Below, in pieces: positions 1 through 64,000 of a stretch of 64,000 nt of DNA. Every line of letters starts with the position of its first letter. The first letter of the stretch is position 1. The notes under the pieces are model-generated. The model was not told the origin of the DNA, searched no databases, and worked only from the letters and a program-made list of their open reading frames with translations. Source of the stretch: Onchidella celtica (lineage: Eukaryota > Mollusca > Gastropoda > Systellommatophora > Onchidiidae); assembly GCA_963931925.1 (NCBI GenBank), contig OZ007581.1, positions 14,008,822 to 14,072,821 of the forward strand, in the 5' to 3' direction. The position numbers and the translations under genes were made by a program.

Positions 1-516
1 ACCTTCTTTTTTTCTTTCACATTGACATTAGCAGTGACCTCTCCGATCAACATTCAACAACAATTTGCCGTGTCTGTGTGAGTAAAATAAGCACTTTAAA
101 GAGACACCCAAGCGAAACGTCATTAAGAGCTTCACTTAAGTGTGCCGAAGAGAGCAAAGGCATTTGGATGTCGTTTAATGAGTCAGTGTCTCCAAAGGAT
201 TGCACTGTTTGTGCACACCATGCTTCATTTAATCATGGGTCTAGAAATCAAAGTAAATGGCCCGAAAGTGGCAGTACCAAAGAAGGAATGGAAGCTATAA
301 CAACTGATATTGAAATGTTGTCTGAGGTTTTCAAGGAAGTTGATGTTCTTGAAAGCGTACAAGAATCTCATGACACAGACTTGCACTACAGTAATACTGA
401 CTCTTCAGCAAGAACAGCCGATGGTTTATCTGGAAATGCAAGCATCGTCACAGGCTTTCAATCAGCGAATTGCAACACTAGTCAACAACATTATGTGCTG
501 CAAGACAACACATTAG
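1..516 (+). CDS. RAG1 N-terminus-like zinc-binding domain exon, copy A (partial at left edge)
   Basis: The reading frame is open from the window edge, so the first Cys pair is missing. What remains matches the other copies: an FHIDIS core, the second Cys pair ICRVC (codons 63-77), an invariant Trp in KGIW, then CTVCAH. These follow the order LCRICG / F.IDI / C..C / W / C.VC seen in five more copies here and, from memory, in the non-core N-terminal region of vertebrate RAG1. The domain probably binds zinc; its function here is unknown. A Ser/Thr/acidic linker follows. The likely splice donor is ATTAG|GTGCTC after base 516, leaving phase 1 with a split Gly codon. A CT-rich tract starts just downstream. 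The copy looks open and possibly functional, but it lacks its 5' part here and the donor is not a strong consensus. Confidence 0.7.
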
Positions 517-1374
517 GTGCTCACCTCTTTCTCTCTCTCTCTTTCTCTCCATCTCTCAACTGTCTCTCGCTCTTTCTCCTCTCTCTCTCCCTGACTGTCC
601 TCTCTTTCTTTCCCGCCCCCCCCCTCCCTGTATCTTTCTCTCTTTCCGTGCGTCTGTCTGATCTCTCCCTGTTCTCCTGTCTTCTCTCTGTCTCTCTCCG
701 TCCCACCCTCTACACCATTCACGACATCGTAGTGTAAACGAAACAGCATTGTTGTTGATAAATTGTTTATTTTTTTAAACGAATGTTTGTTTTTTGTTGT
801 TGTTGTTGTTGTTGTTTTTTATCCCCGAAGGTCACTAGGCATGTGCAGGGATTAGTTTTGTCCGTTTAAATAATTTCATAATACCGGCCTGCCAACGTTC
901 TTAGCTCCCAAAATGCATTTTACCACAAAAGGATCGGCTTGACAAATTGGCAGTCACTATGCATTCGAGAAGAAACGTGGCTGCGATACGGTAAACTTTT
1001 GTGTGTCAGGTTGAATATTAGAAGACAGAGAACACAATAGTTCTATGGAGATTGGGTACAAAGGACAACTGGAAGAGTTGTGAGTTTTTATACACTGTGG
1101 TTTTGGGGAGCCGCATAGATAATGGTTGGATCATACGATCGTTTATTATAACTATTGTAGGTGTGTGATTTCAGTGGTAAACAAATGGAGTGCGATAGAA
1201 GGGCTCATGTAGACGCTGATCTCTCTCTCTCCCTCTTTTCTCTCTATCTATCTATCTACCTGCCTGTCTGTCTATCTGCGTGCCTAGAGTGTTGCAAGCG
1301 CTGCATGCTGTACGATTCCGCCCCCCCCCCTTCCAAAATAATCACCCACATACAGTAGAAATTGTGAGACTGAC
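517..1374. other. Non-coding interval with low-complexity tracts
   Basis: It holds a CT-rich tract (about 524-712), a TTG/T run (about 791-820), a second CT/TCTA tract (about 1219-1280) and a C run (1320-1330). I see no exon of the flanking dehydrogenase and no HINFP exon. The apparent reading frames through the CT tracts are low-complexity artefacts. Confidence 0.6.
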
Positions 1375-1528
1375 CAGTGATGAGCACAGCCTTGCCGTTG
1401 GCGGTCATTCGTGGGCTGGGCAGGTCTGAGTACAGGACAACGGCCAGGACCACTATCAGCCCGCAGGCCAACAGCTCGGAGCACAGCCAGGGCAACAGGA
1501 ATGAACAGAGCATCAATATCAACAAAGC
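1375..1528 (-). CDS. Short-chain dehydrogenase/reductase, exon 2 (membrane anchor and start of Rossmann fold)
   Basis: On the minus strand a CT-rich tract ending in ctgacag gives a strong acceptor before base 1528. The exon reads 51 codons plus one base. It has a hydrophobic stretch (LLACGLIVVLAVVLY), then GKAVLITG, the beginning of the TGxxxGxG cofactor loop of classical SDR enzymes. The donor is ACTG|GTCAGT after base 1375 (phase 1), which splits the Gly codon as expected for the next loop residue. The anchored architecture resembles retinol/hydroxysteroid or 3-hydroxybutyrate dehydrogenase-like SDRs; the substrate cannot be deduced. It joins in phase 0 to the exon at 3375-3473. The catalytic YxxxK exon is not in the window. 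Confidence 0.65.
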
Positions 1529-1590
1529 CTGTCAGAGAGAGAGAGAAAGAGAGAGAGAAGATAAGACAATGCCTGCTTACTCAGTGTAAC

Positions 1591-1932
1591 ATCGTCATGG
1601 TGCTAACCTTTTTGCCTAAGTCAGACATAGGCCAAAACAGAATGTACCTGTTACGTCATTGCCCTATCCATGGTGCATCTATTAATGTAAAAATCATTCG
1701 AAAGTGCCAAGCCATTATCCTGGAAATAAAACTTTCTGTAATGGCCTAACTCATTCATAGACTTTGGACTTTGGTTATGGGGTTGTTTCAGCCCAACGTG
1801 GATGATGGCCACTTTTACCTAGAGTCATTTTGGCCTAAGTCTGACTGCATTGCAAAAGAATAAATACGTTTTTTGCGATTTTCTCAGAAGTACAAAAAAT
1901 GACTTAGGCCAAAAGGCCAGCACCATGACGAC
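1591..1932. mobile_element. MITE-like element with about 35-bp terminal inverted repeats (family M1, copy a)
   Basis: The left end ATCGTCATGGTGCT is followed by a tract ending TTGCCTAAGTCAG. It is mirrored at the right end as an inverted copy (AGGCCAGCACCATGACGAC). There is no coding capacity. The element sits in the dehydrogenase intron. Confidence 0.6.
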
Positions 1933-2021
1933 ATGAGACCTCGCATACATTGTAAAAATCAATAACACGATAACGCTTAATAGATCAGGGGTCGGCGACC
2001 TTTCAGAGATGAAGAGTCGTG

Positions 2022-2403
2022 TCGTCACAGTCATTCTACAATTGCCTAACTCATTTTTTGGGGTCTTTTGAGATGAAATGCTCACTTTAATCAGACAGCC
2101 ACGTTGCACCGTTCAACAGTTACATTGTTTTGTTTCGTTGACTTACGAGTCTTTAAGCGAAAATCCACATCCATCTACATGTAAATCACCATTTTCGATT
2201 GTTGTTATGGTAGTTTAATTTCCAAGGCAAATTAATAGAGAAAAGAGTGAGTGTGTTCACTGTTAAGCTATAGCTTTCTATGTAAAATACTAAGCTTCCC
2301 CAACAACAGCTACCAGTATATTCAAAGTAAACAGTTTTCTTTGATTTTCAACAAAAAAAAGTCCAAAACACGACTTAGGTAATTGTGGGATGGCCGTGAC
2401 GAT
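2022..2403. mobile_element. MITE-like element, family M1-related copy b
   Basis: The ends GTCGTCACAGTCATTC and the inverted ATCGTCACGGCCATCC both lead into CAATTRCCTAA. The termini are related to the neighbouring element at 1591-1932, so two members of one family lie side by side. A CAGGGGTC hAT-like end at about 1987 lies just outside. Confidence 0.55.
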
Positions 2404-3374
2404 ATTTGAGATTTTCGATAGAATTCAACGTTGGAGTGAGCTGCAGCATGCATGAAATTCTATAAACCAGCAAATGTTCAGTTATGCATGGATGGGTAAA
2501 AGACGCTTAGTAGTTGAGCAGAAGTGACTGATGCCATGTGAAATACTGTACAATGTAGCTGTGTTGGAACCATGAGATATGAGAGGGGGTGGGGTGGAGG
2601 GGCAGGAAAGACAGACAAACCCCGGACACATGACATTTTCCAGCACTTTCCATAACATATGGACCAGCTGGTATAATACAGAAAGCCCAGGGTTTTCCTC
2701 TACGCGGAGGTTTGTCCAACGTCCCCTGAGGGTCTGGACGCATTTTTCTGTCATTCACCACCATTTATTTTTAGAATGGCTTTGTCTCCTCCTCCCCCCC
2801 CCCCCCCTTTTTGTTCTCTCTCATTACTATTGATTTTTTTCCGTTTTTGTCGCTGTCTTTCATAAAATATTCTGTTTTCTTCGTTATCATTTTTTCTTCT
2901 CAAATTTATAATTCCACCTAAAGCAACCCTGACGTTGCTGTCGTCAAGAATGGTGTGGCTTAATTTTGTTTATCAATTTCTCTAAAAACAAACAAAGATT
3001 TAATGAAACCATTAACACTTTTTTGTATCATTACATACTATCTCATTCTGATAATGGCACGCTTAGTTGGAAAACTATTCCCGTTTACACGAGTGGTTTT
3101 AACTCCCATAAGGCGATGACGACTGTTTTTAACAGCTAACAACAAACACACAAAAAAACTTGATTTTCTCCACACGACTTCCGAAGGGGTTAGATTTTTA
3201 ACTTCACTTTGATGGGAATCAGAAGGCTGAAAGCTAGCCCAAAGCAAGGCAGCGAAAGAATGGTGAAAGGCACAAGGTGGCCGTTATCGTGCCCACGCGG
3301 CGTTAAACTCAAACTCCAAAGGGGTTACGGCCTTCTGACACACAATGTCACAGTACAAAGAGGTCCCACCCTAC
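2404..3374. other. Dehydrogenase intron sequence without recognised genes
   Basis: It contains a C run near 2796-2808 and a motif at about 3266-3296 (GTGAAAGGCACAAGGTGG then CCGTTATCGTGC). That motif recurs inverted at about 15977-16010 and directly at about 57147-57180, so it marks a dispersed repeat end. I see nothing else. Confidence 0.45.
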
Positions 3375-3473
3375 CTGTAGAATTTTCCAGGACAATTTGA
3401 CCACATGTCTGGGATAGACAGCCAGGAGTACCCAGCCTAAGAAACATCCACACACGGCAGCGCACAGTTCCAT
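3375..3473 (-). CDS. Short-chain dehydrogenase/reductase, first coding exon
   Basis: On the minus strand an ATG at 3473-3471 opens exactly 33 codons (MELCAAVCGCFLGWVLLAVY...). The exon ends at a clean donor, CTACAG|GTAGGG, after base 3375. The N-terminus is hydrophobic, like a signal anchor. The phase-0 end joins directly to the phase-0 start of the exon at 1375-1528, giving an 84-residue N-terminal piece with two hydrophobic segments before GKAVLITG. No database comparison was possible; the exon is inferred from start, donor and phase agreement. Confidence 0.55.
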
Positions 3474-3544
3474 GATGGTCTAGTGTCTTGTCCTGGCGGA
3501 ATCTCTCTCCTCAGTCACTTCCTGAACATTTATCTGTGAAGCTG

Positions 3545-4270
3545 CACAGTATGTTTCTAGCCTTGTGAGATTCAATTACTTATACAGGTATCCGTTGAAC
3601 AGTAACTGCCAACAGAGTCTTACAGATTGTCTCTAGCGTTGTGAGATTCGTTTTCTAGTATCCTTTGGGTAGCAATTGCCCACAAAGCCGTACAGAATGT
3701 TTCTAGTGTTTGCGAGATCCAGTTAGTTTTACGTCTCCCTTGGATAGTAACTGTCCACGGAGCTGTCAGAATGTTTCTCTAGCGATGTAAGATCCAATTA
3801 GTTAGACAGATATCCTTTGGACAGCAACTGTTCACAGAGCTGTACTAGCGATGTGAGATCCAATTAGTTACACAGATATCCTTTGGACAGCAACTGTTCA
3901 CAGAGCTGTACTAGCGATGTGAGATCCAGTTAGTTACACAGATATCCTTCGAACAGCAACTATCCACAGAGCTGTAAAGAATGTTTCTGGCAATGTAAGA
4001 TCCAATTAGTTATATTATATACAGTGCTGATCCTTTGAACAGTAAGTGGCCACGAGGTTGTTTAGTGTGTTGTCTAGCGTTGTGATATCCAATTAGTTTC
4101 ACAGATCCTTAGGATAACAACTGCCTACAAAGCTGTACAGAATATTTCTAGCGTTGTGAGATCCAATAATTTTACAGGGTATCCTTTGAATAGTAACTGC
4201 CCACAGTGTTGCACAGAATGTTTCTACTCCCTGCTGTCTCAGCCTCGTTTTGTTGCAGTATCCTGTGAAT
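3545..4270. repeat. Degenerate minisatellite, about 75-bp unit, roughly 10 copies
   Basis: The theme GTGAGATCCAATTAGTT, then a TATCCTTTGGACAG-like block, then CACAGAGCTGTAC-like sequence recurs every 67-90 bp with substitutions and indels. Copies near 3780-3950 are the most alike. The array lies immediately 5' of the dehydrogenase start exon, where its promoter would be. Confidence 0.8.
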
Positions 4271-5054
4271 AGGAAGTTCAACAAAAATTAATATTTCCAC
4301 AGATGGTACAGTCGAGATGTGCACGCGTGATAGTTTTGTAAAATCCAGTAATGAAGGCTTGTCTATGAAGTTCTATAAAGTACATATGTACTTCAACATG
4401 AGAGATACCCGTTTTGTTTTAAAATACAATATATTTTTTACAAAGGGGACAATGTGCCATCTGAGTTACACAACTTTCGTCGGGCATATATTTCCTGTTC
4501 TGAGTGATATTGGCAGAGCATTGCATTTACTGTAAAAACACCCTACTAGAGGGCTATCTCCCCAGGGGGCTCTGGCCTCCTTGCAAACCCCCCCCCCCCC
4601 CCCCATGCTCACGGACGCCTCTAAAGTCGCGTCCTTGCAGTATCCCTATTATGTGACCCAAATGGAACTTCTCCAAAACAGGATATCTTCTTGAACATAT
4701 CAATATTGCCAAACTAGAACTAGATTATCTGCGGTAATCACATGCACAGATTTACAGTAATGTTACCCCAGGGAAATTTCTGCTGCGGCTGCAGCATTGG
4801 ATGTTACGGTATCAGTACCTTTCCTGAATCTTACAGTTAAGATTATCACAGCATGCCTGTCTGTCAGTGCAGTCCTCAGTTTACATGGCTTTGCACGTGT
4901 CACTGAAGATCTGTCAGAAGTCCAGCTGGTCATGTGTGTCCTATCAACATTCCACCTGGCTCGGTGATGTTTGTCCAGAGAGACCTGAAAAAAGAATGAT
5001 GATATTGATGATTTTGTAATATAATCATGACGACGATGATGTCATAAAGACGCT
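4271..5054. other. Intergenic sequence, nothing recognised
   Basis: It has a C homopolymer near 4587-4604. No coding exon, RNA gene or clear repeat was recognised. Confidence 0.5.
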
Positions 5055-5305
5055 GAGATAATATCCGAGGCACAGAATACCGAGACGGACTATTCCTTCT
5101 TTCACTGTATGTCCACAGCTTGTGCGCGTATAAACACGATGAGTACTACTCACAGACCTCTGTGGTACTAGTCTTTTCCGTTCAGTTATGAAGGGGGTGT
5201 GGGGCGAATTGTTGCATTGTTGACATGGATGGCACGCGCACAAGTCGGCGGACGGAAAATGATGAATTGGTCCGACTCGATATCCTGTGTCTCGGATTAT
5301 ATTGC
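5055..5305. mobile_element. MITE with about 38-bp terminal inverted repeats (family M2, copy 1)
   Basis: The left end ATATCCGAGGCACAG and following bases mirror the right end, whose inverse reads AATCCGAGACACAGG. A second copy in inverted overall orientation lies at 14089-14340 and shares the interior (for example the CCACAGAGG / AGTACTACTCA segment). Confidence 0.7.
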
Positions 5306-5488
5306 AAGAGGACTTCCGAATGCGTCTCATGGCCAGAGTTTCTTACTGTAATGAAATACTCCAAATTGCGGGATTTGGATCCACATAAAAACGCGACATC
5401 AGGAGCGATAGAGGGCTTTCTCTGGCAAGCTAGTCCTCCACAGGAATTTAATTTTTTTTTTTTTTATAGTTAATGCGCTGCTCGGCGT

Positions 5489-5700
5489 TTAACCCTTTCA
5501 GTGCCAGCTCAGTAAAACAAAAATACTTTCGTGACCATATGACAATATAAACAGCATCCTCCTGCCGATTAATTTACATTACTAAGAAGTATTATTTCCA
5601 TGAAAGGTTTCTGCACATAAAGATGGCAGTTGTAAGATCTGCAAGGTGTCCAAGACTATTCAAAATCGCAGTTTTACGACTCTGGCAGTGAAAGTGTTAA
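5489..5700. mobile_element. piggyBac-like MITE with TTAA target duplication
   Basis: TTAA is followed by CCCTTTCAGTGCCAG. The right end is the inverse, CTGGCAGTGAAAGTG, followed by TTAA. TTAA target duplications and CCY termini are typical of piggyBac-type elements. No transposase is encoded. Confidence 0.75.
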
Positions 5701-6556
5701 ATATTGAGTACATTAAAAGGTACAATCTGGCTATTTCTGCATGTGACACTTCCGGAAGTCTAGCCGATATTACCGCTAAAGTGATGCTGTTTGAGATGAG
5801 AAGATAAGTGAAGTGTTGCTTGCCGTGACTATAAGTACCTACACTGCTGTGGAGGCGCGTCGATTGTCAACTGCGTAAACCTGCTTAAAAAAAAGTGCAC
5901 GTTTTTGTGTGTGTGTGTGTGTGTATTTTTTGTTTTTAGGTATGGAGGGGTGGGGGTATAGATGGTGCCGACATTTCCTCCCCTTAGAATGTCGAGATTT
6001 AATGACAAGGTTTAAATTCCCTTCCACCAACTTTTTTGAGAAATTGGTGGTTGAAGTGTCATGTGCCCATAGGTTTTAGAGATACGACTTTTGTTCTTTT
6101 TAGTAATCATCATACTATAATGGAGCTAAGGGTGAAAGTTCTGCCTTCAAAGGCTCTTTTTGGGAGGGCTCCAAAACTCTGGAAGCAGTCTCATCGCCTA
6201 TAACTCGACTTATTGTGATGTAAGGGGATAATATAAAAATGCTGCAAACTCTGGGCAATTTGTTCATTTTGCAGAATTCACACGTAAAATCCGCAACAAA
6301 CACTTCCGACGCCATGCTTTTAGAACAGGGACACGGTATTATGATCTATTTTTAGTACCGTGACGCAGTTTCCCTCATCGTTCATTCGCTGAAGGAAGAA
6401 ACATTGTGGATTAACGAAAACATGGATCGCCTGTAAACTTTAGGGAAAAAGGGTAAACAAACTCCAGAGTTGGCGCGGAATCCGAGTCGATACTGATTCT
6501 GTCATTGTATTTCTTTGTCTGTGGAAGGAACTTTACTTTGTGTCCTAGACCTAGAT
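5701..6556. other. Intergenic sequence with a short GT run
   Basis: There is a GT dinucleotide run near 5908-5924. No gene recognised. Confidence 0.5.
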
Positions 6557-7098
6557 TATTATAAGTAACTAGCTGAGGTCCCCGGCCCTGCCCGAGATAA
6601 ATCGTTTGAATATTGGTTTCAGTTCTGGGTGGTTATTATGGACCTGCTTCATCTGGCCTGCTTCTATAAATTTGTTTATTTTATTTTTGTTTGTTTGTTT
6701 TTAAATAAGTCTTACTGCTCTGCCTTAGTGAGTTGACACCCTGCGCATCCCGTACAACAGCATGATTTGCGCACGGGTTAGTGTGTTTGATAGTGAACAC
6801 ATCGCAGGAAGTGATAACGAAACCTTAAAATGGCGAATCATGACTCGAAATAGATCTAAATATGGCGAAACAATAAATTTCCAATAAAAAAAACTACACC
6901 GATTTGAGACTTCTATTAAAAACTGTGCACCCTTACATCCATTCTGATGCACCATATAAAATTTGAAGTCTGAGTGTTGAGTGGTTCAGAAGCCTTTTGC
7001 AACGAAAAATCTCAAGTCCACAAATATATAATATATAGTATAGATATAGATATTTCTCCCAGGCAGGACCGGGTAACTCAGCTAGTACTTATAAATTA
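6557..7098. mobile_element. Inverted-repeat element whose ends resemble Helitron 3' termini
   Basis: The left end TATAAGTAACTAGCTGAGG then CCCCGGCCCTGCCCG is mirrored by the right end (GGCAGGACCGGG then TAACTCAGCTAGTACTTATA), about 45 bp in inverted orientation. Each end has a GC-rich hairpin-like block a few bases from CTAG|T, as at Helitron 3' ends. It could be two Helitron-like tails head to head or one TIR element. A single similar end lies at about 16648-16676. Confidence 0.5.
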
Positions 7099-7257
7099 CA
7101 CACCCAATCCGCTTGATACTTTTGACACACAATGGAGAAGGCCTGTAGAAATACTGTGAAGTGTGTGACTCAGTTCAGTACCAAAGTGGCGGTAGAACCT
7201 TGTCATTTTAAAGGGGGGGGGGGCGGGCAATAAGTGGGTTCTGTTTCTCGAAAGAAT

Positions 7258-7579
7258 GTTGTTATGTCAGGGACGTACGTCCCCCAAGTTTTTTTGCACT
7301 CGGGGTACGTATTTTAGAGCATTTTGTGGCTTCAGAGCCAGAGAGCTCCTCCCGAAATGCCCCCACAACAACAGTCTTAATTAATTCTTCTTTCACTTCA
7401 AATTTTCTTTTTGTTTTCCTCCTGTTTTTTTTTTTGTTTGGTTGAAAGGGTAATGGGCAGGGTTAGGGATTCGATGAGATTTAGGGTTGAGGATAACGAC
7501 GGGGTTAGGGATAGGTGCATATTATGTGTCCGCGCCCCCTACCGCAAAACTCTAGGGGAGCGTATGTATAAGTAACAAA
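7258..7579 (+). mobile_element. MITE family M3, copy 1
   Basis: The termini contain GACGTACGTCCCCCAAG, and the inverse at the right is AGCGTATGTATAAGTAAC. The interior holds GCTCCTCCCGAAAT, TTAATTAATT and a GGTTAGGGATTCGATGA / GGGTTGAGGATAA block. The same interior recurs at 18640-19005 (same orientation) and inverted at 15888-16880. The interior resembles telomere-like GGTTAGGG but is unique-spaced, not an array. Confidence 0.7.
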
Positions 7580-7900
7580 CAGCCTTCTCGAAATGTATGC
7601 GTTATTTCCGACCAAACAGCAGCTCTCATTGAACCAAAGTACAACTGACAGCGGCTTCACATGCAATTAAAATAGCCCTACATCATGTCCTAGAACACAA
7701 CACGTTACACGCAGCCCTGTCTGATGGGCCTATTGTGGCTGATGTTGAAGGAACGATGTGAAGCGTGTTCTAGTTCTACTACATTAATTTTAGTGCAGCG
7801 GACACATGAAGTGCGCTCGGACACGTGTACTCATCGGTGCATGATGACAGACTTCACTACGTGATGTGCCGTTGTCCTACCTTCATCCTCCCAAGTTTGG

Positions 7901-8194
<294 letters not shown>

Positions 8195-8491
8195 GACGAT
8201 TCCACATTCCAGTTAGTGGGGATGGCAGTGTGCTTAAGCCATTATGACGTCGTAAGGGGGGGGGCATGGGAGGAGTAGGGGCGGAGGAAGGAGTAATCCT
8301 GCTCGTACAGACTGCGCAGTGGAGGACTGGAGAAAATATCGATTTACTCAAGAACTACATGTATTGATTTTTGTTCTGATTAAAGGGTAGGCGAACACAC
8401 CGCATGGCAATTATCAGGATTTCTTAATTGTAGGTTTGTCTGGATGATTGAAACCTAGAGACAGTACACAATGGAGAAAATGTGAGTGGAT

Positions 8492-8718
8492 GTGACAGAA
8501 CCGGGCTAGATGTGAAAGTTTTATATGTTGTACCTCTTTAAAAAAAAAATCTAAATAAAATATTTCTGAGACGATTTCAAGCGAAATATTGTAACTGGGT
8601 GGAGAAAAATGGCTAATCTTTCATTACAAGTAAATCTCAATTTTTGTAGTAAATATTTCCTTCTTTGGGTGGGTTTTGTCAGAAATTTAGTCTTTCATCT
8701 TAAGCCCAATTTCGTCAG
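8492..8718 (+). mobile_element. MITE family M5, copy 1
   Basis: The left end TGACAGAACCGGGCTAGA, then TGTGAAAG, is mirrored at the right (CTTTCATCTTAAGCCC then AATTTCGTCA). The A/T-rich interior with TACCTCTTTAAAAA and AAAAATGGCTWATCTTTCAT recurs inverted at 18052-18259. Confidence 0.6.
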
Positions 8719-9241
8719 ATCCCCTCACAAATGGTAACAGCAAGCAGTTCGTGGGGAGATAATGGCTGTATTACAGCATGGTTGTGTGTAGAGAGATTAA
8801 TGTGTGTTGACACGTAGATCAAAGACGTTTGACACGTTAAGTTGTGTGTTGTACGTGTGCATTCGTGTGATTGTCTGTGCATGTCGAGGCACATGTTCTA
8901 AGTTCTATTACAGGGACAGTGGCGTGCAGGAAGAGGGGGGAGGGTGGAGACGGGGCGACGACCCCCGGGACATGCATTTCAGCATGGGGTATCCAATCAA
9001 AGAGTGTCTAGGCACTATACTTGAGTCTTGGGGCATACAATCAAGGAATTGGCCCCCCGGCATGATGGGACGTCACTAAACCATTATATGTCACCCCACA
9101 GGATCATGTAACATTAACAAACAAAGTGTCATTCCAAAGCACGACTTGATGGTACATCTTATGTCTAACCCTTAAACAATTTGAGAGAATCCTGTCGCAG
9201 AAAAGACACCCATTATGCACACACATTATTAACTTGATGCC
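8719..9241. other. Intergenic sequence, nothing recognised
   Basis: G/A-rich stretches near 8930-8970. No credible exon or repeat family. Confidence 0.5.
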
Positions 9242-9448
9242 CACTTGCAGGGATGGGAATTCTCAGGAAATTTCCCGATTTCCGGATTTTTAATGTCTTT
9301 TTTCCTTGGTAAACACTATTTTGTTTGTTGTCGAATATATGATATATATATAATATGGCCTTTGTGTAGGACCATTACGGTTGGCATTGAGGCTTTTCAT
9401 CATAAGTTCAGGAAATTTTTCTGTCAATAGTTCCCATCCCTGCACTTG
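9242..9448. mobile_element. hAT-like MITE with flanking direct repeat CACTTG
   Basis: The element at 9248-9442 begins CAGGGATGGGAA and ends TTCCCATCCCTG, a perfect inverted terminus. CACTTG is repeated directly on both sides (9242-9247 and 9443-9448). CAGGG termini are typical of hAT-type elements, whose duplications are usually 8 bp, so the class is probable rather than certain. Confidence 0.7.
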
Positions 9449-10077
9449 GCTGTAGATCATTTCAGGGGAAGCTTTCATACTGGCATAGCTCTAAGATTAA
9501 GGCAGATGTCAGACTTTATGCTTCTTGACAGGTGACGGTTCATTGCATTTCTGAGCATGAGGACTATCAGATAATATAGAAAAAGAAATGCGCCTATAGG
9601 AAAATGTAAAAATCCAACGGAATCATAATGGCATAAGCCACCAAATGACGGGAAAAGAGATTTTTTTTTCTAATATCTCAAAAATGACTGATGCCGTTAG
9701 AAAGTGTAATTAAAACGACGAAATCCAAAATTCGAACCCAATTGCAAAATTTGTACCTGCTACTTAGCACAACTAACACTGGCCAACTATTTTTTTAAAA
9801 ACACTAACGCACAGAAAGACTGTACAATACAATACAGTGCTGTACAGATTCGCTCACTGAGCTTTGACATCAGTGTTATGGAAACCGTGTCCTCATGCAA
9901 TGATCAGTGCCACCGTTATAAATGATGTAGACAGAATTAAACTCCCGCAGTAGGCCTACAAGGAGAATTTGCAGACTGCCCTCGGGGATGAACAGTAGAC
10001 AATTAGCCTACGAGGACCGCGCAGTAAACGATCGTGACTTCATGTTTTACAAATTTGTCAGGATACCAGTACGCAAA
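9449..10077. other. Intergenic sequence, nothing recognised
   Basis: AT-rich with no supported feature. Confidence 0.45.
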
Positions 10078-10265
10078 AAACTCATTAACTTTCTTTATCC
10101 GACATACTTGTTACGCTATTTTTAGAAAGTTATTTAACCCCTAGTTTTCAGAAATTAACCCCCAACGTATACGACAACCTGCGGGCTGTCACAGGCTCCA
10201 AGCATGTCAAAATCACAATTTTTGACAAAAAAGTCGAGTTACGATTGTCTGCCATACGGCCATGG
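10078..10265 (+). repeat. Dispersed repeat family R1, copy 1
   Basis: It carries AACTTTCTTTA, TTATTTAACCCCTAG, TCAGAAATTAACCCCCAAC, CAACCTGCGGG and CGAGTTACGAT in fixed order. The same ordered blocks are at 19066-19180, 39365-39545 and 57830-58045, and the 3' block also near 13255-13300. Confidence 0.65.
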
Positions 10266-11025
10266 CGTAGCAAGTTAAACTACATGATGAAAATACAGCA
10301 GAGACTTCAGCGCAGTCTTCTACTTCAGCTCATCGCGGCTATAAACCGTTTCCTTTCTATTTTACTTTGATATCACTTCCTTTTTCACCCTGGAGAAACA
10401 TAGTTGAAGCTTTTCCTTTTTAAACACAGTATCTCTCTGGAGTCTTTGCAGCTGGGGCAGGTTTAACTTCCTTCCTGACGTTAGTTTACATTAATTAGCT
10501 GTTGGGTCAGTAGTTATGCGCGACAGTGTTGGATGTTTTAAAAACCAAAAACACAACATGTTATATTTTTTAGCGTTGGTAGGTTAGAAGCGAGCGGTTG
10601 TAGAGATGTCCCTTAGTGTTACGGTGGATGGTCTTAATCCTGTTTTCTTCAACATTTAACATACTAGATCTACATAAGATTTGTTTGTACTGACTATTGC
10701 ATTCATACTTTAAGTTTTAAACTATTTGCGGATTGACAATCCTGAACATCGCCCTGTTGGCTGTGCTACATTAGTATTTATCTTTTTTCAAGCTGCACTG
10801 GATTCATACTGTACTTTAACAGTTTGCAGAATTAATGAGGAAGGATAACATTCACTATTCGGTCTATTTTCGACAGCAGTAATGGTGGCTACATAATTAT
10901 AGACTGCATTTGTGTTATAAATACCCACACTTGACTATCTGCGGACTGCTGACAGCTGTGTATAACAACGGACACCCTTACTGTTTTCTGCAGTTTGTGA
11001 ACGTAACATGACTTTAACCGTTAGC
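10266..11025. other. Intergenic sequence, nothing recognised
   Basis: AT-rich with no supported feature. Confidence 0.45.
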
Positions 11026-11295
11026 AGTCAATTTGGTATGGCTTGGACACGTGCTGCGAAAGGAAGCAAATTTTATAACCAAAACAGCACTTCAGTGGAC
11101 ACCGGAGGGACGGCGCAAGCGAGGCAGACCCAAGGCAACCTGGCGGAGAACAATCGAGGCAGAGATGAAATCCTTCAATCACTCATGGGGAACTCTCGCA
11201 AAGATGGCCCAGGACAGACAGGGCTGGAGATCCTTTGTTGCTGCCCTAAGCACCAGTGGGTGCAACAGGAAATAGTAGTAGTAGTCAATTTGGTA
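11026..11295 (+). mobile_element. 5'-truncated LINE 3' end with target-site duplication
   Basis: The insert at 11039-11282 encodes the C-terminal tail typical of many LINE reverse transcriptases: GHVLRKEA, then WTPEGRRKRGRPKATWRRT, then MAQDRQGWRSFVAAL. It ends in a short TAG-repeat tail. AGTCAATTTGGTA flanks it on both sides (11026-11038 and 11283-11295) as a 13-bp target duplication. About 244 bp of the element remain, so it is a dead-on-arrival insertion. Confidence 0.9.
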
Positions 11296-11397
11296 ATAAA
11301 ATACCGTGCACCATTCCCCCGTTTTCTCCAAGATGTACAGCAGGAGGTTGGTGGTCGCTTTTGCATTGGTAAAGTCTCCTGGGTGTTTATGTCTTTA

Positions 11398-11745
11398 TTT
11401 TAGGAGGTTCGCTGCCCTTGGCATTTATAATTCATTTTTTTTCTTGTTGTGATAGGGATTCGGCCTCTTAGGATTTTGCCCCGGCGGTGGCCTGCTCTTT
11501 TACTTTTCGATTTCCAAATGCCAAGGTATCTTTAACTTTTTTAAGTACTTTAACGTGCGCAACATGTTCACTGGCCCTCCGAATGTTTCGTCCTCATCCG
11601 AGAAGACCAGGTGCTCGATCCTGCCTACCGATCAGGGACAGGAAAATATGAGAACAATCCCAAACTTCCAACATGCCTGCACCGACCGGGATTTGAACAC
11701 GGTACCATCGGCATGAGAGGCGAGCACCTTGCCTCTAGACCTCCT
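11398..11745 (-). mobile_element. tRNA-derived SINE, family S1 (minus strand)
   Basis: Read on the minus strand, the tRNA-like head (GAGGCAAGGTGCTCGCCTC, B-box region near 11690-11710) leads into the body GGTGCAGGCATGTTGGAA ... TCTTCTCGGATGAGGACG ... ACGTTAAAGTA and a tail at about 11398-11450. The same order is found in copies at 25405, 29575, 48585 and 61430. Confidence 0.8.
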
Positions 11746-13479
11746 TCTGTCCTACCGATGTGTTACATTCCGTCTAGATCGCCTTGTCTTGCTTTTACCC
11801 ACCCAGCACAGTGCTTTGTCCAACTCAAACTCAACCCAGGATTTACAGGTTTAGATCTAGTTGTTTGTGCAAGGTCCAGACTTTGAAGCTATTCCCAAAC
11901 TGACAGCTGCTACTCTTCTGTTAACAGTTAGATCTAGGCTATACGTGTGTCACAACGCGCAGGTGCAGGCGATGGTACTGCAAATGCGGTTTGCAACCTT
12001 GTGGTCTTTCGGCCTATGTGAGACTACAACACACCAATGGAAACAAGTGCTGTATAGTTATACACACTATAAACTTTATTGGGACACGTGGGATGGGGGC
12101 TTAATGTACGTTAGTAATATAGTCTAAATAACTTGAAATAAATCAGTTAATCAGTTTTGAAACTGAAAGCAAGATATGTGACAACGTGTATGCATTTCTG
12201 CAATATTTACCAGCAGCAGACAAGGCGACTCCCATGTTCAAACCCCATTGTTAACTCTCTGCGTGCTGTCAGTTGTATGGTAGGAAACTGTACCGTTCAA
12301 ATAAGCATGCGTTGAATGAACTTCTAGTCTACAAAAAGACCCAGGCTGGAAATGGACTTACGGGTAGTACTGACCTTGCATTTTAGGCTTCTAAATCTGT
12401 GCCAGCAGTGAGGAAGACGTACGTGTTTCTCCAATGCGCCAAGCATTCACTATTCTGTTAGTAAATCAAACACGGTAATCCGTATACATGTATTGCTGGC
12501 CAGACTGACAGAGAGAATGAATGATAGGCCAGGGTTACGAATTTGCTTTCCCCCGCTTTGTGTGTGTAGCGGAACAGGCACACAACGGCAAGGCGTGTCG
12601 TAGTCGTACAGGGAGGTAGACAAGCCAAGCACACACAGTTTGCCGTTTTGCGCACGGGTCAGCGCCGCAAGTGAACGCTACAACATCTACCACTACCAGT
12701 CGAACGCACACAGATCCCCTTCGGTTGATGTCGATAGGACGCGTTAAAACTTCATCCCCGGCGTCAATGTTCTTTCTTCCCTCTTATTCACCCGGCTCCC
12801 CGCTCTTTCCTTCCTCTGTCTGTCTCTCCCAGAGATATCTTACCCTCTCCTCACGCCCGACGAGCGTTGGTGGGGCGGGCGGGGGGCTCTGCGCTGGGGC
12901 CACTGTGCTGACATGGATTTAACATTTCTGCATCCGCTCTTACCCTCTTACTCGCTTATCATAGGATTACCAGCGGGCGTTGTGCGCTGTGCATGCTCAC
13001 GTCTCTCATGACGTCTGAGGTCTAGACTGAAGAATCCAAACTGTCAACAGACAGATAACCGATATCTGAGCCCGCGATGTTTTGATAGTGGTTATAATTG
13101 AGGTCCGCACGGTAACCTATCTTATCGCGACTGTTTTCAAAAATTGAGATTTGGCAGGCTTTTCGCACTTGACAGCCGGCAGGTTATATTTTAAGTATTT
13201 TAAACCTGATAAGAAAGTTATTCTGTGTTTTTCTTCTCCAGAAAAATTGGGAGAAACCTGAGTTACGATAGTTTACCACACGGCACTCGAGATAAAGTCC
13301 ACAGCCTCTAAAATCAGTGGATCTCAGAGTCGCGGGCCACATTTCTTCCCTCGCCATCACGTTTTTGTTGTTTGTTTGTTTTTTCAGTTCCTCCCCCCAT
13401 TTTGTATTCGAAGTGTTTATCCGCCGATAATTGGTATAGTGGCGTTTATTTTGGAAAAACCATTCTTCACATGTATAGA
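11746..13479. other. Intergenic sequence, no supported gene
   Basis: I looked for C2H2 finger exons that would extend HINFP upstream and for dehydrogenase exons and found none. Short reading frames here have no family signature. A fragment of repeat R1 lies at about 13255-13300. Confidence 0.45.
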
Positions 13480-13870
13480 GGGTCCACAAGAGCGTAGTGG
13501 TTAGCATTTTCTCCTGTTGATCGGGTGACCGTGTTCGATTCTCAGGCCGTTGTTGTTTCAAATAAGTCTTTTTTTTTTTTTATTAGGAATCAATCTGTTT
13601 AATGTTTTTTCTTAATCCAACAACAATATAGGGAGGAATAAATCCAGTTGTTTGTTGTTGTTTTTTTTTGTATCTAGACAACACCAATCTTGGCTGATAA
13701 ACCGCCGATAGGGCCGATATTGTTGGCGGATAAACCTGGGCCGATATTGTTGGCGGATAAACCTGGGCCGATATTGTTGGCGGATAAACCTGGGCCGGTA
13801 TTGTTGGCGGGAAAAAAAAATCAGGGCCGATATTGTTGGCGGATAAACTTGGGGTAATACCAGCAGCCTT
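13480..13870 (+). mobile_element. tRNA-derived SINE, family S2, with internal 27-bp repeats
   Basis: A tRNA-like head at 13480-13552 has an A-box-like GCGTAGTGGTTAGCA and a B-box-like GTGTTCGATTC. After a T-rich spacer come about five 27-bp units with the theme GGCCGATATTGTTGGCGG then ATAAACCTG. Inverted copies of head and unit lie at 24190-24475 and 28425-28690, where only one or two units are present. The head is degenerate and is not a functional tRNA gene. Confidence 0.75.
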
Positions 13871-14088
13871 TTCATTAATCGTCGCATAATTGTTTCACAA
13901 CAATTCCTTTTTCAGTGGTATTCTTTGAAATAAATTTAGCAGCTTCGTCGTTGGTTGGTGGGCGCCTCCGGTAGCCCCCCCCCCCCCCGCCCCTCTTGTC
14001 CTATCGTTGTGTTACATTCTGTCTGTCGTCTTGCTTGTTCCTAGCACAATGTGACCGTTGTCGTGTCGATTTGCATTCGCCAAACTTA

Positions 14089-14340
14089 AACTCGGGATGC
14101 TACCCGGGGCACGGGATGTCGAGTCGGTTCAATTCTCCAAATTCCGGTCCGTCGACTTGCGCGTATCACCCATGTCAACAATGCAACAATTCGCACCCAC
14201 GCCCCTTCATAATTGAACGAAAAAGACTAGCACCACAGAGGTATGAGTAGTACTCACCGTGTTTATACGCGCGCAAGTTGTGGACATATAATGAAAGAAG
14301 GAATGGTCCGTTTCGATATGCAGTGTCCCGGATCTTATCG
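14089..14340. mobile_element. MITE family M2, copy 2
   Basis: The ends GATGTCGAGTCGG and the inverse at about 14303-14340 match the termini of the copy at 5055-5305. The interior is the reverse complement of that copy. The minisatellite at 14341 starts at its right end. Confidence 0.65.
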
Positions 14341-15235
14341 TTGAGAAGGTGTGTGTGTGTGTGTAACGGGATGTTGCCCCCATCGTAATGCGTGTATGGG
14401 AAATGGCATGTGTGTGTGTGTATCGGGATGTTGCCCCCATCGTAATGCCTGTATGAGAAATGGCATGTGTGTGTGTATCGGGGTGTTGCCCCCATCGTAA
14501 TGCGTGTATGGGAAATGGCATGTGTGTGTGTATCGGGATGTTGCCCTCATCGTAATGCGTGTATGGGAAATGGCATGTGTGTGTGTGTAACGGGATGTTG
14601 CCCTCATCGTAATGCGTGTATGGGAAATGGCATGTGTGTGTGTGTATCGGGATGTTGCCCTCATCGTAATGCGTGTATGGTAAATGGCATGTGTGTATGT
14701 GTAACGGGATGTTGCCCTCATCGTAATTCGTGTATGGGAAATGGCATGTGTGTGTGTGTAACGGGATGTTGCCCTCATCGTAATGCGTGTATGGGAAATG
14801 GCATGTGTGTGTGTGTAACGGGATGTTGCCCTCATCGTAATGCGTGTATGGGAAATGGCATGTGTGTGTGTGTAACGGGATGTTGCCCTCATCGTAATTC
14901 GTGTATGGGAAATGGCATGTGTGTTTGTGTAACGGGATGTTGCCCTCATCGTAATGCGTGTATGGGAAATGGCATGTGTGTGTGTGTAACGGGATGTTGC
15001 CCTCATCGTAATGCGTGTGTGGGAAATGGCATGTGTGTGTGTGTGTAACGGGATGTTGCCCTCATCGTAATGCGTGTATGGGAAATGGCATGCGTGTGTG
15101 TGTGTAACGGGATGTTGCCCTCATCGTAATGCGTGTATGGGAAATGGCATGTGTGTGTGTGTGTGTGTGTAACGGGATGTTGCCCTCATCGTAATGCGTA
15201 TATGGGAAATGGCATGTGTGTGTGTGCATCAGAAA
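14341..15235. repeat. Minisatellite, 55-65-bp unit, about 15 copies
   Basis: The unit is GGGATGTTGCCCTCATCGTA, then ATGCGTGTATGGGAAATGGC, then AT(GT)n. Copies 1-3 have CCCCCAT and later ones CCCTCAT. Length variation comes from the GT run. Long reading frames on both strands come from the 57-bp period being a multiple of three and are not genes. Confidence 0.95.
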
Positions 15236-15887
15236 TCGCCAAGATCGAGTGTGTACATACTTATAGATGGTCCCCGGGGGGGGGGGGTAAATAAACCACG
15301 CAACGTGACTGTGACTGTAGGGGACAGGTTTGGAAAGGTTTAGAACCGCTGCTCATGTAATCCCAGCTAGCTATACCCGGCTGTGATAAAAATTGACCCT
15401 CCCGCGTATCACTGACATCAGCCACAACTGAGGTAGTGTATGATTGTTTTGACAGGCGAACACCCGGAAATAAGACTGATAAGTGCCCAACTTCGTGTGG
15501 TGAAGTGTGCCTGCACCGGAAACTGGAGGAGTTTTATGGGGGGTGGGGAGGGGGAGGTGAGAGGGAAGGGGCGGGGAATGGAAGTAGTTAGGAAGGAATG
15601 GAGAAGAGGTGGTGACAGAAGAGGGGTGGTGGAGATGGAACACAATTGAAAGTTCTGCTTACACATTCCTCCTCCCCCCCCCCCCCCAACCCCACAACTG
15701 GATGCTGAAGAAGGTGGTGGTGACCCGGGGCGCTAATTTATCTCTGAATCTTTCCCTCCCTCCCTCCGTCCACCCGCCCCCCCCCCTCCTCTCTCTCGTC
15801 TGTCTGTCTGTCTGTCTCACTCTCTATCCTCCCTTATCGTCAGTTGCGGACCTCCAAACTCAAACTCAAGATGCAAAATGCTGTTGT
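15236..15887. other. Low-complexity interval
   Basis: G run (about 15277), GA-rich block (15530-15615), C run (15676-15688) and CT-rich block (15745-15830). No gene. Confidence 0.6.
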
Positions 15888-16880
15888 TATAAGTACGTAC
15901 GGTCCCCAAGCGTTTTGTGCTAGGGGCGCGTACGTATACTCGGTCTGATTTGAGTTAATTGCGGTTCATGACGCGTCGGCACGATAACGGCCACTTTGCG
16001 CCCTTCACGGTCTATTTGGGTACATTTTCTTTACGTTTCGTATTTAGAACTTTTAAGTTTAAAATAGAACTAAATACAGTCAGATAATTTTATCACATTG
16101 GTAAAATTCTCTAAAGTTGTTTTGTATAGATTTGGGAAAAGTTTTGTAAGTTGTTTTGTATAGATTTGGGAAAAGTTTTGTAAATGGGTATCAAAGTTTT
16201 TAAATCAAGTTCTCTCAGAAAGGACAGGATGCGCTGCAGGCCTTGCGTATACGTACCTCTCCCAAACCCGTCCTTATCCTCAACCCTAAATCTATTTATA
16301 TATTTCAGTAACTTGCAACCTTTGGCATGACTAACTGACCAAACTATACACTCTTCTTGCCTTAAATTTGGCAGGAAGGTGGCAATTGAGATAAGGAAGA
16401 TGATGGCTATAATTAAAAGTTGTTTACTTCAAGCGTGTATTTTAAAAAAATAACAATGTTTATTGCTATGTAACATCTGTATTTTTGCATGTTTGTTTCG
16501 TAATATTATAGTACCGTGCACGTCATAAAAAGTAACCGTATCAAGCGTTCAGTTTGGTGCGTAGTGTCCTGGTGCACATGAGTTCTGAAGCAGGGCTGCA
16601 GATTATTACTTTTATTGTAGGGGGGGGGGGAATCACATGATTGTTTATTCTGGGCAATGCCCGGTAGCTCATCTAGTCTTATCTAATCTCTAACCCTGCC
16701 CCCTACCCTTTCAACCAAAAAAACAGGAGGAAAACAAAAAGAAAATCTAAAAAAAATAGTTAATTAAGGCTGTTGTTAGGAGCATTTCGGGAGGAGCCCT
16801 CTAGCTCTGGGGTCACAAAAGACTTCAAAAATACGTACCCCTAGCGCAAAAAAAAACTTGGGCAAGGGGGGGGGGCGTAC
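15888..16880 (-). mobile_element. MITE family M3, copy 2, interrupted by two insertions
   Basis: Pieces at 15888-15938, about 16243-16297 and about 16684-16880 together give the complete order of the M3 interior in reverse. They are split by unrelated sequence at about 15939-16242 and 16298-16683. The outer ends GTACGTACGGTCCCCAAG and GCGTACGTACTCG match the family termini. Confidence 0.65.
16298..16676 (+). mobile_element. Nested insertion with a Helitron-like 3' end
   Basis: This segment interrupts the M3 copy between its AACCCTAAATC block and its TCTAACCCTGCC block. It ends in GGGCAATGCCCGG (hairpin), then TAGCTCATCTAG|T, the hairpin-plus-CTAG arrangement of Helitron 3' ends. The 5' boundary is less certain. 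Confidence 0.45.
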
Positions 16881-17054
16881 GTACTCGTAACAACATTCAA
16901 ATATCTTCAATAAATCAGTCTGTATCAGTCTCACTTAGAGATATCCTGTGGTTTCACCCAACTTCTCCTTCTGCCCTATCATTTTGCTGCATTCTGTCGC
17001 TGTCGTTTTTGCTTCATCCTGGCAGAATGTGGTAGGGTTAGGGTTTTGATCTGC

Positions 17055-17180
17055 CGGCAAGTTGGGTGATGACGTCACGATGCTGAGTTTCAATGAGAGA
17101 CAGCTGGTCTTGCGTCAGCTGGTGCGCGAGCTATCATTGAAACTCAGGTGACGTCACCGTCGTGACGTAACTATCCAACT
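17055..17180. repeat. Imperfect palindrome carrying CRE-like motifs
   Basis: The arms GTTGGGTGATGACGTCAC...CTGAGTTTCAATGA and the inverse at about 17128-17180 pair across a short loop. TGACGTCA occurs perfectly once in each arm, plus a half-site GTGACGTAA. This looks like a snap-back MITE; regulatory action is only a possibility. Confidence 0.6.
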
Positions 17181-17185
17181 ATTTG

Positions 17186-18051
17186 GACAATCAAAATGGG
17201 CTAACGCGGAGCCAAGGTACCAGTGTCTGATCTGCTATGTTGATGACCACATTGGTAATTGGTCATAGTCTTAATTTCACAATTGACATTCTTTAAAATC
17301 TTTACAGAGGCACAAATCCTTTCCAGAATACCAAGTTTTTACAGTAATACCATGTTTTGTTTACATTTCTGTATTGTGCGAATCAAAGAAACCACGAACA
17401 GTAATACCGGGGTAACGGCCACAACGTTATTTCCACTGTTATGTCCCCTGATATTTTTAGTAAGTTATGTAACAGCTTTGGCCAAGCTTGCTTAATGTCA
17501 GAGCCACATACGGTAAACTTTAGATATCCGAGAGCCACAAGATATGAATAAAAGTTACACACGCGTTTTTATCGTTCCCTACACATTTTGTTACAAAGAG
17601 TTTATATAAATATTAGGATATAACTATTAGGAAATACATACATGCAAAACAATATTTACTCTTGTACGCAGTTTTTTAAACCGTTGTGGTGAAAAAAAAA
17701 GTTCAGCTAACATATTTCTACGAACTGCATAATGGAGGCCAAAGAGCCGCGGTTTGGCCACCCCTGTAATATAATATCTAGGGTCTTCGAAATGATATAT
17801 TTTATTAATTTAAATAAATCTGCAAAAAAAAAAAAAAAAAAAAACAATAACAAAAAAATATGGTTTTATCCCAGCATCCTAGCGTCATTTGCATTGACTG
17901 TGCGATATTTGCCGCTTGTCTCGTTAATTTGCACAATTTCTATCCAACTTTTCCTTCAGTTGAAAGATACCTTCTGGTCATGCAAGTCAGGTGCAGGGCA
18001 ATGCGGAGCGTTCAGTGGGATGTCCGCCAGACATAAATGCGATCTGCATCT
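17186..18051. other. Interval with a hAT-like end and a poly-A run
   Basis: GGTTTGGCCACCCCTG at about 17750-17766 is a hAT-like terminus, with partner-like GAGCCAC sequence near 17500. A poly-A run is at about 17823-17845. No gene. Confidence 0.45.
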
Positions 18052-18259
18052 GGCGAAATCGGGCTAAATGTGAAAGAACAAATTCCTGAGAAAGGGAATT
18101 TTTTTCTTCTGTGGAATTTGAGATTTGCTGATATCATGAAAGATAAGCCATTTTTCTTCATTCGGTTAAAATATTTATTTGAAGTCATCCTAGAAATAAT
18201 TATTTTATTTTGATTTTTTAAAGAGGTATGAACATTTCATCCTATGCCTGGTTTCGCCC
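18052..18259 (-). mobile_element. MITE family M5, copy 2
   Basis: The ends GGCGAAATCGGGCTAAATG and the inverse at 18236-18259 are related to the copy at 8492-8718. The interior is its reverse complement with many differences. Confidence 0.6.
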
Positions 18260-18639
18260 GATTCATTCACTTATGTGCCGCGCGGGCGTCGCAAGATCTC
18301 TCGGCAGGCTGCCAGTGCAACTGAACAGTCCCCCCTTCAATTTTCCCCAGTAAAAAAGCCGATAGTTCATCGTCATCCTCGACTATTACATCTTTGCTAT
18401 TGTCTTTTGGGTCTGACATCATTTGGTTGCTGTCCTTATATTGATGTCACTGCACGCCACATCCACACTTGACTACTGGACATCACGTCATGGGACAAGG
18501 TCGGGGGAAAGAAAAAAAAACGCAAAAAAAATAATATATAAATCGCATTGTCCCCTATCTTTATTCTGTGTTCAATTCAGTCATGACCAAAAAGGGGGGC
18601 CGCCCGTACACTGTCCTTCTTAAAGCTCGGTTTTTACAC

Positions 18640-19005
18640 AGATGTTGTTACTTGTACGTACGTACCCCCAAGTTGTTTGAGCCACAAGGATTGTTTGTTA
18701 CTTGTGCGTAGGTACCCCACGTTTTTTTATTCGAGGGATACGTATTCAAAAATTTATTTGTGACTCCAGAGCTAGAGAGCTCCTCCCGAAATACTCCTAA
18801 CAACAGTCTTAATTAATTATTCTTTCGGATTTTCTTTCTGTTTTCCTCCTGTGTTTTTTTTTTTTGGTTGAAAGGGTAAGGGACAGGGTTAGGGATTCGA
18901 TGATATTTAGGGTTGAGGATAAGGACGGGGTTAGGGATAGGCACGTATACGTACCCGCCCCTGGCGAAAAACGCTTTTGGGGACCGTACGTACAAGGAAT
19001 AACAG
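18640..19005 (+). mobile_element. MITE family M3, copy 3
   Basis: Uninterrupted copy with GTACGTACGTACCCCCAAG at the left, a second degenerate end at about 18688, the AGAGCTCCTCCCGAAAT and GGGTTAGGGATTCGATGA blocks, and GACCGTACGTACAAGG at the right. Confidence 0.7.
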
Positions 19006-19065
19006 CCTTTTACAATGTTTCAGGAGCTGCAAAAAATAAGATATAAAAAAAAACCTACGATAATA

Positions 19066-19180
19066 GCCAAAAAAAATTTTTATTTAACCCTTAGTTTCCA
19101 GAATTTAACCCCCAGTTTGCAGCACAACTTGCCGGCTACCAAGGGCTACAAATGTATCTCAGTTTTTGAACAACAAAAAA
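19066..19180 (+). repeat. Dispersed repeat family R1, copy 2 (partial)
   Basis: ATTTAACCCTTAGTTTCCAG, AATTTAACCCCCAG and AACTTGCCGGCTA follow the block order of the copy at 10078. Confidence 0.55.
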
Positions 19181-19425
19181 AATGTACTTTTACGGTGGTT
19201 AACCATGCTGGCCCCGGAAAAGAAACCAGTGAACTTGACCTAAATTGATATAATAACACGGCACTACCACTATTTATTTCTGTAAACTTGTTACATTGGG
19301 GCCACCCATGGGTATGTCTGGACTTTTGGTGAGTTTGGCCATATTATTAGAAGCACGAACTTTCAATGTGTGCTAGTTCCACGCACATCAAGTGTGGTAA
19401 TGTATGTATTATGTGTCTTCCCCAG

Positions 19426-19503
19426 AGCCCAAGTTTGAATGTTCACACTGCAACAGTAGATTTGGTTCAGAGAGAATACTCAGGGATCATATGAGGCATC
19501 ATG
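19426..19503 (+). CDS. HINFP: Histone H4 transcription factor (HINFP), C2H2 finger exon
   Basis: The acceptor cttccccag precedes base 19426 and the donor is CATG|GTGAGT after 19503. The 78-bp exon is phase 1 at both ends and encodes one C2H2 finger, FECSHCNSRFGSERILRDHM, with C-x2-C-x12-H-x3-H spacing. The wording closely follows the vertebrate HINFP finger that precedes [12 protein letters not shown], and that is how the exon at 37055 begins after joining (G|TC gives Val). The orthology call is therefore strong. HINFP is a nuclear DNA-binding factor for histone H4 gene transcription at the G1/S transition. Vertebrate HINFP has further fingers upstream; none was found between here and the left edge, so those exons lie outside the window or are missing. 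Confidence 0.88.
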
Positions 19504-19509
19504 GTGAGT

Positions 19510-19587
19510 ACAATGTGTGGATCTGTCTGTTTGTCTTTGTCTTTGTGTTTGTCTTTCTCGCACCAGCTTTCTCTCTCTTTCTCTCTC

Positions 19588-19629
<42 letters not shown>

Positions 19630-19653
19630 AGTCTCTGTCTCTCTGCCTCTCTC

Positions 19654-19724
<71 letters not shown>

Positions 19725-19755
19725 GTCTGTCTGTCTTTCTCTCTCTCTCTGCAGA
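19510..19755. repeat. CT / CTGT microsatellite just inside the HINFP intron
   Basis: (TC)n and (TGTC)n runs begin within about 15 bp of the donor. They create three overlapping spurious reading frames. Confidence 0.9.
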
Positions 19756-20949
19756 ACATTGTGATTTTTACAATGTCAGCCACTAATGTCATGGACAGAA
19801 GCGACCCTGAGGCGAACCAAGGCAGTTACATGTTACTGCCCGGTTCGTCTAACCTTTTCTCACTATTGCGTGAGAAAGACAAGACCCTAAATACACTGTA
19901 TTTGTTTAACGAAGGTTCTCTCCTTCCAGAGATCTCAAATCGTCTCGCCCTTCCAGGAGTTTCTTTTTTTTTTCCATTTAGTCATTGTTTTTGCTGTTGT
20001 TTATATCTGTACGAATTTGCTGTTGTTGTTGTTATATTTCATTTATTTGTTGTTGTTGTTGTTTTGGAGGGGGGGGGGGGCACGGCTGTTCCTCTCCTCT
20101 CAAAATCTCCAAACTTAAAAGTTTGGCTCGGTATTTCGTAACCCGATACACACCCGACCGTACCTTCACGCCACCCGGGAGGACCGTCGCATCCCCAATG
20201 TGTATTGAGAGCATCAATAAAATCTCTCCGTGTCTCAGGTGTGGAAGTGCATGCAGCCCATGACCTGTGTAGTGTGTAGCGCACAGGCAAAAGGGGTGAA
20301 AGGCTTAAAAAGCCGAGTTTTATCATTCTATTACTCGGTTCATTTTGTCTTCACTTTTTGTTAAAAAAAAAATACCATGAGTTCAACCATCATTTTCTGA
20401 TGGCACCGATACAACTTTCACACTGGACAAATCACAGTAAGTAGTACAGTATTAATTTTATCTGTTTTTATAAGCCTAATCAGTATTATCAGTCTAAACA
20501 TTTGACATCTTTCAGATAAAATAAATCCTAATTTGCTAGTTTATTGAGATATCTAATTTGCAGGCTTTTGATCCTGAATATATCCTGTGCAGGGTAGTAT
20601 TTTATGCGTTTGATTTTTGACTCCTCAGCGGCTGATTTTTAAATGGCATTTTTGCAAAGAGGAAGACCTGAAAAAAAAATCCTGCTTTGCACATAATTAT
20701 ATCAATGAAGTAAACTTCTATTTTAGGTAATGATATAACTATCTTGCGCCCTCTCTCTTTTTCTCGCTTTTTCTGTCCCTCTCTCAGTCACTCACTCACT
20801 CACTCTCTCTCTCACTAAGAAAATTGTGATATAGTTTACAGGATTTTAATCATTCTACTCTGTTATAATATATTATTTAAATCATGATACTTTTAATTCA
20901 AAATTTCACAATAATTTCAGTAAACTATTTTATTCTTGTTTACTTTCAG
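19756..20949. other. HINFP intron, upstream of RAG1-N-like copy B
   Basis: T/TTG-rich tracts near 19966-20065, a G run at about 20066-20080 and a CT tract near 20750-20815. No exon recognised. Confidence 0.5.
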
Positions 20950-21395
20950 CTGCATCCCAGTCATGGCCGAAGTTGGTAAACACACTGAGACCGTTCACCA
21001 GGAACATGTGGATAAACTAGATGTCTATGTCGAGTGTGTGGATTAAGGGTACAGTCAACTAGAGACTGGGAATACAGAGTTCAACCACGCCGGCGCACAT
21101 ATTTCAGAAAGGATTTACTAGTATTCTTTGGAATTGACATTTCTAGTGACAAAATCCATCACTCGCCTGTCATGTGTAGGAAATGTGTTCGCAGAGCACA
21201 CAACCTGAAGACAAGAACTGTCGCTCATGAAGCCCTAACAACAATCAGAAACAGTGTGATAAATTCAAAGGACATATGGTGTGAGTTCAATGCTGAGTAT
21301 TTAATGCACGAGTGCAGGCTCTGTGGCCATTTTTTTTAGTTTTTCTAAAGGTGGAAGGCCAAGGTCCCGGAGACGTTGTCTCCCATCATTAACAG
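20950..21395 (+). pseudogene. RAG1 N-terminus-like domain exon, copy B (frameshifted)
   Basis: The acceptor tactttcag precedes base 20950 and an ATG lies at 20963 (MAEVGKHTETVHQEHVDKL). An 8-base insertion at about 21020-21027 then breaks the frame immediately before the first Cys pair. The next frame gives CGLRVQ, DLLVFFGIDISSD, the pair MCRKC, the Trp in DIWCEF and CRLCGH. A T-run length change near 21331-21337 breaks the frame again, after which SFSKGGRPRSRRR is readable up to a donor TTAACAG|GTAATG. Two frameshifts make it a probable pseudogene, though the T-run change could be a sequencing error. The final split codon is again Gly in phase 1. Confidence 0.72.
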
Positions 21396-21767
21396 GTAAT
21401 GTTAGCAAAGACAAATTACACCAGGAAAACTAACGAAATTGTTTTTAAAAAAGGTTTGAAGTTTTGATTTACTGATTTTTATATGTCTTTGTAAATTAAA
21501 AATAATTAGTACATAATACTATCACCTAAAAATGTGTATAACTTTTTTGATGAGCATTTGCAGAAGATATGTGCCGTTTCAAAGCAAGTGTAGTACATGG
21601 GTGTAGCATTATTAGACTCAAAGTTATCGAATTCAGAGTTGGCATAAAACATGAAAGTTTTCCAAAAACCACTGGAGAAAACAGCCCTTGTGACTTGCGA
21701 CCCGTGAACAGAGGTATCATGTTACATCATTAAGTTAGCAGGCAGGAACAGCCGGGGGGGGGGGGGG
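21396..21767. other. HINFP intron sequence, nothing recognised
   Basis: AT-rich, with a G run at about 21754-21767. Confidence 0.45.
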
Positions 21768-21975
21768 TCACTTTACCAAATTCAGGAGCGTGGCAGCAAC
21801 AGCTCCAACATATTACAAGGATTTTCGGTGACGTTCAGAGTCATGTTAGGGTTAGGGTATACAGTCCAAAGATTGCAGCACCCATGGCAGTGTTCGGTAG
21901 GACGAAATCCCTTAGCCGATGACCTGTGTGTGTGGGGGTCTGTTGCTGCCCCGCTCCTGAATTTGGTAAATTGAG
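21768..21975. mobile_element. MITE with about 33-bp terminal inverted repeats (family M6)
   Basis: The left end TTTACCAAATTCAGGAGCG then TGGCAGCAACAG is mirrored at the right as CTGTTGCTGCCCCGCTCCTG then AATTTGGTAAA. The same right terminus recurs at about 26236-26262, at the end of a THAP-derived segment. That terminus marks the start of both units of the 4-kb tandem duplication. Confidence 0.75.
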
Positions 21976-24189
21976 TAGGCCTACAAAAGAAAATCATGCG
22001 GCGATTGGGGAGGGGGGGGGGGGGCGTTCGGACTCGAAAGTAGTTCGATTTTCACTGCCTGAAAGTAGACTTATCATATCACCAGAGATATCTTAACACT
22101 GGCGTGCATTTGCACGCAGGGCCTTGAAAATGTGTCTGTTTCTCGAAGTTTGTCGTGCAGCAGCTGTACTGTCGTTTTATTGATAAAGACCGTATGTGGC
22201 AAAATCGCATTTTACAAAAACAATAGATTATGTCTCATTGAGTTCCGCTCTATCAAAAGAACTTATTCAACAGAGAAAGAGAGAGAGTGAGAGGACATGC
22301 AGACATTAGAGACAGAATGACAGAGAGAAAGACAGACAGACAGACAGAGCCAGTGAGAGAGTGCGTGTGGGAAGGGGAGAGAGAGAAGGAGAGAGAAATT
22401 ATAATTCGGATGGAGAGATAGATCTAGAACATACTTTTCATTCTATAATCTTAGAAAGCGAATATGACCTACATTGTCACATACTGTCTTTTTCTGTAAA
22501 ATGGCAGTGTAGCAGTATTTATAAATCTCTCATCCCGCCCTCTTGTCAAGGGGTCAGCGGTGGCTCATGTTTCCCCAGTGGGGAAAAATAATGTGTGCTG
22601 ACCCAGATAGGCCTAACAACTCGTGCAGTGTTGCCGCGAGCAGACAAGTCCGTGCTCTCTGCTGACCAACACACAGAGCATTCATTCACTGCATTGGAAA
22701 GATCCAGTGCTGCTCTTCAATATAATTTGACTCCTTCGTGAAAGTTTTGTGTTTCTGCTATTGAACGGTTTCAAGAACTGTGCCCGGAAGTGTGTTCTTG
22801 TGATTCTGATTATCGAATTAACTGATTGTTTCTCAAAATTGCACACGTGAATATCTCATAATATTTGCGCGTCTGGAACTCGAATGTGTCAGTATCAGAA
22901 TTTCCAGAATTGTGCCCCGGTGGTTTTCGTTTTGTAACTAAGTACCGGTTAGAGTGAAACATTACAGCCCCCATGCAAAAAGTATATAGCTCTATACGGT
23001 GTTGTCACACGTGCTTACTGTAACAATATAACCCGAAAAATTTAGAAATTCCACAGTGTCATTGCTGTTCAGCTGTAAGTTGCAACAGTAATAGAAACAG
23101 TAGATCCGATCTATCTTTCTACCTCCTCCCTAAGACAGACCTGTACGTTTTTCTCTCTAATTATGTACATTATAATGATAAGATTTGACTAAACAACAAA
23201 GCCGAAACAAGCGTGCTGTATACTCCTTTTGGTGAACTGAATCGATAATTCAATTATTCAGTGAGAGTATACTTTACCAATCTTTTACTTAGTTACTGAA
23301 GTTCTTTACCAATCTATAATTTAGCTGTTGAATGAGAATGTACTTTACCAATCATACCTTAGTTAATGAATTGAGAATGTACTTTATCTATTAGATCTGT
23401 AACTCAGGTGTTGAATAAGAGTAATCCAATGAATGAGAACATAGGCCTACTTTACCAATCTATAGCTTCGTTAATTAATGAGAATGCAGTTTATCAATTA
23501 TACCTCGGTTGTTGAATAAGTAGGTGTTCAACAATCTATAATATAATTATCTTGGTCAATGAATGATAATGTACTTAATTACTTTACGTCTTTACCCATT
23601 TATACCTTAGGTTTACATGAATAAGAATCTACTTTACTGTCTGTACTTTCTCTCACCTCCATCTCTTAGATATTATTGTTTCACAAAATGCCCTGCAATG
23701 AATGCATTTCTTTCATACTGTCAGGCTAATTGCTGCATTAAAAGGGCGTAATGTTTGTTTTTATTATATTATAAGCGCAACGTTACCCATCAGCGACTGT
23801 TCCAGAGAAGGTTTGGAATGACTACCGGTAGATGCTTTATTGAAAGGAAACGCGTCTTGTAAAGAACACTTTGGGACATCTTTTCTAATTGAAACCCAAA
23901 ACAACGCAAATATTTAAATCAGATGTTTGGTATCCATATAAAAATAATTTACAATTGAGCACGTAGCAGTTTTGATTATTGTAGGTCTGTGATAGTCACA
24001 ATGTCCTAGATTCTACAGCAATTTCTCAACTATTTTCTATTAACTTTCGCTTTACCGCCGACTACCCGTGTATTGTTTACCGCGCTTCCTAGCAAGCAAG
24101 GCAGTTCGCACCGAAGTCACTGGACACCAGGCAGTGCTAGAGTATCTGGAAGCGTCCGAAGTGAATTTTCTTGTTCTTTGATACTATTA

Positions 24190-24475
24190 TTACCCAGGTT
24201 TATCCGCCAACAATATCGGCCAGGGTTTATCTGCCAGTATTGGTGTTGACTAAATACCAAAAAAAAATGTTGTTGGATTAAAAAAAATTAAACAGATTGA
24301 TTCCTTTAAACAAAAGAAAAAAAAGGACCTATAGTCCTATAGAAAAAAGCAAGGGAAAAAAAACAAACAAACAACCAAAAAACCTGGCCAAGAATTCCTC
24401 AGAATTGAACCACGGTCACCTGATTGACAGGCGAAGCTGCTAACCACTGTGCTATTGCAGACCCTGTTTAATTGT
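24190..24475 (-). mobile_element. tRNA-derived SINE, family S2 (minus strand), in unit 1
   Basis: Read on the minus strand: head with GCACAGTGGTTAGCAGC and GTGGTTCAATTC (about 24400-24470), then an A/T-rich spacer, then AATATTGGCGG-type units (about 24198-24245) as in the 13480 copy. Confidence 0.7.
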
Positions 24476-24547
24476 GAAGAAACTTTTCGAAAATAAACAT
24501 CACGAAACCAATTATCAGCGGATAAACATTTCGTTGGATGTTTGTAG

Positions 24548-25234
24548 GAGATAGAGTGACTTGGACTTCGAGATCTAGGTGTGTTTTAAAAATAACAATG
24601 GAGCACTCGCACAAAAGACATATGACATTTGTAAACGAACTTTGTCGGATCTGTGGGAGGAAAAACATCAATAAAAAGGATAGAAAGAGGAGCAAGAAAG
24701 CGCGGTCATGCGAGTCGTTCTGCGCTGATATTTTCCTAGTATTTACCATTGACATCAGGCAAGATTATAAGGAAGGAACTTTCTCGAAGTTTTTCTGCCA
24801 CAGGTGCTATAGTTATATTAATACTACACGGCGTAAAGGTGTCGTTTCGTTACAAAATGCTAGAGAATTAGCCGAAAGCGGTAAGGGCATTTGGTGTGCA
24901 TTTGATGGTGCGAAAACAATTCAAGAATGTTCTGTGTGCAGCCACCGAATGAAGTTGAGCCATGGATGTGTCATAAGAAAGCAAGTGCCCATCACGCCCA
25001 AGGCAGAAGTCATTGACGATGCTCAAACACATATTGCTAATGATGAGGGCACGGAAGTTCCGTCAAGTGATACAACAGTTGGAGAGAATTCTCCGATGAT
25101 CCTGAGATCTGGGATTCACATACTACAGGATTTGTGTCAGAGTCTGAAGAAGCTCATGGAAGATTCTCCAACCAACAAGGAGGAAGATTTGCTCACATCT
25201 CTCATCAGACAAAAACTGGCTAGACAATCAATGG
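24548..25234 (+). CDS. RAG1 N-terminus-like domain exon, copy C
   Basis: A possible acceptor tttgtag precedes base 24548. I take the ATG at 24598 (MEHSHKRHMTFVNE), though an in-frame ATG at 24538 also exists. The protein reads LCRICG, ADIFLVFTIDIRQD, the pair FCHRC followed by YSYI, a Trp in GIWCAF, then CSVCSHRM. These give three Cys pairs in the RAG1 N-terminal order. An acidic/Ser linker (PITPKAEVIDD... to SLKKLMEDSPTNKEEDLL) follows to a strong donor ATGG|GTAAAGT after 25234, phase 1 on a Gly codon. No disruption is seen. No core catalytic RAG1 region is nearby, so no recombinase activity is implied. Confidence 0.75.
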
Positions 25235-25404
25235 GTAAAGTTCCTAATTTATTGTGTGCAATCGCTGAACACATCTTTGGTCATGTGTGCATGTGTCAGT
25301 GTGTAACGCGTATTTTTTTTTTCACCATATGAGTTGTACAACTTTAGTCAAGCACATTATTATATTTCACGAAGTGAGTGTTAATGGCCGAGCCCCGCAT
25401 TTAC

Positions 25405-25775
25405 TATAAAAACATAGGCGTCTTAACTCGCCAGCTCGCCTCTCATGCTGAAGGTACCGGGTTCAAATCCCGGTAGGTGCAGGCATGTTGGAATTTGGGG
25501 ATTTTTCTCTTATTTTCCTGTCCCTGATCCGAAGGTAGGTAGCATCGAACACCTAGTCTTCTCGGACAAGAATGAAAAATTCGGAGGGCCCGTGTGCACG
25601 TTGTGCACGCTATAGATATCTTGGCAGTTGGAAATCGTGAAGAGCAAGCCGCACAAGGCCGCTGCTTGGGTGAAATGGTAAAAAAGTAATGTCTACCACA
25701 ACGAGAAAAAAAAAGAAAACAAGAAAAGTGAGTTGTAAATGTCAAGGGCGGTGAACCTCCTAAACTAAAGACCTA
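25405..25775 (+). mobile_element. tRNA-derived SINE, family S1, in unit 1
   Basis: The head remnant AACTCGCCAGCTCGCCTCTC has a B-box-like GGGTTCAAATCCCGG. The body AGGCATGTTGGAATTTGG, TTCTCGGACAAG and CTTGGCAGTTGGAAATC leads to a tail CAAGAAAAGTGAGTTG and CCTCCTAAACTAAAG. Confidence 0.8.
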
Positions 25776-26029
25776 AACACTAACTCACCAGGGGAGCTCG
25801 CTGACCCCTTGCGATCACCCCTCACGGACGCTCCTGAAGTCGCGTCCTTGTGGTATCTCTCTCATGTGACTCAAATGGGATGTCTTACCCCCCTTTTTTT
25901 TAATGAACTTGATAGATATTAATAGAGAGTTAAAGTATTTATAGAGAGATTTCACTTCAGCCAAATCGCGAAACTAGGTCGCTGCGGTAAACAAGTATTG
26001 AGAGAGTCTGCCATCACCAAAGATAGTGT

Positions 26030-26255
26030 GCATTGATTTTGATTCGTTGGCTGATTTGCATTGAGAGCAATGAACCAACCAGCGGCGAGCTAAAAAAAAA
26101 AAAAAGTAGGTCGCTACAGTAAACAATGGTACGTGGGTACATGTTGAGTGGGAGACGTTCGGTCAATTCTTTCTCTTCCTTTCCCTTGTTTACTATACAC
26201 GGGTGGTAGGGAAATTGTCCACCCTTTCCACCCCTGTCATGCCCCACTCCTGAAT
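26030..26255 (-). mobile_element. THAP-derived repeat fragment at the duplication junction
   Basis: Minus-strand text includes HDRGGKGGQFPYHP and VNKGKEEKELTERLP, matching the THAP-like reading frame at 31392. It ends rightward in the M6 terminus. The segment lies exactly between the two 4-kb units, so it probably marks the recombination point or a later insertion. Confidence 0.6.
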
Positions 26256-28424
26256 TTGGTAAATTGAGTACGAAAGAAAATCATGCGGCGCGAGGGGCGT
26301 TCGGACTGGAAAGTAGTTTGGTTTTTACTGCCTGAAAGTAGCCTAGGTTTATCACCAGAGATTTCGTACACTGGCGTGCATTGTACGCAGGGCCTTGAAA
26401 ATGTGTTTGTTGCTGGAAGTCTGGCCTGCTGTACTACCGTTTTATTGATAAAGACCTTATGTGGCAAAACCGCATTTTACAAAAACAATATAGATTATAA
26501 AATGTCTCATTGAGTTCCGCTCAATCAAAAGTATTTATTCAGCAGAGAAAGAGAGAGAGCGGGAGAGAGGAAGGAGAGAGGACAGGCAGACAGACATTAC
26601 AGACAGAATAACAGACAGACAGAGGCAGTGAAAGAGTCGGTGTGGGAAGGGGAGAGAGGAAGAAGGAAGAGAGAGAGAAAGAATGGGGGAGAGAGAGAGA
26701 GGGGGGGGGAGAGAAATTATAATTGGGATGGAGAGATAGAACACAGTTATGATCATTCTATAAAATAATGTTAGAAAGCGAAGAATTATAACCTACATTG
26801 TCACATACACGTACTATCTTTTTCCGTAAAATGGCAGTGTATTGCTATAAATCTCTCATGCCGCCTTCTCGCCATGGGGCCAACGGTGGGTCATGTTTCC
26901 CCGGTGGGGAAAAAGTGTGCTGACCGAGGCTCTGTGCTGACACAGATTGGCCGAACTACTCGGCGTTCTCTGGCCAACACACAGTGCATTCATTCACTGC
27001 ATTGGAAAGATCCAATGCTGCTCTTCACATTTGTAAAAATTAATTGACCGATATGTGAAAGTTTTGTGCTTCCGCTATTGTACCTGTCAAGAACTGCCCT
27101 GAAGTGTGTTCTTGTGATTCCAATTATCGAATTATCTCAGTGTTTCTCAAATGGCCTTCTCAAATTGTACACGTGAATGCTTCGTAATTTTTGCCCGTCT
27201 GGAACTCGAATGTGAGCCAGTGAGGGTCCCGAGCCAGCGCGGTAGAACGGTAGCCAAGTAGAGGGATGGCATAGGGTTTTCATTGCAGTTTTGTGTACAA
27301 CATGCTTATTATTAAATATAACCTGAAAAATCTAGAAATTCACAATGTCATTGGTGTTCAGCTATAAACTGCAACAGTAACAGAAACAGTAGATCCATCT
27401 TTCTATCGCGTCCCAAAGACAGACCTGTACATTTTTCTCTTTCTTAGTCTTATTTATCGTACAATATAATGATAAGATTTGGCTAAACAACAAAGCCGAA
27501 ACAAGCGTGCTGTATATTCCCTTCGGTGAACTGAATCTACAATTCAATTATTCAGCGAGAATATACTTTACCAATCTTTAAGTTAGTTACTGGAGTTCTT
27601 TACCAATCTGTCACTCAGCAATTGAATGAGAATGTACTTTACCAATCTATAACTTAGATAATGAATTGAGAATGTACTTTATCTTAGTTAATGGATTGAA
27701 AATGTGGGCCTACTTTATCAATCTGTAACTCAGGTGCCAAACTATAATTATGTTAGTCAGTCAATGAGAATGTACTTTACTTAATTAATTAATTAATGAG
27801 AATGCACTTCAGCAAGCTATAATTATCTTAGTCAACGAATGAGAATGTACTTTACCAAAGAATGTTCTTTACTGTCTGTAGTTTGTCTCACCTCCATCTC
27901 TGAGATATTATTCTTTCACTGAATGCCCTGCAATATGCATTTCTTTCATACTGTCATTCTAATTGCTGCTTTAAAAGGACGTGGTGTTTGTTTTTATTAT
28001 AAGCGAAACAATTTTACCCACCATCAACTGTTGCAGAGAAGATTTGGAATGAATATCGGTAGATGCTTTATTTAAAGGAAACGCATATAGTAAAGAACAC
28101 TTTGAGACATCTTTTCTAATTGAAACCAAAACAACGCAGATATTTAGATCAGATGCTTGTTATCCATATAAAAATAATTTACAGTTGAGCACGTTGCAGT
28201 TTTGATTATTCTTGGTCTGTGATAGTCACATAGTCCTAGATTCTACAGTGGTTCCTCGTCTATTTTCTATTAACTTTCGCTTCACCACCGGCTACCCGTG
28301 TATTATTTACCACGCTTCCTAGCAAGCAAGTCAGTTCGCACCGAAGTCGCTTGACACCAGACAGTGCTAAAGTAACGGGGAGCACCCGAAGTGAACTTTC
28401 TTGTTCCTTGATAGTACATGTACC

Positions 28425-28690
28425 CAGGTTTATCCGCCAACAATATCGGCCTGGGTTTATCTGCCAGTATTAATGTTGACTAAATACAACAACAACAGCA
28501 AAAAACCTGGATTTATTCCCTATTATTGTTGTTGGATAAAAAAAAAACATTGAACAGGTTGATTCCTAATGAAAAAAACTTATTAAAAAAAAGAAAAAAA
28601 AGAAAAAAAAATCCCGTCTGACAATCGAACCACGGTCACCCGATTGACTGGCGAAGATGCTAACCACTGCGCTATTGCGGACCCTGTATA
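28425..28690 (-). mobile_element. tRNA-derived SINE, family S2 (minus strand), in unit 2
   Basis: Duplicate of the 24190 copy: minus-strand head at about 28618-28685, A-rich spacer, and TTATCCGCCAACAATATCGG at 28433-28452. Confidence 0.7.
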
Positions 28691-28767
28691 ATTATGAAGA
28701 AATTTTTCCAAAGTAATAACCACTAAACCAATTATCAGCGGATAAATGTTTCTTTGGATGTTTGTAG

Positions 28768-29455
28768 GAGATAGAGTGACTTGGACTTCAAGATCTAGGT
28801 GTGTTTTAAAAACTTCTAACACTGGAGCACTCGCACGAAAGACATATGACATTTGTAAACGAACTTTGTCGGATCTGTGGGAGGAAAACTACCACTAAAA
28901 AGGAAAGGGAAAGGTGCCTTAAAGCATATTCATGCGAGTCATACAGCGCTGATCTTTTCCTGGTATTTGCCATTGACATTAGACAAGATAAGGAAGGAAC
29001 TTTCTCAAAGTATTTCTGCTGCAAGTGCTATTGTTACTTTAAAAGTACAAGGCGTAAAAGTGTCCTTTCATTACAAAATGCTAGAGAATTAGCCGAAAGT
29101 GCTAAAGACGTTTGGTGTGCATTTGATGGTGCGAAAACAATTCAAGAATGTTCTGTGTGCAGCCACCGAATGATGTTGAGCCATGGATGTTGCAGAAGAA
29201 AGCAAGTGCCCATCACGCCCAAGACAGAAACCATTGACGATGCTCAAACACATATTGCTAATGATGAGGGCACGGAAGTTCAGTCAAGTGATACAACAGT
29301 TGGAGAGAATTCTCCGATGATCCTGAGGTCTGGGATTCACATACTACAGGATTTGTGTCAGAGTCTGAAGAAGCTCATGGAAGATTCTCCAACCAACAAG
29401 GAGGAAGATTTGCTCACATCTCTCATCAGACAGAAACTGACTGGTCAATCAATGG
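28768..29455 (+). CDS. RAG1 N-terminus-like domain exon, copy D
   Basis: Paralogue of copy C from the 4-kb duplication. The upstream ATG of copy C is lost (ACTGG replaces ATGG) and a small indel shifts the leader frame. The first usable ATG is therefore 28846 (MTFVNELCRICGRK). Beyond it the frame is open: LCRICG, ADLFLVFAIDIRQD, the pair FCCKCY, the Trp in DVWCAF, CSVCSHRM, then the same acidic linker. The donor ATGG|GTAAAAT follows base 29455 in phase 1. All zinc-ligand candidates are kept although many other residues changed, which hints at constraint. Whether it is expressed is unknown. Confidence 0.73.
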
Positions 29456-29574
29456 GTAAAATTCTAGTTCATCGTGTGCAATCGCTGAACACATCTTTGG
29501 CCATGTGTGCATGTGTCATGTATTTCGTGTTGTGAGTGTTAATGGCCGAGCCCCGCATTTACTATAAAAACATA

Positions 29575-29945
29575 TATGTAGGCGTCTAACTCGCCAGCTC
29601 GCCTCTCATGCTGAAGGTACCGGGTTCAAATCCCGGTAGGTGCAGGCATGTTGGAATTTGGGGATTTTTCTCTTATTTTCCTGTCCCTAATCGGAAGGTA
29701 GGTAGGATCGAGCACCTAGTCTTCTCGGATAAGGACGAAATATTGGGAGGGCCCGTGTGCACGTTGTGCACGCTCTAGATGCCTTGGCAGTTGGACATCA
29801 TGAAGAGCAAGCCGTACAAGGCCGCTGCCCTGACAAAATTCTAAAAAAAAGTAATGGCTACCACAACGAGAAAAAAAAAGAAAACAAGAAAAGTGAGTTG
29901 TAAATGTCAAGGGCGGTGAACCTCCTAAACTAAAGACCTAAACAC
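29575..29945 (+). mobile_element. tRNA-derived SINE, family S1, in unit 2
   Basis: Duplicate of the 25405 copy with the same head truncation and tail, as expected from the tandem duplication. Confidence 0.8.
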
Positions 29946-30225
29946 TAACTCACCAGTGGAGCTCGCTGACCCCTTGCGATCACCCCTCACGGACGCTCCT
30001 GAAGTCGTGTGCTTAAGCGCTTGTGGTATCTCTCTCATGTGACTCAAATGGAATGTCTCCCCCCCCCCCCCCCTTTTTTTTTTAAATGAACTTGATAGAT
30101 CTTAGCAGAGAGTTAAAGTATTTATAGAGAGAGATTTCACTTCAGCCAAATCGCAAAACTAGGTCGCTGCGGTAAAGAAGAATTGAGAGAGACTGCCATC
30201 ACCAAAGATAGTGTGCATGTTTGTT

Positions 30226-30868
30226 CACTGTGGTTTGTTCGTATTTTTGGGCTGACTGAAACTATTTAGAGCCGTTTGTAAGCTCCAACGCCCCATGGAA
30301 ATGCACAGACGGGTATTGTTTACCTACTTTCCGCTCCATGCTAACAGTGGTTTCGCGGCCCCTCCCGTATCTCGCAGTGGAACTCGGCCAAAAATAAAAC
30401 TTCTGTATACACACTGACTCTCTGATATTAGCATAAATGTCGCCTGCCTAATCCGGATATATGCAAAATCCACAACTGTGAAAATAGCAATGAAAAAATG
30501 TGAGTGAGGAAACGCAGTATACTGTCTGAGGTATCACCTCCGTGCATTAGGACTGGGAGAAAGTCTGATCCAGCCAAAGATATGAGATAAGAGCGTAAAG
30601 AACAGAACATGCAGTGTATCACTACTGGATGTAACTTATTGTTACCCAGTGAGACCAAGTCACCACTCTCTCTTCATTGTGCTCGGGCCGTACAGAAAGT
30701 CAAGTTGTAGACAAGAGATTATCAAATAAAACATATCGTCGGTCTGCTGTTGGAACCTTTGTAAATCGTTAAAACCAGCCTTTGAGTTGTTAAAGGGGGG
30801 GTGGGGGGCACAGTAGTGTAACTACGAAACCAAACAGAGAAAATACTGAGTTATGTTCACTGCTCATC
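30226..30868. other. HINFP intron sequence, nothing recognised
   Basis: No exon; a G run near 30796-30808. Confidence 0.45.
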
Positions 30869-31282
30869 TATAGGTAGAAAGCGCATTTCCGCCATCTTTA
30901 GTGTCCAGACCCACGCATCACCATGGTGATTGTGGCATTGATTTTGATTGGTTGGCTGATTTGCATCGCGAGCAATGAACCAACCGGCAGCGAGCTAAAA
31001 GTTGGTCGCTACAGTAAACAATGGCACGTGTGTTTATGTTCGGTAAGAGACGATCGGTCAATTTTTCCACTTCCTTTCCTTTGTTTACTATACACTAAGG
31101 GTAGGGAAGTTATCCATCCTTTCCACCCCTGTCATAATAATCAACTACAGTGCAACCAGCAGGCTTTTTAACCGCTGAGACATATCTTGAAGTTACACTA
31201 ATCAGCTGATCCACCGGCCATCTTCAGTGGCGGAGGAACAAGACAAAAACACGCCATGACGTCAAGCGCTTTCTACCTATAG
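30869..31282 (-). mobile_element. TIR element with THAP-derived interior, left half of a head-to-head pair
   Basis: CTATAGGTAGAAAGCGC at 30869-30885 is mirrored by GCGCTTTCTACCTATAG at 31266-31282. Between them, on the minus strand, lies the same THAP-like leader found on the plus strand at 31392 (GACAGGGGTGGAAAGGATGG and AAACAAAGGAAAGGAAGTG), here broken by indels. Confidence 0.65.
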
Positions 31283-31700
31283 TCCCATTATGAATGACGT
31301 CACAGCGTGTTTTTGTTTTGTTCTTTGGACACCCAAGATGGCCGGTGAACAGCTGATGAATGTAATTTCGAGATGTGTCTAACCGGTTAAAATGCCTGCT
31401 GGTTGCATTGCAGTTGACTGTTATGACAGGGGTGGAAAGGATGGATCCAAGCTGGTCAGATTCCCTACCATCCGTGTAAACAAGGGAAAGGAAGTGAAAG
31501 AATTGACCGAACGTCTCCCATGTGCGTGTACACACGTGCCGTTGTTCACTGTAGTGAACTACTTAGCTCACCGCCGGTTGGTTCGCGACGCCTCAAGTGC
31601 TCGCAGTGCAGATCAGCTAACGAATCAAAATCAATGGTACCATCACCATGGTGATGCGTGGGTACTTACATCAAAGATGGCTGATACGCGCAATGGGCCC
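31283..31700 (+). mobile_element. THAP-derived element, right half of the head-to-head pair
   Basis: Roughly the inverse of 30869-31282: CAGCGTGTTTTTG, AAGATGGCCGGTG, CAGCTGAT, then the THAP-like frame, then CATCACCATGGTGATGCGTG. The two halves form an imperfect palindrome about 0.8 kb long centred near 31283. Confidence 0.65.
31392..31514 (+). pseudogene. THAP-like zinc-finger N-terminus, element-borne fragment
   Basis: The ATG sits in a good context (AAAATGCC). MPAGCIAVDCYDRGGKDG, then KLVRFPTIRVNKGKEVKE, follows the start of THAP domains: Met-Pro near the N-terminus, C-x4-C, then an FP dipeptide. The later C-x2-H pair and the AVPTIF-type end are not found, so this is a fragment or a first exon. 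THAP domains are the DNA-binding part of P-type transposases and derived proteins, which fits its place in an inverted-repeat element. Confidence 0.5.
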
Positions 31701-33295
31701 ATTTATAACTTTCTATGTTAAAGAGTACGGCCCCATAACAACAACCCCCAAAGACCAGTCCTATACGGCTGTTTAAAACCCGCAAAATGGTGCCCTTTCG
31801 TTAAAGCCCTGTCACATGGCTGGTGATGCCTATTCAGCTGGGTGAGATTTATGACCTTCCAGGCCACCCTCGTGGGTTACTTCTGCATCCTTTGCCCTCG
31901 CCCTACCTGCGCTCAGTGGAGCAAGTCAAGTAGAAAACTGGAGTGTTTTACACATGAGAATCACTTGCAGTACTGTCTTTACTTGTCGGTTTTTTTCATG
32001 CCGCGTGTGCTGTCTTCATTTTGAGTTGACATTTGAATAGCACAAACCATCCTCTTCACTTTGATGTCTTTTGTTTCAAGTTGTGCATTAACAGTTTTGA
32101 CAAGAATGGCAGGTAAGCTAATTAGCGTGTTTTTAGCTACTATATCAGTACATGTAGTACTACTAATTAAGCCCCAATAACATCGTTTGGGATTTTTTTT
32201 TTTTCAAGATAATTTGAAGTGTGAGTTTAAGGCACAAGCTTAGGTGTGGAGTTTCCAACGGTACCACGGCTGTTTCATTCCTCTGTGAACGCATCAAGCA
32301 TCAACGCGTCAGGTTAGGCTGATACAAGCAGGCGTTATCTTATCCTTTTATGGCCTGAGTTTTACCAAAGATTCAACATTCTTTGGTTTCACCTCGGGCA
32401 GGGACAGTGGAGGAATGCTAATGTGGCAGGTCATAAAGCTCTGGAGCAACTGTGGGTTTATCCGAACCAACATTTATTTTCACTCCAGTTACGAATTGAA
32501 CCGCATTTTGAAGCCGAATATTGCATTATTTCATCAATTTTTTAATCTTGAGGACCACATATCAAGAAAATAGTTACTTTGCCAATCAAGACAGTACAAT
32601 TTTTGTGGCAGAATCTCACTGGTAAGTACTTTTTCTGATTACTTCAAATACCCATGATAACTTCAGAGTAGAATGTACCATGTCACTAAATTAAAAACTG
32701 TCATTAAAAATTAACCCGACAGATCTCAATGATAAGCATGGTATCATAATATTCAGTATGACTTCACCAAGGTATGGATGTAAATTGTAATCAGAGTAAA
32801 ATTAGCATCACACAATTTTCTGCAACAGGGGTTTTCATGAGGTCTGTGTAATTACTTCCTATGAGAAAAGAAGTATGATAAGTTAAGTTTATAACTTATT
32901 GTCAAGTTGACACTTAACCCAGCTTATGTAAGCAAAATATTCTAAATAACAATCTGAAAAACGTATATGAAACGAATAGCATTGTGCATTTTGATACAAC
33001 TTTACTCTGAAGGTCATTATTATGAATTCATGTAAAAATTTAAAATAAAAAAAAAAATTAAATTTCAAAGACTAAACACAGATTGCCTGTAGATCTAAAG
33101 CAAACTCAGCATTGCAACATGTCACGTACAGTATTATTTTGAGTATATATATCCAGACACTCTCAGAACTGAATCAGCACTGTAAATAGTCTTTTAGTTT
33201 TATAACAATTATTTATTAAGTTCACAGTGATATTTATATAGTTACTTTTATGTAATGTTATTTTAATGGTTTGCTGCATCTTTCTGTATTTATAG
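31701..33295. other. HINFP intron upstream of copy E
   Basis: No supported feature; the sequence becomes AT-rich toward the acceptor of copy E (ttctgtatttatag at 33282-33295). An untranslated first exon for copy E could lie here but cannot be recognised. Confidence 0.4.
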
Positions 33296-33845
33296 GAATG
33301 CCACCGCACCAGAGGGATGGCAGGGGTCTCTCTCCACACTGAACAACAGCATCAGGAGTACATGGACAAACTTTGTCGTATTTGTCGTGGAAGGAGTTAC
33401 CGACGTGACACCAAAATTAAACCAAAACTGTGTGTGCACTACAGTGATGATTTGTATCGTTATTTTGGAATAGACATTTCAAAGAGCAGTTCAAAAGCAA
33501 CATTTTCTACAACTCTTTGCAATGCATGCTTTGGAAGAATCATCAGTTTCCGGAAAAGGCCCATCACAAATTTCACACTCTCCTCGGCAAAGGAGCTGGT
33601 AGAACAGAGCAGGCATATATGGAGCCCTTTTGATCCATCGAAATCAATAGAAGAATGTACATTATGCTCACATTTTTTGAGCTTCAGCGTGAAAGGGAGA
33701 CCACCAAAACGACGAAGAACTGCAGAACCCAGAGTCAGATCTGGGCTGCGACAGAAACCTTCATCACAAGAATGCATGTTATCCTCACCATTTTCTGGCC
33801 AACAACTGATAGAACAGCGAACTTCCGATGAAACTGCCATCTCTG
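33296..33845 (+). CDS. RAG1 N-terminus-like domain exon, copy E (intact)
   Basis: The acceptor tatttatag precedes base 33296. The ATG at 33317 opens MAGVSLHTEQQHQEYMDKL, then LCRICRGR, DDLYRYFGIDISKSS, the pair LCNACF, the Trp in HIWSPF, then CTLCSHFLSF and a basic block KGRPPKRRRTAEPRVR that resembles a nuclear localisation signal. An upstream ATG at 33298 is out of frame. The donor CTCTG|GTAATC after 33845 leaves phase 1 on a Gly codon. All candidate zinc ligands are present and there are no stops. This is the best preserved copy and lies about 3.2 kb before the next HINFP finger exon. Confidence 0.78.
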
Positions 33846-34019
33846 GTAATCCTGAACTGTCATCTTTTCCACAACCATGTAGTAATTTACAGGGATGCCA
33901 AAAGTCCAGTTTTTCTGTCAGTCCCTGTGTATTTAATTGTATTTTGTGTGTTAGTGATTATTTAAAAGCTGTTTAAAAAAAATGTTGGTTTTGGTGCAAA
34001 TTCGATGACACGTTCATTT

Positions 34020-34610
34020 TTCAAAAATCATTTGGCATCCCTGAATTTAAGCCCTGAAAATGTTCAAGCTCTGAGCGGGCAGTCAGAATTAGATATCACA
34101 ACTGAACCACAAGTGTTATTTCACTGAGGAGGTATCAGCACCTCCTCCTTGTGACCTTCCATTTGACACAATGGATTTGTCTGGTGTACCACATGATGAG
34201 CATCTCACATCATTGACTGAAGATATACCTTATCAGCACCACTTCCCCCAGCTTTCCTTCCCTCAACCAGAGGTGGACCAGCCACCAAACATACTTGGCA
34301 TTACACAGTCTATTTATATGACAACTCCTAATCAGAAAACACCAAATATCACTCACACATCTCCATCCTAACGTCGCACTAGTACACCATCACCCCATGC
34401 ACGTAAGCAACTCATACTGAAAGATATTGCAACATCCCCAATCAAAGATCTCATGCCATCCATCAAATATTTCTGCACAAAACCTATAAATGAACCATTG
34501 TCCAAAGAAGAGCAAGTTTGCACTTACTTGGCAAAATGAATATTGAATCAATCCAGTGATAAAGACACACTCAAACTACCAGCCGCAGGTCACAGGTCAG
34601 CCTTTATATT
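34020..34610 (+). pseudogene. Decayed exon-like coding stretch downstream of copy E
   Basis: A readable stretch runs NLSPENVQALSGQSELDITT, then after one frameshift near 34125 TEEVSAPPPCDLPFDTMDLS and PPNILGITQ. It continues past an in-frame TAA at 34369 to KDIATSPIKDLMPSIKYF, and past a TGA at about 34537 to DTLKLPAAGH. Amino-acid use is like a Pro/Ser-rich regulatory region. It suggests that copy E once continued into its own second exon, since degraded. I do not recognise the family. Confidence 0.45.
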
Positions 34611-35146
34611 TTAAAAGAGTCAGAAAACCAAGAAAGCCCACTGGAACAACAGGACAGACTATTTGAGGGTCAGAAGAATGAAGGACATTATGTGAGTAGC
34701 CCTTGGTGCTGATTTTCAAAGGTCTTCTGTATTTTAATTTGCATTTGTTTACTGTAACAGACGGTGTGTCTCTTGTATTCAGGAGAAGTCGGGTTAAGCT
34801 TTAATAAATATTTTTTAATAACTGATCAAATACATGTATATTTTGATGTCAAGAGGACACCTTTCTGATGTGCATTTTATGTTATGAAGTTCCTGTTTAA
34901 TGCCTTACTTGAATGTTGAAAATAAAAATACAAATTTGGAATTTACAACCCTTGTTTTTGTGATGTTGATACACAGCCTGGTTGCTGGGATATTACTGCA
35001 TAAAAGGAGGGGAAAATTGACAATCTGGGCACATTTAATTGACAGGGGAGCCTGCTACACGGGTCTACATGTTCACTGGGGTATCGGGTTACACTATCTG
35101 ACCCTGCCTCTAGTTGCTGGTGAAAGACTAAGTTGTCACTTCTAAA

Positions 35147-35237
35147 CATGTCTTCTCTCAGCTGCAAATATTGATCCCCCAAACATACTCAAAAGACGTT
35201 CAGCAGGAACAATCTCAAAGCAACAAAACTGCAGTAC
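35147..35237 (+). repeat. 91-bp direct repeat, exon-like, copy 1
   Basis: Base-identical to 37231-37321 by reading. It begins inside a splice-acceptor-like tract (TGTCTTCTCTCAG|CTGCAAAT) and then reads AANIDPPNILKRRSAGTISK in phase 1, the phase of the RAG1-N-like donors. An exon would end within or just after it, but no clear donor is visible. Confidence 0.75.
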
Positions 35238-35674
35238 CAATTTCATTTGGTTGAGCAATGTTTTAAGTTAGTTATCATTTTTTTTCCCTCGCGCACTTAC
35301 GACATGTCAGACCTAAATAAGATTCATTGACTGAGATGTTCTTGGATTTGTGCAGTTTCCCTTCTCCAGAAGTCATGTTTCTAAAGCCTTACTGTGTTGA
35401 TGTATGGTAGAAATAAATGGAAATGCCCCCAGCTATGTATTTTTATTTTTACAGGCAAACCCCTCACTTTTCCACCCTGCTGTCTTCATTTTACCTATCT
35501 CCAGCTGTTACCTGTTCGGTTCTCCCTCCCTTTCCCTTTACATGTATTCAGTCTTGTGTCACTACCCTGATTTGCCACTGATCATTATGTTATGTCTGTG
35601 TTTTGTGCGAAACGACAGTTTGTTTCCAAACTTTACTTGACAGTTTTGAAACTTTTCTCTCCATCTTTATTTAG

Positions 35675-36481
35675 ATCATGGACGTGATGAGCATATGGTG
35701 AAATTACATTCTCTCTGTCGAGTTTGTGGACTAAGATGCCAGACTGCTCCAGAAAAGAGAAGAAGACCTCCTCTTCGGGTAGCCAACCATGCCTCAGACA
35801 TCCTGATGGCATATGGAGTATCAGCACAGGATGATAATGAGGCGATGCATTCAAAACACCTGTGCACACGGTGTTTAGCGAGAATTGGCCACATCAAGAA
35901 GTCTGGCCTGTCTATAAGGAAGATTGCATCAACCAGAGAGATACTTCAACGTAGCACCGTAATTTGGTCCTCTTACAATGCTGAAGTCAAGGGGGAAGAC
36001 TGTCTAGTATGCAGTCATTAATATCTTACATCTAAAGGAGGGCGCTACAGGAAGTCAGGACGCAGAATGATGGCACAGATGCCCCCTGCATGGAGCACAG
36101 CTCATTCCCACACATCAAGTCTCCAAAAAGTTGAAGTACACTTGCCAGAGGAAACCAGTGAAAATGTTGATGTCATCATGCAATCCTGTGGAGCAAATAC
36201 AACACTGGACATTTCACCACAGGATACAAACTTCACCTTGGGCACAGAGACAGAAGATGCATCAGTTTCATTCACAGAGCTGCTCCTTGGCCCATCCGTC
36301 ACCTATACAGATCCATCATTTTTACCAACACAAAGTGAAACTTCTACATGCAATTCTTTAGTGATAAGTAACAGTAATATCCAAACAAGTGGAAACGACA
36401 CCACCACTTTGTCCAGTCACTGTGGGCTTGGTATTGTGCTCAGCCACAGAGAGGAAACGTTATTACATCACAGAGATATTG
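35675..36481 (+). pseudogene. RAG1 N-terminus-like domain exon, copy F (one in-frame stop)
   Basis: The acceptor ccatctttatttag precedes base 35675 in phase 1. The frame reads DHGRDEHMVKLHS, then LCRVCGLR, SDILMAYGVSAQD, the pair LCTRC, the Trp in VIWSSY, then CLVCSH and an immediate TAA at 36019. The same frame continues open after it: YLTSKGGRYRKSGRR, then a long Ser/Thr/acidic linker to about 36481, where ATTG|GTGTAT gives a phase-1 donor on Gly. A single nonsense change in an otherwise open exon means recent loss, readthrough, an allele or an error. There is no in-frame ATG before the conserved region except 35695, so an upstream exon may supply the start. Confidence 0.7.
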
Positions 36482-37054
36482 GTGTATCACTCACCAGTTT
36501 CAGAATCTTTGTAATTTTGTTCATAAGAGCGGTATTTCATATTTAATTATGAATCATATATCATCCAGTCAGTTATGAATCATCTCTTCATAAGTGAACA
36601 TTGTGTTATGAAATTTATATGTCTGAAAATTTCAGAATTTGTCCAAAATAGAAATCAAATTTGTATTTTGATCCTGTATTTAGTCTTTGTTATTCACAAT
36701 CTTGAAAATGTGGTGTATTATTTGTTTGAAGCTAAAAAATCACCACTAGCCTCTACCTGTGCTCACTAGACCATGACCGAGCTACCCCACCTAGCAGTAT
36801 AGCTGACACTGTGACATGTATGGCTTGTGGGCGGTTGAACTAAAGAGCACCACTGAAACTGCCCTGTGTAATGAGGTTCCAAAAGCCCACTGATGATATG
36901 TGCAGATTTTTGCCAAGATAAGAGATGAAAGCTTTTTAATGATCAATGCTTTCCATGCATCTCCTCACTGTATTATTTTATATCATGTTGTTTTAATATT
37001 CAAAGGATGTTGATGGCATTAGCACTTCTCTCTTTCCATCCCTTCTCCCTACAG
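36482..37054. other. Last part of the large HINFP intron
   Basis: AT-rich, ending in a strong pyrimidine tract and acceptor (ctctctttccatcccttctccctacag). No other feature. Confidence 0.55.
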
Positions 37055-37175
37055 TCAATCATTACAAGTGTCCACTATGTGACATGACGTGCCATTCCCC
37101 CTCTGCTGTCCGTGAGCACGTGCGTTACAGACATTCCCAGGAGAGAAGCTTCAACTGCCCACAGTGTGACTACAG
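37055..37175 (+). CDS. HINFP: Histone H4 transcription factor (HINFP), C2H2 finger exon
   Basis: This 121-bp exon starts in phase 1 and ends TACAG|GTAGGT in phase 2. It reads (V)[18 protein letters not shown], then REHVRYRH: a finger with C-x2-C-x12-H-x4-H spacing and near-identity to the vertebrate HINFP finger at this place. It then begins the next finger, FNCPQCDYR, which is completed in the following exon. The phase-1 acceptor matches both the exon at 19426-19503 and every RAG1-N-like donor in the intron before it. Confidence 0.92.
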
Positions 37176-37230
37176 GTAGGTGCCAGGTTGGATTCAACAC
37201 TCCTATCCCTCCCTCCCTCAGAAATTTCGT

Positions 37231-37321
37231 CATGTCTTCTCTCAGCTGCAAATATTGATCCCCCAAACATACTCAAAAGACGTTCAGCAGGAACAATCTC
37301 AAAGCAACAAAACTGCAGTAC
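37231..37321 (+). repeat. 91-bp direct repeat, exon-like, copy 2
   Basis: Identical to 35147-35237, including the acceptor-like tract. It lies 55 bp after the HINFP donor at 37175. Divergence begins abruptly at GCAGTAC on the right and at CATG on the left. Confidence 0.75.
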
Positions 37322-37763
37322 TGTAGCATTTAGGATTGTCCAGAATATACCTACACTCGATTTTAGCTTTTTTTTTTTTTTTTTTTTCCCATCCCATGTA
37401 TGCTTTTTATACATGCTTGGCCTCAATCCCTGCCAGCACCCTTGCCCCCTGTACAAGCATACAGCCATGAGAATGGTGAAGGTCCATGACAGGACCTTGA
37501 TGTTTCAAGCTACATCAATAAAATAATGGTCTTTTGCATGGGCTATTTGACTATTTCAGTACAAACATGATGTTTACACGAACAACCTAAATTCATTTGT
37601 AACAGATAAATGAAACCTCACTTTATGATACATTAGCATTATTGAAAAGCGCATCTACACAACACACACACCCACACTGTAAACTTTTTGTACACTGGGG
37701 GGGTGTTGCCGTTGTGGCAGGAAAACATGAAAAAGTTTGTGTCTACATTTCTTGTTGCTGCAG

Positions 37764-37902
37764 AGCAAAGACCACCTCAGACCTGAGACGTCACATTGCA
37801 ACTCATGCAGACAAGACAGTCTTTGCCTGCTTCAGACCTCATTGTAACAAAGTCTTCAAGTTCCCCATTCAGCTCAAGCAGCATTACCAGCTAGATCACC
37901 CG
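37764..37902 (+). CDS. HINFP: Histone H4 transcription factor (HINFP), C2H2 finger exon
   Basis: The acceptor cttgttgctgcag precedes base 37764 and the donor CCCG|GTAATA follows 37902. It runs phase 2 to phase 0 and completes the finger CDYRAKTTSDLRRHIATH. It then encodes FACFRPHCNKVFKFPIQL..HYQLDH, a finger with the longer C-x4-C opening, as in vertebrate HINFP at the same position. Confidence 0.9.
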
Positions 37903-38524
37903 GTAATATCTGATCATTTTGTTTGGAATGTCTTTTATCATCATATCTGTGGTGTCACTTCCTTCATGTCTGTCTTCATGTTTGTCAAATCACTTTCTGG
38001 TGTTAAGGGCACTGAGATAGCCAATCTGCTTGCCGGTGACGCTACTGCCCGTGGAGACCTGCAGCATGGCAAGCAGATGAAGACACTGTGGTGCCCCCCA
38101 TGACTAGAATGATGGAGGCTGGATACCAATGGGGCGAAAGAAGAATGTGCGACAAGGCCAGATGAACCCAACAAATATGAAACCAGCTGGCCACTGGGAC
38201 AATTACCCTTTGATGGATATTGGAGCGGGGAGGGGATGCCTGATGTGCTAGGATCCATCATCAATCAATTAATCAATTAATATCACTTTCTCCACATAAG
38301 TCATTATCATATTATCACTTTCTTCATACTTGTTAATCACTTTCTTCCTGGGCATCTTCCTGGTATGTTCTGTCTATCGTCTTTGCTTCTTCTCAGCACA
38401 ATGTAAGCGTTATCATGTCAACATGCTTTTCTCCAAAGTCAAACTCATGTGTGTCTTCGCATAATTATGTCACCCAGTATGCACTAAATGCGGCAGTGAC
38501 GTCATTATTCCGTATTGTTTGCAG

Positions 38525-38649
38525 AAAGAAAGCCAGAAAGCATATGAATGCCACATCTGCTCCCAGCGTTTCTGCAGGGGTACCTACCTGACCTCTCACC
38601 TTAGAGAATTCCACACTTATAAATGGCCATCCGGACACAAGCGATTCAG
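38525..38649 (+). CDS. HINFP: Histone H4 transcription factor (HINFP), last C2H2 finger and WPSGH block
   Basis: The acceptor tattgtttgcag precedes base 38525 and the donor TTCAG|GTGAGC follows 38649 (phase 0 to phase 2). It encodes YECHICSQRFCRGTYLTSHL, then REFHTYKWPSGHKRF. The WPSGHxRFRYK block directly after the last finger is a hallmark of HINFP, from family knowledge. Confidence 0.93.
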
Positions 38650-39227
38650 GTGAGCACTCACACCAAACATACTCATAGCTGCCAAGCGTCCCGTTTTTTT
38701 TTCGGAACAAGTCCGTATTTCGGGCCTCGAGTCCGTTTAACTGTATTTTGACATTTGGCCTAAACAATAAAAAAATTTGGCCTTTTTTAAAAAAAAAATC
38801 TGGAAAACGTTCTTATGCGTCGGAAGTTAGGATAGGGCTAACCACGCCAAAGTACTCGACGCTTAGCATGTTAAAAAGGAAGAATAAAAAGATTAACTAA
38901 TAATGTGAGGTATTTGTGAGTGTCGATATTGATTTTTGTTGTAATCGTAACGGGCTACATGCTTTGAACTTCACTAGGCCTAGATCTGGCTTGTAAACAA
39001 AGAGCTCATTTTTCACCTCAAAATTGGCTTAAAATTGTTTTCGGAAAGGGGGCACCTTTACCCCCTGACAGGGGTGCTGCCCCTGTACCCCGCCGGGGCT
39101 TGGGCAGCCCCTGGACCCCGGCCTTGTTCCTTGTTTTGATTTTCAAAACTTGGCAGCTATGCATACTTGACACAATAAGATGAGAGACTCCCTTCTTCAT
39201 GCCTCTAAAAACTTCGTGTGCATAGTT

Positions 39228-39359
39228 CATGTCATCTGTCATGAGTGACACACATTCAACAGTGGGCACAGATTCGTACGGTGGAGACCTCAGCTGTGGC
39301 AGTTCTGCCTCGTTCTGTGTGGTTGGTTCGATGGAAGTTAAAACTGGAAAAGACAGATT
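39228..39359 (+). repeat. 132-bp copy of HINFP last-exon sequence inside the preceding intron
   Basis: Matches 40414-40545 of the HINFP coding exon with one substitution seen (CTGTCATG against CTGCCATG). It includes the codons for SDTHSTVGTDSYGGDLSCGS. The 50-60 bp to its left (AATAAGATGAGAGACTCCCT) also resemble 3' flanking sequence at about 42746-42800. It is not flanked by splice sites that would make it an exon. Confidence 0.85.
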
Positions 39360-39364
39360 TTTTT

Positions 39365-39545
39365 TTGAGAAGCAAGAAACTGAATAGCTTTCTTTAGCAG
39401 ACTAAAGAGTTACTATATCTTAAGAAGTTATTCAACCCTTACTTTTCAGAATTTGATCCCCAATTCATATCATAATCTGCGGGTCGTCAAGGGCATCAAG
39501 TATGCCAAATATCTGAATTTTAAAACAGGTCAAGTTAAGACAGTT
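39365..39545 (+). repeat. Dispersed repeat family R1, copy 3
   Basis: CTGAATAGCTTTCTTTAGC, TTATTCAACCCTTACTTTTC, AGAATTTGATCCCCAA, AATCTGCGGGTCGTCAAGG in the family order. It abuts the 132-bp exon copy. Confidence 0.65.
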
Positions 39546-39660
39546 TTTTTTTCTGGTGCGGCAGGACAAAGGATCTGAGGTGTCCCTTGTTGAAGTAGCC
39601 ATTCAGTTTGCAGTTCTGCCATACTGAAAGTGAAAATCTCTGATTTGGTCTCTATTCCAG

Positions 39661-42517
39661 ATACAAGCTTCAGGAGGATGGTATTTATCGTCTTCAAACC
39701 ATTCGCTATGAGAGTATTGAGGTCAGCCAGCAGGTTCTGGGTCAGACTCTGTCTCCGCATCCAGACTCGGGTGAAACAGCCGGGTCAACCTTGATTCAAG
39801 AGGTGGCGAACGAGGAAGAGAGAGAGGGAGATGAGGATGAGCAAAGTGATGATTACGGTGATGAAACCAGTGGTGTGGATGGTGATGAGCTCAGTCTAAA
39901 AGGATCTTCTACCATGAGCGCTGGGGATCACAGTGAATTTGGAGATGACGAACTCGATGACACTCAAGACAAATCGGGGAAATCCAAAAGGGGGCGTAAA
40001 CCTGGCAGTCGTCCAACCTCCAGGGTATCGACACCAAGAGGGACAGAGAAAACCAGTCCCAAGCAGGGGAGAAGGGGGAAAAGAAAGACAGGAGAGGAGG
40101 AGGCGGAGGACAATATGACAGCAAAGAAACAAAAGAAAAATAAGGAGGGTCAAATATCCAAACGTCGGCAGCGAGGTAGTCTGGTCTATATTGAAGTAGA
40201 TGTGGATCAAGGGCCCACCAATGCTCAGTTCTCCACGGAGGGATCAGATCACTGCCAAGATGAGTTGGCTGCTTCTTCTGTCTTATCTGACCTATCTGCG
40301 ACTGCAACATCCATGTGGTCAGGGTCCATGCCTTCAAATATCAGTGCCATATCCCCAAGAGAACACCCAGCCTTTGTGAGTGAAACAACGTATGATTCTG
40401 TCTCAACCTCGTACATGTCATCTGCCATGAGTGACACACATTCAACAGTGGGCACAGATTCGTACGGTGGAGACCTCAGCTGTGGCAGTTCTGCCTCGTT
40501 CTGTGTGGTTGGTTCGATGGAAGTTAAAACTGGAAAAGACAGATTGACACAGGAGAGTGATGGTATGTTAGGGGTAGATCTACAAGCAGGTAATGGGCCA
40601 CAGTACGTTCCTGTTTCCAGGGAGGAAATGTTTACCGGGTTCTATCAACATCCTTCCAGTACAACTCAGATTCAGACTATGTCGTCCAGTCTAGAGGGAA
40701 CAAACATGGCACAGCTGGTGGATGTACAGATGGTCTCACATGCAGACATGCGGCAGTCCTGGATGACGCCAAATTCTGACACGGCAGTGACATTGATTGC
40801 AGGGTCATCTGACCAGTTTCATCCCTCCACCACATTGCCTGCTGATGCCACTATCACCCCGCTGCCTTTAACCTTCTCGTTCTCAACGGGAATCAGTCCT
40901 ATCAAACAGGAACCTGGCCTTGACCCAGCTGTGACCACAACCCAAGAAATATCAGACATGTTTCATCCCTCCACCACATTGCCTGCTGATGCCACTATCA
41001 CCCCGCTGCCTTTAACTTTCTCGTTCTCAACGGGAATCAGTCCTATCAAACAGGAACCTGGCCTTGACCCAGTTGTGACCACAACCCAGGAAATATCAGA
41101 CCAGATTTATCCCTCTACTACCTGTTCATTGCCTGCCGACGCCACCATCACACCATTGCCTTTAACCCTTTCATTGTCCATGGGAATCAGTCCTATCAAA
41201 CAGGAACCTGACCTTGACCCAGATGTGACCACAACCCAAGGAATATCAAGCCAGTTGCATCCCGCCACTACCTGTGCCGATGCCACTATTACCCCGCTGC
41301 CTTTAACTCTTTCATTCTCCACGGGAATCAGTCCCATCAAACAAGAACCTGGCCTTGACCCAGTTGTGACCACAGCTCAAGGAATATCACACCAGTTCCA
41401 ACCGCCTACCACCTGTTCATTGCCTGCCGAAGCCACCATCACCCCACTGCCTTTACCCCTCTCACTCTCCACGGGAATCAGTCCCATCAAGCAAGAACCT
41501 GGCCTTGAGCCGGTCGTGTCCTCATCCCAGGAAATGAGCCTTCAGACGCCAGTGAAAAAAGGCTGTGGATGGAGCCTGTCTGCATATGAGACAACTCCGG
41601 TAAAGTCAGAGCCCATCAGTTGTGACCCCGTCCACACCACAACCCAGGAGATGCAAATTAAACTAGACCCCAAAGGAGACACCAGCTTGGCGCAGGAACA
41701 GTTAGTCATCAGATGGGATTCACACTCAGATTCTCATTCTACCCATCCAAACACCTCCCAGATCTGGATGCCGTCTGTACACCCAGATGCAAACATGGCT
41801 ACAACGGAGAGTGACCCTGGAGCCACATCAGCACCCTCCAATACCACATCAGGGAATCTGCCCCAGGGGTACGGCTCTGCATATGTTCCAGCCACCTTAC
41901 ACCCATCTGTTTACCTGTGGAACAATTCTGTTGTCCAAAACGGCAGAGAAAATTCCAGTGTGGTTACAACATCACCACAAACAAATAACCCAGTAGGAAA
42001 TTGTTCGAACAATATCACTGTCCTGTCTGACCCCAACATGCAAATTGTGGGAGACGACGACTCTAACTTAACGAGAGATGGTCAGACACATGCTAGTCCA
42101 GTCAAATTAGAACCAACATCCTATTCTGTCACCAAACAGGAACCTATAGATACCATCACCAAAGTGGAACCTCTGGATTTTGTCGCCACTGTGGAGCCTA
42201 CAAATTCTGTTGTTAAAGCAGATTTGGAGCCGATTCATCAGCCTTATCAAGTGGTTGTGAATGGTGTTGGTAGGGATGATGTTTGCCGTGCACAAAGTGT
42301 AAAGCAGCAAAGTGATATTGTAGAAGCTGGTGTTGATACTGAGACTCATGATAGTCAAGATCTGGGAAAGCACAAGCCAGGAGATGGCAGTGGAGGAAAT
42401 GGTGCTGTGAATGTGGCAGAAAAAAGCGATCGTGGTGATATTTCATTATCTCATCAGTTATACAACCTGCAGATGTTGGGAGATGTGGCCTTAAGCTGGC
42501 AGCAACCACAGAAATAG
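39661..42517 (+). CDS. HINFP: Histone H4 transcription factor (HINFP), long C-terminal exon
   Basis: The acceptor tctctattccag precedes 39661 (phase 2) and the stop TAG is at 42515-42517, giving about 951 residues. It opens with YKLQEDGIYRLQTIRYESIE, the conserved block after the last HINFP finger. An acidic run (EEEREGDEDEQSDDYGDE) follows, then a basic AT-hook-like stretch (KSKRGRKPGSRP) and a second basic cluster (KKQKKNKEGQISKRRQRG), likely nuclear localisation. The rest is Ser/Thr/Pro-rich and probably disordered. Five tandem repeats each carry SPIKQEP, and later come TPVKSEP, SPVKLEP, VTKQEP and ITKVEP. Visible exons total about 1105 residues, roughly twice the whole vertebrate protein, almost all of it from this tail. 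Confidence 0.92.
40817..41545 (+). repeat. HINFP: In-frame coding tandem repeat, 5 copies of 141-150 bp, each with a SUMO-acceptor motif
   Basis: Units start at 40817, 40961, 41105, 41255 and 41396. Each reads PADATITPLPLTFSFS, then TGISPIKQEPGLDP, with small changes. IKQE fits the psi-K-x-E sumoylation consensus, and the flanking prolines fit the synergy-control form P-x-(I/V)-K-x-E-x-P. Units 1 and 2 are nearly identical. Length changes (144, 144, 150, 141) are all multiples of three, which keeps the frame. Confidence 0.93.
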
Positions 42518-44200
42518 AGAGCATTTGCTCATAGTTTATAACTTGCTCCCTGGACATACCAACGAGTCTTCATGTTTTGAATGATTACTTTTTTTTTTTT
42601 GAGACGACTTGTCTACATAATTATCAATTATCACTGTCCTGAGTTGGTCATGATACATGTATGTCAGTATTTTGGCCCATGGGCCACAGTAATGTATCAC
42701 CCTGATGTGTTCAGTTCAGTACCATCAAAGATACTGGATCCAATAAGATGAGACACTTCCTTCTTCGTGCCACTGAAAAAAATGGTGCACACAGTTTGTG
42801 TGCTGATCGGGGGCGGCGCTCATGGTGCATTGCATGAAAAGAAAGTCTAATATAATGATAAATTAATGATGACGATTTATTACAGGGCTACCGCGATTTT
42901 AAAAAAAGCCAGAGTGCTCTGACAGCAGTTGAAGTTATAATGACAAAATACAAATTTCTGCAGTAGAGACCTACAATGTCAGTTGAACAGTGAACAAAAT
43001 TCAATATTTGCCTTATTTGGCTTTGTAAAATAGAGCATTTTTCTTTACTTCTGCACATTCGGTGCTAGGTCACGGTGCATAATTTGTGCACGCTATTTGC
43101 ACTAGGTTTCTCATCCTATTGTATCTAATATCTTTGGTATTTGCTTCAAATTCTGGAACGGACATAGATCTTTCATTGTGTATGCAGATATTGATCTTAT
43201 GAAACTTGACAGACTCTTCAGGAGAGTGCATCTGGGCCACAAGTTGTCTGAAGTTTTTACGTGCCATGGTTGAAAAGTTATGATTTTCGTATTCTTTGTC
43301 TCTTTTAAGTGTGATTATTACTGCAGTCTTTTCAAGCAGTCAGTATCAGTCTGAAATAACGAAATATGTATATCATATATTGTAATCTCTGAATAATTTT
43401 TTGATTTTCTATAATTTACCAGCCATAAGCAAATGGCACCTAAAGTATTAAATACAGTCAGTGTCGTGGCCAAACTTGTTATCTCTTGGAAACAAAATTT
43501 TACTGAAGGAGGAAAAAACTTCTGTAAACTGTCAACTGATTGACAGCAGAGAGTTGCCTTCAACATCACTCGTTAGGAAACTACATACACATTTCTTAAA
43601 ACTATATACAGATGTCAACTAGTTTGTAAGTGGCTGACATTTATAAGCCAGTGAGAGGATTGTGCAGAATTCTTTGTCGGCGGACCAGCAGGTAAACGAG
43701 GTTTGGCAGCGAAATGAAAGGCATGCTCATTCTGTACATGACAGGTGACGGGACAAGCGTGTCCAGCACATGGTAAGCGGCGTTTTGTCCATGATCTCAT
43801 GCGATTTGTGCATGACAGAAGATGGACAGGTGTGTCAGGCATGAAATGGACATCAAAAGTTTTGTCATTGTCATATATTTCAAAATTTTATTTTAAAAAA
43901 TTATATAAAGGACATCTAATGTTGCGAAGGTCCACATATAATTTGCACATTCTGGCTTGAAAGAGCCAAAAAAGAGGAAAACTGAAAAATTTTCTGAGAT
44001 AAATGGTTTGGCCACTACACCGATGATATTTTGTTTCAGTGAGATCCATGCTGGGGTTTCCCGGTTGAAATAAATGTTGGATCACAGTGTAGATCTATGC
44101 CATATCTTGTCATTTAATTTTGCTAAACTGTCACTGTGCCATAGCTTGTCTTTCCTGTGCATATTTGTGTAAATAAATCTGTCTTCTTTTTTTTTGTTTT
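42518..44200 (+). other. HINFP: Probable HINFP 3' untranslated region
   Basis: AT-rich non-coding sequence after the stop. The 42746-42800 segment resembles sequence beside the 132-bp intronic exon copy. The extent is inferred from the polyadenylation-like signal near 44172. Confidence 0.4.
44172..44177 (+). promoter_or_regulatory. HINFP: Candidate polyadenylation signal AATAAA
   Basis: AATAAA is followed within 10-40 bases by a T-rich, GT-containing stretch, the usual layout around a cleavage site. Another AATAAA lies at about 44069. Confidence 0.35.
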
Positions 44201-47144
44201 TTTAACATTGAGAGGACATTTGACTCGGTAATTTCTGGAATGTGAGAATACAAATTACAGTATATTTCCCATGCCACCTTTTTTTTAAAAAAAAATTTCA
44301 GTGCTTATCCCCGTCCTTCTTTCGACGTTGTAGGCCTATTACATCCCCCCAACCCAGCTGTGTAGGCGAAGGGACCCAGAGATCAAATATTGACCCCGGC
44401 CCACCCCCTACCTCTCACACAATTGTCACTACAAAACCAGGACATTGCAAACTGCAGAAATCAAGGGATTTTTTTTTTTGTGTGTGTGTGTGTATGACTA
44501 TGAGTGCCCCTTCTGCAGGGATACCACAGATCTTTAGAGCCCTTAATTTTTTATTTTTTTAAATTTGTCTAAGCATCCCTAAAATACCAGATTGTTATAA
44601 CTTTCTATGTTATGTCTCAAAGCATCAGCTTTTGCATTTTATAAAATAAAATTTACATAACTCATTAGTTTTCACACTTTTTTTTTTTTTAATTTAAAGG
44701 ACTCGGCATTTAGTGATTTGACTTGCCATTATTGATCTGGCTAATCAAAATGACCTTGGTCTGAAATGTCCTGAAGATTTGTCTAAAAGACGCCTTAAAG
44801 TTTAATTTTGAAGGACCTATGGGAACCCTGTATCTGACATTTTGGCCATTCAGTAGTTACTCTGTTGTGACCCAGAGCTCCACTACTTAGCTGCCACATT
44901 ATTTGGGAGTCGTATCTCCGTCCACAAGAGTGGATATTGCAAATTTTATGGTAGATCTTTTTGTCTTTTTGTTTCATTTTTGACATGGGTTTACAATGAA
45001 TGTAGAATGCATGCAGGTTAGCTTGTGTGTGTTTGCTTGTAATATGTGTAGCCACCTGACAAATGAGACACATACAGGCACTACCTGATTCGAGAAAATC
45101 ATTAAAAAACATCATAGGGTCAATTTTATCGATTCGGCGTTTTCGGTATTTTTGAAAAGTTTAACCTCTCTACTATTCCTTTTCCAAATGATAATCCTGT
45201 TTAAGAAGGGTAAATGCCTCAAAATTGACTTTGAATCCAGTGACTATCAATAATTTTGTCTAAAAGTTGAAACTGTGGTTGTGTCACTTCCTATCTTTGA
45301 GAGGTCATATCGTCTCTGGTAATTAAATTACAGCATTTTTTTTATTTTTTTTTACCAAATTAAAGGACTTTGAATAACCTATTTGGTGATACCAATATCT
45401 CCATACCACCAAAATGCAGGAAGTGCCTCATTTTGTCGAGCGACAAAACATGTATGTGAAGTTGTTATGTATGTGATTTTGTTATTGGCCCACATGCCTT
45501 TTTTCACACCAAGTACTGCTTTATTTGATGTCCATTTTTTTAAGAAATGAGGTAAGACCATTAAATGGCATGGCAAAGTGTATACTAAACATTTGTGCAA
45601 AAATTGTGAAGATATGTCACCTCTGGGAGAGGGAGTACATTTCTAAATATTAATTAAAAAGTTATTTTTACACCTTTGTCAGGTTCAACACTTTACAAAT
45701 AGCCATATTCTCAAACCATGCTGATTCGGATGGTTGGCAGACCCTTTTGGTAAGATCTTATTCTGTCCTGCCATTCTACAATATTCTGTGGTCGTTTGGT
45801 TCTTCCCAGCGCAGTGTGACTGTTATTGTGTGGACGTGCTTTCTACAAACTCTTAACTCAAACTTGATGCGGAGATTGAACAAAACAGAACTGGGACAAC
45901 ACTATGCAGCATAGTGACATGAGTGATTGAGTCTGATGACTGTATGAATCTTTCAGTTTCATCCAGCTGTATTATTGTGTGACGTATGCCATGGTAGTTC
46001 AGAGCAACATTTACGTCAAACCCTTTTTTAAATTTATACGTGCTTTTAATACATGATATTTGCAGTTTTATATTTTATTTTTATTGAGCAAATTGAGTTT
46101 TGTTATGAAGTTTAAAATTTATAAAATTTTCATACGAAGGATGCGAGTTCTTTATGTTATTTATTGTTTGTCGTGTCCTTTTACAATTTACAGAAGTTCT
46201 CTGGCCCTGTCATGAAACCACAAATTCTGATGCATTCTTTCTCTCCCAATACTGCTCCACTCTGACTCTCTCTTTCTTTCTTTGCCCGTCACTCTCTTCT
46301 CTCTCTCTCTCTTTCTTTGACTGTCACTCTCTTTCTCTTTCTTTCTCTGACCTGTCACTCTCTCTCTCTCTTTCTGTATCTCTGCCTATCTCTCCCTCTC
46401 TCTGTTTTTCTTTCTCGCTTGCTCCCTCTCTGTCTTTCAATTCTCTCCCTTTTTTTCTCTCTGTCTTTCCCGTTCTCTTTCGCTCTCCCCAGTGTACCTT
46501 TTGTTACTCATTAAAAGTTGTTAGTGTAATGGGCATACATTTAGGCATTTTATTGCATTTGACAAACAATAATCAACACATAATTTATACATCATGTACA
46601 AGATGCACGGAGTACCTTACACAGCATGATGCAAATATTATTTTTAACCATGTACAAATTACAACGGAAATGATTTGTGAGTAAAAAACCTTCACTGATC
46701 AGTATTGGCCAGTATAATACATGTACATTAGCATAATATAGTTTACATTCATTTGCTGCTAGGGGGTGAGTGATGAATCAATTGTTGTCTTAAGTTATAA
46801 TTCTAAAGTATAACTGTTTTATTTAAGTTAGTTGATAATACTTTGGGGGGGGGGGGTCACGCTTAATCTCAGCAAACACATTACATGTATTTTGGGGGAG
46901 AGGGGGGTTATCCTTCTGGGTGGGACGACTTTGGGCAGTTCAAGGGGAAAGGAGGGTGTGGGAGGGGGGGGGGTAGATAGGCTAAATGAGATGCACATCA
47001 CATGCAGTAAGAAAGGTCTGTAATATATGTAGGCCTGCTTTTTCCAGATTGCGCATAATAAATACATGTACAGTAACTTCTACTGACGATTAACTTAGTG
47101 TCACTTATTAAATTCCACTGACCTGAGTTGCCTTATCTTATACC
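44201..47144. other. Intergenic sequence between HINFP and the minisatellite
   Basis: Poly-T and poly-A runs, a GT run near 44480-44494, a CT/CTTT-rich tract at about 46240-46490 and G runs near 46843-46975. No gene is supported; the long frame through the CT tract is low complexity. Confidence 0.5.
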
Positions 47145-47235
47145 ATATAACCAGTGGCAGTATTGGCAAAATGGATAAGACACCTGCACAAAAAACAGAA
47201 ACCAAGCAGTACGGGTTCAAACCCAAAGAAGAGCC
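47145..47235 (+). mobile_element. tRNA-like SINE head
   Basis: GTGGCAGTATTGGC, AAAATGGATAAGAC and a B-box-like GGGTTCAAACCC are spaced as in a tRNA, followed by an A-rich stretch. Degenerate and not a functional tRNA gene; it directly precedes the 58-bp minisatellite. Confidence 0.5.
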
Positions 47236-47270
47236 TGGCGACGAAAAAAAAAAGAAAGATGGGTGACGAA

Positions 47271-47908
47271 CACCGAGAGTCGTGAACTCCGTGTGGCCGG
47301 GGGTTCTAGAAGATGTCAGGAAGTTAAACACCGAGAGTCATGAACTCCGTGTGGCCGGGGGTTCTAGAAGATGTCAGGAAGTTAAACACCGAGAGTCATG
47401 AACTCCGTGTGGCCGGGGGTTCTAGAAGATGTCAGGAAGTTAAACACCGAGAGTCATGAACTCCGTGTGGCCGGGGGTTCTAGAAGATGTCAGGAAGTTA
47501 AACACCGAGAGTCATGAACTCCGTGTGGCCGGGGGTTCTAGAAGATGTCAGGAAGTTAAACACCGAGAGTCATGAACTCCGTGTGGCCGGGGGTTCTAGA
47601 AGATGTCAGGAAGTTAAACACCGAGAGTCATGAACTCCGTGTGGCCGGGGGTTCTAGAAGATGTCAGGAAGTTAAACACCGAGAGTCATGAACTCCGTGT
47701 GGCCGGGGGTTCTAGAAGATGTCAGGAAGTTAAACACCGAGAGTCATGAACTCCGTGTGGCCGGGGGTTCTAGAAGATGTCAGGAAGTTAAACACCGAGA
47801 GTCATGAACTCCGTGTGGCCGGGGGTTCTAGAAGATGTCAGGAAGTTAAACACCGAGAGTCATGAACTCCGTGTGGCCGGGGGTTCTAGAAGATGTCAGG
47901 AAGTTAAA
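47271..47908. repeat. Minisatellite, 58-bp unit, exactly 11 copies, nearly identical
   Basis: The unit starts CACCGAGAGTCATGAACTCC and continues GTGTGGCCGGGGGTTCTAG and AAGATGTCAGGAAGTTAAA. The only difference seen is GTCGTG in the first copy against GTCATG in the others. Such uniformity implies recent expansion. Confidence 0.97.
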
Positions 47909-48139
47909 GGCCGAAAGATCTAATGAAAGAATCCACTCTTCCTCTGAAGATCGCTCCACCTGAGGAGTTCTTACCACTATCAGTTATCAGTATTGCTAGG
48001 TTTGTGGTATTGAACCCACCCAAGGATGTCTCAAACCTCCGCTAGCGAAAGACTTGAAAAATTACAAAGAGAAAGGTAGATTAATGTGCAGTACGCCAGT
48101 ACGGTTAAATATTGCCTGCGAGAAGGATTGACATCATTT

Positions 48140-48300
48140 TTGCATTTTTGCACACAGGAATGACATTCTCCCTACGTAAATCTGCTGGTTACGACATCGC
48201 GCCAACATCACCTTGATATAAGGAACCCGCCCCTATGGTAATCCTACCGACCGTACGGAAATCTACATCGGATCGACGTAGTTTGTTGGCTGGAGGACAC
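48140..48300. repeat. Dispersed repeat R3, copy 1
   Basis: Shares GGAATGACATT, GCTGGTTACGACATCGCGC, GGAACCCGC, GGTAATCCTACC, GGAAATCTACATCGGATCG and TTGGCTGG in order with 57140-57370. Confidence 0.6.
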
Positions 48301-48327
48301 AGGTTTAATTTGCCTGAAAATCACTGG

Positions 48328-48537
48328 TTAAAGCCGCATTTTCATGTGTACGGAAACTGAAACGGTAATAGAAACGTCAAAAGTCTAATCAAGTAGTAAA
48401 AAGAAAGTAGTGTTTCCATGTGTGCGGAAATGTCATTTTTGTACACATGAAAATATTCTTTCTATTTCACTACTTGAAAGGTTTTTTGGCTTTCCTTTGC
48501 CGTTTCCGTTTCAGTACACATGAAAACACAGCTTTAG
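48328..48537. mobile_element. Snap-back MITE (family M4), copy 1
   Basis: The termini GCATTTTCATGTGTAC and the inverse GTACACATGAAAACACAGC enclose an interior that is itself largely palindromic (CAAGTAGTAAAAAGAAAG against CTTTCTATTTCACTACTTG). A second copy is at 55693-55878. Confidence 0.75.
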
Positions 48538-48584
48538 AGTTTGGGCGTTATCAGAACGTTGAGAAAAGAAGAATGTTGTGTTTA

Positions 48585-48945
48585 GCTCTTTATTTTAGGA
48601 CGTTCCGCTGCCCATGGCATTTACACCTCACGTTTTCTTGTTTTATTTTTCTTGGTGTGGTGGGGATTCGTTTTTTAGAATTTTGCCCGGGCAGTGGCCT
48701 GTTCGGCCTGCTCTTCACGATTTCCAACTGCCAAGGTATCTTTAGCATGCGCAACGTACACAAGGGCCCTCCGAATTTTTCGTCCATATCCAAGAAGACT
48801 AGGTGGTCGATCCTATCTACCTTAGGATCAGGGACATGAAAATGTGAGAAAAATCCCAAACTCCAACATGCTTGCACCGATCGGGATTTGAACCCGGTAC
48901 CTTCGGAATGAGAGGCGAGCACCTTGCTTCTAGACCACGGTGTCT
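48585..48945 (-). mobile_element. tRNA-derived SINE, family S1 (minus strand)
   Basis: Minus-strand head GGTCTAGAAGCAAGGTGC, then GGGTTCAAATCCCG (48885-48940), body and tail as in the other S1 copies. Confidence 0.8.
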
Positions 48946-48974
48946 CTAGAACAAGAATGCTGTCTGTGACCCAA

Positions 48975-49485
48975 ATATCATAAAAACCACAGAAAAACTG
49001 TGGGGTCGCAGCAGGGCTAAATAATTTTCTTTATTATTATTATTTTCTTTCATTTATTTATCTATTTGTTTATTTATTTATTTATTTATTTTTATTTTTT
49101 AAATCTCTTTTTCTTTTTCTTTTCATTTACTGCGACTCCTGACATTGCGCACCATCCCTGTCTTGTGCTGTGAGGCACTATATGGCGCCTTCATCTTGGT
49201 TACTAACCAATTGCGTCACTTCCTGCTTCCATGCTTTAGGCGGACGGACGTGCTTTGGTGCTGCTAAAGAAGCAAGAACTCGCAGCTAAGTAAACTGTTT
49301 CACTTCGTTCCTGTTGAAGTCTTTTATTGTTCGTTTTTTTTGTTTTTTTTTCACTTGACAAAGGCGAAAGCCGAAAATTTATGCATTTTCTGTCTTCTCT
49401 TTAGTTTGCTTTGTACTGTTTGGGTTTTATTTCTCACACGGGGCTTCGCAACATACAACCTCTTCATTTTGACTTTGTCTGTGAC
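48975..49485. repeat. Dispersed repeat R2 with internal ATTT microsatellite
   Basis: CACAGAAAAACTGTGGGGTC at the left, an (ATTT)n run at about 49028-49110, and TCTGTCTTCTCTTTAG, GTTTGGGTTTTATTTC, GGGGCTTCGCAACATAC, TTTTGACTTTG at the right. The same blocks recur at 56725, 58950, 60690 and 60985. Confidence 0.6.
49426..49431 (-). promoter_or_regulatory. Candidate polyadenylation signal for the TRIM gene
   Basis: Minus-strand AATAAA about 60 bases after the TRIM stop codon. It lies in repeat R2, so the signal may have come with the repeat. Confidence 0.3.
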
Positions 49486-49490
49486 CCAGA

Positions 49491-51506
49491 TTAAATTATA
49501 GCACTTTCTGACTTTACGATAGCTCTGTAAATTTTGACCATTCCATCCACCTGAGTTAGGGCCACTCTCCCTCGCTGACCGGCATAAACTCCACAAGGTT
49601 TGACCAAGCCCTCTTGTGACGTCAGTATTGGCTTTATCACGTGGCCGCTTCTGTCCAACAGTAGAATAGAATCGCTGTCTCTATCAGCCAACAAGGTCAC
49701 ACCGCACTCGTGAACTGTGACCCCGAGGGGACACTCTAAGGTCAAGGTCTCATTAGATCTGACCGTGTAGGGCACACTTCCGGTTTGTGTGAGCCTGAAT
49801 AGAGTCCGCTTCCCGCTGTCGGAAATCAAGACATCCGGAATAAGAATGTCATCGGAAGCCGTTGCGGATGTTGAAGATGAAGAATGGCGGTGGTTTTGAC
49901 GCTCTTGATGGCTGGAACTTCTGCGGCCGTTGAGGAAACTGATTGGTGTTGCAGGGGTGAGATACAGTGGTCGGGCTATAGACGCTCTGTCTGGTTTCTG
50001 GGTGTAAATAGTCCGGATAAGCTCCCCGGATTCAGACAAGAGATCTATAGAGTCGCAGTGATTGGTTCCAGCGACTAAAGCCCCGCCCCCAACGCACGTG
50101 AGGAACGAATAGCATTTCTTCACTTTGACAGAGTGAAGTACTTGCACGGTGCCCAGTAAGGAGAGAAAGTAGATGGCTTTTTTGTTCATAACAGACACGG
50201 CCGCTCGCCCATGCGACACTATGGCGATCCTACTGGGCGTGGCTTCCATGGGAACGCGAGTAAGCAGCTTCCCTGATTGGTTGAATTTTTTCACACTTTT
50301 ATTGTCACGATCCACCACAATGACGTCACCGCTGGCCAGAACCACTAGGTCAGTGAGTAAAGGCTTGGCTATATCGTCACGTGACCCGCCATGAAAACTG
50401 GTCAACAAATTCAAGGTCAGGTGAACTCTGCCGTCAGTTTCCGAACCGTTTTGCCTGTTGTTGCCGTCGGCAGATAACCCAGTCTCGTCCCCAAAGCCGA
50501 TGTGACCTAAGGGGGAAGAATTCAGGATATCCAAACATTTCTGCTCTTTGACAAAACAGACTTGCTTGGCGTCGTCAAGGTCGCCACGCTGTTGCACGCG
50601 ATTTGTGACGGCCTCCACACGACACTTTAGCGAGGGTAGAAAAGGTAATAATTCTCCTTGTCCCTTTACACTGAACGAAAAATTCAGGACGTCCAACTGT
50701 TGATGAAGACTCTTGACAAACTGCTCGGCGAGGTCTTGACGCTGGACGACCTCGTTCTTCATCCCGTCTATAGTTTGGTTTACCTCGTTCACGAGTGTCT
50801 TTTCCTTCTCCAGAATCAAGTTGATCAGTTGTGTCCGATAGGATTTGATGTCCACTAAGAGTTGTGTGCGCATCTTCTCCAGATCTTCAGCTCGGCTACA
50901 CAGCTCTTCGTGGGCGTGGTCTGAATGCATCAAGCTGGTGGAAATCTTATCATGGGCGGATTCGAACTCAGATCTTTTGGATTCCACTGCTGCGTCGATG
51001 TCGACGGTCTCTGGGCAGCGTCGATGGAATGACGTGATACATTTATGGCAAGCCAGTTGGTTACATTTTGTACAAAACTTGTCTGCGATCTTGTCCGCGT
51101 GTACGGAACACTGCAACGAGGCTGAAATGCTGGCGTTTGTATTGCACTCTGCATCATCGACATTATCTTCATCTTCATCGCTGTTATCATCATTGTTAAT
51201 TTCTGTTCCATTTGAGTCGTATTCCTGTTCGTCCGTCTCTGTGAACGAGTCTGTTGTCTGTTGTTTCAGAATTTTCTCGAAGGAATGCCAGGGACGGGCA
51301 TGTTGTGATCGCCGATTATCGGGGTCAGCAGGGCAGAGTGGACAGATAAATCTGTCACGCGACTGACCACTGGCATTCTCCCTGAGACAGACCAGACAGA
51401 AGACATGTAGACAGGGAAGAAATTGAGGGTCATGAAGTAGTTGATGGCAGATGGTACAGGAGAGAACACTGGGCAGGTCTTGGAGATCTTGTGGTTGAGT
51501 TGTCAT
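49491..51506 (-). CDS. TRIM-type RING/B-box/coiled-coil protein with C-terminal NHL-like beta-propeller
   Basis: A single open frame of 671 residues from the ATG at 51506. I prefer this start to the more upstream in-frame ATG because a good acceptor (ctcttccacttacag) ends just before base 51524, implying a 5' untranslated exon. The RING has C17, C20, C32, H34, C37, C40, C55 and C58. An acidic linker (about 90-120) separates it from a B-box with C133, H136, C145, C148, C153, C156, H161 and C164, where the last ligand is Cys instead of the usual His. A coiled coil (about 175-300) and a beta-strand-rich C-terminal half (repeated DxxNKSVKKFNQSGKL-like turns) complete a TRIM-NHL-like layout. It is probably a cytoplasmic E3 ubiquitin ligase; the target is unknown. 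Many such genes exist in molluscs, so no orthologue is assigned. Confidence 0.9.
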   Translation of the reverse strand: MTTQPQDLQDLPSVLSCTICHQLLHDPQFLPCLHVFCLVCLRENASGQSRDRFICPLCPADPDNRRSQHARPWHSFEKILKQQTTDSFTETDEQEYDSNGTEINNDDNSDEDEDNVDDAECNTNASISASLQCSVHADKIADKFCTKCNQLACHKCITSFHRRCPETVDIDAAVESKRSEFESAHDKISTSLMHSDHAHEELCSRAEDLEKMRTQLLVDIKSYRTQLINLILEKEKTLVNEVNQTIDGMKNEVVQRQDLAEQFVKSLHQQLDVLNFSFSVKGQGELLPFLPSLKCRVEAVTNRVQQRGDLDDAKQVCFVKEQKCLDILNSSPLGHIGFGDETGLSADGNNRQNGSETDGRVHLTLNLLTSFHGGSRDDIAKPLLTDLVVLASGDVIVVDRDNKSVKKFNQSGKLLTRVPMEATPSRIAIVSHGRAAVSVMNKKAIYFLSLLGTVQVLHSVKVKKCYSFLTCVGGGALVAGTNHCDSIDLLSESGELIRTIYTQKPDRASIARPLYLTPATPISFLNGRRSSSHQERQNHRHSSSSTSATASDDILIPDVLISDSGKRTLFRLTQTGSVPYTVRSNETLTLECPLGVTVHECGVTLLADRDSDSILLLDRSGHVIKPILTSQEGLVKPCGVYAGQRGRVALTQVDGMVKIYRAIVKSESAII

Positions 51507-51609
51507 GGCGCTGCGGTGTGTCAACTGTAAGTGGAAGAGATGTGAACAAATAGTTGAGCTACAGGTCATGTGTAGATGGCTGTACAAGTTTGAATTATGT
51601 AATCAAAAC

Positions 51610-51811
51610 CTTTAGACCAGGGGTCACCAAACTTTTTTCACAGAGGGCCGGATAACTGACAGACTTACAAGCGCGGGCCGCATAAGCAATTGTCCATCCC
51701 GTAGCTCTAGATATCCCTGGTTTTATCAAACAAAATCAAGTACCATGGCGGGCCGGATGGGGAACTGACGTCGCGGGCCGTAGTTTGATGACCCCTGCAG
51801 CAGCTTTAGAC
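51610..51811. mobile_element. hAT-like MITE with 8-bp target duplication
   Basis: CTTTAGAC occurs at 51610-51617 and 51804-51811. The element between begins CAGGGGTCACCAAACT and ends AGTTTGATGACCCCTG plus CAGCAG. Terminal repeats and 8-bp duplication fit hAT. The interior has GGGCCGG / GCGGGCCG repeats. Confidence 0.85.
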
Positions 51812-53125
51812 TAATCGCGATCTTAGTTCTTGTTAGTTTTATCTCCATTAAATTCTGAAAAACTGGAGATCTTTAGTGTGTAGATGAGATACATGTATAA
51901 CAAATGCACACTTTAAAACTTGTTTAACATGCATTTTGGCACTTATCAAGCTGCTGACAGTTCTGATTTATTCTAACTCATTATCATAATACCTAAGCCG
52001 CAAACGCTTAACCGTCAAATTTCTCAGTTGTGCAAAAAGTGGAGTTGGAACAAACAAGAACGAAGGTCGCTACAAGTTACTTGAGACCATGTCACAAAAA
52101 GGTTGTTAGCTAAACCTATCCTTGACCCTAGATCTGACCAGTGCACTTTCTCCAAAATCGCTACTGTGCCGTCAAGATACAGTCTAGCTGATTGGTGCAG
52201 TTATACGTGTACTATATTATAGCCATTCCTCAATTCTTAACCGGCAAAGTTAAGCCCTCTGTCGAGTGCCTGGGATCTCCTCAAGTACCAAGCAAATCCC
52301 TCTAAGAGTTATTGGTAAAGTGACACTTTTAAACGTTTCCAGTTTCCTGCGGGAACAGGGATAAATGTGTATTATAATAGGGTTATATAATAATATTAAT
52401 AAATGTGCTGCATATTTTGCAATCAGTGAGAACTGAGAATTAAATATACTTGTAATAACATTAACAAAATAAATGTACTCTGTATTTTACAATGAGTGAG
52501 AATCTCGACTGATCTTATACTTGTCTTTGGAGTTCACTTTTTCTATTTAATTACTAGCAATATTGTGTTATTCTATTATCCTATTTAGCATTATATATAA
52601 TATTATTGTGGTAGGAGCTATCTGGGCCATGAAGCCAAAATGCAGTAAATTTTTTGTTATCAACTTGTGGTCAATTTCCCGAGAAGTTACTGTAGCTATG
52701 TCGTCAAAGAAAATTTTGTTGCAACCATTTAGCTAAGCCTAATCCTAACCCTAAATCCAACATTGCACTCTTTCTAAAACTTCATTGTGCGAACAAAACG
52801 TTGGTGCAAATTTTATGGTTGCTTGTGTGCTTTGAAATTGTATAGAATTATACAGAAATTGTACATACGCTGTGACAGAAATCTTAGTACCAGTGGCTAG
52901 ATAGCCCAAAACTAGAACCCTGCCATGCTGTTGCTAATCAAAATGATTAATTTATGACATGCCTTATGATTTAAATAGGAAATTGTGAAATCTATAGACA
53001 GGAGATCAGTCGAGATCAACATTATCGCAGTTCATGCACACGATGTTAACGATATTAAACTCTATGCTCACCGAAAAAGTGGAAACAGTTCAGTCATAAA
53101 AATTTTTTACTGACACACTATAGAT
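51812..53125. other. Upstream flank of the TRIM gene, AT-rich
   Basis: No second TRIM exon could be recognised. No other supported feature. Confidence 0.45.
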
Positions 53126-53343
53126 TAAGGGAGGTATCATACTAAACCCGGTCAGACACAACCAGCTGCGGCCACTAAAAAGTATCTCAAAGAAACAGTG
53201 GGAGAAGCTGACTGTGTCTGACCGGGATTAGTACGATAAAGTCTTCACGGATTTACTAAGAAACTATAGGAAATTATGGCGTGCACTTCTTGCCTGCCCG
53301 CAGCTGACTGTATCTGATATGGCTTAGTATCATATCTCCCTAA
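53126..53343. mobile_element. PIF/Harbinger-like MITE with TAA target duplication
   Basis: TAA at 53126-53128 and 53341-53343 flank an element starting GGGAGGTATCATACTAA and ending TTAGTATCATATCTCCC. The ends form about 43 bp of imperfect inverted repeat including GTCAGACACAACCAGCTGCG. A 3-bp TWA duplication is typical of this superfamily. Confidence 0.75.
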
Positions 53344-53594
53344 CTTGGTAAAATGACAATCCCAGATCCTCGACAACGGGCTCAACCTTTCTTTACTACA
53401 ACAACAACAAGAAAAACGAACCAGTTCGATATTACGAATCAAATCACAAGCAGTGCCTTACCTGGTACTAGCACCGCAGGGACGAGAAACAAACAGAACT
53501 GTACCCGGGGACAGGAAACAACTGATTACAATACAGCTGGGATCTGGCACCCGGTACAACCAACACAGGAAGGGAAGGAGACAATAGCAGCTAC

Positions 53595-53831
53595 TTAACT
53601 CTTTGTGTGCCGTAAATTTTTCCACGTTTGCCGGTACACGAAGAAAATAGTGGAAGAGATGAATGAAGACTAACTACTACAACATTTATTAATAGAAAGA
53701 CGACTTTCTTTCTTCCCGAAACAAATTTTTTTTAATAGCCTAGCATTCTTGTGCACCGATATATCGGTGATTGGCACATATATGACCAACGGAAGAACCG
53801 ATATATCGGTGACAGGCACACAAAGAGTTAA
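53595..53831. mobile_element. piggyBac-like MITE with TTAA target duplication
   Basis: TTAA, CTCTTTGTGTGCC at the left; GGCACACAAAGAG, TTAA at the right. The interior has two ACCGATATATCGGT palindromes about 40 bp apart. The terminal sequence differs from the element at 5489-5700. Confidence 0.78.
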
Positions 53832-54225
53832 TGGTAGAGGTCCACCTTGTCTAGCCTGGTTGTAAGGTGACAGTCGCTGACAAAACACCGTAAGAACCAA
53901 ATGTGAAGATTATGGTAATCAGCGATGATTTAGTCTGAATTTATGTCATTGACAAGCTAAACATATTCAGCTGTGGCATGTAGAAGATTTTTTTATTTTT
54001 TTTAAATGTTTCCCTCACATCGCACAGAACAACAACAACGTCTGCTTTATTCTGGAGACAGAACTGGATCAACAGCCACCACGGTAAAAACATCTACAGC
54101 AATAATAGGCATAAGTGTCACAATAGTGCCAACAGCAAAACTATGTCTAGAAGTAGAACAACAACCCTGACAAGGACAACTATAACCATAATAAAACCAA
54201 GGGAAGAAAGAGAGGAGAGAGGGAG

Positions 54226-54284
<59 letters not shown>

Positions 54285-54830
54285 AAGAAAGAAGGATAAA
54301 ATGTTGTATTCGCAAAACCTTTATGTTCGCAGCAACTAACACAAAAACATCATCATCAACAAAATTCTCTCCAAATGAATTCAAAATGAAATGACATAAA
54401 CTATAAACAATATACATGTACATTATATACAAGCATCAATACCTCCAGTTTTAAAAACAACTACAATATCCAATTATAGTAACAACTCTTTCTTTCTCTC
54501 TCTCTTTTTGTCTCTCTCTCTCCCTCTTTTTCTCTCTCTTTGTCTCTCTCACTTTCTTGCCCCGCCCCCCCTCTCTCTCTCTCTCCCCGCTCTCTCTCTC
54601 TTCCTCATTTTAAATTATTTATTTAATGTGACTACATGCGTGATTTTTCATTGGCCAGACAGGGACGACTCACTCTAATGTCACACAGTGTTCAATGAAA
54701 ACATGATGTTCGTCCACTGGACATATTACTGCTTGTGCACACGGTTGCAGGTTTCAAACGCTGCCCTCCTGCCTTTATTCCATCTCCTTTTTTAAAATAT
54801 TAAGATAATTAGTGGACATAGTCTAATTAC
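53832..54830. other. Intergenic sequence with GA and CT microsatellites
   Basis: (GA)n at about 54217-54290 and CT-rich blocks at 54487-54605. The reading frames over them (RERE or SLSL repeats) are artefacts. Confidence 0.7.
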
Positions 54831-55440
54831 AAACCCGGGCAGTGCAGGCATGTTGGAAATTGGATTTTTCTCATATTTTCAAGTCCCTGGTCCTATTGGG
54901 GGGTAGGATCGAGTACCTAGTCTTCTCGGATAAGGACGAAAAAATTCGGAGGGCCCATGTGCACGTTGCGCACGTTAAAGATACCTTGGCAGTTGGAAAT
55001 CGTAAAGAGCAGGCCGAAAGGCCGCTGCCCGGGCAAAATTGAAAATTGAAATTAATAGATTAAAATTTATCCATATCATCCCCCCCCCCCCCCGTCAGAA
55101 TTTATTATTCATTATTAAATATATATTGTTATTAATAAATATTCAAATATTATTTGAGTTGTGTGTTGTGTGAACTGATGTGAGTTGTGAACTGCTGTGA
55201 GTTGTGAACTGTTGTGAGTTGTGAACTGCGCCTGACAGGCTGCGTTACAATTTGCTCTGAGATAGAGAGAGAGAGTGAGCGAGACATGGAGAGAGAAAGA
55301 AGCAGTGCAGTGTGTTGAGCGCTTCGCAGGCAGCTCCATTCTGCTCTGTGGTTGACATGTTGTTTCTGTAAAGCGCATTGATCATTTTAAATGGATATGC
55401 GCTATATAAATGCTATACGTTATTTATTATTATTATTATT
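54831..55440 (+). mobile_element. SINE family S1b, copy 1 (tRNA head truncated)
   Basis: Shares the S1 body (AGGCATGTTGGAAATTGG, CTTCTCGGATAAGGACG, CTTGGCAGTTGGAAATC) but has a different 3' part: GAGTTGTGAACTG repeats, a GA tract, TGTAAAGCGCATTG, then GCGCTATATAAATGCTATAC and an ATT-repeat tail. Nearly identical to 59752-60410. The tail resembles 3' ends shared between SINEs and their partner LINEs. Confidence 0.88.
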
Positions 55441-55692
55441 AAGAAAAAATACTGAAATGTGTTTAGCTGTTTAGTTATAGCTTACTATGTAACCTACCAC
55501 GATGCCCTAACAATTGTCACTAAGATAGTAGGTTTGAGGCAGGATGGGGAAATCACATTGCCGAATAGGATGATTACATGTAAGATAGGCTGACCGAGTA
55601 GTTGGTTCAAAATATGCAAGAGATATTTGGGGTACTGGCTGGTAATATTACAAATCTACCCCACTCCCCACCCTTGCCTTTATAGACACCCA
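55441..55692. other. Intergenic sequence
   Basis: No feature recognised. Confidence 0.4.
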
Positions 55693-55878
55693 CTTAAGCT
55701 GGGTTTTCATGCGTACTGAAACGGAAATGAAAGCGACTAAAAAACCATCAAGTAGTAAAAAGAAAGAATGTCTCCATGTGTACTGAAATGGTGTGAAAAC
55801 GTTCTCTCAATTTCTCTACTTGAACGGCTTTTGACGTTCCTGTTGCCGTTTCCGAGTACATGAAAACCCAGCTTAAGA
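55693..55878. mobile_element. Snap-back MITE (family M4), copy 2
   Basis: CTTAAGCTGGGTTTTCATG and the inverse CATGAAAACCCAGCTTAAG at the ends, with interior CAAGTAGTAAAAAGAAAG as in the copy at 48328-48537. Confidence 0.8.
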
Positions 55879-57139
55879 GAGGAAGACACTACCAGTTCCA
55901 GACGATGGTTCCGCCCTTGCAACTGCTAGATCACCACCGCTCAGATTACACTAGTACTCCAGCAATGAAGCCCCGCGGGGCGGGTTTTGGTTGAATCAGG
56001 CCAGGGATCGGTACCGTATCGTTTATTGATTCCTGGATTAAATTGATTGATTATTTGACTGTGTGACTGTAGTGGTGGAGGCGGCAGCGTCTATTGTGTT
56101 GTGTGAGAAGGTACAACCAGATTTGAGCTCGTCAGTTTTTCCCGCCTCTTCTCCACCCCTATCCCCTGTTTTTTTTTTGGTTCGTTTTTTTTTTGTTTTT
56201 TACAGACCTAATGTGTCAGTTTGCCCGTCAAAACTGGGTGGTTGTAGAATTACTAGTTATTAACTTTTGGTGACATTTTCAATGAGCACCTGGCAAAATA
56301 AGTTTTTATTCCACAAAGGATAAGACTGTTTCATGATAGTAGGGAGTACACCCCCCCCCCTCCTTTTTTTTTAGCGGAGGGGGCGGGGAGAAATATGGGA
56401 ATTAATTTGAAAAAAAAAACAACCTCACTTGCTGAAGTCTTTTTTTTTTTTCGTCTTTTTTTTTTTTTCCCCAGCCATTTCCAGTCGACTTACTATTGTA
56501 TCTGTAATTCAGTTTGGGTGTGGGAGGGGGTGAATAGGTGGAAGAGCCACGAGTAATTACCGAATTCTTTTCCCGAACAAGACTTTCATCACGTGAGTTG
56601 GTCCAGCGTTCTAGACATTCAGAAATTAATAGCGGTTTTCAGTCCGGACCAACAGCCACCCCCCAAGACCGGCACTTCCATTTGTCCACAGATAATTCCC
56701 CGGCCACTGACGAAATATTATTAAAAAACATAGAAAAACTGTAGGGTCGCAGCAAGTCTTTGCTACGCGTAACTTTTTCTTTTTGCCAGATTTTGACGTT
56801 TCCCCGCCTTTGCAGCCAGCATTCAGAAAACCGCATTTTAACTGAATGTGTAGATTCCATGCATATATCCGAAGAAAGCACTATACCTGCGGATCCATGA
56901 AAGAATTATTTGCTATCGTGGATCCACAGTGCGTCTTGTCCTTTCTGAAAGAGGTTAAGAGCTACAACGTGATTTAAAAACTTCTATACGTATTTACAAA
57001 ATTCTTTTCAGATATACAAAACAACTTTTGAAAATTTTAACAAGTGTAAAGAAATTAATATGAAACTATTGAATTCTATTTGTGAAATGTAGAAGCTCTG
57101 AATACCAGACACGAATAGAGTAGCCTACACAGTATCAGA
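55879..57139. other. Intergenic sequence including an R2 fragment
   Basis: Homopolymer C and T runs near 56350-56470. At 56725-56830 an R2 fragment (AAAAACTGTAGGGTCGCAGC, CTTTTTGCCAGATTTTGAC). No gene. Confidence 0.5.
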
Positions 57140-57370
57140 TAGACCGTGAAAGGCGCAAATTGGCCGTTATCGTGCTTATGCGCTGTAATGCCTTGGCGTA
57201 TGAGATTGACGCCAAATTTGCACTTGGTGGGAATGACATCGTTCGTATGTGGACCCGCTGGTTATGATATTGCGCGGACGTCGATCTGATGCAGCGAACC
57301 CGCACGAACGGTAATCCTGCCAATCCTGCGGAAATCTACGTCGGATTGGCGTAGGAATGCTGGCTGGGTA
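57140..57370. repeat. Dispersed repeat R3, copy 2
   Basis: Begins with the GTGAAAGGCGCAAATTGGCC motif that also occurs at about 3266 and 15990, then the R3 block order listed for 48140-48300. Confidence 0.6.
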
Positions 57371-57829
57371 TACCACTCACATAAAAACAACATATAGAAA
57401 AAAAACTAAGAAAAAATAAAAGTATGTTTGTAGAGGCGTATTACTCAATACTCAGGAGCCTCGAACACCTGGCAGTCACAGGGAAGATCGAACTTTCGAA
57501 GGCATGAAGAGCAGGGGTAGACAGAGAAAAACGTTCACTGAAAGTCTTAATTCATGGACAACAAATAAACGTCACAACAGCAACTCCTTCTTGAGGTTGG
57601 CTGATGACAGATCCGAGTGGAGAGCCATGATCGCCAATGTCTGTTCCAGACAGGGCAACTGATGATGATTACTCAGTATACCAGAGCCTTACCGTGCTAG
57701 TATATTTTATGATGATGGCGGGAGATTGCCACAAAAAGAAAGAAATCTTTTATCATCTCCGTATGCCATACCAAGGAGGCGCTCGGTGCAGGTGAACTAT
57801 GGTAGTTCGGCTTTAATAAAATTTTCAGG

Positions 57830-58045
57830 GGAAGCAAAAGACTGAATAACTTTCTTTAACAAACTTATTGATTACGATATTTAAAAAAAAAAAAAAACAA
57901 CGCCATTTAACCCATAGGTTCCAGAATTTAACCCCTAACTTATGACACAACCACCTGCGGGTTGTTAAGGGCGACAAGCATGCCAAAATATCTCCATTAA
58001 AAAAAAAAAAAAAGACGAGTTACGATAGTCTGCCATTATGGTTCT
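57830..58045 (+). repeat. Dispersed repeat family R1, copy 4
   Basis: CTGAATAACTTTCTTTAAC, CATTTAACCCATAGGTTCC, AGAATTTAACCCCTAAC, CACCTGCGGGTTGTTAAGG, GACGAGTTACGATAGTCTGC. Confidence 0.7.
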
Positions 58046-58274
58046 CGACATGTATGAAGAAAAGATCCCCTAGTGGTCTATTTTTGATAGAATTCCTAAT
58101 TTATCAACACATATATTAATATATATCATCATGGTAATTTTTCATTATACTGTTGGATTATCTGACTACTTTAAATCAGTTTTGCAGATTTCGAGAGATT
58201 TGGGTGGGGGCAGTTTTCTTTGAGACCTAAACATCAATCGTTGGTCACAAAACAATGAAGAGTTTATACTATGA

Positions 58275-58445
58275 CAAAAATGGAAGTCGGCTGGCCATGT
58301 CGGAAGAATGAAAGGTAACAGATGGACAAGGTGTTGCACTGGATGGAGGTCTAGAAAAGGAAGGGGAGCAAGAGGATGCCCCGGGAGACGACGGAGAGAC
58401 GATATTGTGCAGACAGCCAGTGGCTGAGCTACATTTTTGGGACCC
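58275..58445 (+). mobile_element. LINE reverse-transcriptase C-terminal remnant
   Basis: One frame from 58281 reads WKSAGHVGRMKGNRWTRCC, then TGWRSRKGRGARGCPGRRRR and DDIVQTASG then a stop. This follows the W-GH-RM-RWT ... RGRP-RW-DDI pattern at the C-terminus of many non-LTR retrotransposon polyproteins. It is from a different LINE than the insert at 11039. The rest of the element is absent. Confidence 0.75.
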
Positions 58446-58949
58446 TGAAGCTTGAATTATTATGGGGCCTCTTCGCAACCAGCAACGATAGGGCAACATA
58501 CCAAAATTCACTCATTAAAAAAAGTTTCTTCACGATCCCTCAGGGATCAGGGGCCCTGGAGCTTAAAGCTTCGATAGGTTCATAGTAGATTAGATACGCC
58601 ACTAATGACAGATGGATATGCGTGGACAAGACGGACGGAAACAGAAAAGAATGGACATGGAACAGAAAGGGTTACATCCTGCCGTGGACGGGCACAAGAC
58701 CTGTCAAGAACAAAAACACAAAACAAAAAGAAATGAAAACCGCTGCTCTATACCGACTATGTATTTATACTTATAACAGCAATTATAGCGGATTAACCCT
58801 TTGTATACGAACTCCTTATGAAGGTCTTCAGGTGGAAAGAGATTACGGCCCGGGTAATGAATGGTCGCACAAACAACTAACTAGTCAGCATTGTGAATGA
58901 GTTTATAAATGGTGGGGGAAAATGGCGTGTAGGATTTAAAGTATTGACG
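58446..58949. other. Intergenic sequence
   Basis: No feature recognised. Confidence 0.4.
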
Positions 58950-59160
58950 AAAACCACAGAAAAACTGTGGCGCTGTGGGGTCTCAGCAAGGCTATAGGCA
59001 AAGTCAAAATTTGGCAAAAAGGAAAAGTTGCAGCCTATGTAGCAACGCCTCGTGTAAGAAATAATACCCAAACGATACAACGAAATGTAACCTGAAAGAG
59101 AAGACAGAAAATGGCCGATATTTTCGCAACAACCCTTTTCAAGGAAAAAAACAACAAACA
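58950..59160. repeat. Dispersed repeat R2, longer copy
   Basis: ACCACAGAAAAACTGTGG, GGTCTCAGCAAGGCTA, AAGTCAAAATTTGGCAAAAA, GCAACGCCTCGTGTAAG, CCCAAACGATACAACG, GAAAATGGCCGATATTTTCG. Opposite strand to the 60690 copy. Confidence 0.6.
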
Positions 59161-59221
59161 ACAGAAAAAACAATGCAAAATTGAACAGATAAAACAATCG
59201 AATAAGAAAAGATTTGAATCA

Positions 59222-59700
59222 GAAATAATAATAATAAATAGAATTTCTATAGCGCATTTCTAATAAAATTATTACTCAATGCGCTGTACATTGCATCAAT
59301 AATTCATGCATACACTTTCCAAATCTCATACTAAAACACGCACTCTCATCCATACAAACTTTCAGTTTCACACACATAGACGCTCTTAGTCATATAGCAC
59401 TAGCTTATATAATCAATTGTAACATCAAAGTACAGAATAGAATTTTGAAAATTTAAAAGTTTCGGAGGAAAAGGTGATGTTTTACGCTTTTCTTAAAGCT
59501 TTCAAGATTCGGTGATTCACGAATGTTCAAGGGTATCTGGTTCCAGACAAAAGGTTCAAAATAGTTGAAGGATCTATGGCCTATAGTTTTATAGTTTTTA
59601 GATGGGATTCTTAAGATTGTTTTGTCTAAACAGAATATTCTTGCTTGGACAGCAACACAAAAGCACGTCTGCCAATTTGTGGAGGCTTGAATGATTTAAA
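59222..59700 (-). mobile_element. Retroposon with ATT-repeat tail (minus strand), family uncertain
   Basis: On the minus strand it ends TGCGCTATAGAAATTC and (TTATTA)n, the same kind of tail as SINE S1b, preceded by AATGTACAGCGCATTGAG. The 5' limit is not clear. Confidence 0.5.
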
Positions 59701-59751
59701 GTAGCACAGATTTATGATTTATCCTGGACTACGACGAGAACAAAGATTGAG

Positions 59752-60410
59752 GTGGTCTAGAGGCAAGGTGCTCGCCTCTCATGCCAAGGGTCCCGGGTTC
59801 TAAACCCGGGCAGTGCAGGCATGTTGGAAATTGGATTTTTCTCATATTTTCAAGTCCCTGGTCCTATTGGGGGGTAGGATCGAGTACCTAGTCTTCTCGG
59901 ATAAGGACGAAAAAACTCGGAGGGCCCGTGTGCACGTTGCGCACGTTAAAGATACCTTGGCAGTTGGAAATCGTAAAGAGCAGGCCGAAAGGCCGCTGCC
60001 CGGGCAAAATTGAAAATTGAAATTAATAGATTAAAAGTTATCCATATCACCCCCCCCCCCCCCGCCAGAATTTATTATTCATTATTAAATATAAATTGTT
60101 ATTAATAAATATTCAAATATTATTCGAGTTGTGTGTTGTGTGAACTGATGTGAGTTGTGAACTGCTGTGAGTTGTGAACTGTTGTGAGTTGTGAACTGCG
60201 CCTAACAGGCTGCGTTACAATTTGCTCTGAGATAGAGAGAGAGAGAGTGAGCGAGACAGGGAGAGAGAAAGAAGCAGTGCAGTGTGTTGAGCGCTTCGCC
60301 GGCAGCTCCATTCTGCTCTGTGGTTGACATGTTGTTTCTGTAAAGCGCATAGAGCATTTTAAATGGATATGCGCTATATAAATGCTATACATTATTATTT
60401 TATTATTTAT
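59752..60410 (+). mobile_element. SINE family S1b, copy 2 (full length)
   Basis: The tRNA-like head GGTGGTCTAGAGGCAAGGTG, then GGGTTCTAAACCCGGG, is complete. Body and tail match 54831-55440 almost base for base, with a few differences (for example GCGCCTAACAGG against GCGCCTGACAGG). Confidence 0.9.
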
Positions 60411-60689
60411 CTGAAAGCAGTGTAAAATGAAGTTTATGTCAAAATGTCTTTCCTTTAACAGAAGGGGGAAAAAAGTGAAACGAAAAAAAAAAAAAACATC
60501 CAAAAAAAAAAAAAAATTCCGTTGTTCCACCAAACATCTCTGGAAGGACTGCGCTCCGAAAATCCAAGTCTGAAACTCGCAGACGCTTAGTACTCTACTC
60601 AAATAATTTTATGAAACGTTCTACGATTTTTTTATTCGCTGAATTTTCTATTACGTTATATTTTTTGTTTTTCTCTGGAGAAGGTCAGA
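60411..60689. other. A-rich intergenic sequence
   Basis: Two poly-A runs near 60487-60520. No gene. Confidence 0.45.
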
Positions 60690-61200
60690 GGTTTTTGTGT
60701 TATTTCTTACGCCAGGCTGCGCTACCTACAACTTTTTCTTTTTGCCATACTTTGACTTTTGCTTCAATCCTTACTGCGACCCCACAGTTTTTCTGTAGTT
60801 TTTAAATAATCAATGTTGTTGTTGCACCCGACGTCACAAAAGTGGGGTTTTTTTGTTTTGTATTTGGTTTAGTGCGTTTCTAAGACAAAGTGATAACTAA
60901 AACGAATCTCCTGTTCTAACTTTGCAAATTTATTAGTGTTTATTTCTGTCGTCTGCAGGCACCAGCCCGGCCTATTCTTGTTGGGAATTGACGAAATATT
61001 ATAAAAACCACAGAAAAACTGTGGGGAAGGCTATAGCCAGGCAAAGTAAAAAAGACTGTTGCCGAAATATCGGCCATTTTGTCTTCTCTTATAGTTTTGC
61101 GTTTCGTTGTATCGTTTGGGTATTAAATCTTACGTGTGAGGCTTCGCTACATACACCTTTTTCTTTTTGCCGCATTTTGACTATTCTTGTTAGGGGACCG
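60690..61200. repeat. Two R2 copies in opposite orientation
   Basis: 60690-60810 holds the inverse of the R2 left part (GCGACCCCACAGTTTTTCTG). 60985-61200 holds a direct copy (ACCACAGAAAAACTGTGG, ATCGGCCATTTTGTCTTCTC, GAGGCTTCGCTACATACACC). Confidence 0.6.
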
Positions 61201-61429
61201 TGGTATTTACATATTAAGCTATAGCTGAGCAGTGAAGACAACTGTGAATTTTCTCTGTTCGGCTTTGTAATTAGCCTGCAGTCCCCTAACATCAGTCAAT
61301 CTTATGTACTATCCATATTGTAAACAGCAACATTAACACAAAACTGCACTATCGGTTCGTTTCACTTGATGTCAGAGAAAACGTGTGGCTGCTCCGAATC
61401 TTTAAATTACATGTACTTGGGAGACATGG

Positions 61430-61950
61430 TGGTCTAGAGGCTAGATGCTTGCCTCTCATGCCGAAGATAACGGGTTAGAATCCCCGTAGGTGCAGAGAAA
61501 GAGATGGGAGGACAATCCCAGAATGGACGAGCTTGAGGTTGAGCGATACAATCAGGAGGTCAGAAAACCGAGAGGATTGGAGGATGCTTGTTGCCAGACC
61601 ACCTGTGGCGCCACAAACAGTCCACAGGACTACGGGATAGAGAGAGAGAGAGGTGCAGGCATGTTGGAACTTTGGTTGTTTTTTTTTCTCATATTCTCCT
61701 GATCCTGTGGTAGGTAGGACTGAGCACCTAGTCTTCTCGGAAAAGGACGAAAAGATCGGAGAACCCGCGTGCACGTTGCGCACGTTAAAAGGACCTTGGC
61801 CGTTGGAAATTGTGAAGAGCAGGCCGTAAAAGGCCGCAGTCAAGGCAAAATTCTAAAAACCGAATCCGCTAGCACAACAAGAAAAATAAAAACAAGAAAA
61901 GTGAGGTGTAACTGTCGAGGACAGCGAATCTCCTAAAATAAAGAGCTGAA
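61430..61950 (+). mobile_element. tRNA-derived SINE, family S1, interrupted by a LINE fragment
   Basis: Head GGTGGTCTAGAGGCTAGATG and GGGTTAGAATCCCCG. The SINE breaks at GGTGCAG and resumes 155 bp later with GGTGCAGGCATGTTGGAAC and the usual body and tail. Confidence 0.85.
61488..61658 (+). mobile_element. 5'-truncated LINE 3' end inserted in the SINE, 8-bp target duplication
   Basis: AGGTGCAG at 61488-61495 and 61651-61658 flank an insert ending in a GA-repeat tail. One frame reads KRWEDNPRMDELEVERYNQE. A shifted frame gives a C-terminus like those of LINE reverse transcriptases ending in a short basic or Pro-rich tail. Only about 155 bp remain. Confidence 0.75.
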
Positions 61951-62965
61951 CACATCTGTAAATTACTTTCATTTAAAATAGCGGCGGTGCAATGAGCCTC
62001 TACAAATCAATTTTGCAATGCCAGCATTGCACACTACGGCCCGACACACCAGTACAAGATGCGGGAATATCCGAAAATCTCCCAATCGACATGTATGCGG
62101 AATTTATCTATGTAACCTAGCAACTGCCAAATTAACATGGCGTCTCGTTCCTTATTCTCTTGCAGATGTCCATATCCTTGAAGTGAGATCTATCATCTGT
62201 GTGATTGTTGTGTCAAAGTTCTAACGGTGTACAGGTGACTTCGATTTAGTATATAATTTATATATGCACACAGCGGTAGACCGAATCCCTTATAGTTATA
62301 GATTTCTAGTACATGTACAATGTTTGAAATCTTTAGCGGTGTGTTGTAATATTTCTTTCTTGTTTAAAACGCGCGGCATTGCAACATATAGCCCAGATCT
62401 ATCTTTTTATTTTTGGCTATATCTGATCTTTCTTCTTCAAGCCCTGGTGCAACTCGATATAGATCATTTTCTGTTTTTGCTTTTTTAAATTTCGTGAATT
62501 ATCTAGACTATGGGAAACAAAAACTTTTTGTGAAAAAAGGGGGAGGTGGGGTCACCTAGAATATCAATATTTTCATCCATGAGGGAATAGAACAGTAGAA
62601 CCTGTCTGTCCCTCTTTTCAAACTTGCACAGTACCGCTCCTTCTCCCTTTCATTGCTTAATAATTCATCTCATTAAACTGGTGATTTTACTCTGAAACGT
62701 TAATCAATTATCATTCTAGAAAATCAATCGATCGATCGATCAATCAATCAATCAGTCAGCCACTTAATCAATCACTCAATCAAACAGCTAGTCAGGGTCA
62801 GTCAGTCAATATCATTAAGAGGCTTTATTTGGTACATCGTCCTTGTATTATTGTTACTTTAATCTCTAAAGCAATACATAATGTAATTTCTATGCTCTTT
62901 GTTTTTAAAGAGCCCGCCTGCCTTGACCACCCAGTTCAGCTGACATTGTCCAGTTGCTCTCAGGA
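61951..62965. other. Intergenic sequence with an AATC-type simple repeat
   Basis: Degenerate (AATC)n / (GATC)n at about 62725-62815. No gene recognised before the candidate exon below. Confidence 0.5.
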
Positions 62966-63183
62966 GCTCCGGGTCTTTCAGTTGTGACATCCTGGATTGA
63001 AGTGGTCACTCTAGGACAAAGAATGACCACTGACCTGACCAGGCTCATATCTCGGCTCACCATCGACCAATCACACCAGCCGAATTGTCTCAGTGGCGGT
63101 TATCTGAGCAACGTCAACAAGACATCTTCTCTGTCAACAAATGTTGTCAACAACCCCGCACCTGCTGATCTCGTAGACCCCTG
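62966..63183 (+). CDS. Possible terminal coding exon of an unknown gene
   Basis: After an acceptor-like tract (ccagttgctctcag) the frame reads APGLSVVTSWIEVVTLGQRM, TTDLTRLISRLTIDQ, then PNCLSGGYLSNVNKTSS and ends ADLVDP then TGA. The composition looks protein-like and is not repeat-derived, in contrast to its surroundings. I do not recognise a family, no upstream exon is visible in the window, and it could be chance. Confidence 0.3.
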
Positions 63184-63298
63184 AATTTATGTTCGTGGGC
63201 CTTTCTAGACAGGCAGGAACAGAATAGATACGGAAAGACTTAAAAGTTGAAAAAATAAGCTTATTAATACCAGCAATGATAAAAGAGGTATGATGTCA

Positions 63299-64000
63299 TA
63301 GATATATTCAACTTCGTTCCAGAGGTTATTCCATTTAGTAGTGACAACTATTTCTGAATGACATGTCTACCAAAGGGGAATAGAAAACAAGAAAGTAACA
63401 TTGGTGGCAATAAAAGAAGTATGATGTGATAGATAAAATATGTTCAACTTCGTTCCAGAGGCTATTTCTTTTAGTTGTGACAACTATTTCTGAATGATAG
63501 TCTATCAAGGGGGAATAGAAAACAAGAAAGTAACATTGGTGGCAATAAAAGAAGTATGATGTGATAGATAAAATATGTTCAACTTCGTTCCAGAGGCTAT
63601 TTCTTTTACTTGTGACAACTATTTCTGAATGACAGTCTATCAAGGGGGAATAGAAAACAAGAAAGTAACATTGGTGGCAATAAAAGAAGTATGATGTGAT
63701 AGATAAAATATGTTCAACTTCTTTCCAGAGGCTATTTCTTTTAGTTGTGACAACTATTTCTGAATGACAGTCTATCAAGGGGGAATAGAAAACAAGAAAG
63801 TAACATTGGTGGCAATAAAAGAAATATGATGTGATAGATAAAATATGTTCAACTTCGTTCCAGAGGCTATTTCTTTTAGTTGTGACAACTATTTCTGAAT
63901 GACAGTCTATCAAGGGGGAATAGAAAACAAGACAGTAACATTGGTGGCAATAAAAGAAGTATGATGTGATAGATAAAATATGTTCAACTTCGTTCCAGAG
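63299..64000. repeat. Satellite array, 135-bp unit, running off the right edge
   Basis: TTCAACTTCGTTCCAGAGG recurs at about 63307, 63443, 63578, 63713, 63848 and 63983 (spacings 136, then 135). The unit also holds GTGACAACTATTTCTGAATG, GGGGGAATAGAAAACAAG and GGTGGCAATAAAAGAAG. Because 135 is a multiple of three, an apparent 192-residue frame appears on the minus strand; it is a repeat artefact. Confidence 0.97.

Follow-up and report, generated by a model that had tools for sequence, protein, structure and literature searches.

DUF1280 has been described as the Chapaev transposase family (PMC3985635), and the hallmarks of Chapaev elements are CAC...GTG termini and a target duplication of 3-4 bp (PMC4079192). 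The RAG1-N domain of these transposases has already been named the "Chapa" domain (PMC4411706, section 6). The Aplysia element N-RAG-TP (Panchin and Moroz 2008), as cited in two further papers, is said to be a mobile RAG1-N-like sequence (PMC8355894, PMC2996935). In the 64,000-nucleotide stretch of Onchidella celtica DNA analysed here (the window), six copies of a RAG1-N-like zinc domain, A to F, were observed. Their sequences make it very probable that all six are what is left of the front ends of DNA transposons of the Chapaev type (CMC group), from five lineages, that is, Chapaev fossils in or near an intron of HINFP, with one local duplication.

Five of the copies lie in a plus-strand intron at 19504-37054, as delimited by the splice sites read from the sequence. 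The exons on its left (19426..19503, +) and right (37055..37175, +) we take to be HINFP exons, by comparison with human HINFP. Their junction, CAT CAT G|TC AAT CAT, reads HH-V-NH, in agreement with the clean joining of exons claimed in the original prediction. The intragenic location claimed there was also borne out, as a genome search with 213 aa from the last HINFP exon gave a single match, at this locus, and no misplacement was seen. Profile matches on the plus strand place the domain at 21025-21336 (B), 24640-24966 (C), 28864-29187 (D), 33371-33691 (E) and 35713-36018 (F). A partial domain, that of copy A, is matched from position 3 and runs on leftward past the window's left edge; some 19 kb separate it from the intron to its right, and the six same-strand copies span about 36 kb. 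When the six-frame translation of the window was scanned with the first profile, in effect the sequences of B, D, E and F because C had been included in the wrong frame, copies B-F each matched with an E-value of 3e-36 or better, and copy A, already proposed as a sixth copy at the left edge, with 1.5e-15. The best match after these six had an E-value of 0.86.

In the alignment, S, C-x2-C, W and C-x2-C-x-H are common to all six copies. The motif order predicted for B-F is invariant for C-x2-C, W and C-x2-C-x-H, but the predicted F-x-I-D-I core is absent from copy F, which has YGVSA instead. The description of B-F as five same-strand exons is likewise right in part: there are five plus-strand copies in the intron, but their status as exons is doubtful: B has two frame shifts and F an in-frame TAA at the domain end (breaks within or at the domain in both), E is broken after the domain, and D has CTG at the place of the ATG of C. 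The copies were also considered as an alternative HINFP exon. The acceptor of F is in phase with the HINFP donor and those of B and E are not; this reading was given up because of the TAA in F and the kinship of F to dispersed elements.

By profile comparison, the domain is real and related to the RAG1 N-terminus. A PDB search with the six-copy profile ranked the RAG1 N-terminal domain (21wb) first, with an E-value of 2.3e-6, and this was the only significant match. Single copies remained below the cut-off of Pfam RAG1_imp_bd (best 22.0 of 23.3 bits), and a 951-aa relative from the same genome passed it with 37.5 bits (E 2.6e-9). An assignment to the ZAD (zf-AD) of transcription factors could draw on matches below the 28-bit cut-off of zf-AD, found in copy B (16.2 bits, E 0.012), in copy F (15.4 bits, E 0.023) and at the front of the 951-aa ORF (21.3 bits, E 3.2e-4); copy B alone even scores better with zf-AD than with RAG1_imp_bd (E 0.49). 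We consider this assignment very improbable, as RAG1_imp_bd beats zf-AD in C, D, E and F and exceeds its cut-off in the relative, and RAG1 is the sole significant PDB match of the profile. A distant kinship between the RAG1-N-like and ZAD zinc domains is possible. The predicted likeness to the RAG1 N-terminus is thus upheld for the domain, although the element that carries it in this genome is Chapaev and not RAG1.

Across the 1.14-Gb genome to which the window belongs, the sequences joined to the domain mark it as the leading portion of DNA transposons present at scattered sites. Three protein searches of the genome gave at least 150 matches each, from 470, 689 and 412 first-look candidates. 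The 951-aa ORF combines the RAG1_imp_bd front with DUF1280 (E 1.3e-16), and its element is 4,082 bp long, with the termini CACGGCTGTT...AACAGCCGTG, the right end at 10409 of the joined stretch, and TGCA on both sides as a 4-bp target duplication. CAC...GTG terminal inverted repeats were present in this element and at loci L065, L069 and L071. As target duplications, L065 is flanked by AGCT, L069 by TGCT, L071 by CCTC and L072 by CCTA; at the ends of L073 just 3 bases are repeated, a length within the 3-4 bp hallmark. Since DUF1280 is joined to the domain, the termini are CAC...GTG and the target duplication is 4 bp long, we assign the dispersed elements to Chapaev. DUF1280 also matched close to relatives of three window copies, at C18:15061874 for E, C6:32986299 for B and C18:25589908 for F, and in one 402-aa family the front domain is fused to the C-terminal part. 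In tblastn searches with core queries, the catalytic core was found downstream of the domain in 34 of 43 outside loci and in none of the window copies.

None of the 118 matches of the genome search for DUF1280 falls in the window, and eight core queries gave no tblastn match there (E 0.5). The Pfam matches of the 98 intron ORFs (at least 55 aa) include no RAG1 core, and a RAG1-like transposon in the window was rejected on this ground; a genome search for the RAG1 core PF12940 gave no match, but its control was without a match as well, and the search carries no weight. The tblastn, DUF1280 and intron-ORF results agree with the original observation that neither a RAG1 core nor a transposase is visible. 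Because the window copies are without the DUF1280 transposase, we class them as Chapaev remnants, not complete members.

Close relatives of copies A, B, E and F occur at other places in the genome, and most of the aligned segments are 83-92% identical in DNA. Copy A (1..519, +) is the part of a Chapaev element cut by the left edge of the window; it contains the domain and linker, after which the likeness stops. It is 90-91% identical to L020, L022, L023, L030 and L048 over L017 845-2143, and its left end, CACGGCGGCT, lies some 780 bp beyond the left edge. On its right side, the comparison copy L079 has tandem repeats inside the ORF, and the right end of L079 was not reached. Copy B (20081..21757, +) resembles L005/L006 (78-88% over 20233-21417) up to a deletion junction near 21415-21417, and from there L077 (82% over 21415-21725, followed by a perfect match of 29 bases). 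Its ends, read by eye, are CACGGCTGTTCC at 20081 and GGAACAGCCG near 21757, the right one worn into a G run; G runs flank both sides, and a target duplication is unreadable there. Copy E (32529..34687, +) is the front third of an element and is 85% and 89% identical to L003 (C18:15063120); L003 runs on into DUF1280, whereas the likeness of E ends before the catalytic core, and the right end of E had no match in L076. Copy F (35234..36869, +) is 86-88% identical to L067/L068 over 35234-36364, and the 2-kb deleted elements L069-L075, seven in all, match it at 83-86% and 91-92% on the two sides of its deletion junction near 36360; its left end is missing. These alignments showed B and F to be internal-deletion derivatives that have lost the catalytic core. 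Terminal repeats were recognised at the left end of A, at both ends of B, the right one worn, and at the worn right end of F. The inverted-terminus scan for C, D and E gave nothing above control regions.

The tree requires the label "window" to change five times, and a single origin was found in 0% of 200 bootstrap trees. The six copies are accordingly placed by the tree in five separate lineages with C and D as sisters; four lineages (B, C/D, E and F) share the HINFP intron. Among the matches listed, the closest kin of all but the C/D pair are on other chromosomes. A tandem array of RAG1-N-like exons arisen in place within HINFP, as originally proposed, would suit the presence of six copies on one strand within some 36 kb and the duplicates C and D, but A, B, E and F group with copies elsewhere and not together, and belong to different dispersed families. 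Contradicted by both tree and kinship, an in-place RAG1-N gene array has almost no chance of being correct. The earlier hint at mobile sequences fared better, the copies being transposon remnants with dispersed kin. Four of the 150 matches listed lie within 40 kb, far from a uniform placement; this clustering and the shared plus strand are curious and go beyond what the transposon reading accounts for.

Copies C (24600..25240, +) and D (28817..29457, +) each comprise domain and linker. With a spacing of 4.2 kb and 85-90% DNA identity in several blocks across the C region, they are a local duplication. The nearest outside copy of C among the matches listed, L034, has 69% DNA and 51% protein identity. 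The frame is open in both, over about 213 codons, which is curious and left unaccounted for by the fossil reading. C and D, at least, might instead be a host gene pair nested in HINFP, in which the Chapaev front domain was kept as a small nuclear zinc protein and the catalytic part was lost. Over 638 aligned bases the frame of C diverges from that of D by 9.1%, with a single 3-base indel, compared with 18.2% and 11 indels in 1,362 for the left flank and 19.3% and 10 in 934 for the right flank, although the right-flank value is inflated by poor alignment after 26000 and windows in 25250-25999 diverge by only 2-13%. In neutral simulations both frames survived in 0.2-2.0% of runs when the whole frame was considered and in 1.9-9.3% for the domain alone, for a stretch that was picked for being open; the dN/dS of 0.57 is based on 57 differences, and the ATG of C is lost in D. 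We regard such a gene pair as unlikely.

In the favoured Chapaev-fossil reading, the transposase of these families consists of the RAG1-N/Chapa zinc domain, a linker and the DUF1280 catalytic core, in this order, and the front domain, by analogy with RAG1, may help DNA binding and nuclear entry. The copies were probably inserted independently of one another and mobilised in trans by intact relatives; B and F have lost the core by internal deletion, the matches of A and E end before it, and C and D arose by a local duplication. The copies are presumably spliced out with the intron, mostly without a protein product. Against this reading count the ends of C and D that do not rise above control, their nearest kin at 69% and a frame better kept than part of the flanks, as well as the local clustering and the core present in most outside loci and in none of the window copies. 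In kind, the copies are ordinary, being for the most part broken or shortened members of several common Chapaev families.

Compared with known systems, the window copies share with Chapaev (CMC) elements the front zinc domain, and their relatives have DUF1280, CAC/GTG termini and 3-4 bp target duplications; they differ in being without the core, B and F as internal-deletion derivatives, A and E by stopping short and C/D by having no recognised ends. With the central non-core domain of vertebrate RAG1 (residues 87-217) they share a homologous zinc domain, with LCRICG, the F-x-I-D core and a second C-x2-C, but no RAG1 core came up among the intron ORFs and no RAG2 was seen in the window, and the carrier is a Chapaev transposase. 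Mollusc RAG-like (RAG1L-RAG2L) transposons have the N-terminal zinc motifs in common with the window copies (PMC7204232) but carry a RAG1 core, RAG2L and 5-bp target duplications, none of which was seen here. N-RAG-TP of Aplysia, compared here through its published description, is alike in being, as cited, a mobile RAG1-N-like sequence. Titles and opening lines of abstracts in the literature searched describe neither clustering of this kind nor a Chapaev origin of N-RAG-TP. We propose tentatively, as a rather doubtful extension, that Chapaev derivatives reduced to the front domain have arisen repeatedly and form a class that is functional in part, with the 402-aa family, C/D and N-RAG-TP as examples. 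Their core-less proteins may bind transposon ends, act in trans as repressors or be retained by the host. If so, the donor in the "Transib plus N-RAG-TP" model of RAG1 would be a deleted Chapaev and not an independent element. An apparent RAG1-like array is replaced by a known transposon class, and mobile RAG1-N-only sequences gain a checkable origin, since in this genome they arise when Chapaev transposons undergo internal deletion. The finding is relevant to models with N-RAG-TP as donor of the RAG1 N-terminus (PMC8355894), and it agrees with the view that the Chapa domain is common to Chapaev and RAG1 (PMC4411706).

The domain was found in six copies on the + strand, five in the HINFP intron (B-F) and a partial one, A, at the left edge of the window. 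A first profile, built in effect from B, D, E and F, recovered all five intron copies and A, the copies named in the original prediction, in a six-frame search, with A at 1.5e-15 and the next match at 0.86. S, C-x2-C, W and C-x2-C-x-H are invariant across the aligned six copies. The intron is bounded by splice sites at 19504-37054, and the exons on either side, claimed to join cleanly, are indeed in phase as read from the sequence (HH-V-NHYKC). Colinear matches to human HINFP lie at 19416-19526, 37054-37173, 37735-37920, 38528-38650 and 39659-39739. Residues 1-222 of that query had no match in 1-19415, before the first exon that matches (19416), and the upstream part of the gene is either located elsewhere or too diverged. 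A 213-aa piece of the last HINFP exon had a single genome match, at this locus; that exon contains internal repeats at 40840-41535 (family D2) encoding repeated ...ATITPLPLTFSFSTGISPIKQEPGLDP... units.

Other features were also observed in the window. Two exon-like stretches on the minus strand (1381-1525 and 3373-3475) resemble by eye the first part of a membrane-bound enzyme of the SDR type, and copy A adjoins this SDR-like gene on the opposite strand. Nested inverted repeats at 30881-31691 resemble a foldback element, with arms at 30881-30974/31598-31691, 31112-31211/31347-31446 and 31212-31264/31295-31347. A minisatellite whose repeat unit is about 59 nt long occupies 14207-15241; four copies are shown from 15000 on, and the ORFs suggest a start near 14207.

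Single copies matched Pfam RAG1_imp_bd below the cut-off only, the best being C (E 1.4e-4), and zf-AD was matched by B (0.012, better than RAG1_imp_bd for this copy) and F (0.023). When the six-copy profile was searched against the PDB, RAG1 (21wb_A) ranked first with an E value of 2.3e-6, followed by full-length RAG1 at 0.0053, and proteins other than RAG1 appeared at 0.42 and worse. The central non-core domain of RAG1 (residues 87-217) is described as binding two zinc ions and double-stranded DNA without RSS specificity, and as mostly nuclear (PMC3124419). A RAG1-N domain, Chapa, has been described in Chapaev and Chapaev3 transposons (PMC4411706).

The 1.14-Gb assembly (43 contigs, window at C15:14008822-14072821) was searched with the proteins of E, C and F, which gave at least 150 matches each on many chromosomes (470, 689 and 412 first-look candidates, respectively, with the best 150 listed per search). 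Of the 150 matches listed for E, 14 lay in an open frame of 991 aa and 12 in one of 402 aa, which in a single case contains a TGA. One of the 991-aa frames (L062+L063), which is 951 aa counted from the ATG, matched both RAG1_imp_bd (37.5 bits, cut-off 23.3) and DUF1280 (E 1.3e-16), a family of putative Chapaev transposases (PMC3985635). The element is 4,082 bp long, with CACGGCTGTT at one end, AACAGCCGTG at the other and TGCA flanking both. Chapaev elements are DNA transposons that have terminal repeats and use a DDE transposase, their described hallmarks being CAC/GTG termini and target duplications of 3-4 bp (PMC4079192). In the one 402-aa copy that was read (L065, C10:34837600-34841300), residues 1-270 are fused to 757-951 of the 951-aa protein, and therefore the catalytic middle was deleted; AGCT stands on both sides. 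The remaining 402-aa copies are presumed to be alike from their equal frame length. The family would consist of deletion derivatives in which the front zinc domain is fused to the transposase's C-terminal part and the catalytic middle is missing. In a Chapaev of A's family (L079, C16:29634980-29637900), tandem repeats of about 34 bp were observed inside the transposase ORF.

No catalytic core was found in the window. The core lay within about 1.5 kb in 34 of 43 outside loci (the 62 loci with the domain, less 4 in the window and 15 that were duplicates or came from the 951-aa element), but these are the best matches with near-identical copies among them, and so are no fair sample. Copy A shows 90-91% identity to a family whose members begin at CACGGCGGCT; A has this start too, some 780 bp beyond the window's left edge, and its likeness ends at 519. 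Over 20233-21417, B is 88% and 78-80% identical to two copies on C6, which are 96% alike; beyond 21417 it is 82% identical to sequence that lies next to one of them but about 3.8 kb farther along, so the core was deleted from B. Its ends are likely CACGGCTGTTCC at 20081 and GGAACAGCCG near 21757. Copy E is 85% and 89% identical to a C18 copy over 32529-34687, and this relative extends into DUF1280 whereas E does not. Copy F is 86-88% identical to L067/L068 and 83-86% / 91-92% identical to seven 2-kb deleted elements, three being identical stretches on C3. Its left end is missing, its junction is at about 36360 and its right end is worn, at about 36869. A 91-nt block is 100% identical at 35147-35237 and 37231-37321, and since the first copy stops at F's missing left end, a recent rearrangement may have removed the left terminus.

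Copies C and D are mutual duplicates in several blocks (85-90%), and their nearest outside copy is 69% identical. A tree was built from 53 rows: RAG1, the six window copies, and the 46 loci that remained once duplicates, the seven short F-family loci and rows with a match spanning less than about 85 residues had been removed. In it, A, B, E and F each stood beside outside kin and C/D beside L034. Five changes of the 'window' label were forced, and a single origin appeared in 0% of 200 bootstrap trees; the bootstrap had not fully settled, and several end branches of the tree are long.

Among the 150 matches listed for E, four lay within 40 kb at this locus, and only C8 and C2 had other places with two. 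Uniform placement, which ignores insertion hot spots, put four together in none of 20,000 runs and at least three in 0.18%. If C and D are counted as one, three remain at this locus, and 0.18% is the relevant figure; B and F come on top of these and are absent from that list. All six copies lie on one strand, for which the chance is 1 in 16 for five independent lineages.

The frames are in varied condition. B has a slipped T-run and, ahead of LCRVCG, an 8-base surplus; in F a TAA follows CLVCSH, E is broken after the domain, A is open up to its cut, and D is without the ATG present in C. The dN/dS values against kin were 0.34 and 0.37 for B, 0.37-0.45 for A, 0.56 for E (0.22 on a 27-codon piece) and 0.59 for F (1.0 and 0.32 on two pieces with a second relative), with 0.57 between C and D; of two pairs of outside copies, one gave 0.74 and the other 0.25 and 0.98 on two pieces. 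These values suit transposons under selection when active and later released, and are no proof of selection in place. The C-D frame has diverged by 9.1% with one 3-base indel, while the whole flanks differ by 18.2% (11 indels) and 19.3% (10 indels), the right-flank value being inflated by poor alignment past 26000 (windows in 25250-25999 differ by 2-13% only). Both frames stayed open in 0.2-2.0% of neutral simulations for 213 codons and 1.9-9.3% for the domain only, the range being set by the input divergence and indel rate. The retention of the C/D frames is suggestive, but the fact that this stretch was picked for being open weakens it. Judged by eye, C and D have SINE-like sequence with a tRNA head beside them (25424-25690, 29587-29850 and 24398-24470).

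By analogy with RAG1, the front domain would aid nuclear entry and DNA binding of the transposase. Intact relatives may have mobilised the deleted copies in trans, and splicing would remove the copies along with the HINFP intron, with no known effect. Two observations are worth keeping: front-only elements are seen directly to arise when Chapaev elements undergo internal deletion, and the C/D pair still has open frames. As a sequence observation the finding of RAG1-N-like copies stands, but they are of a known kind: the window copies are Chapaev remnants bearing the Chapa domain.
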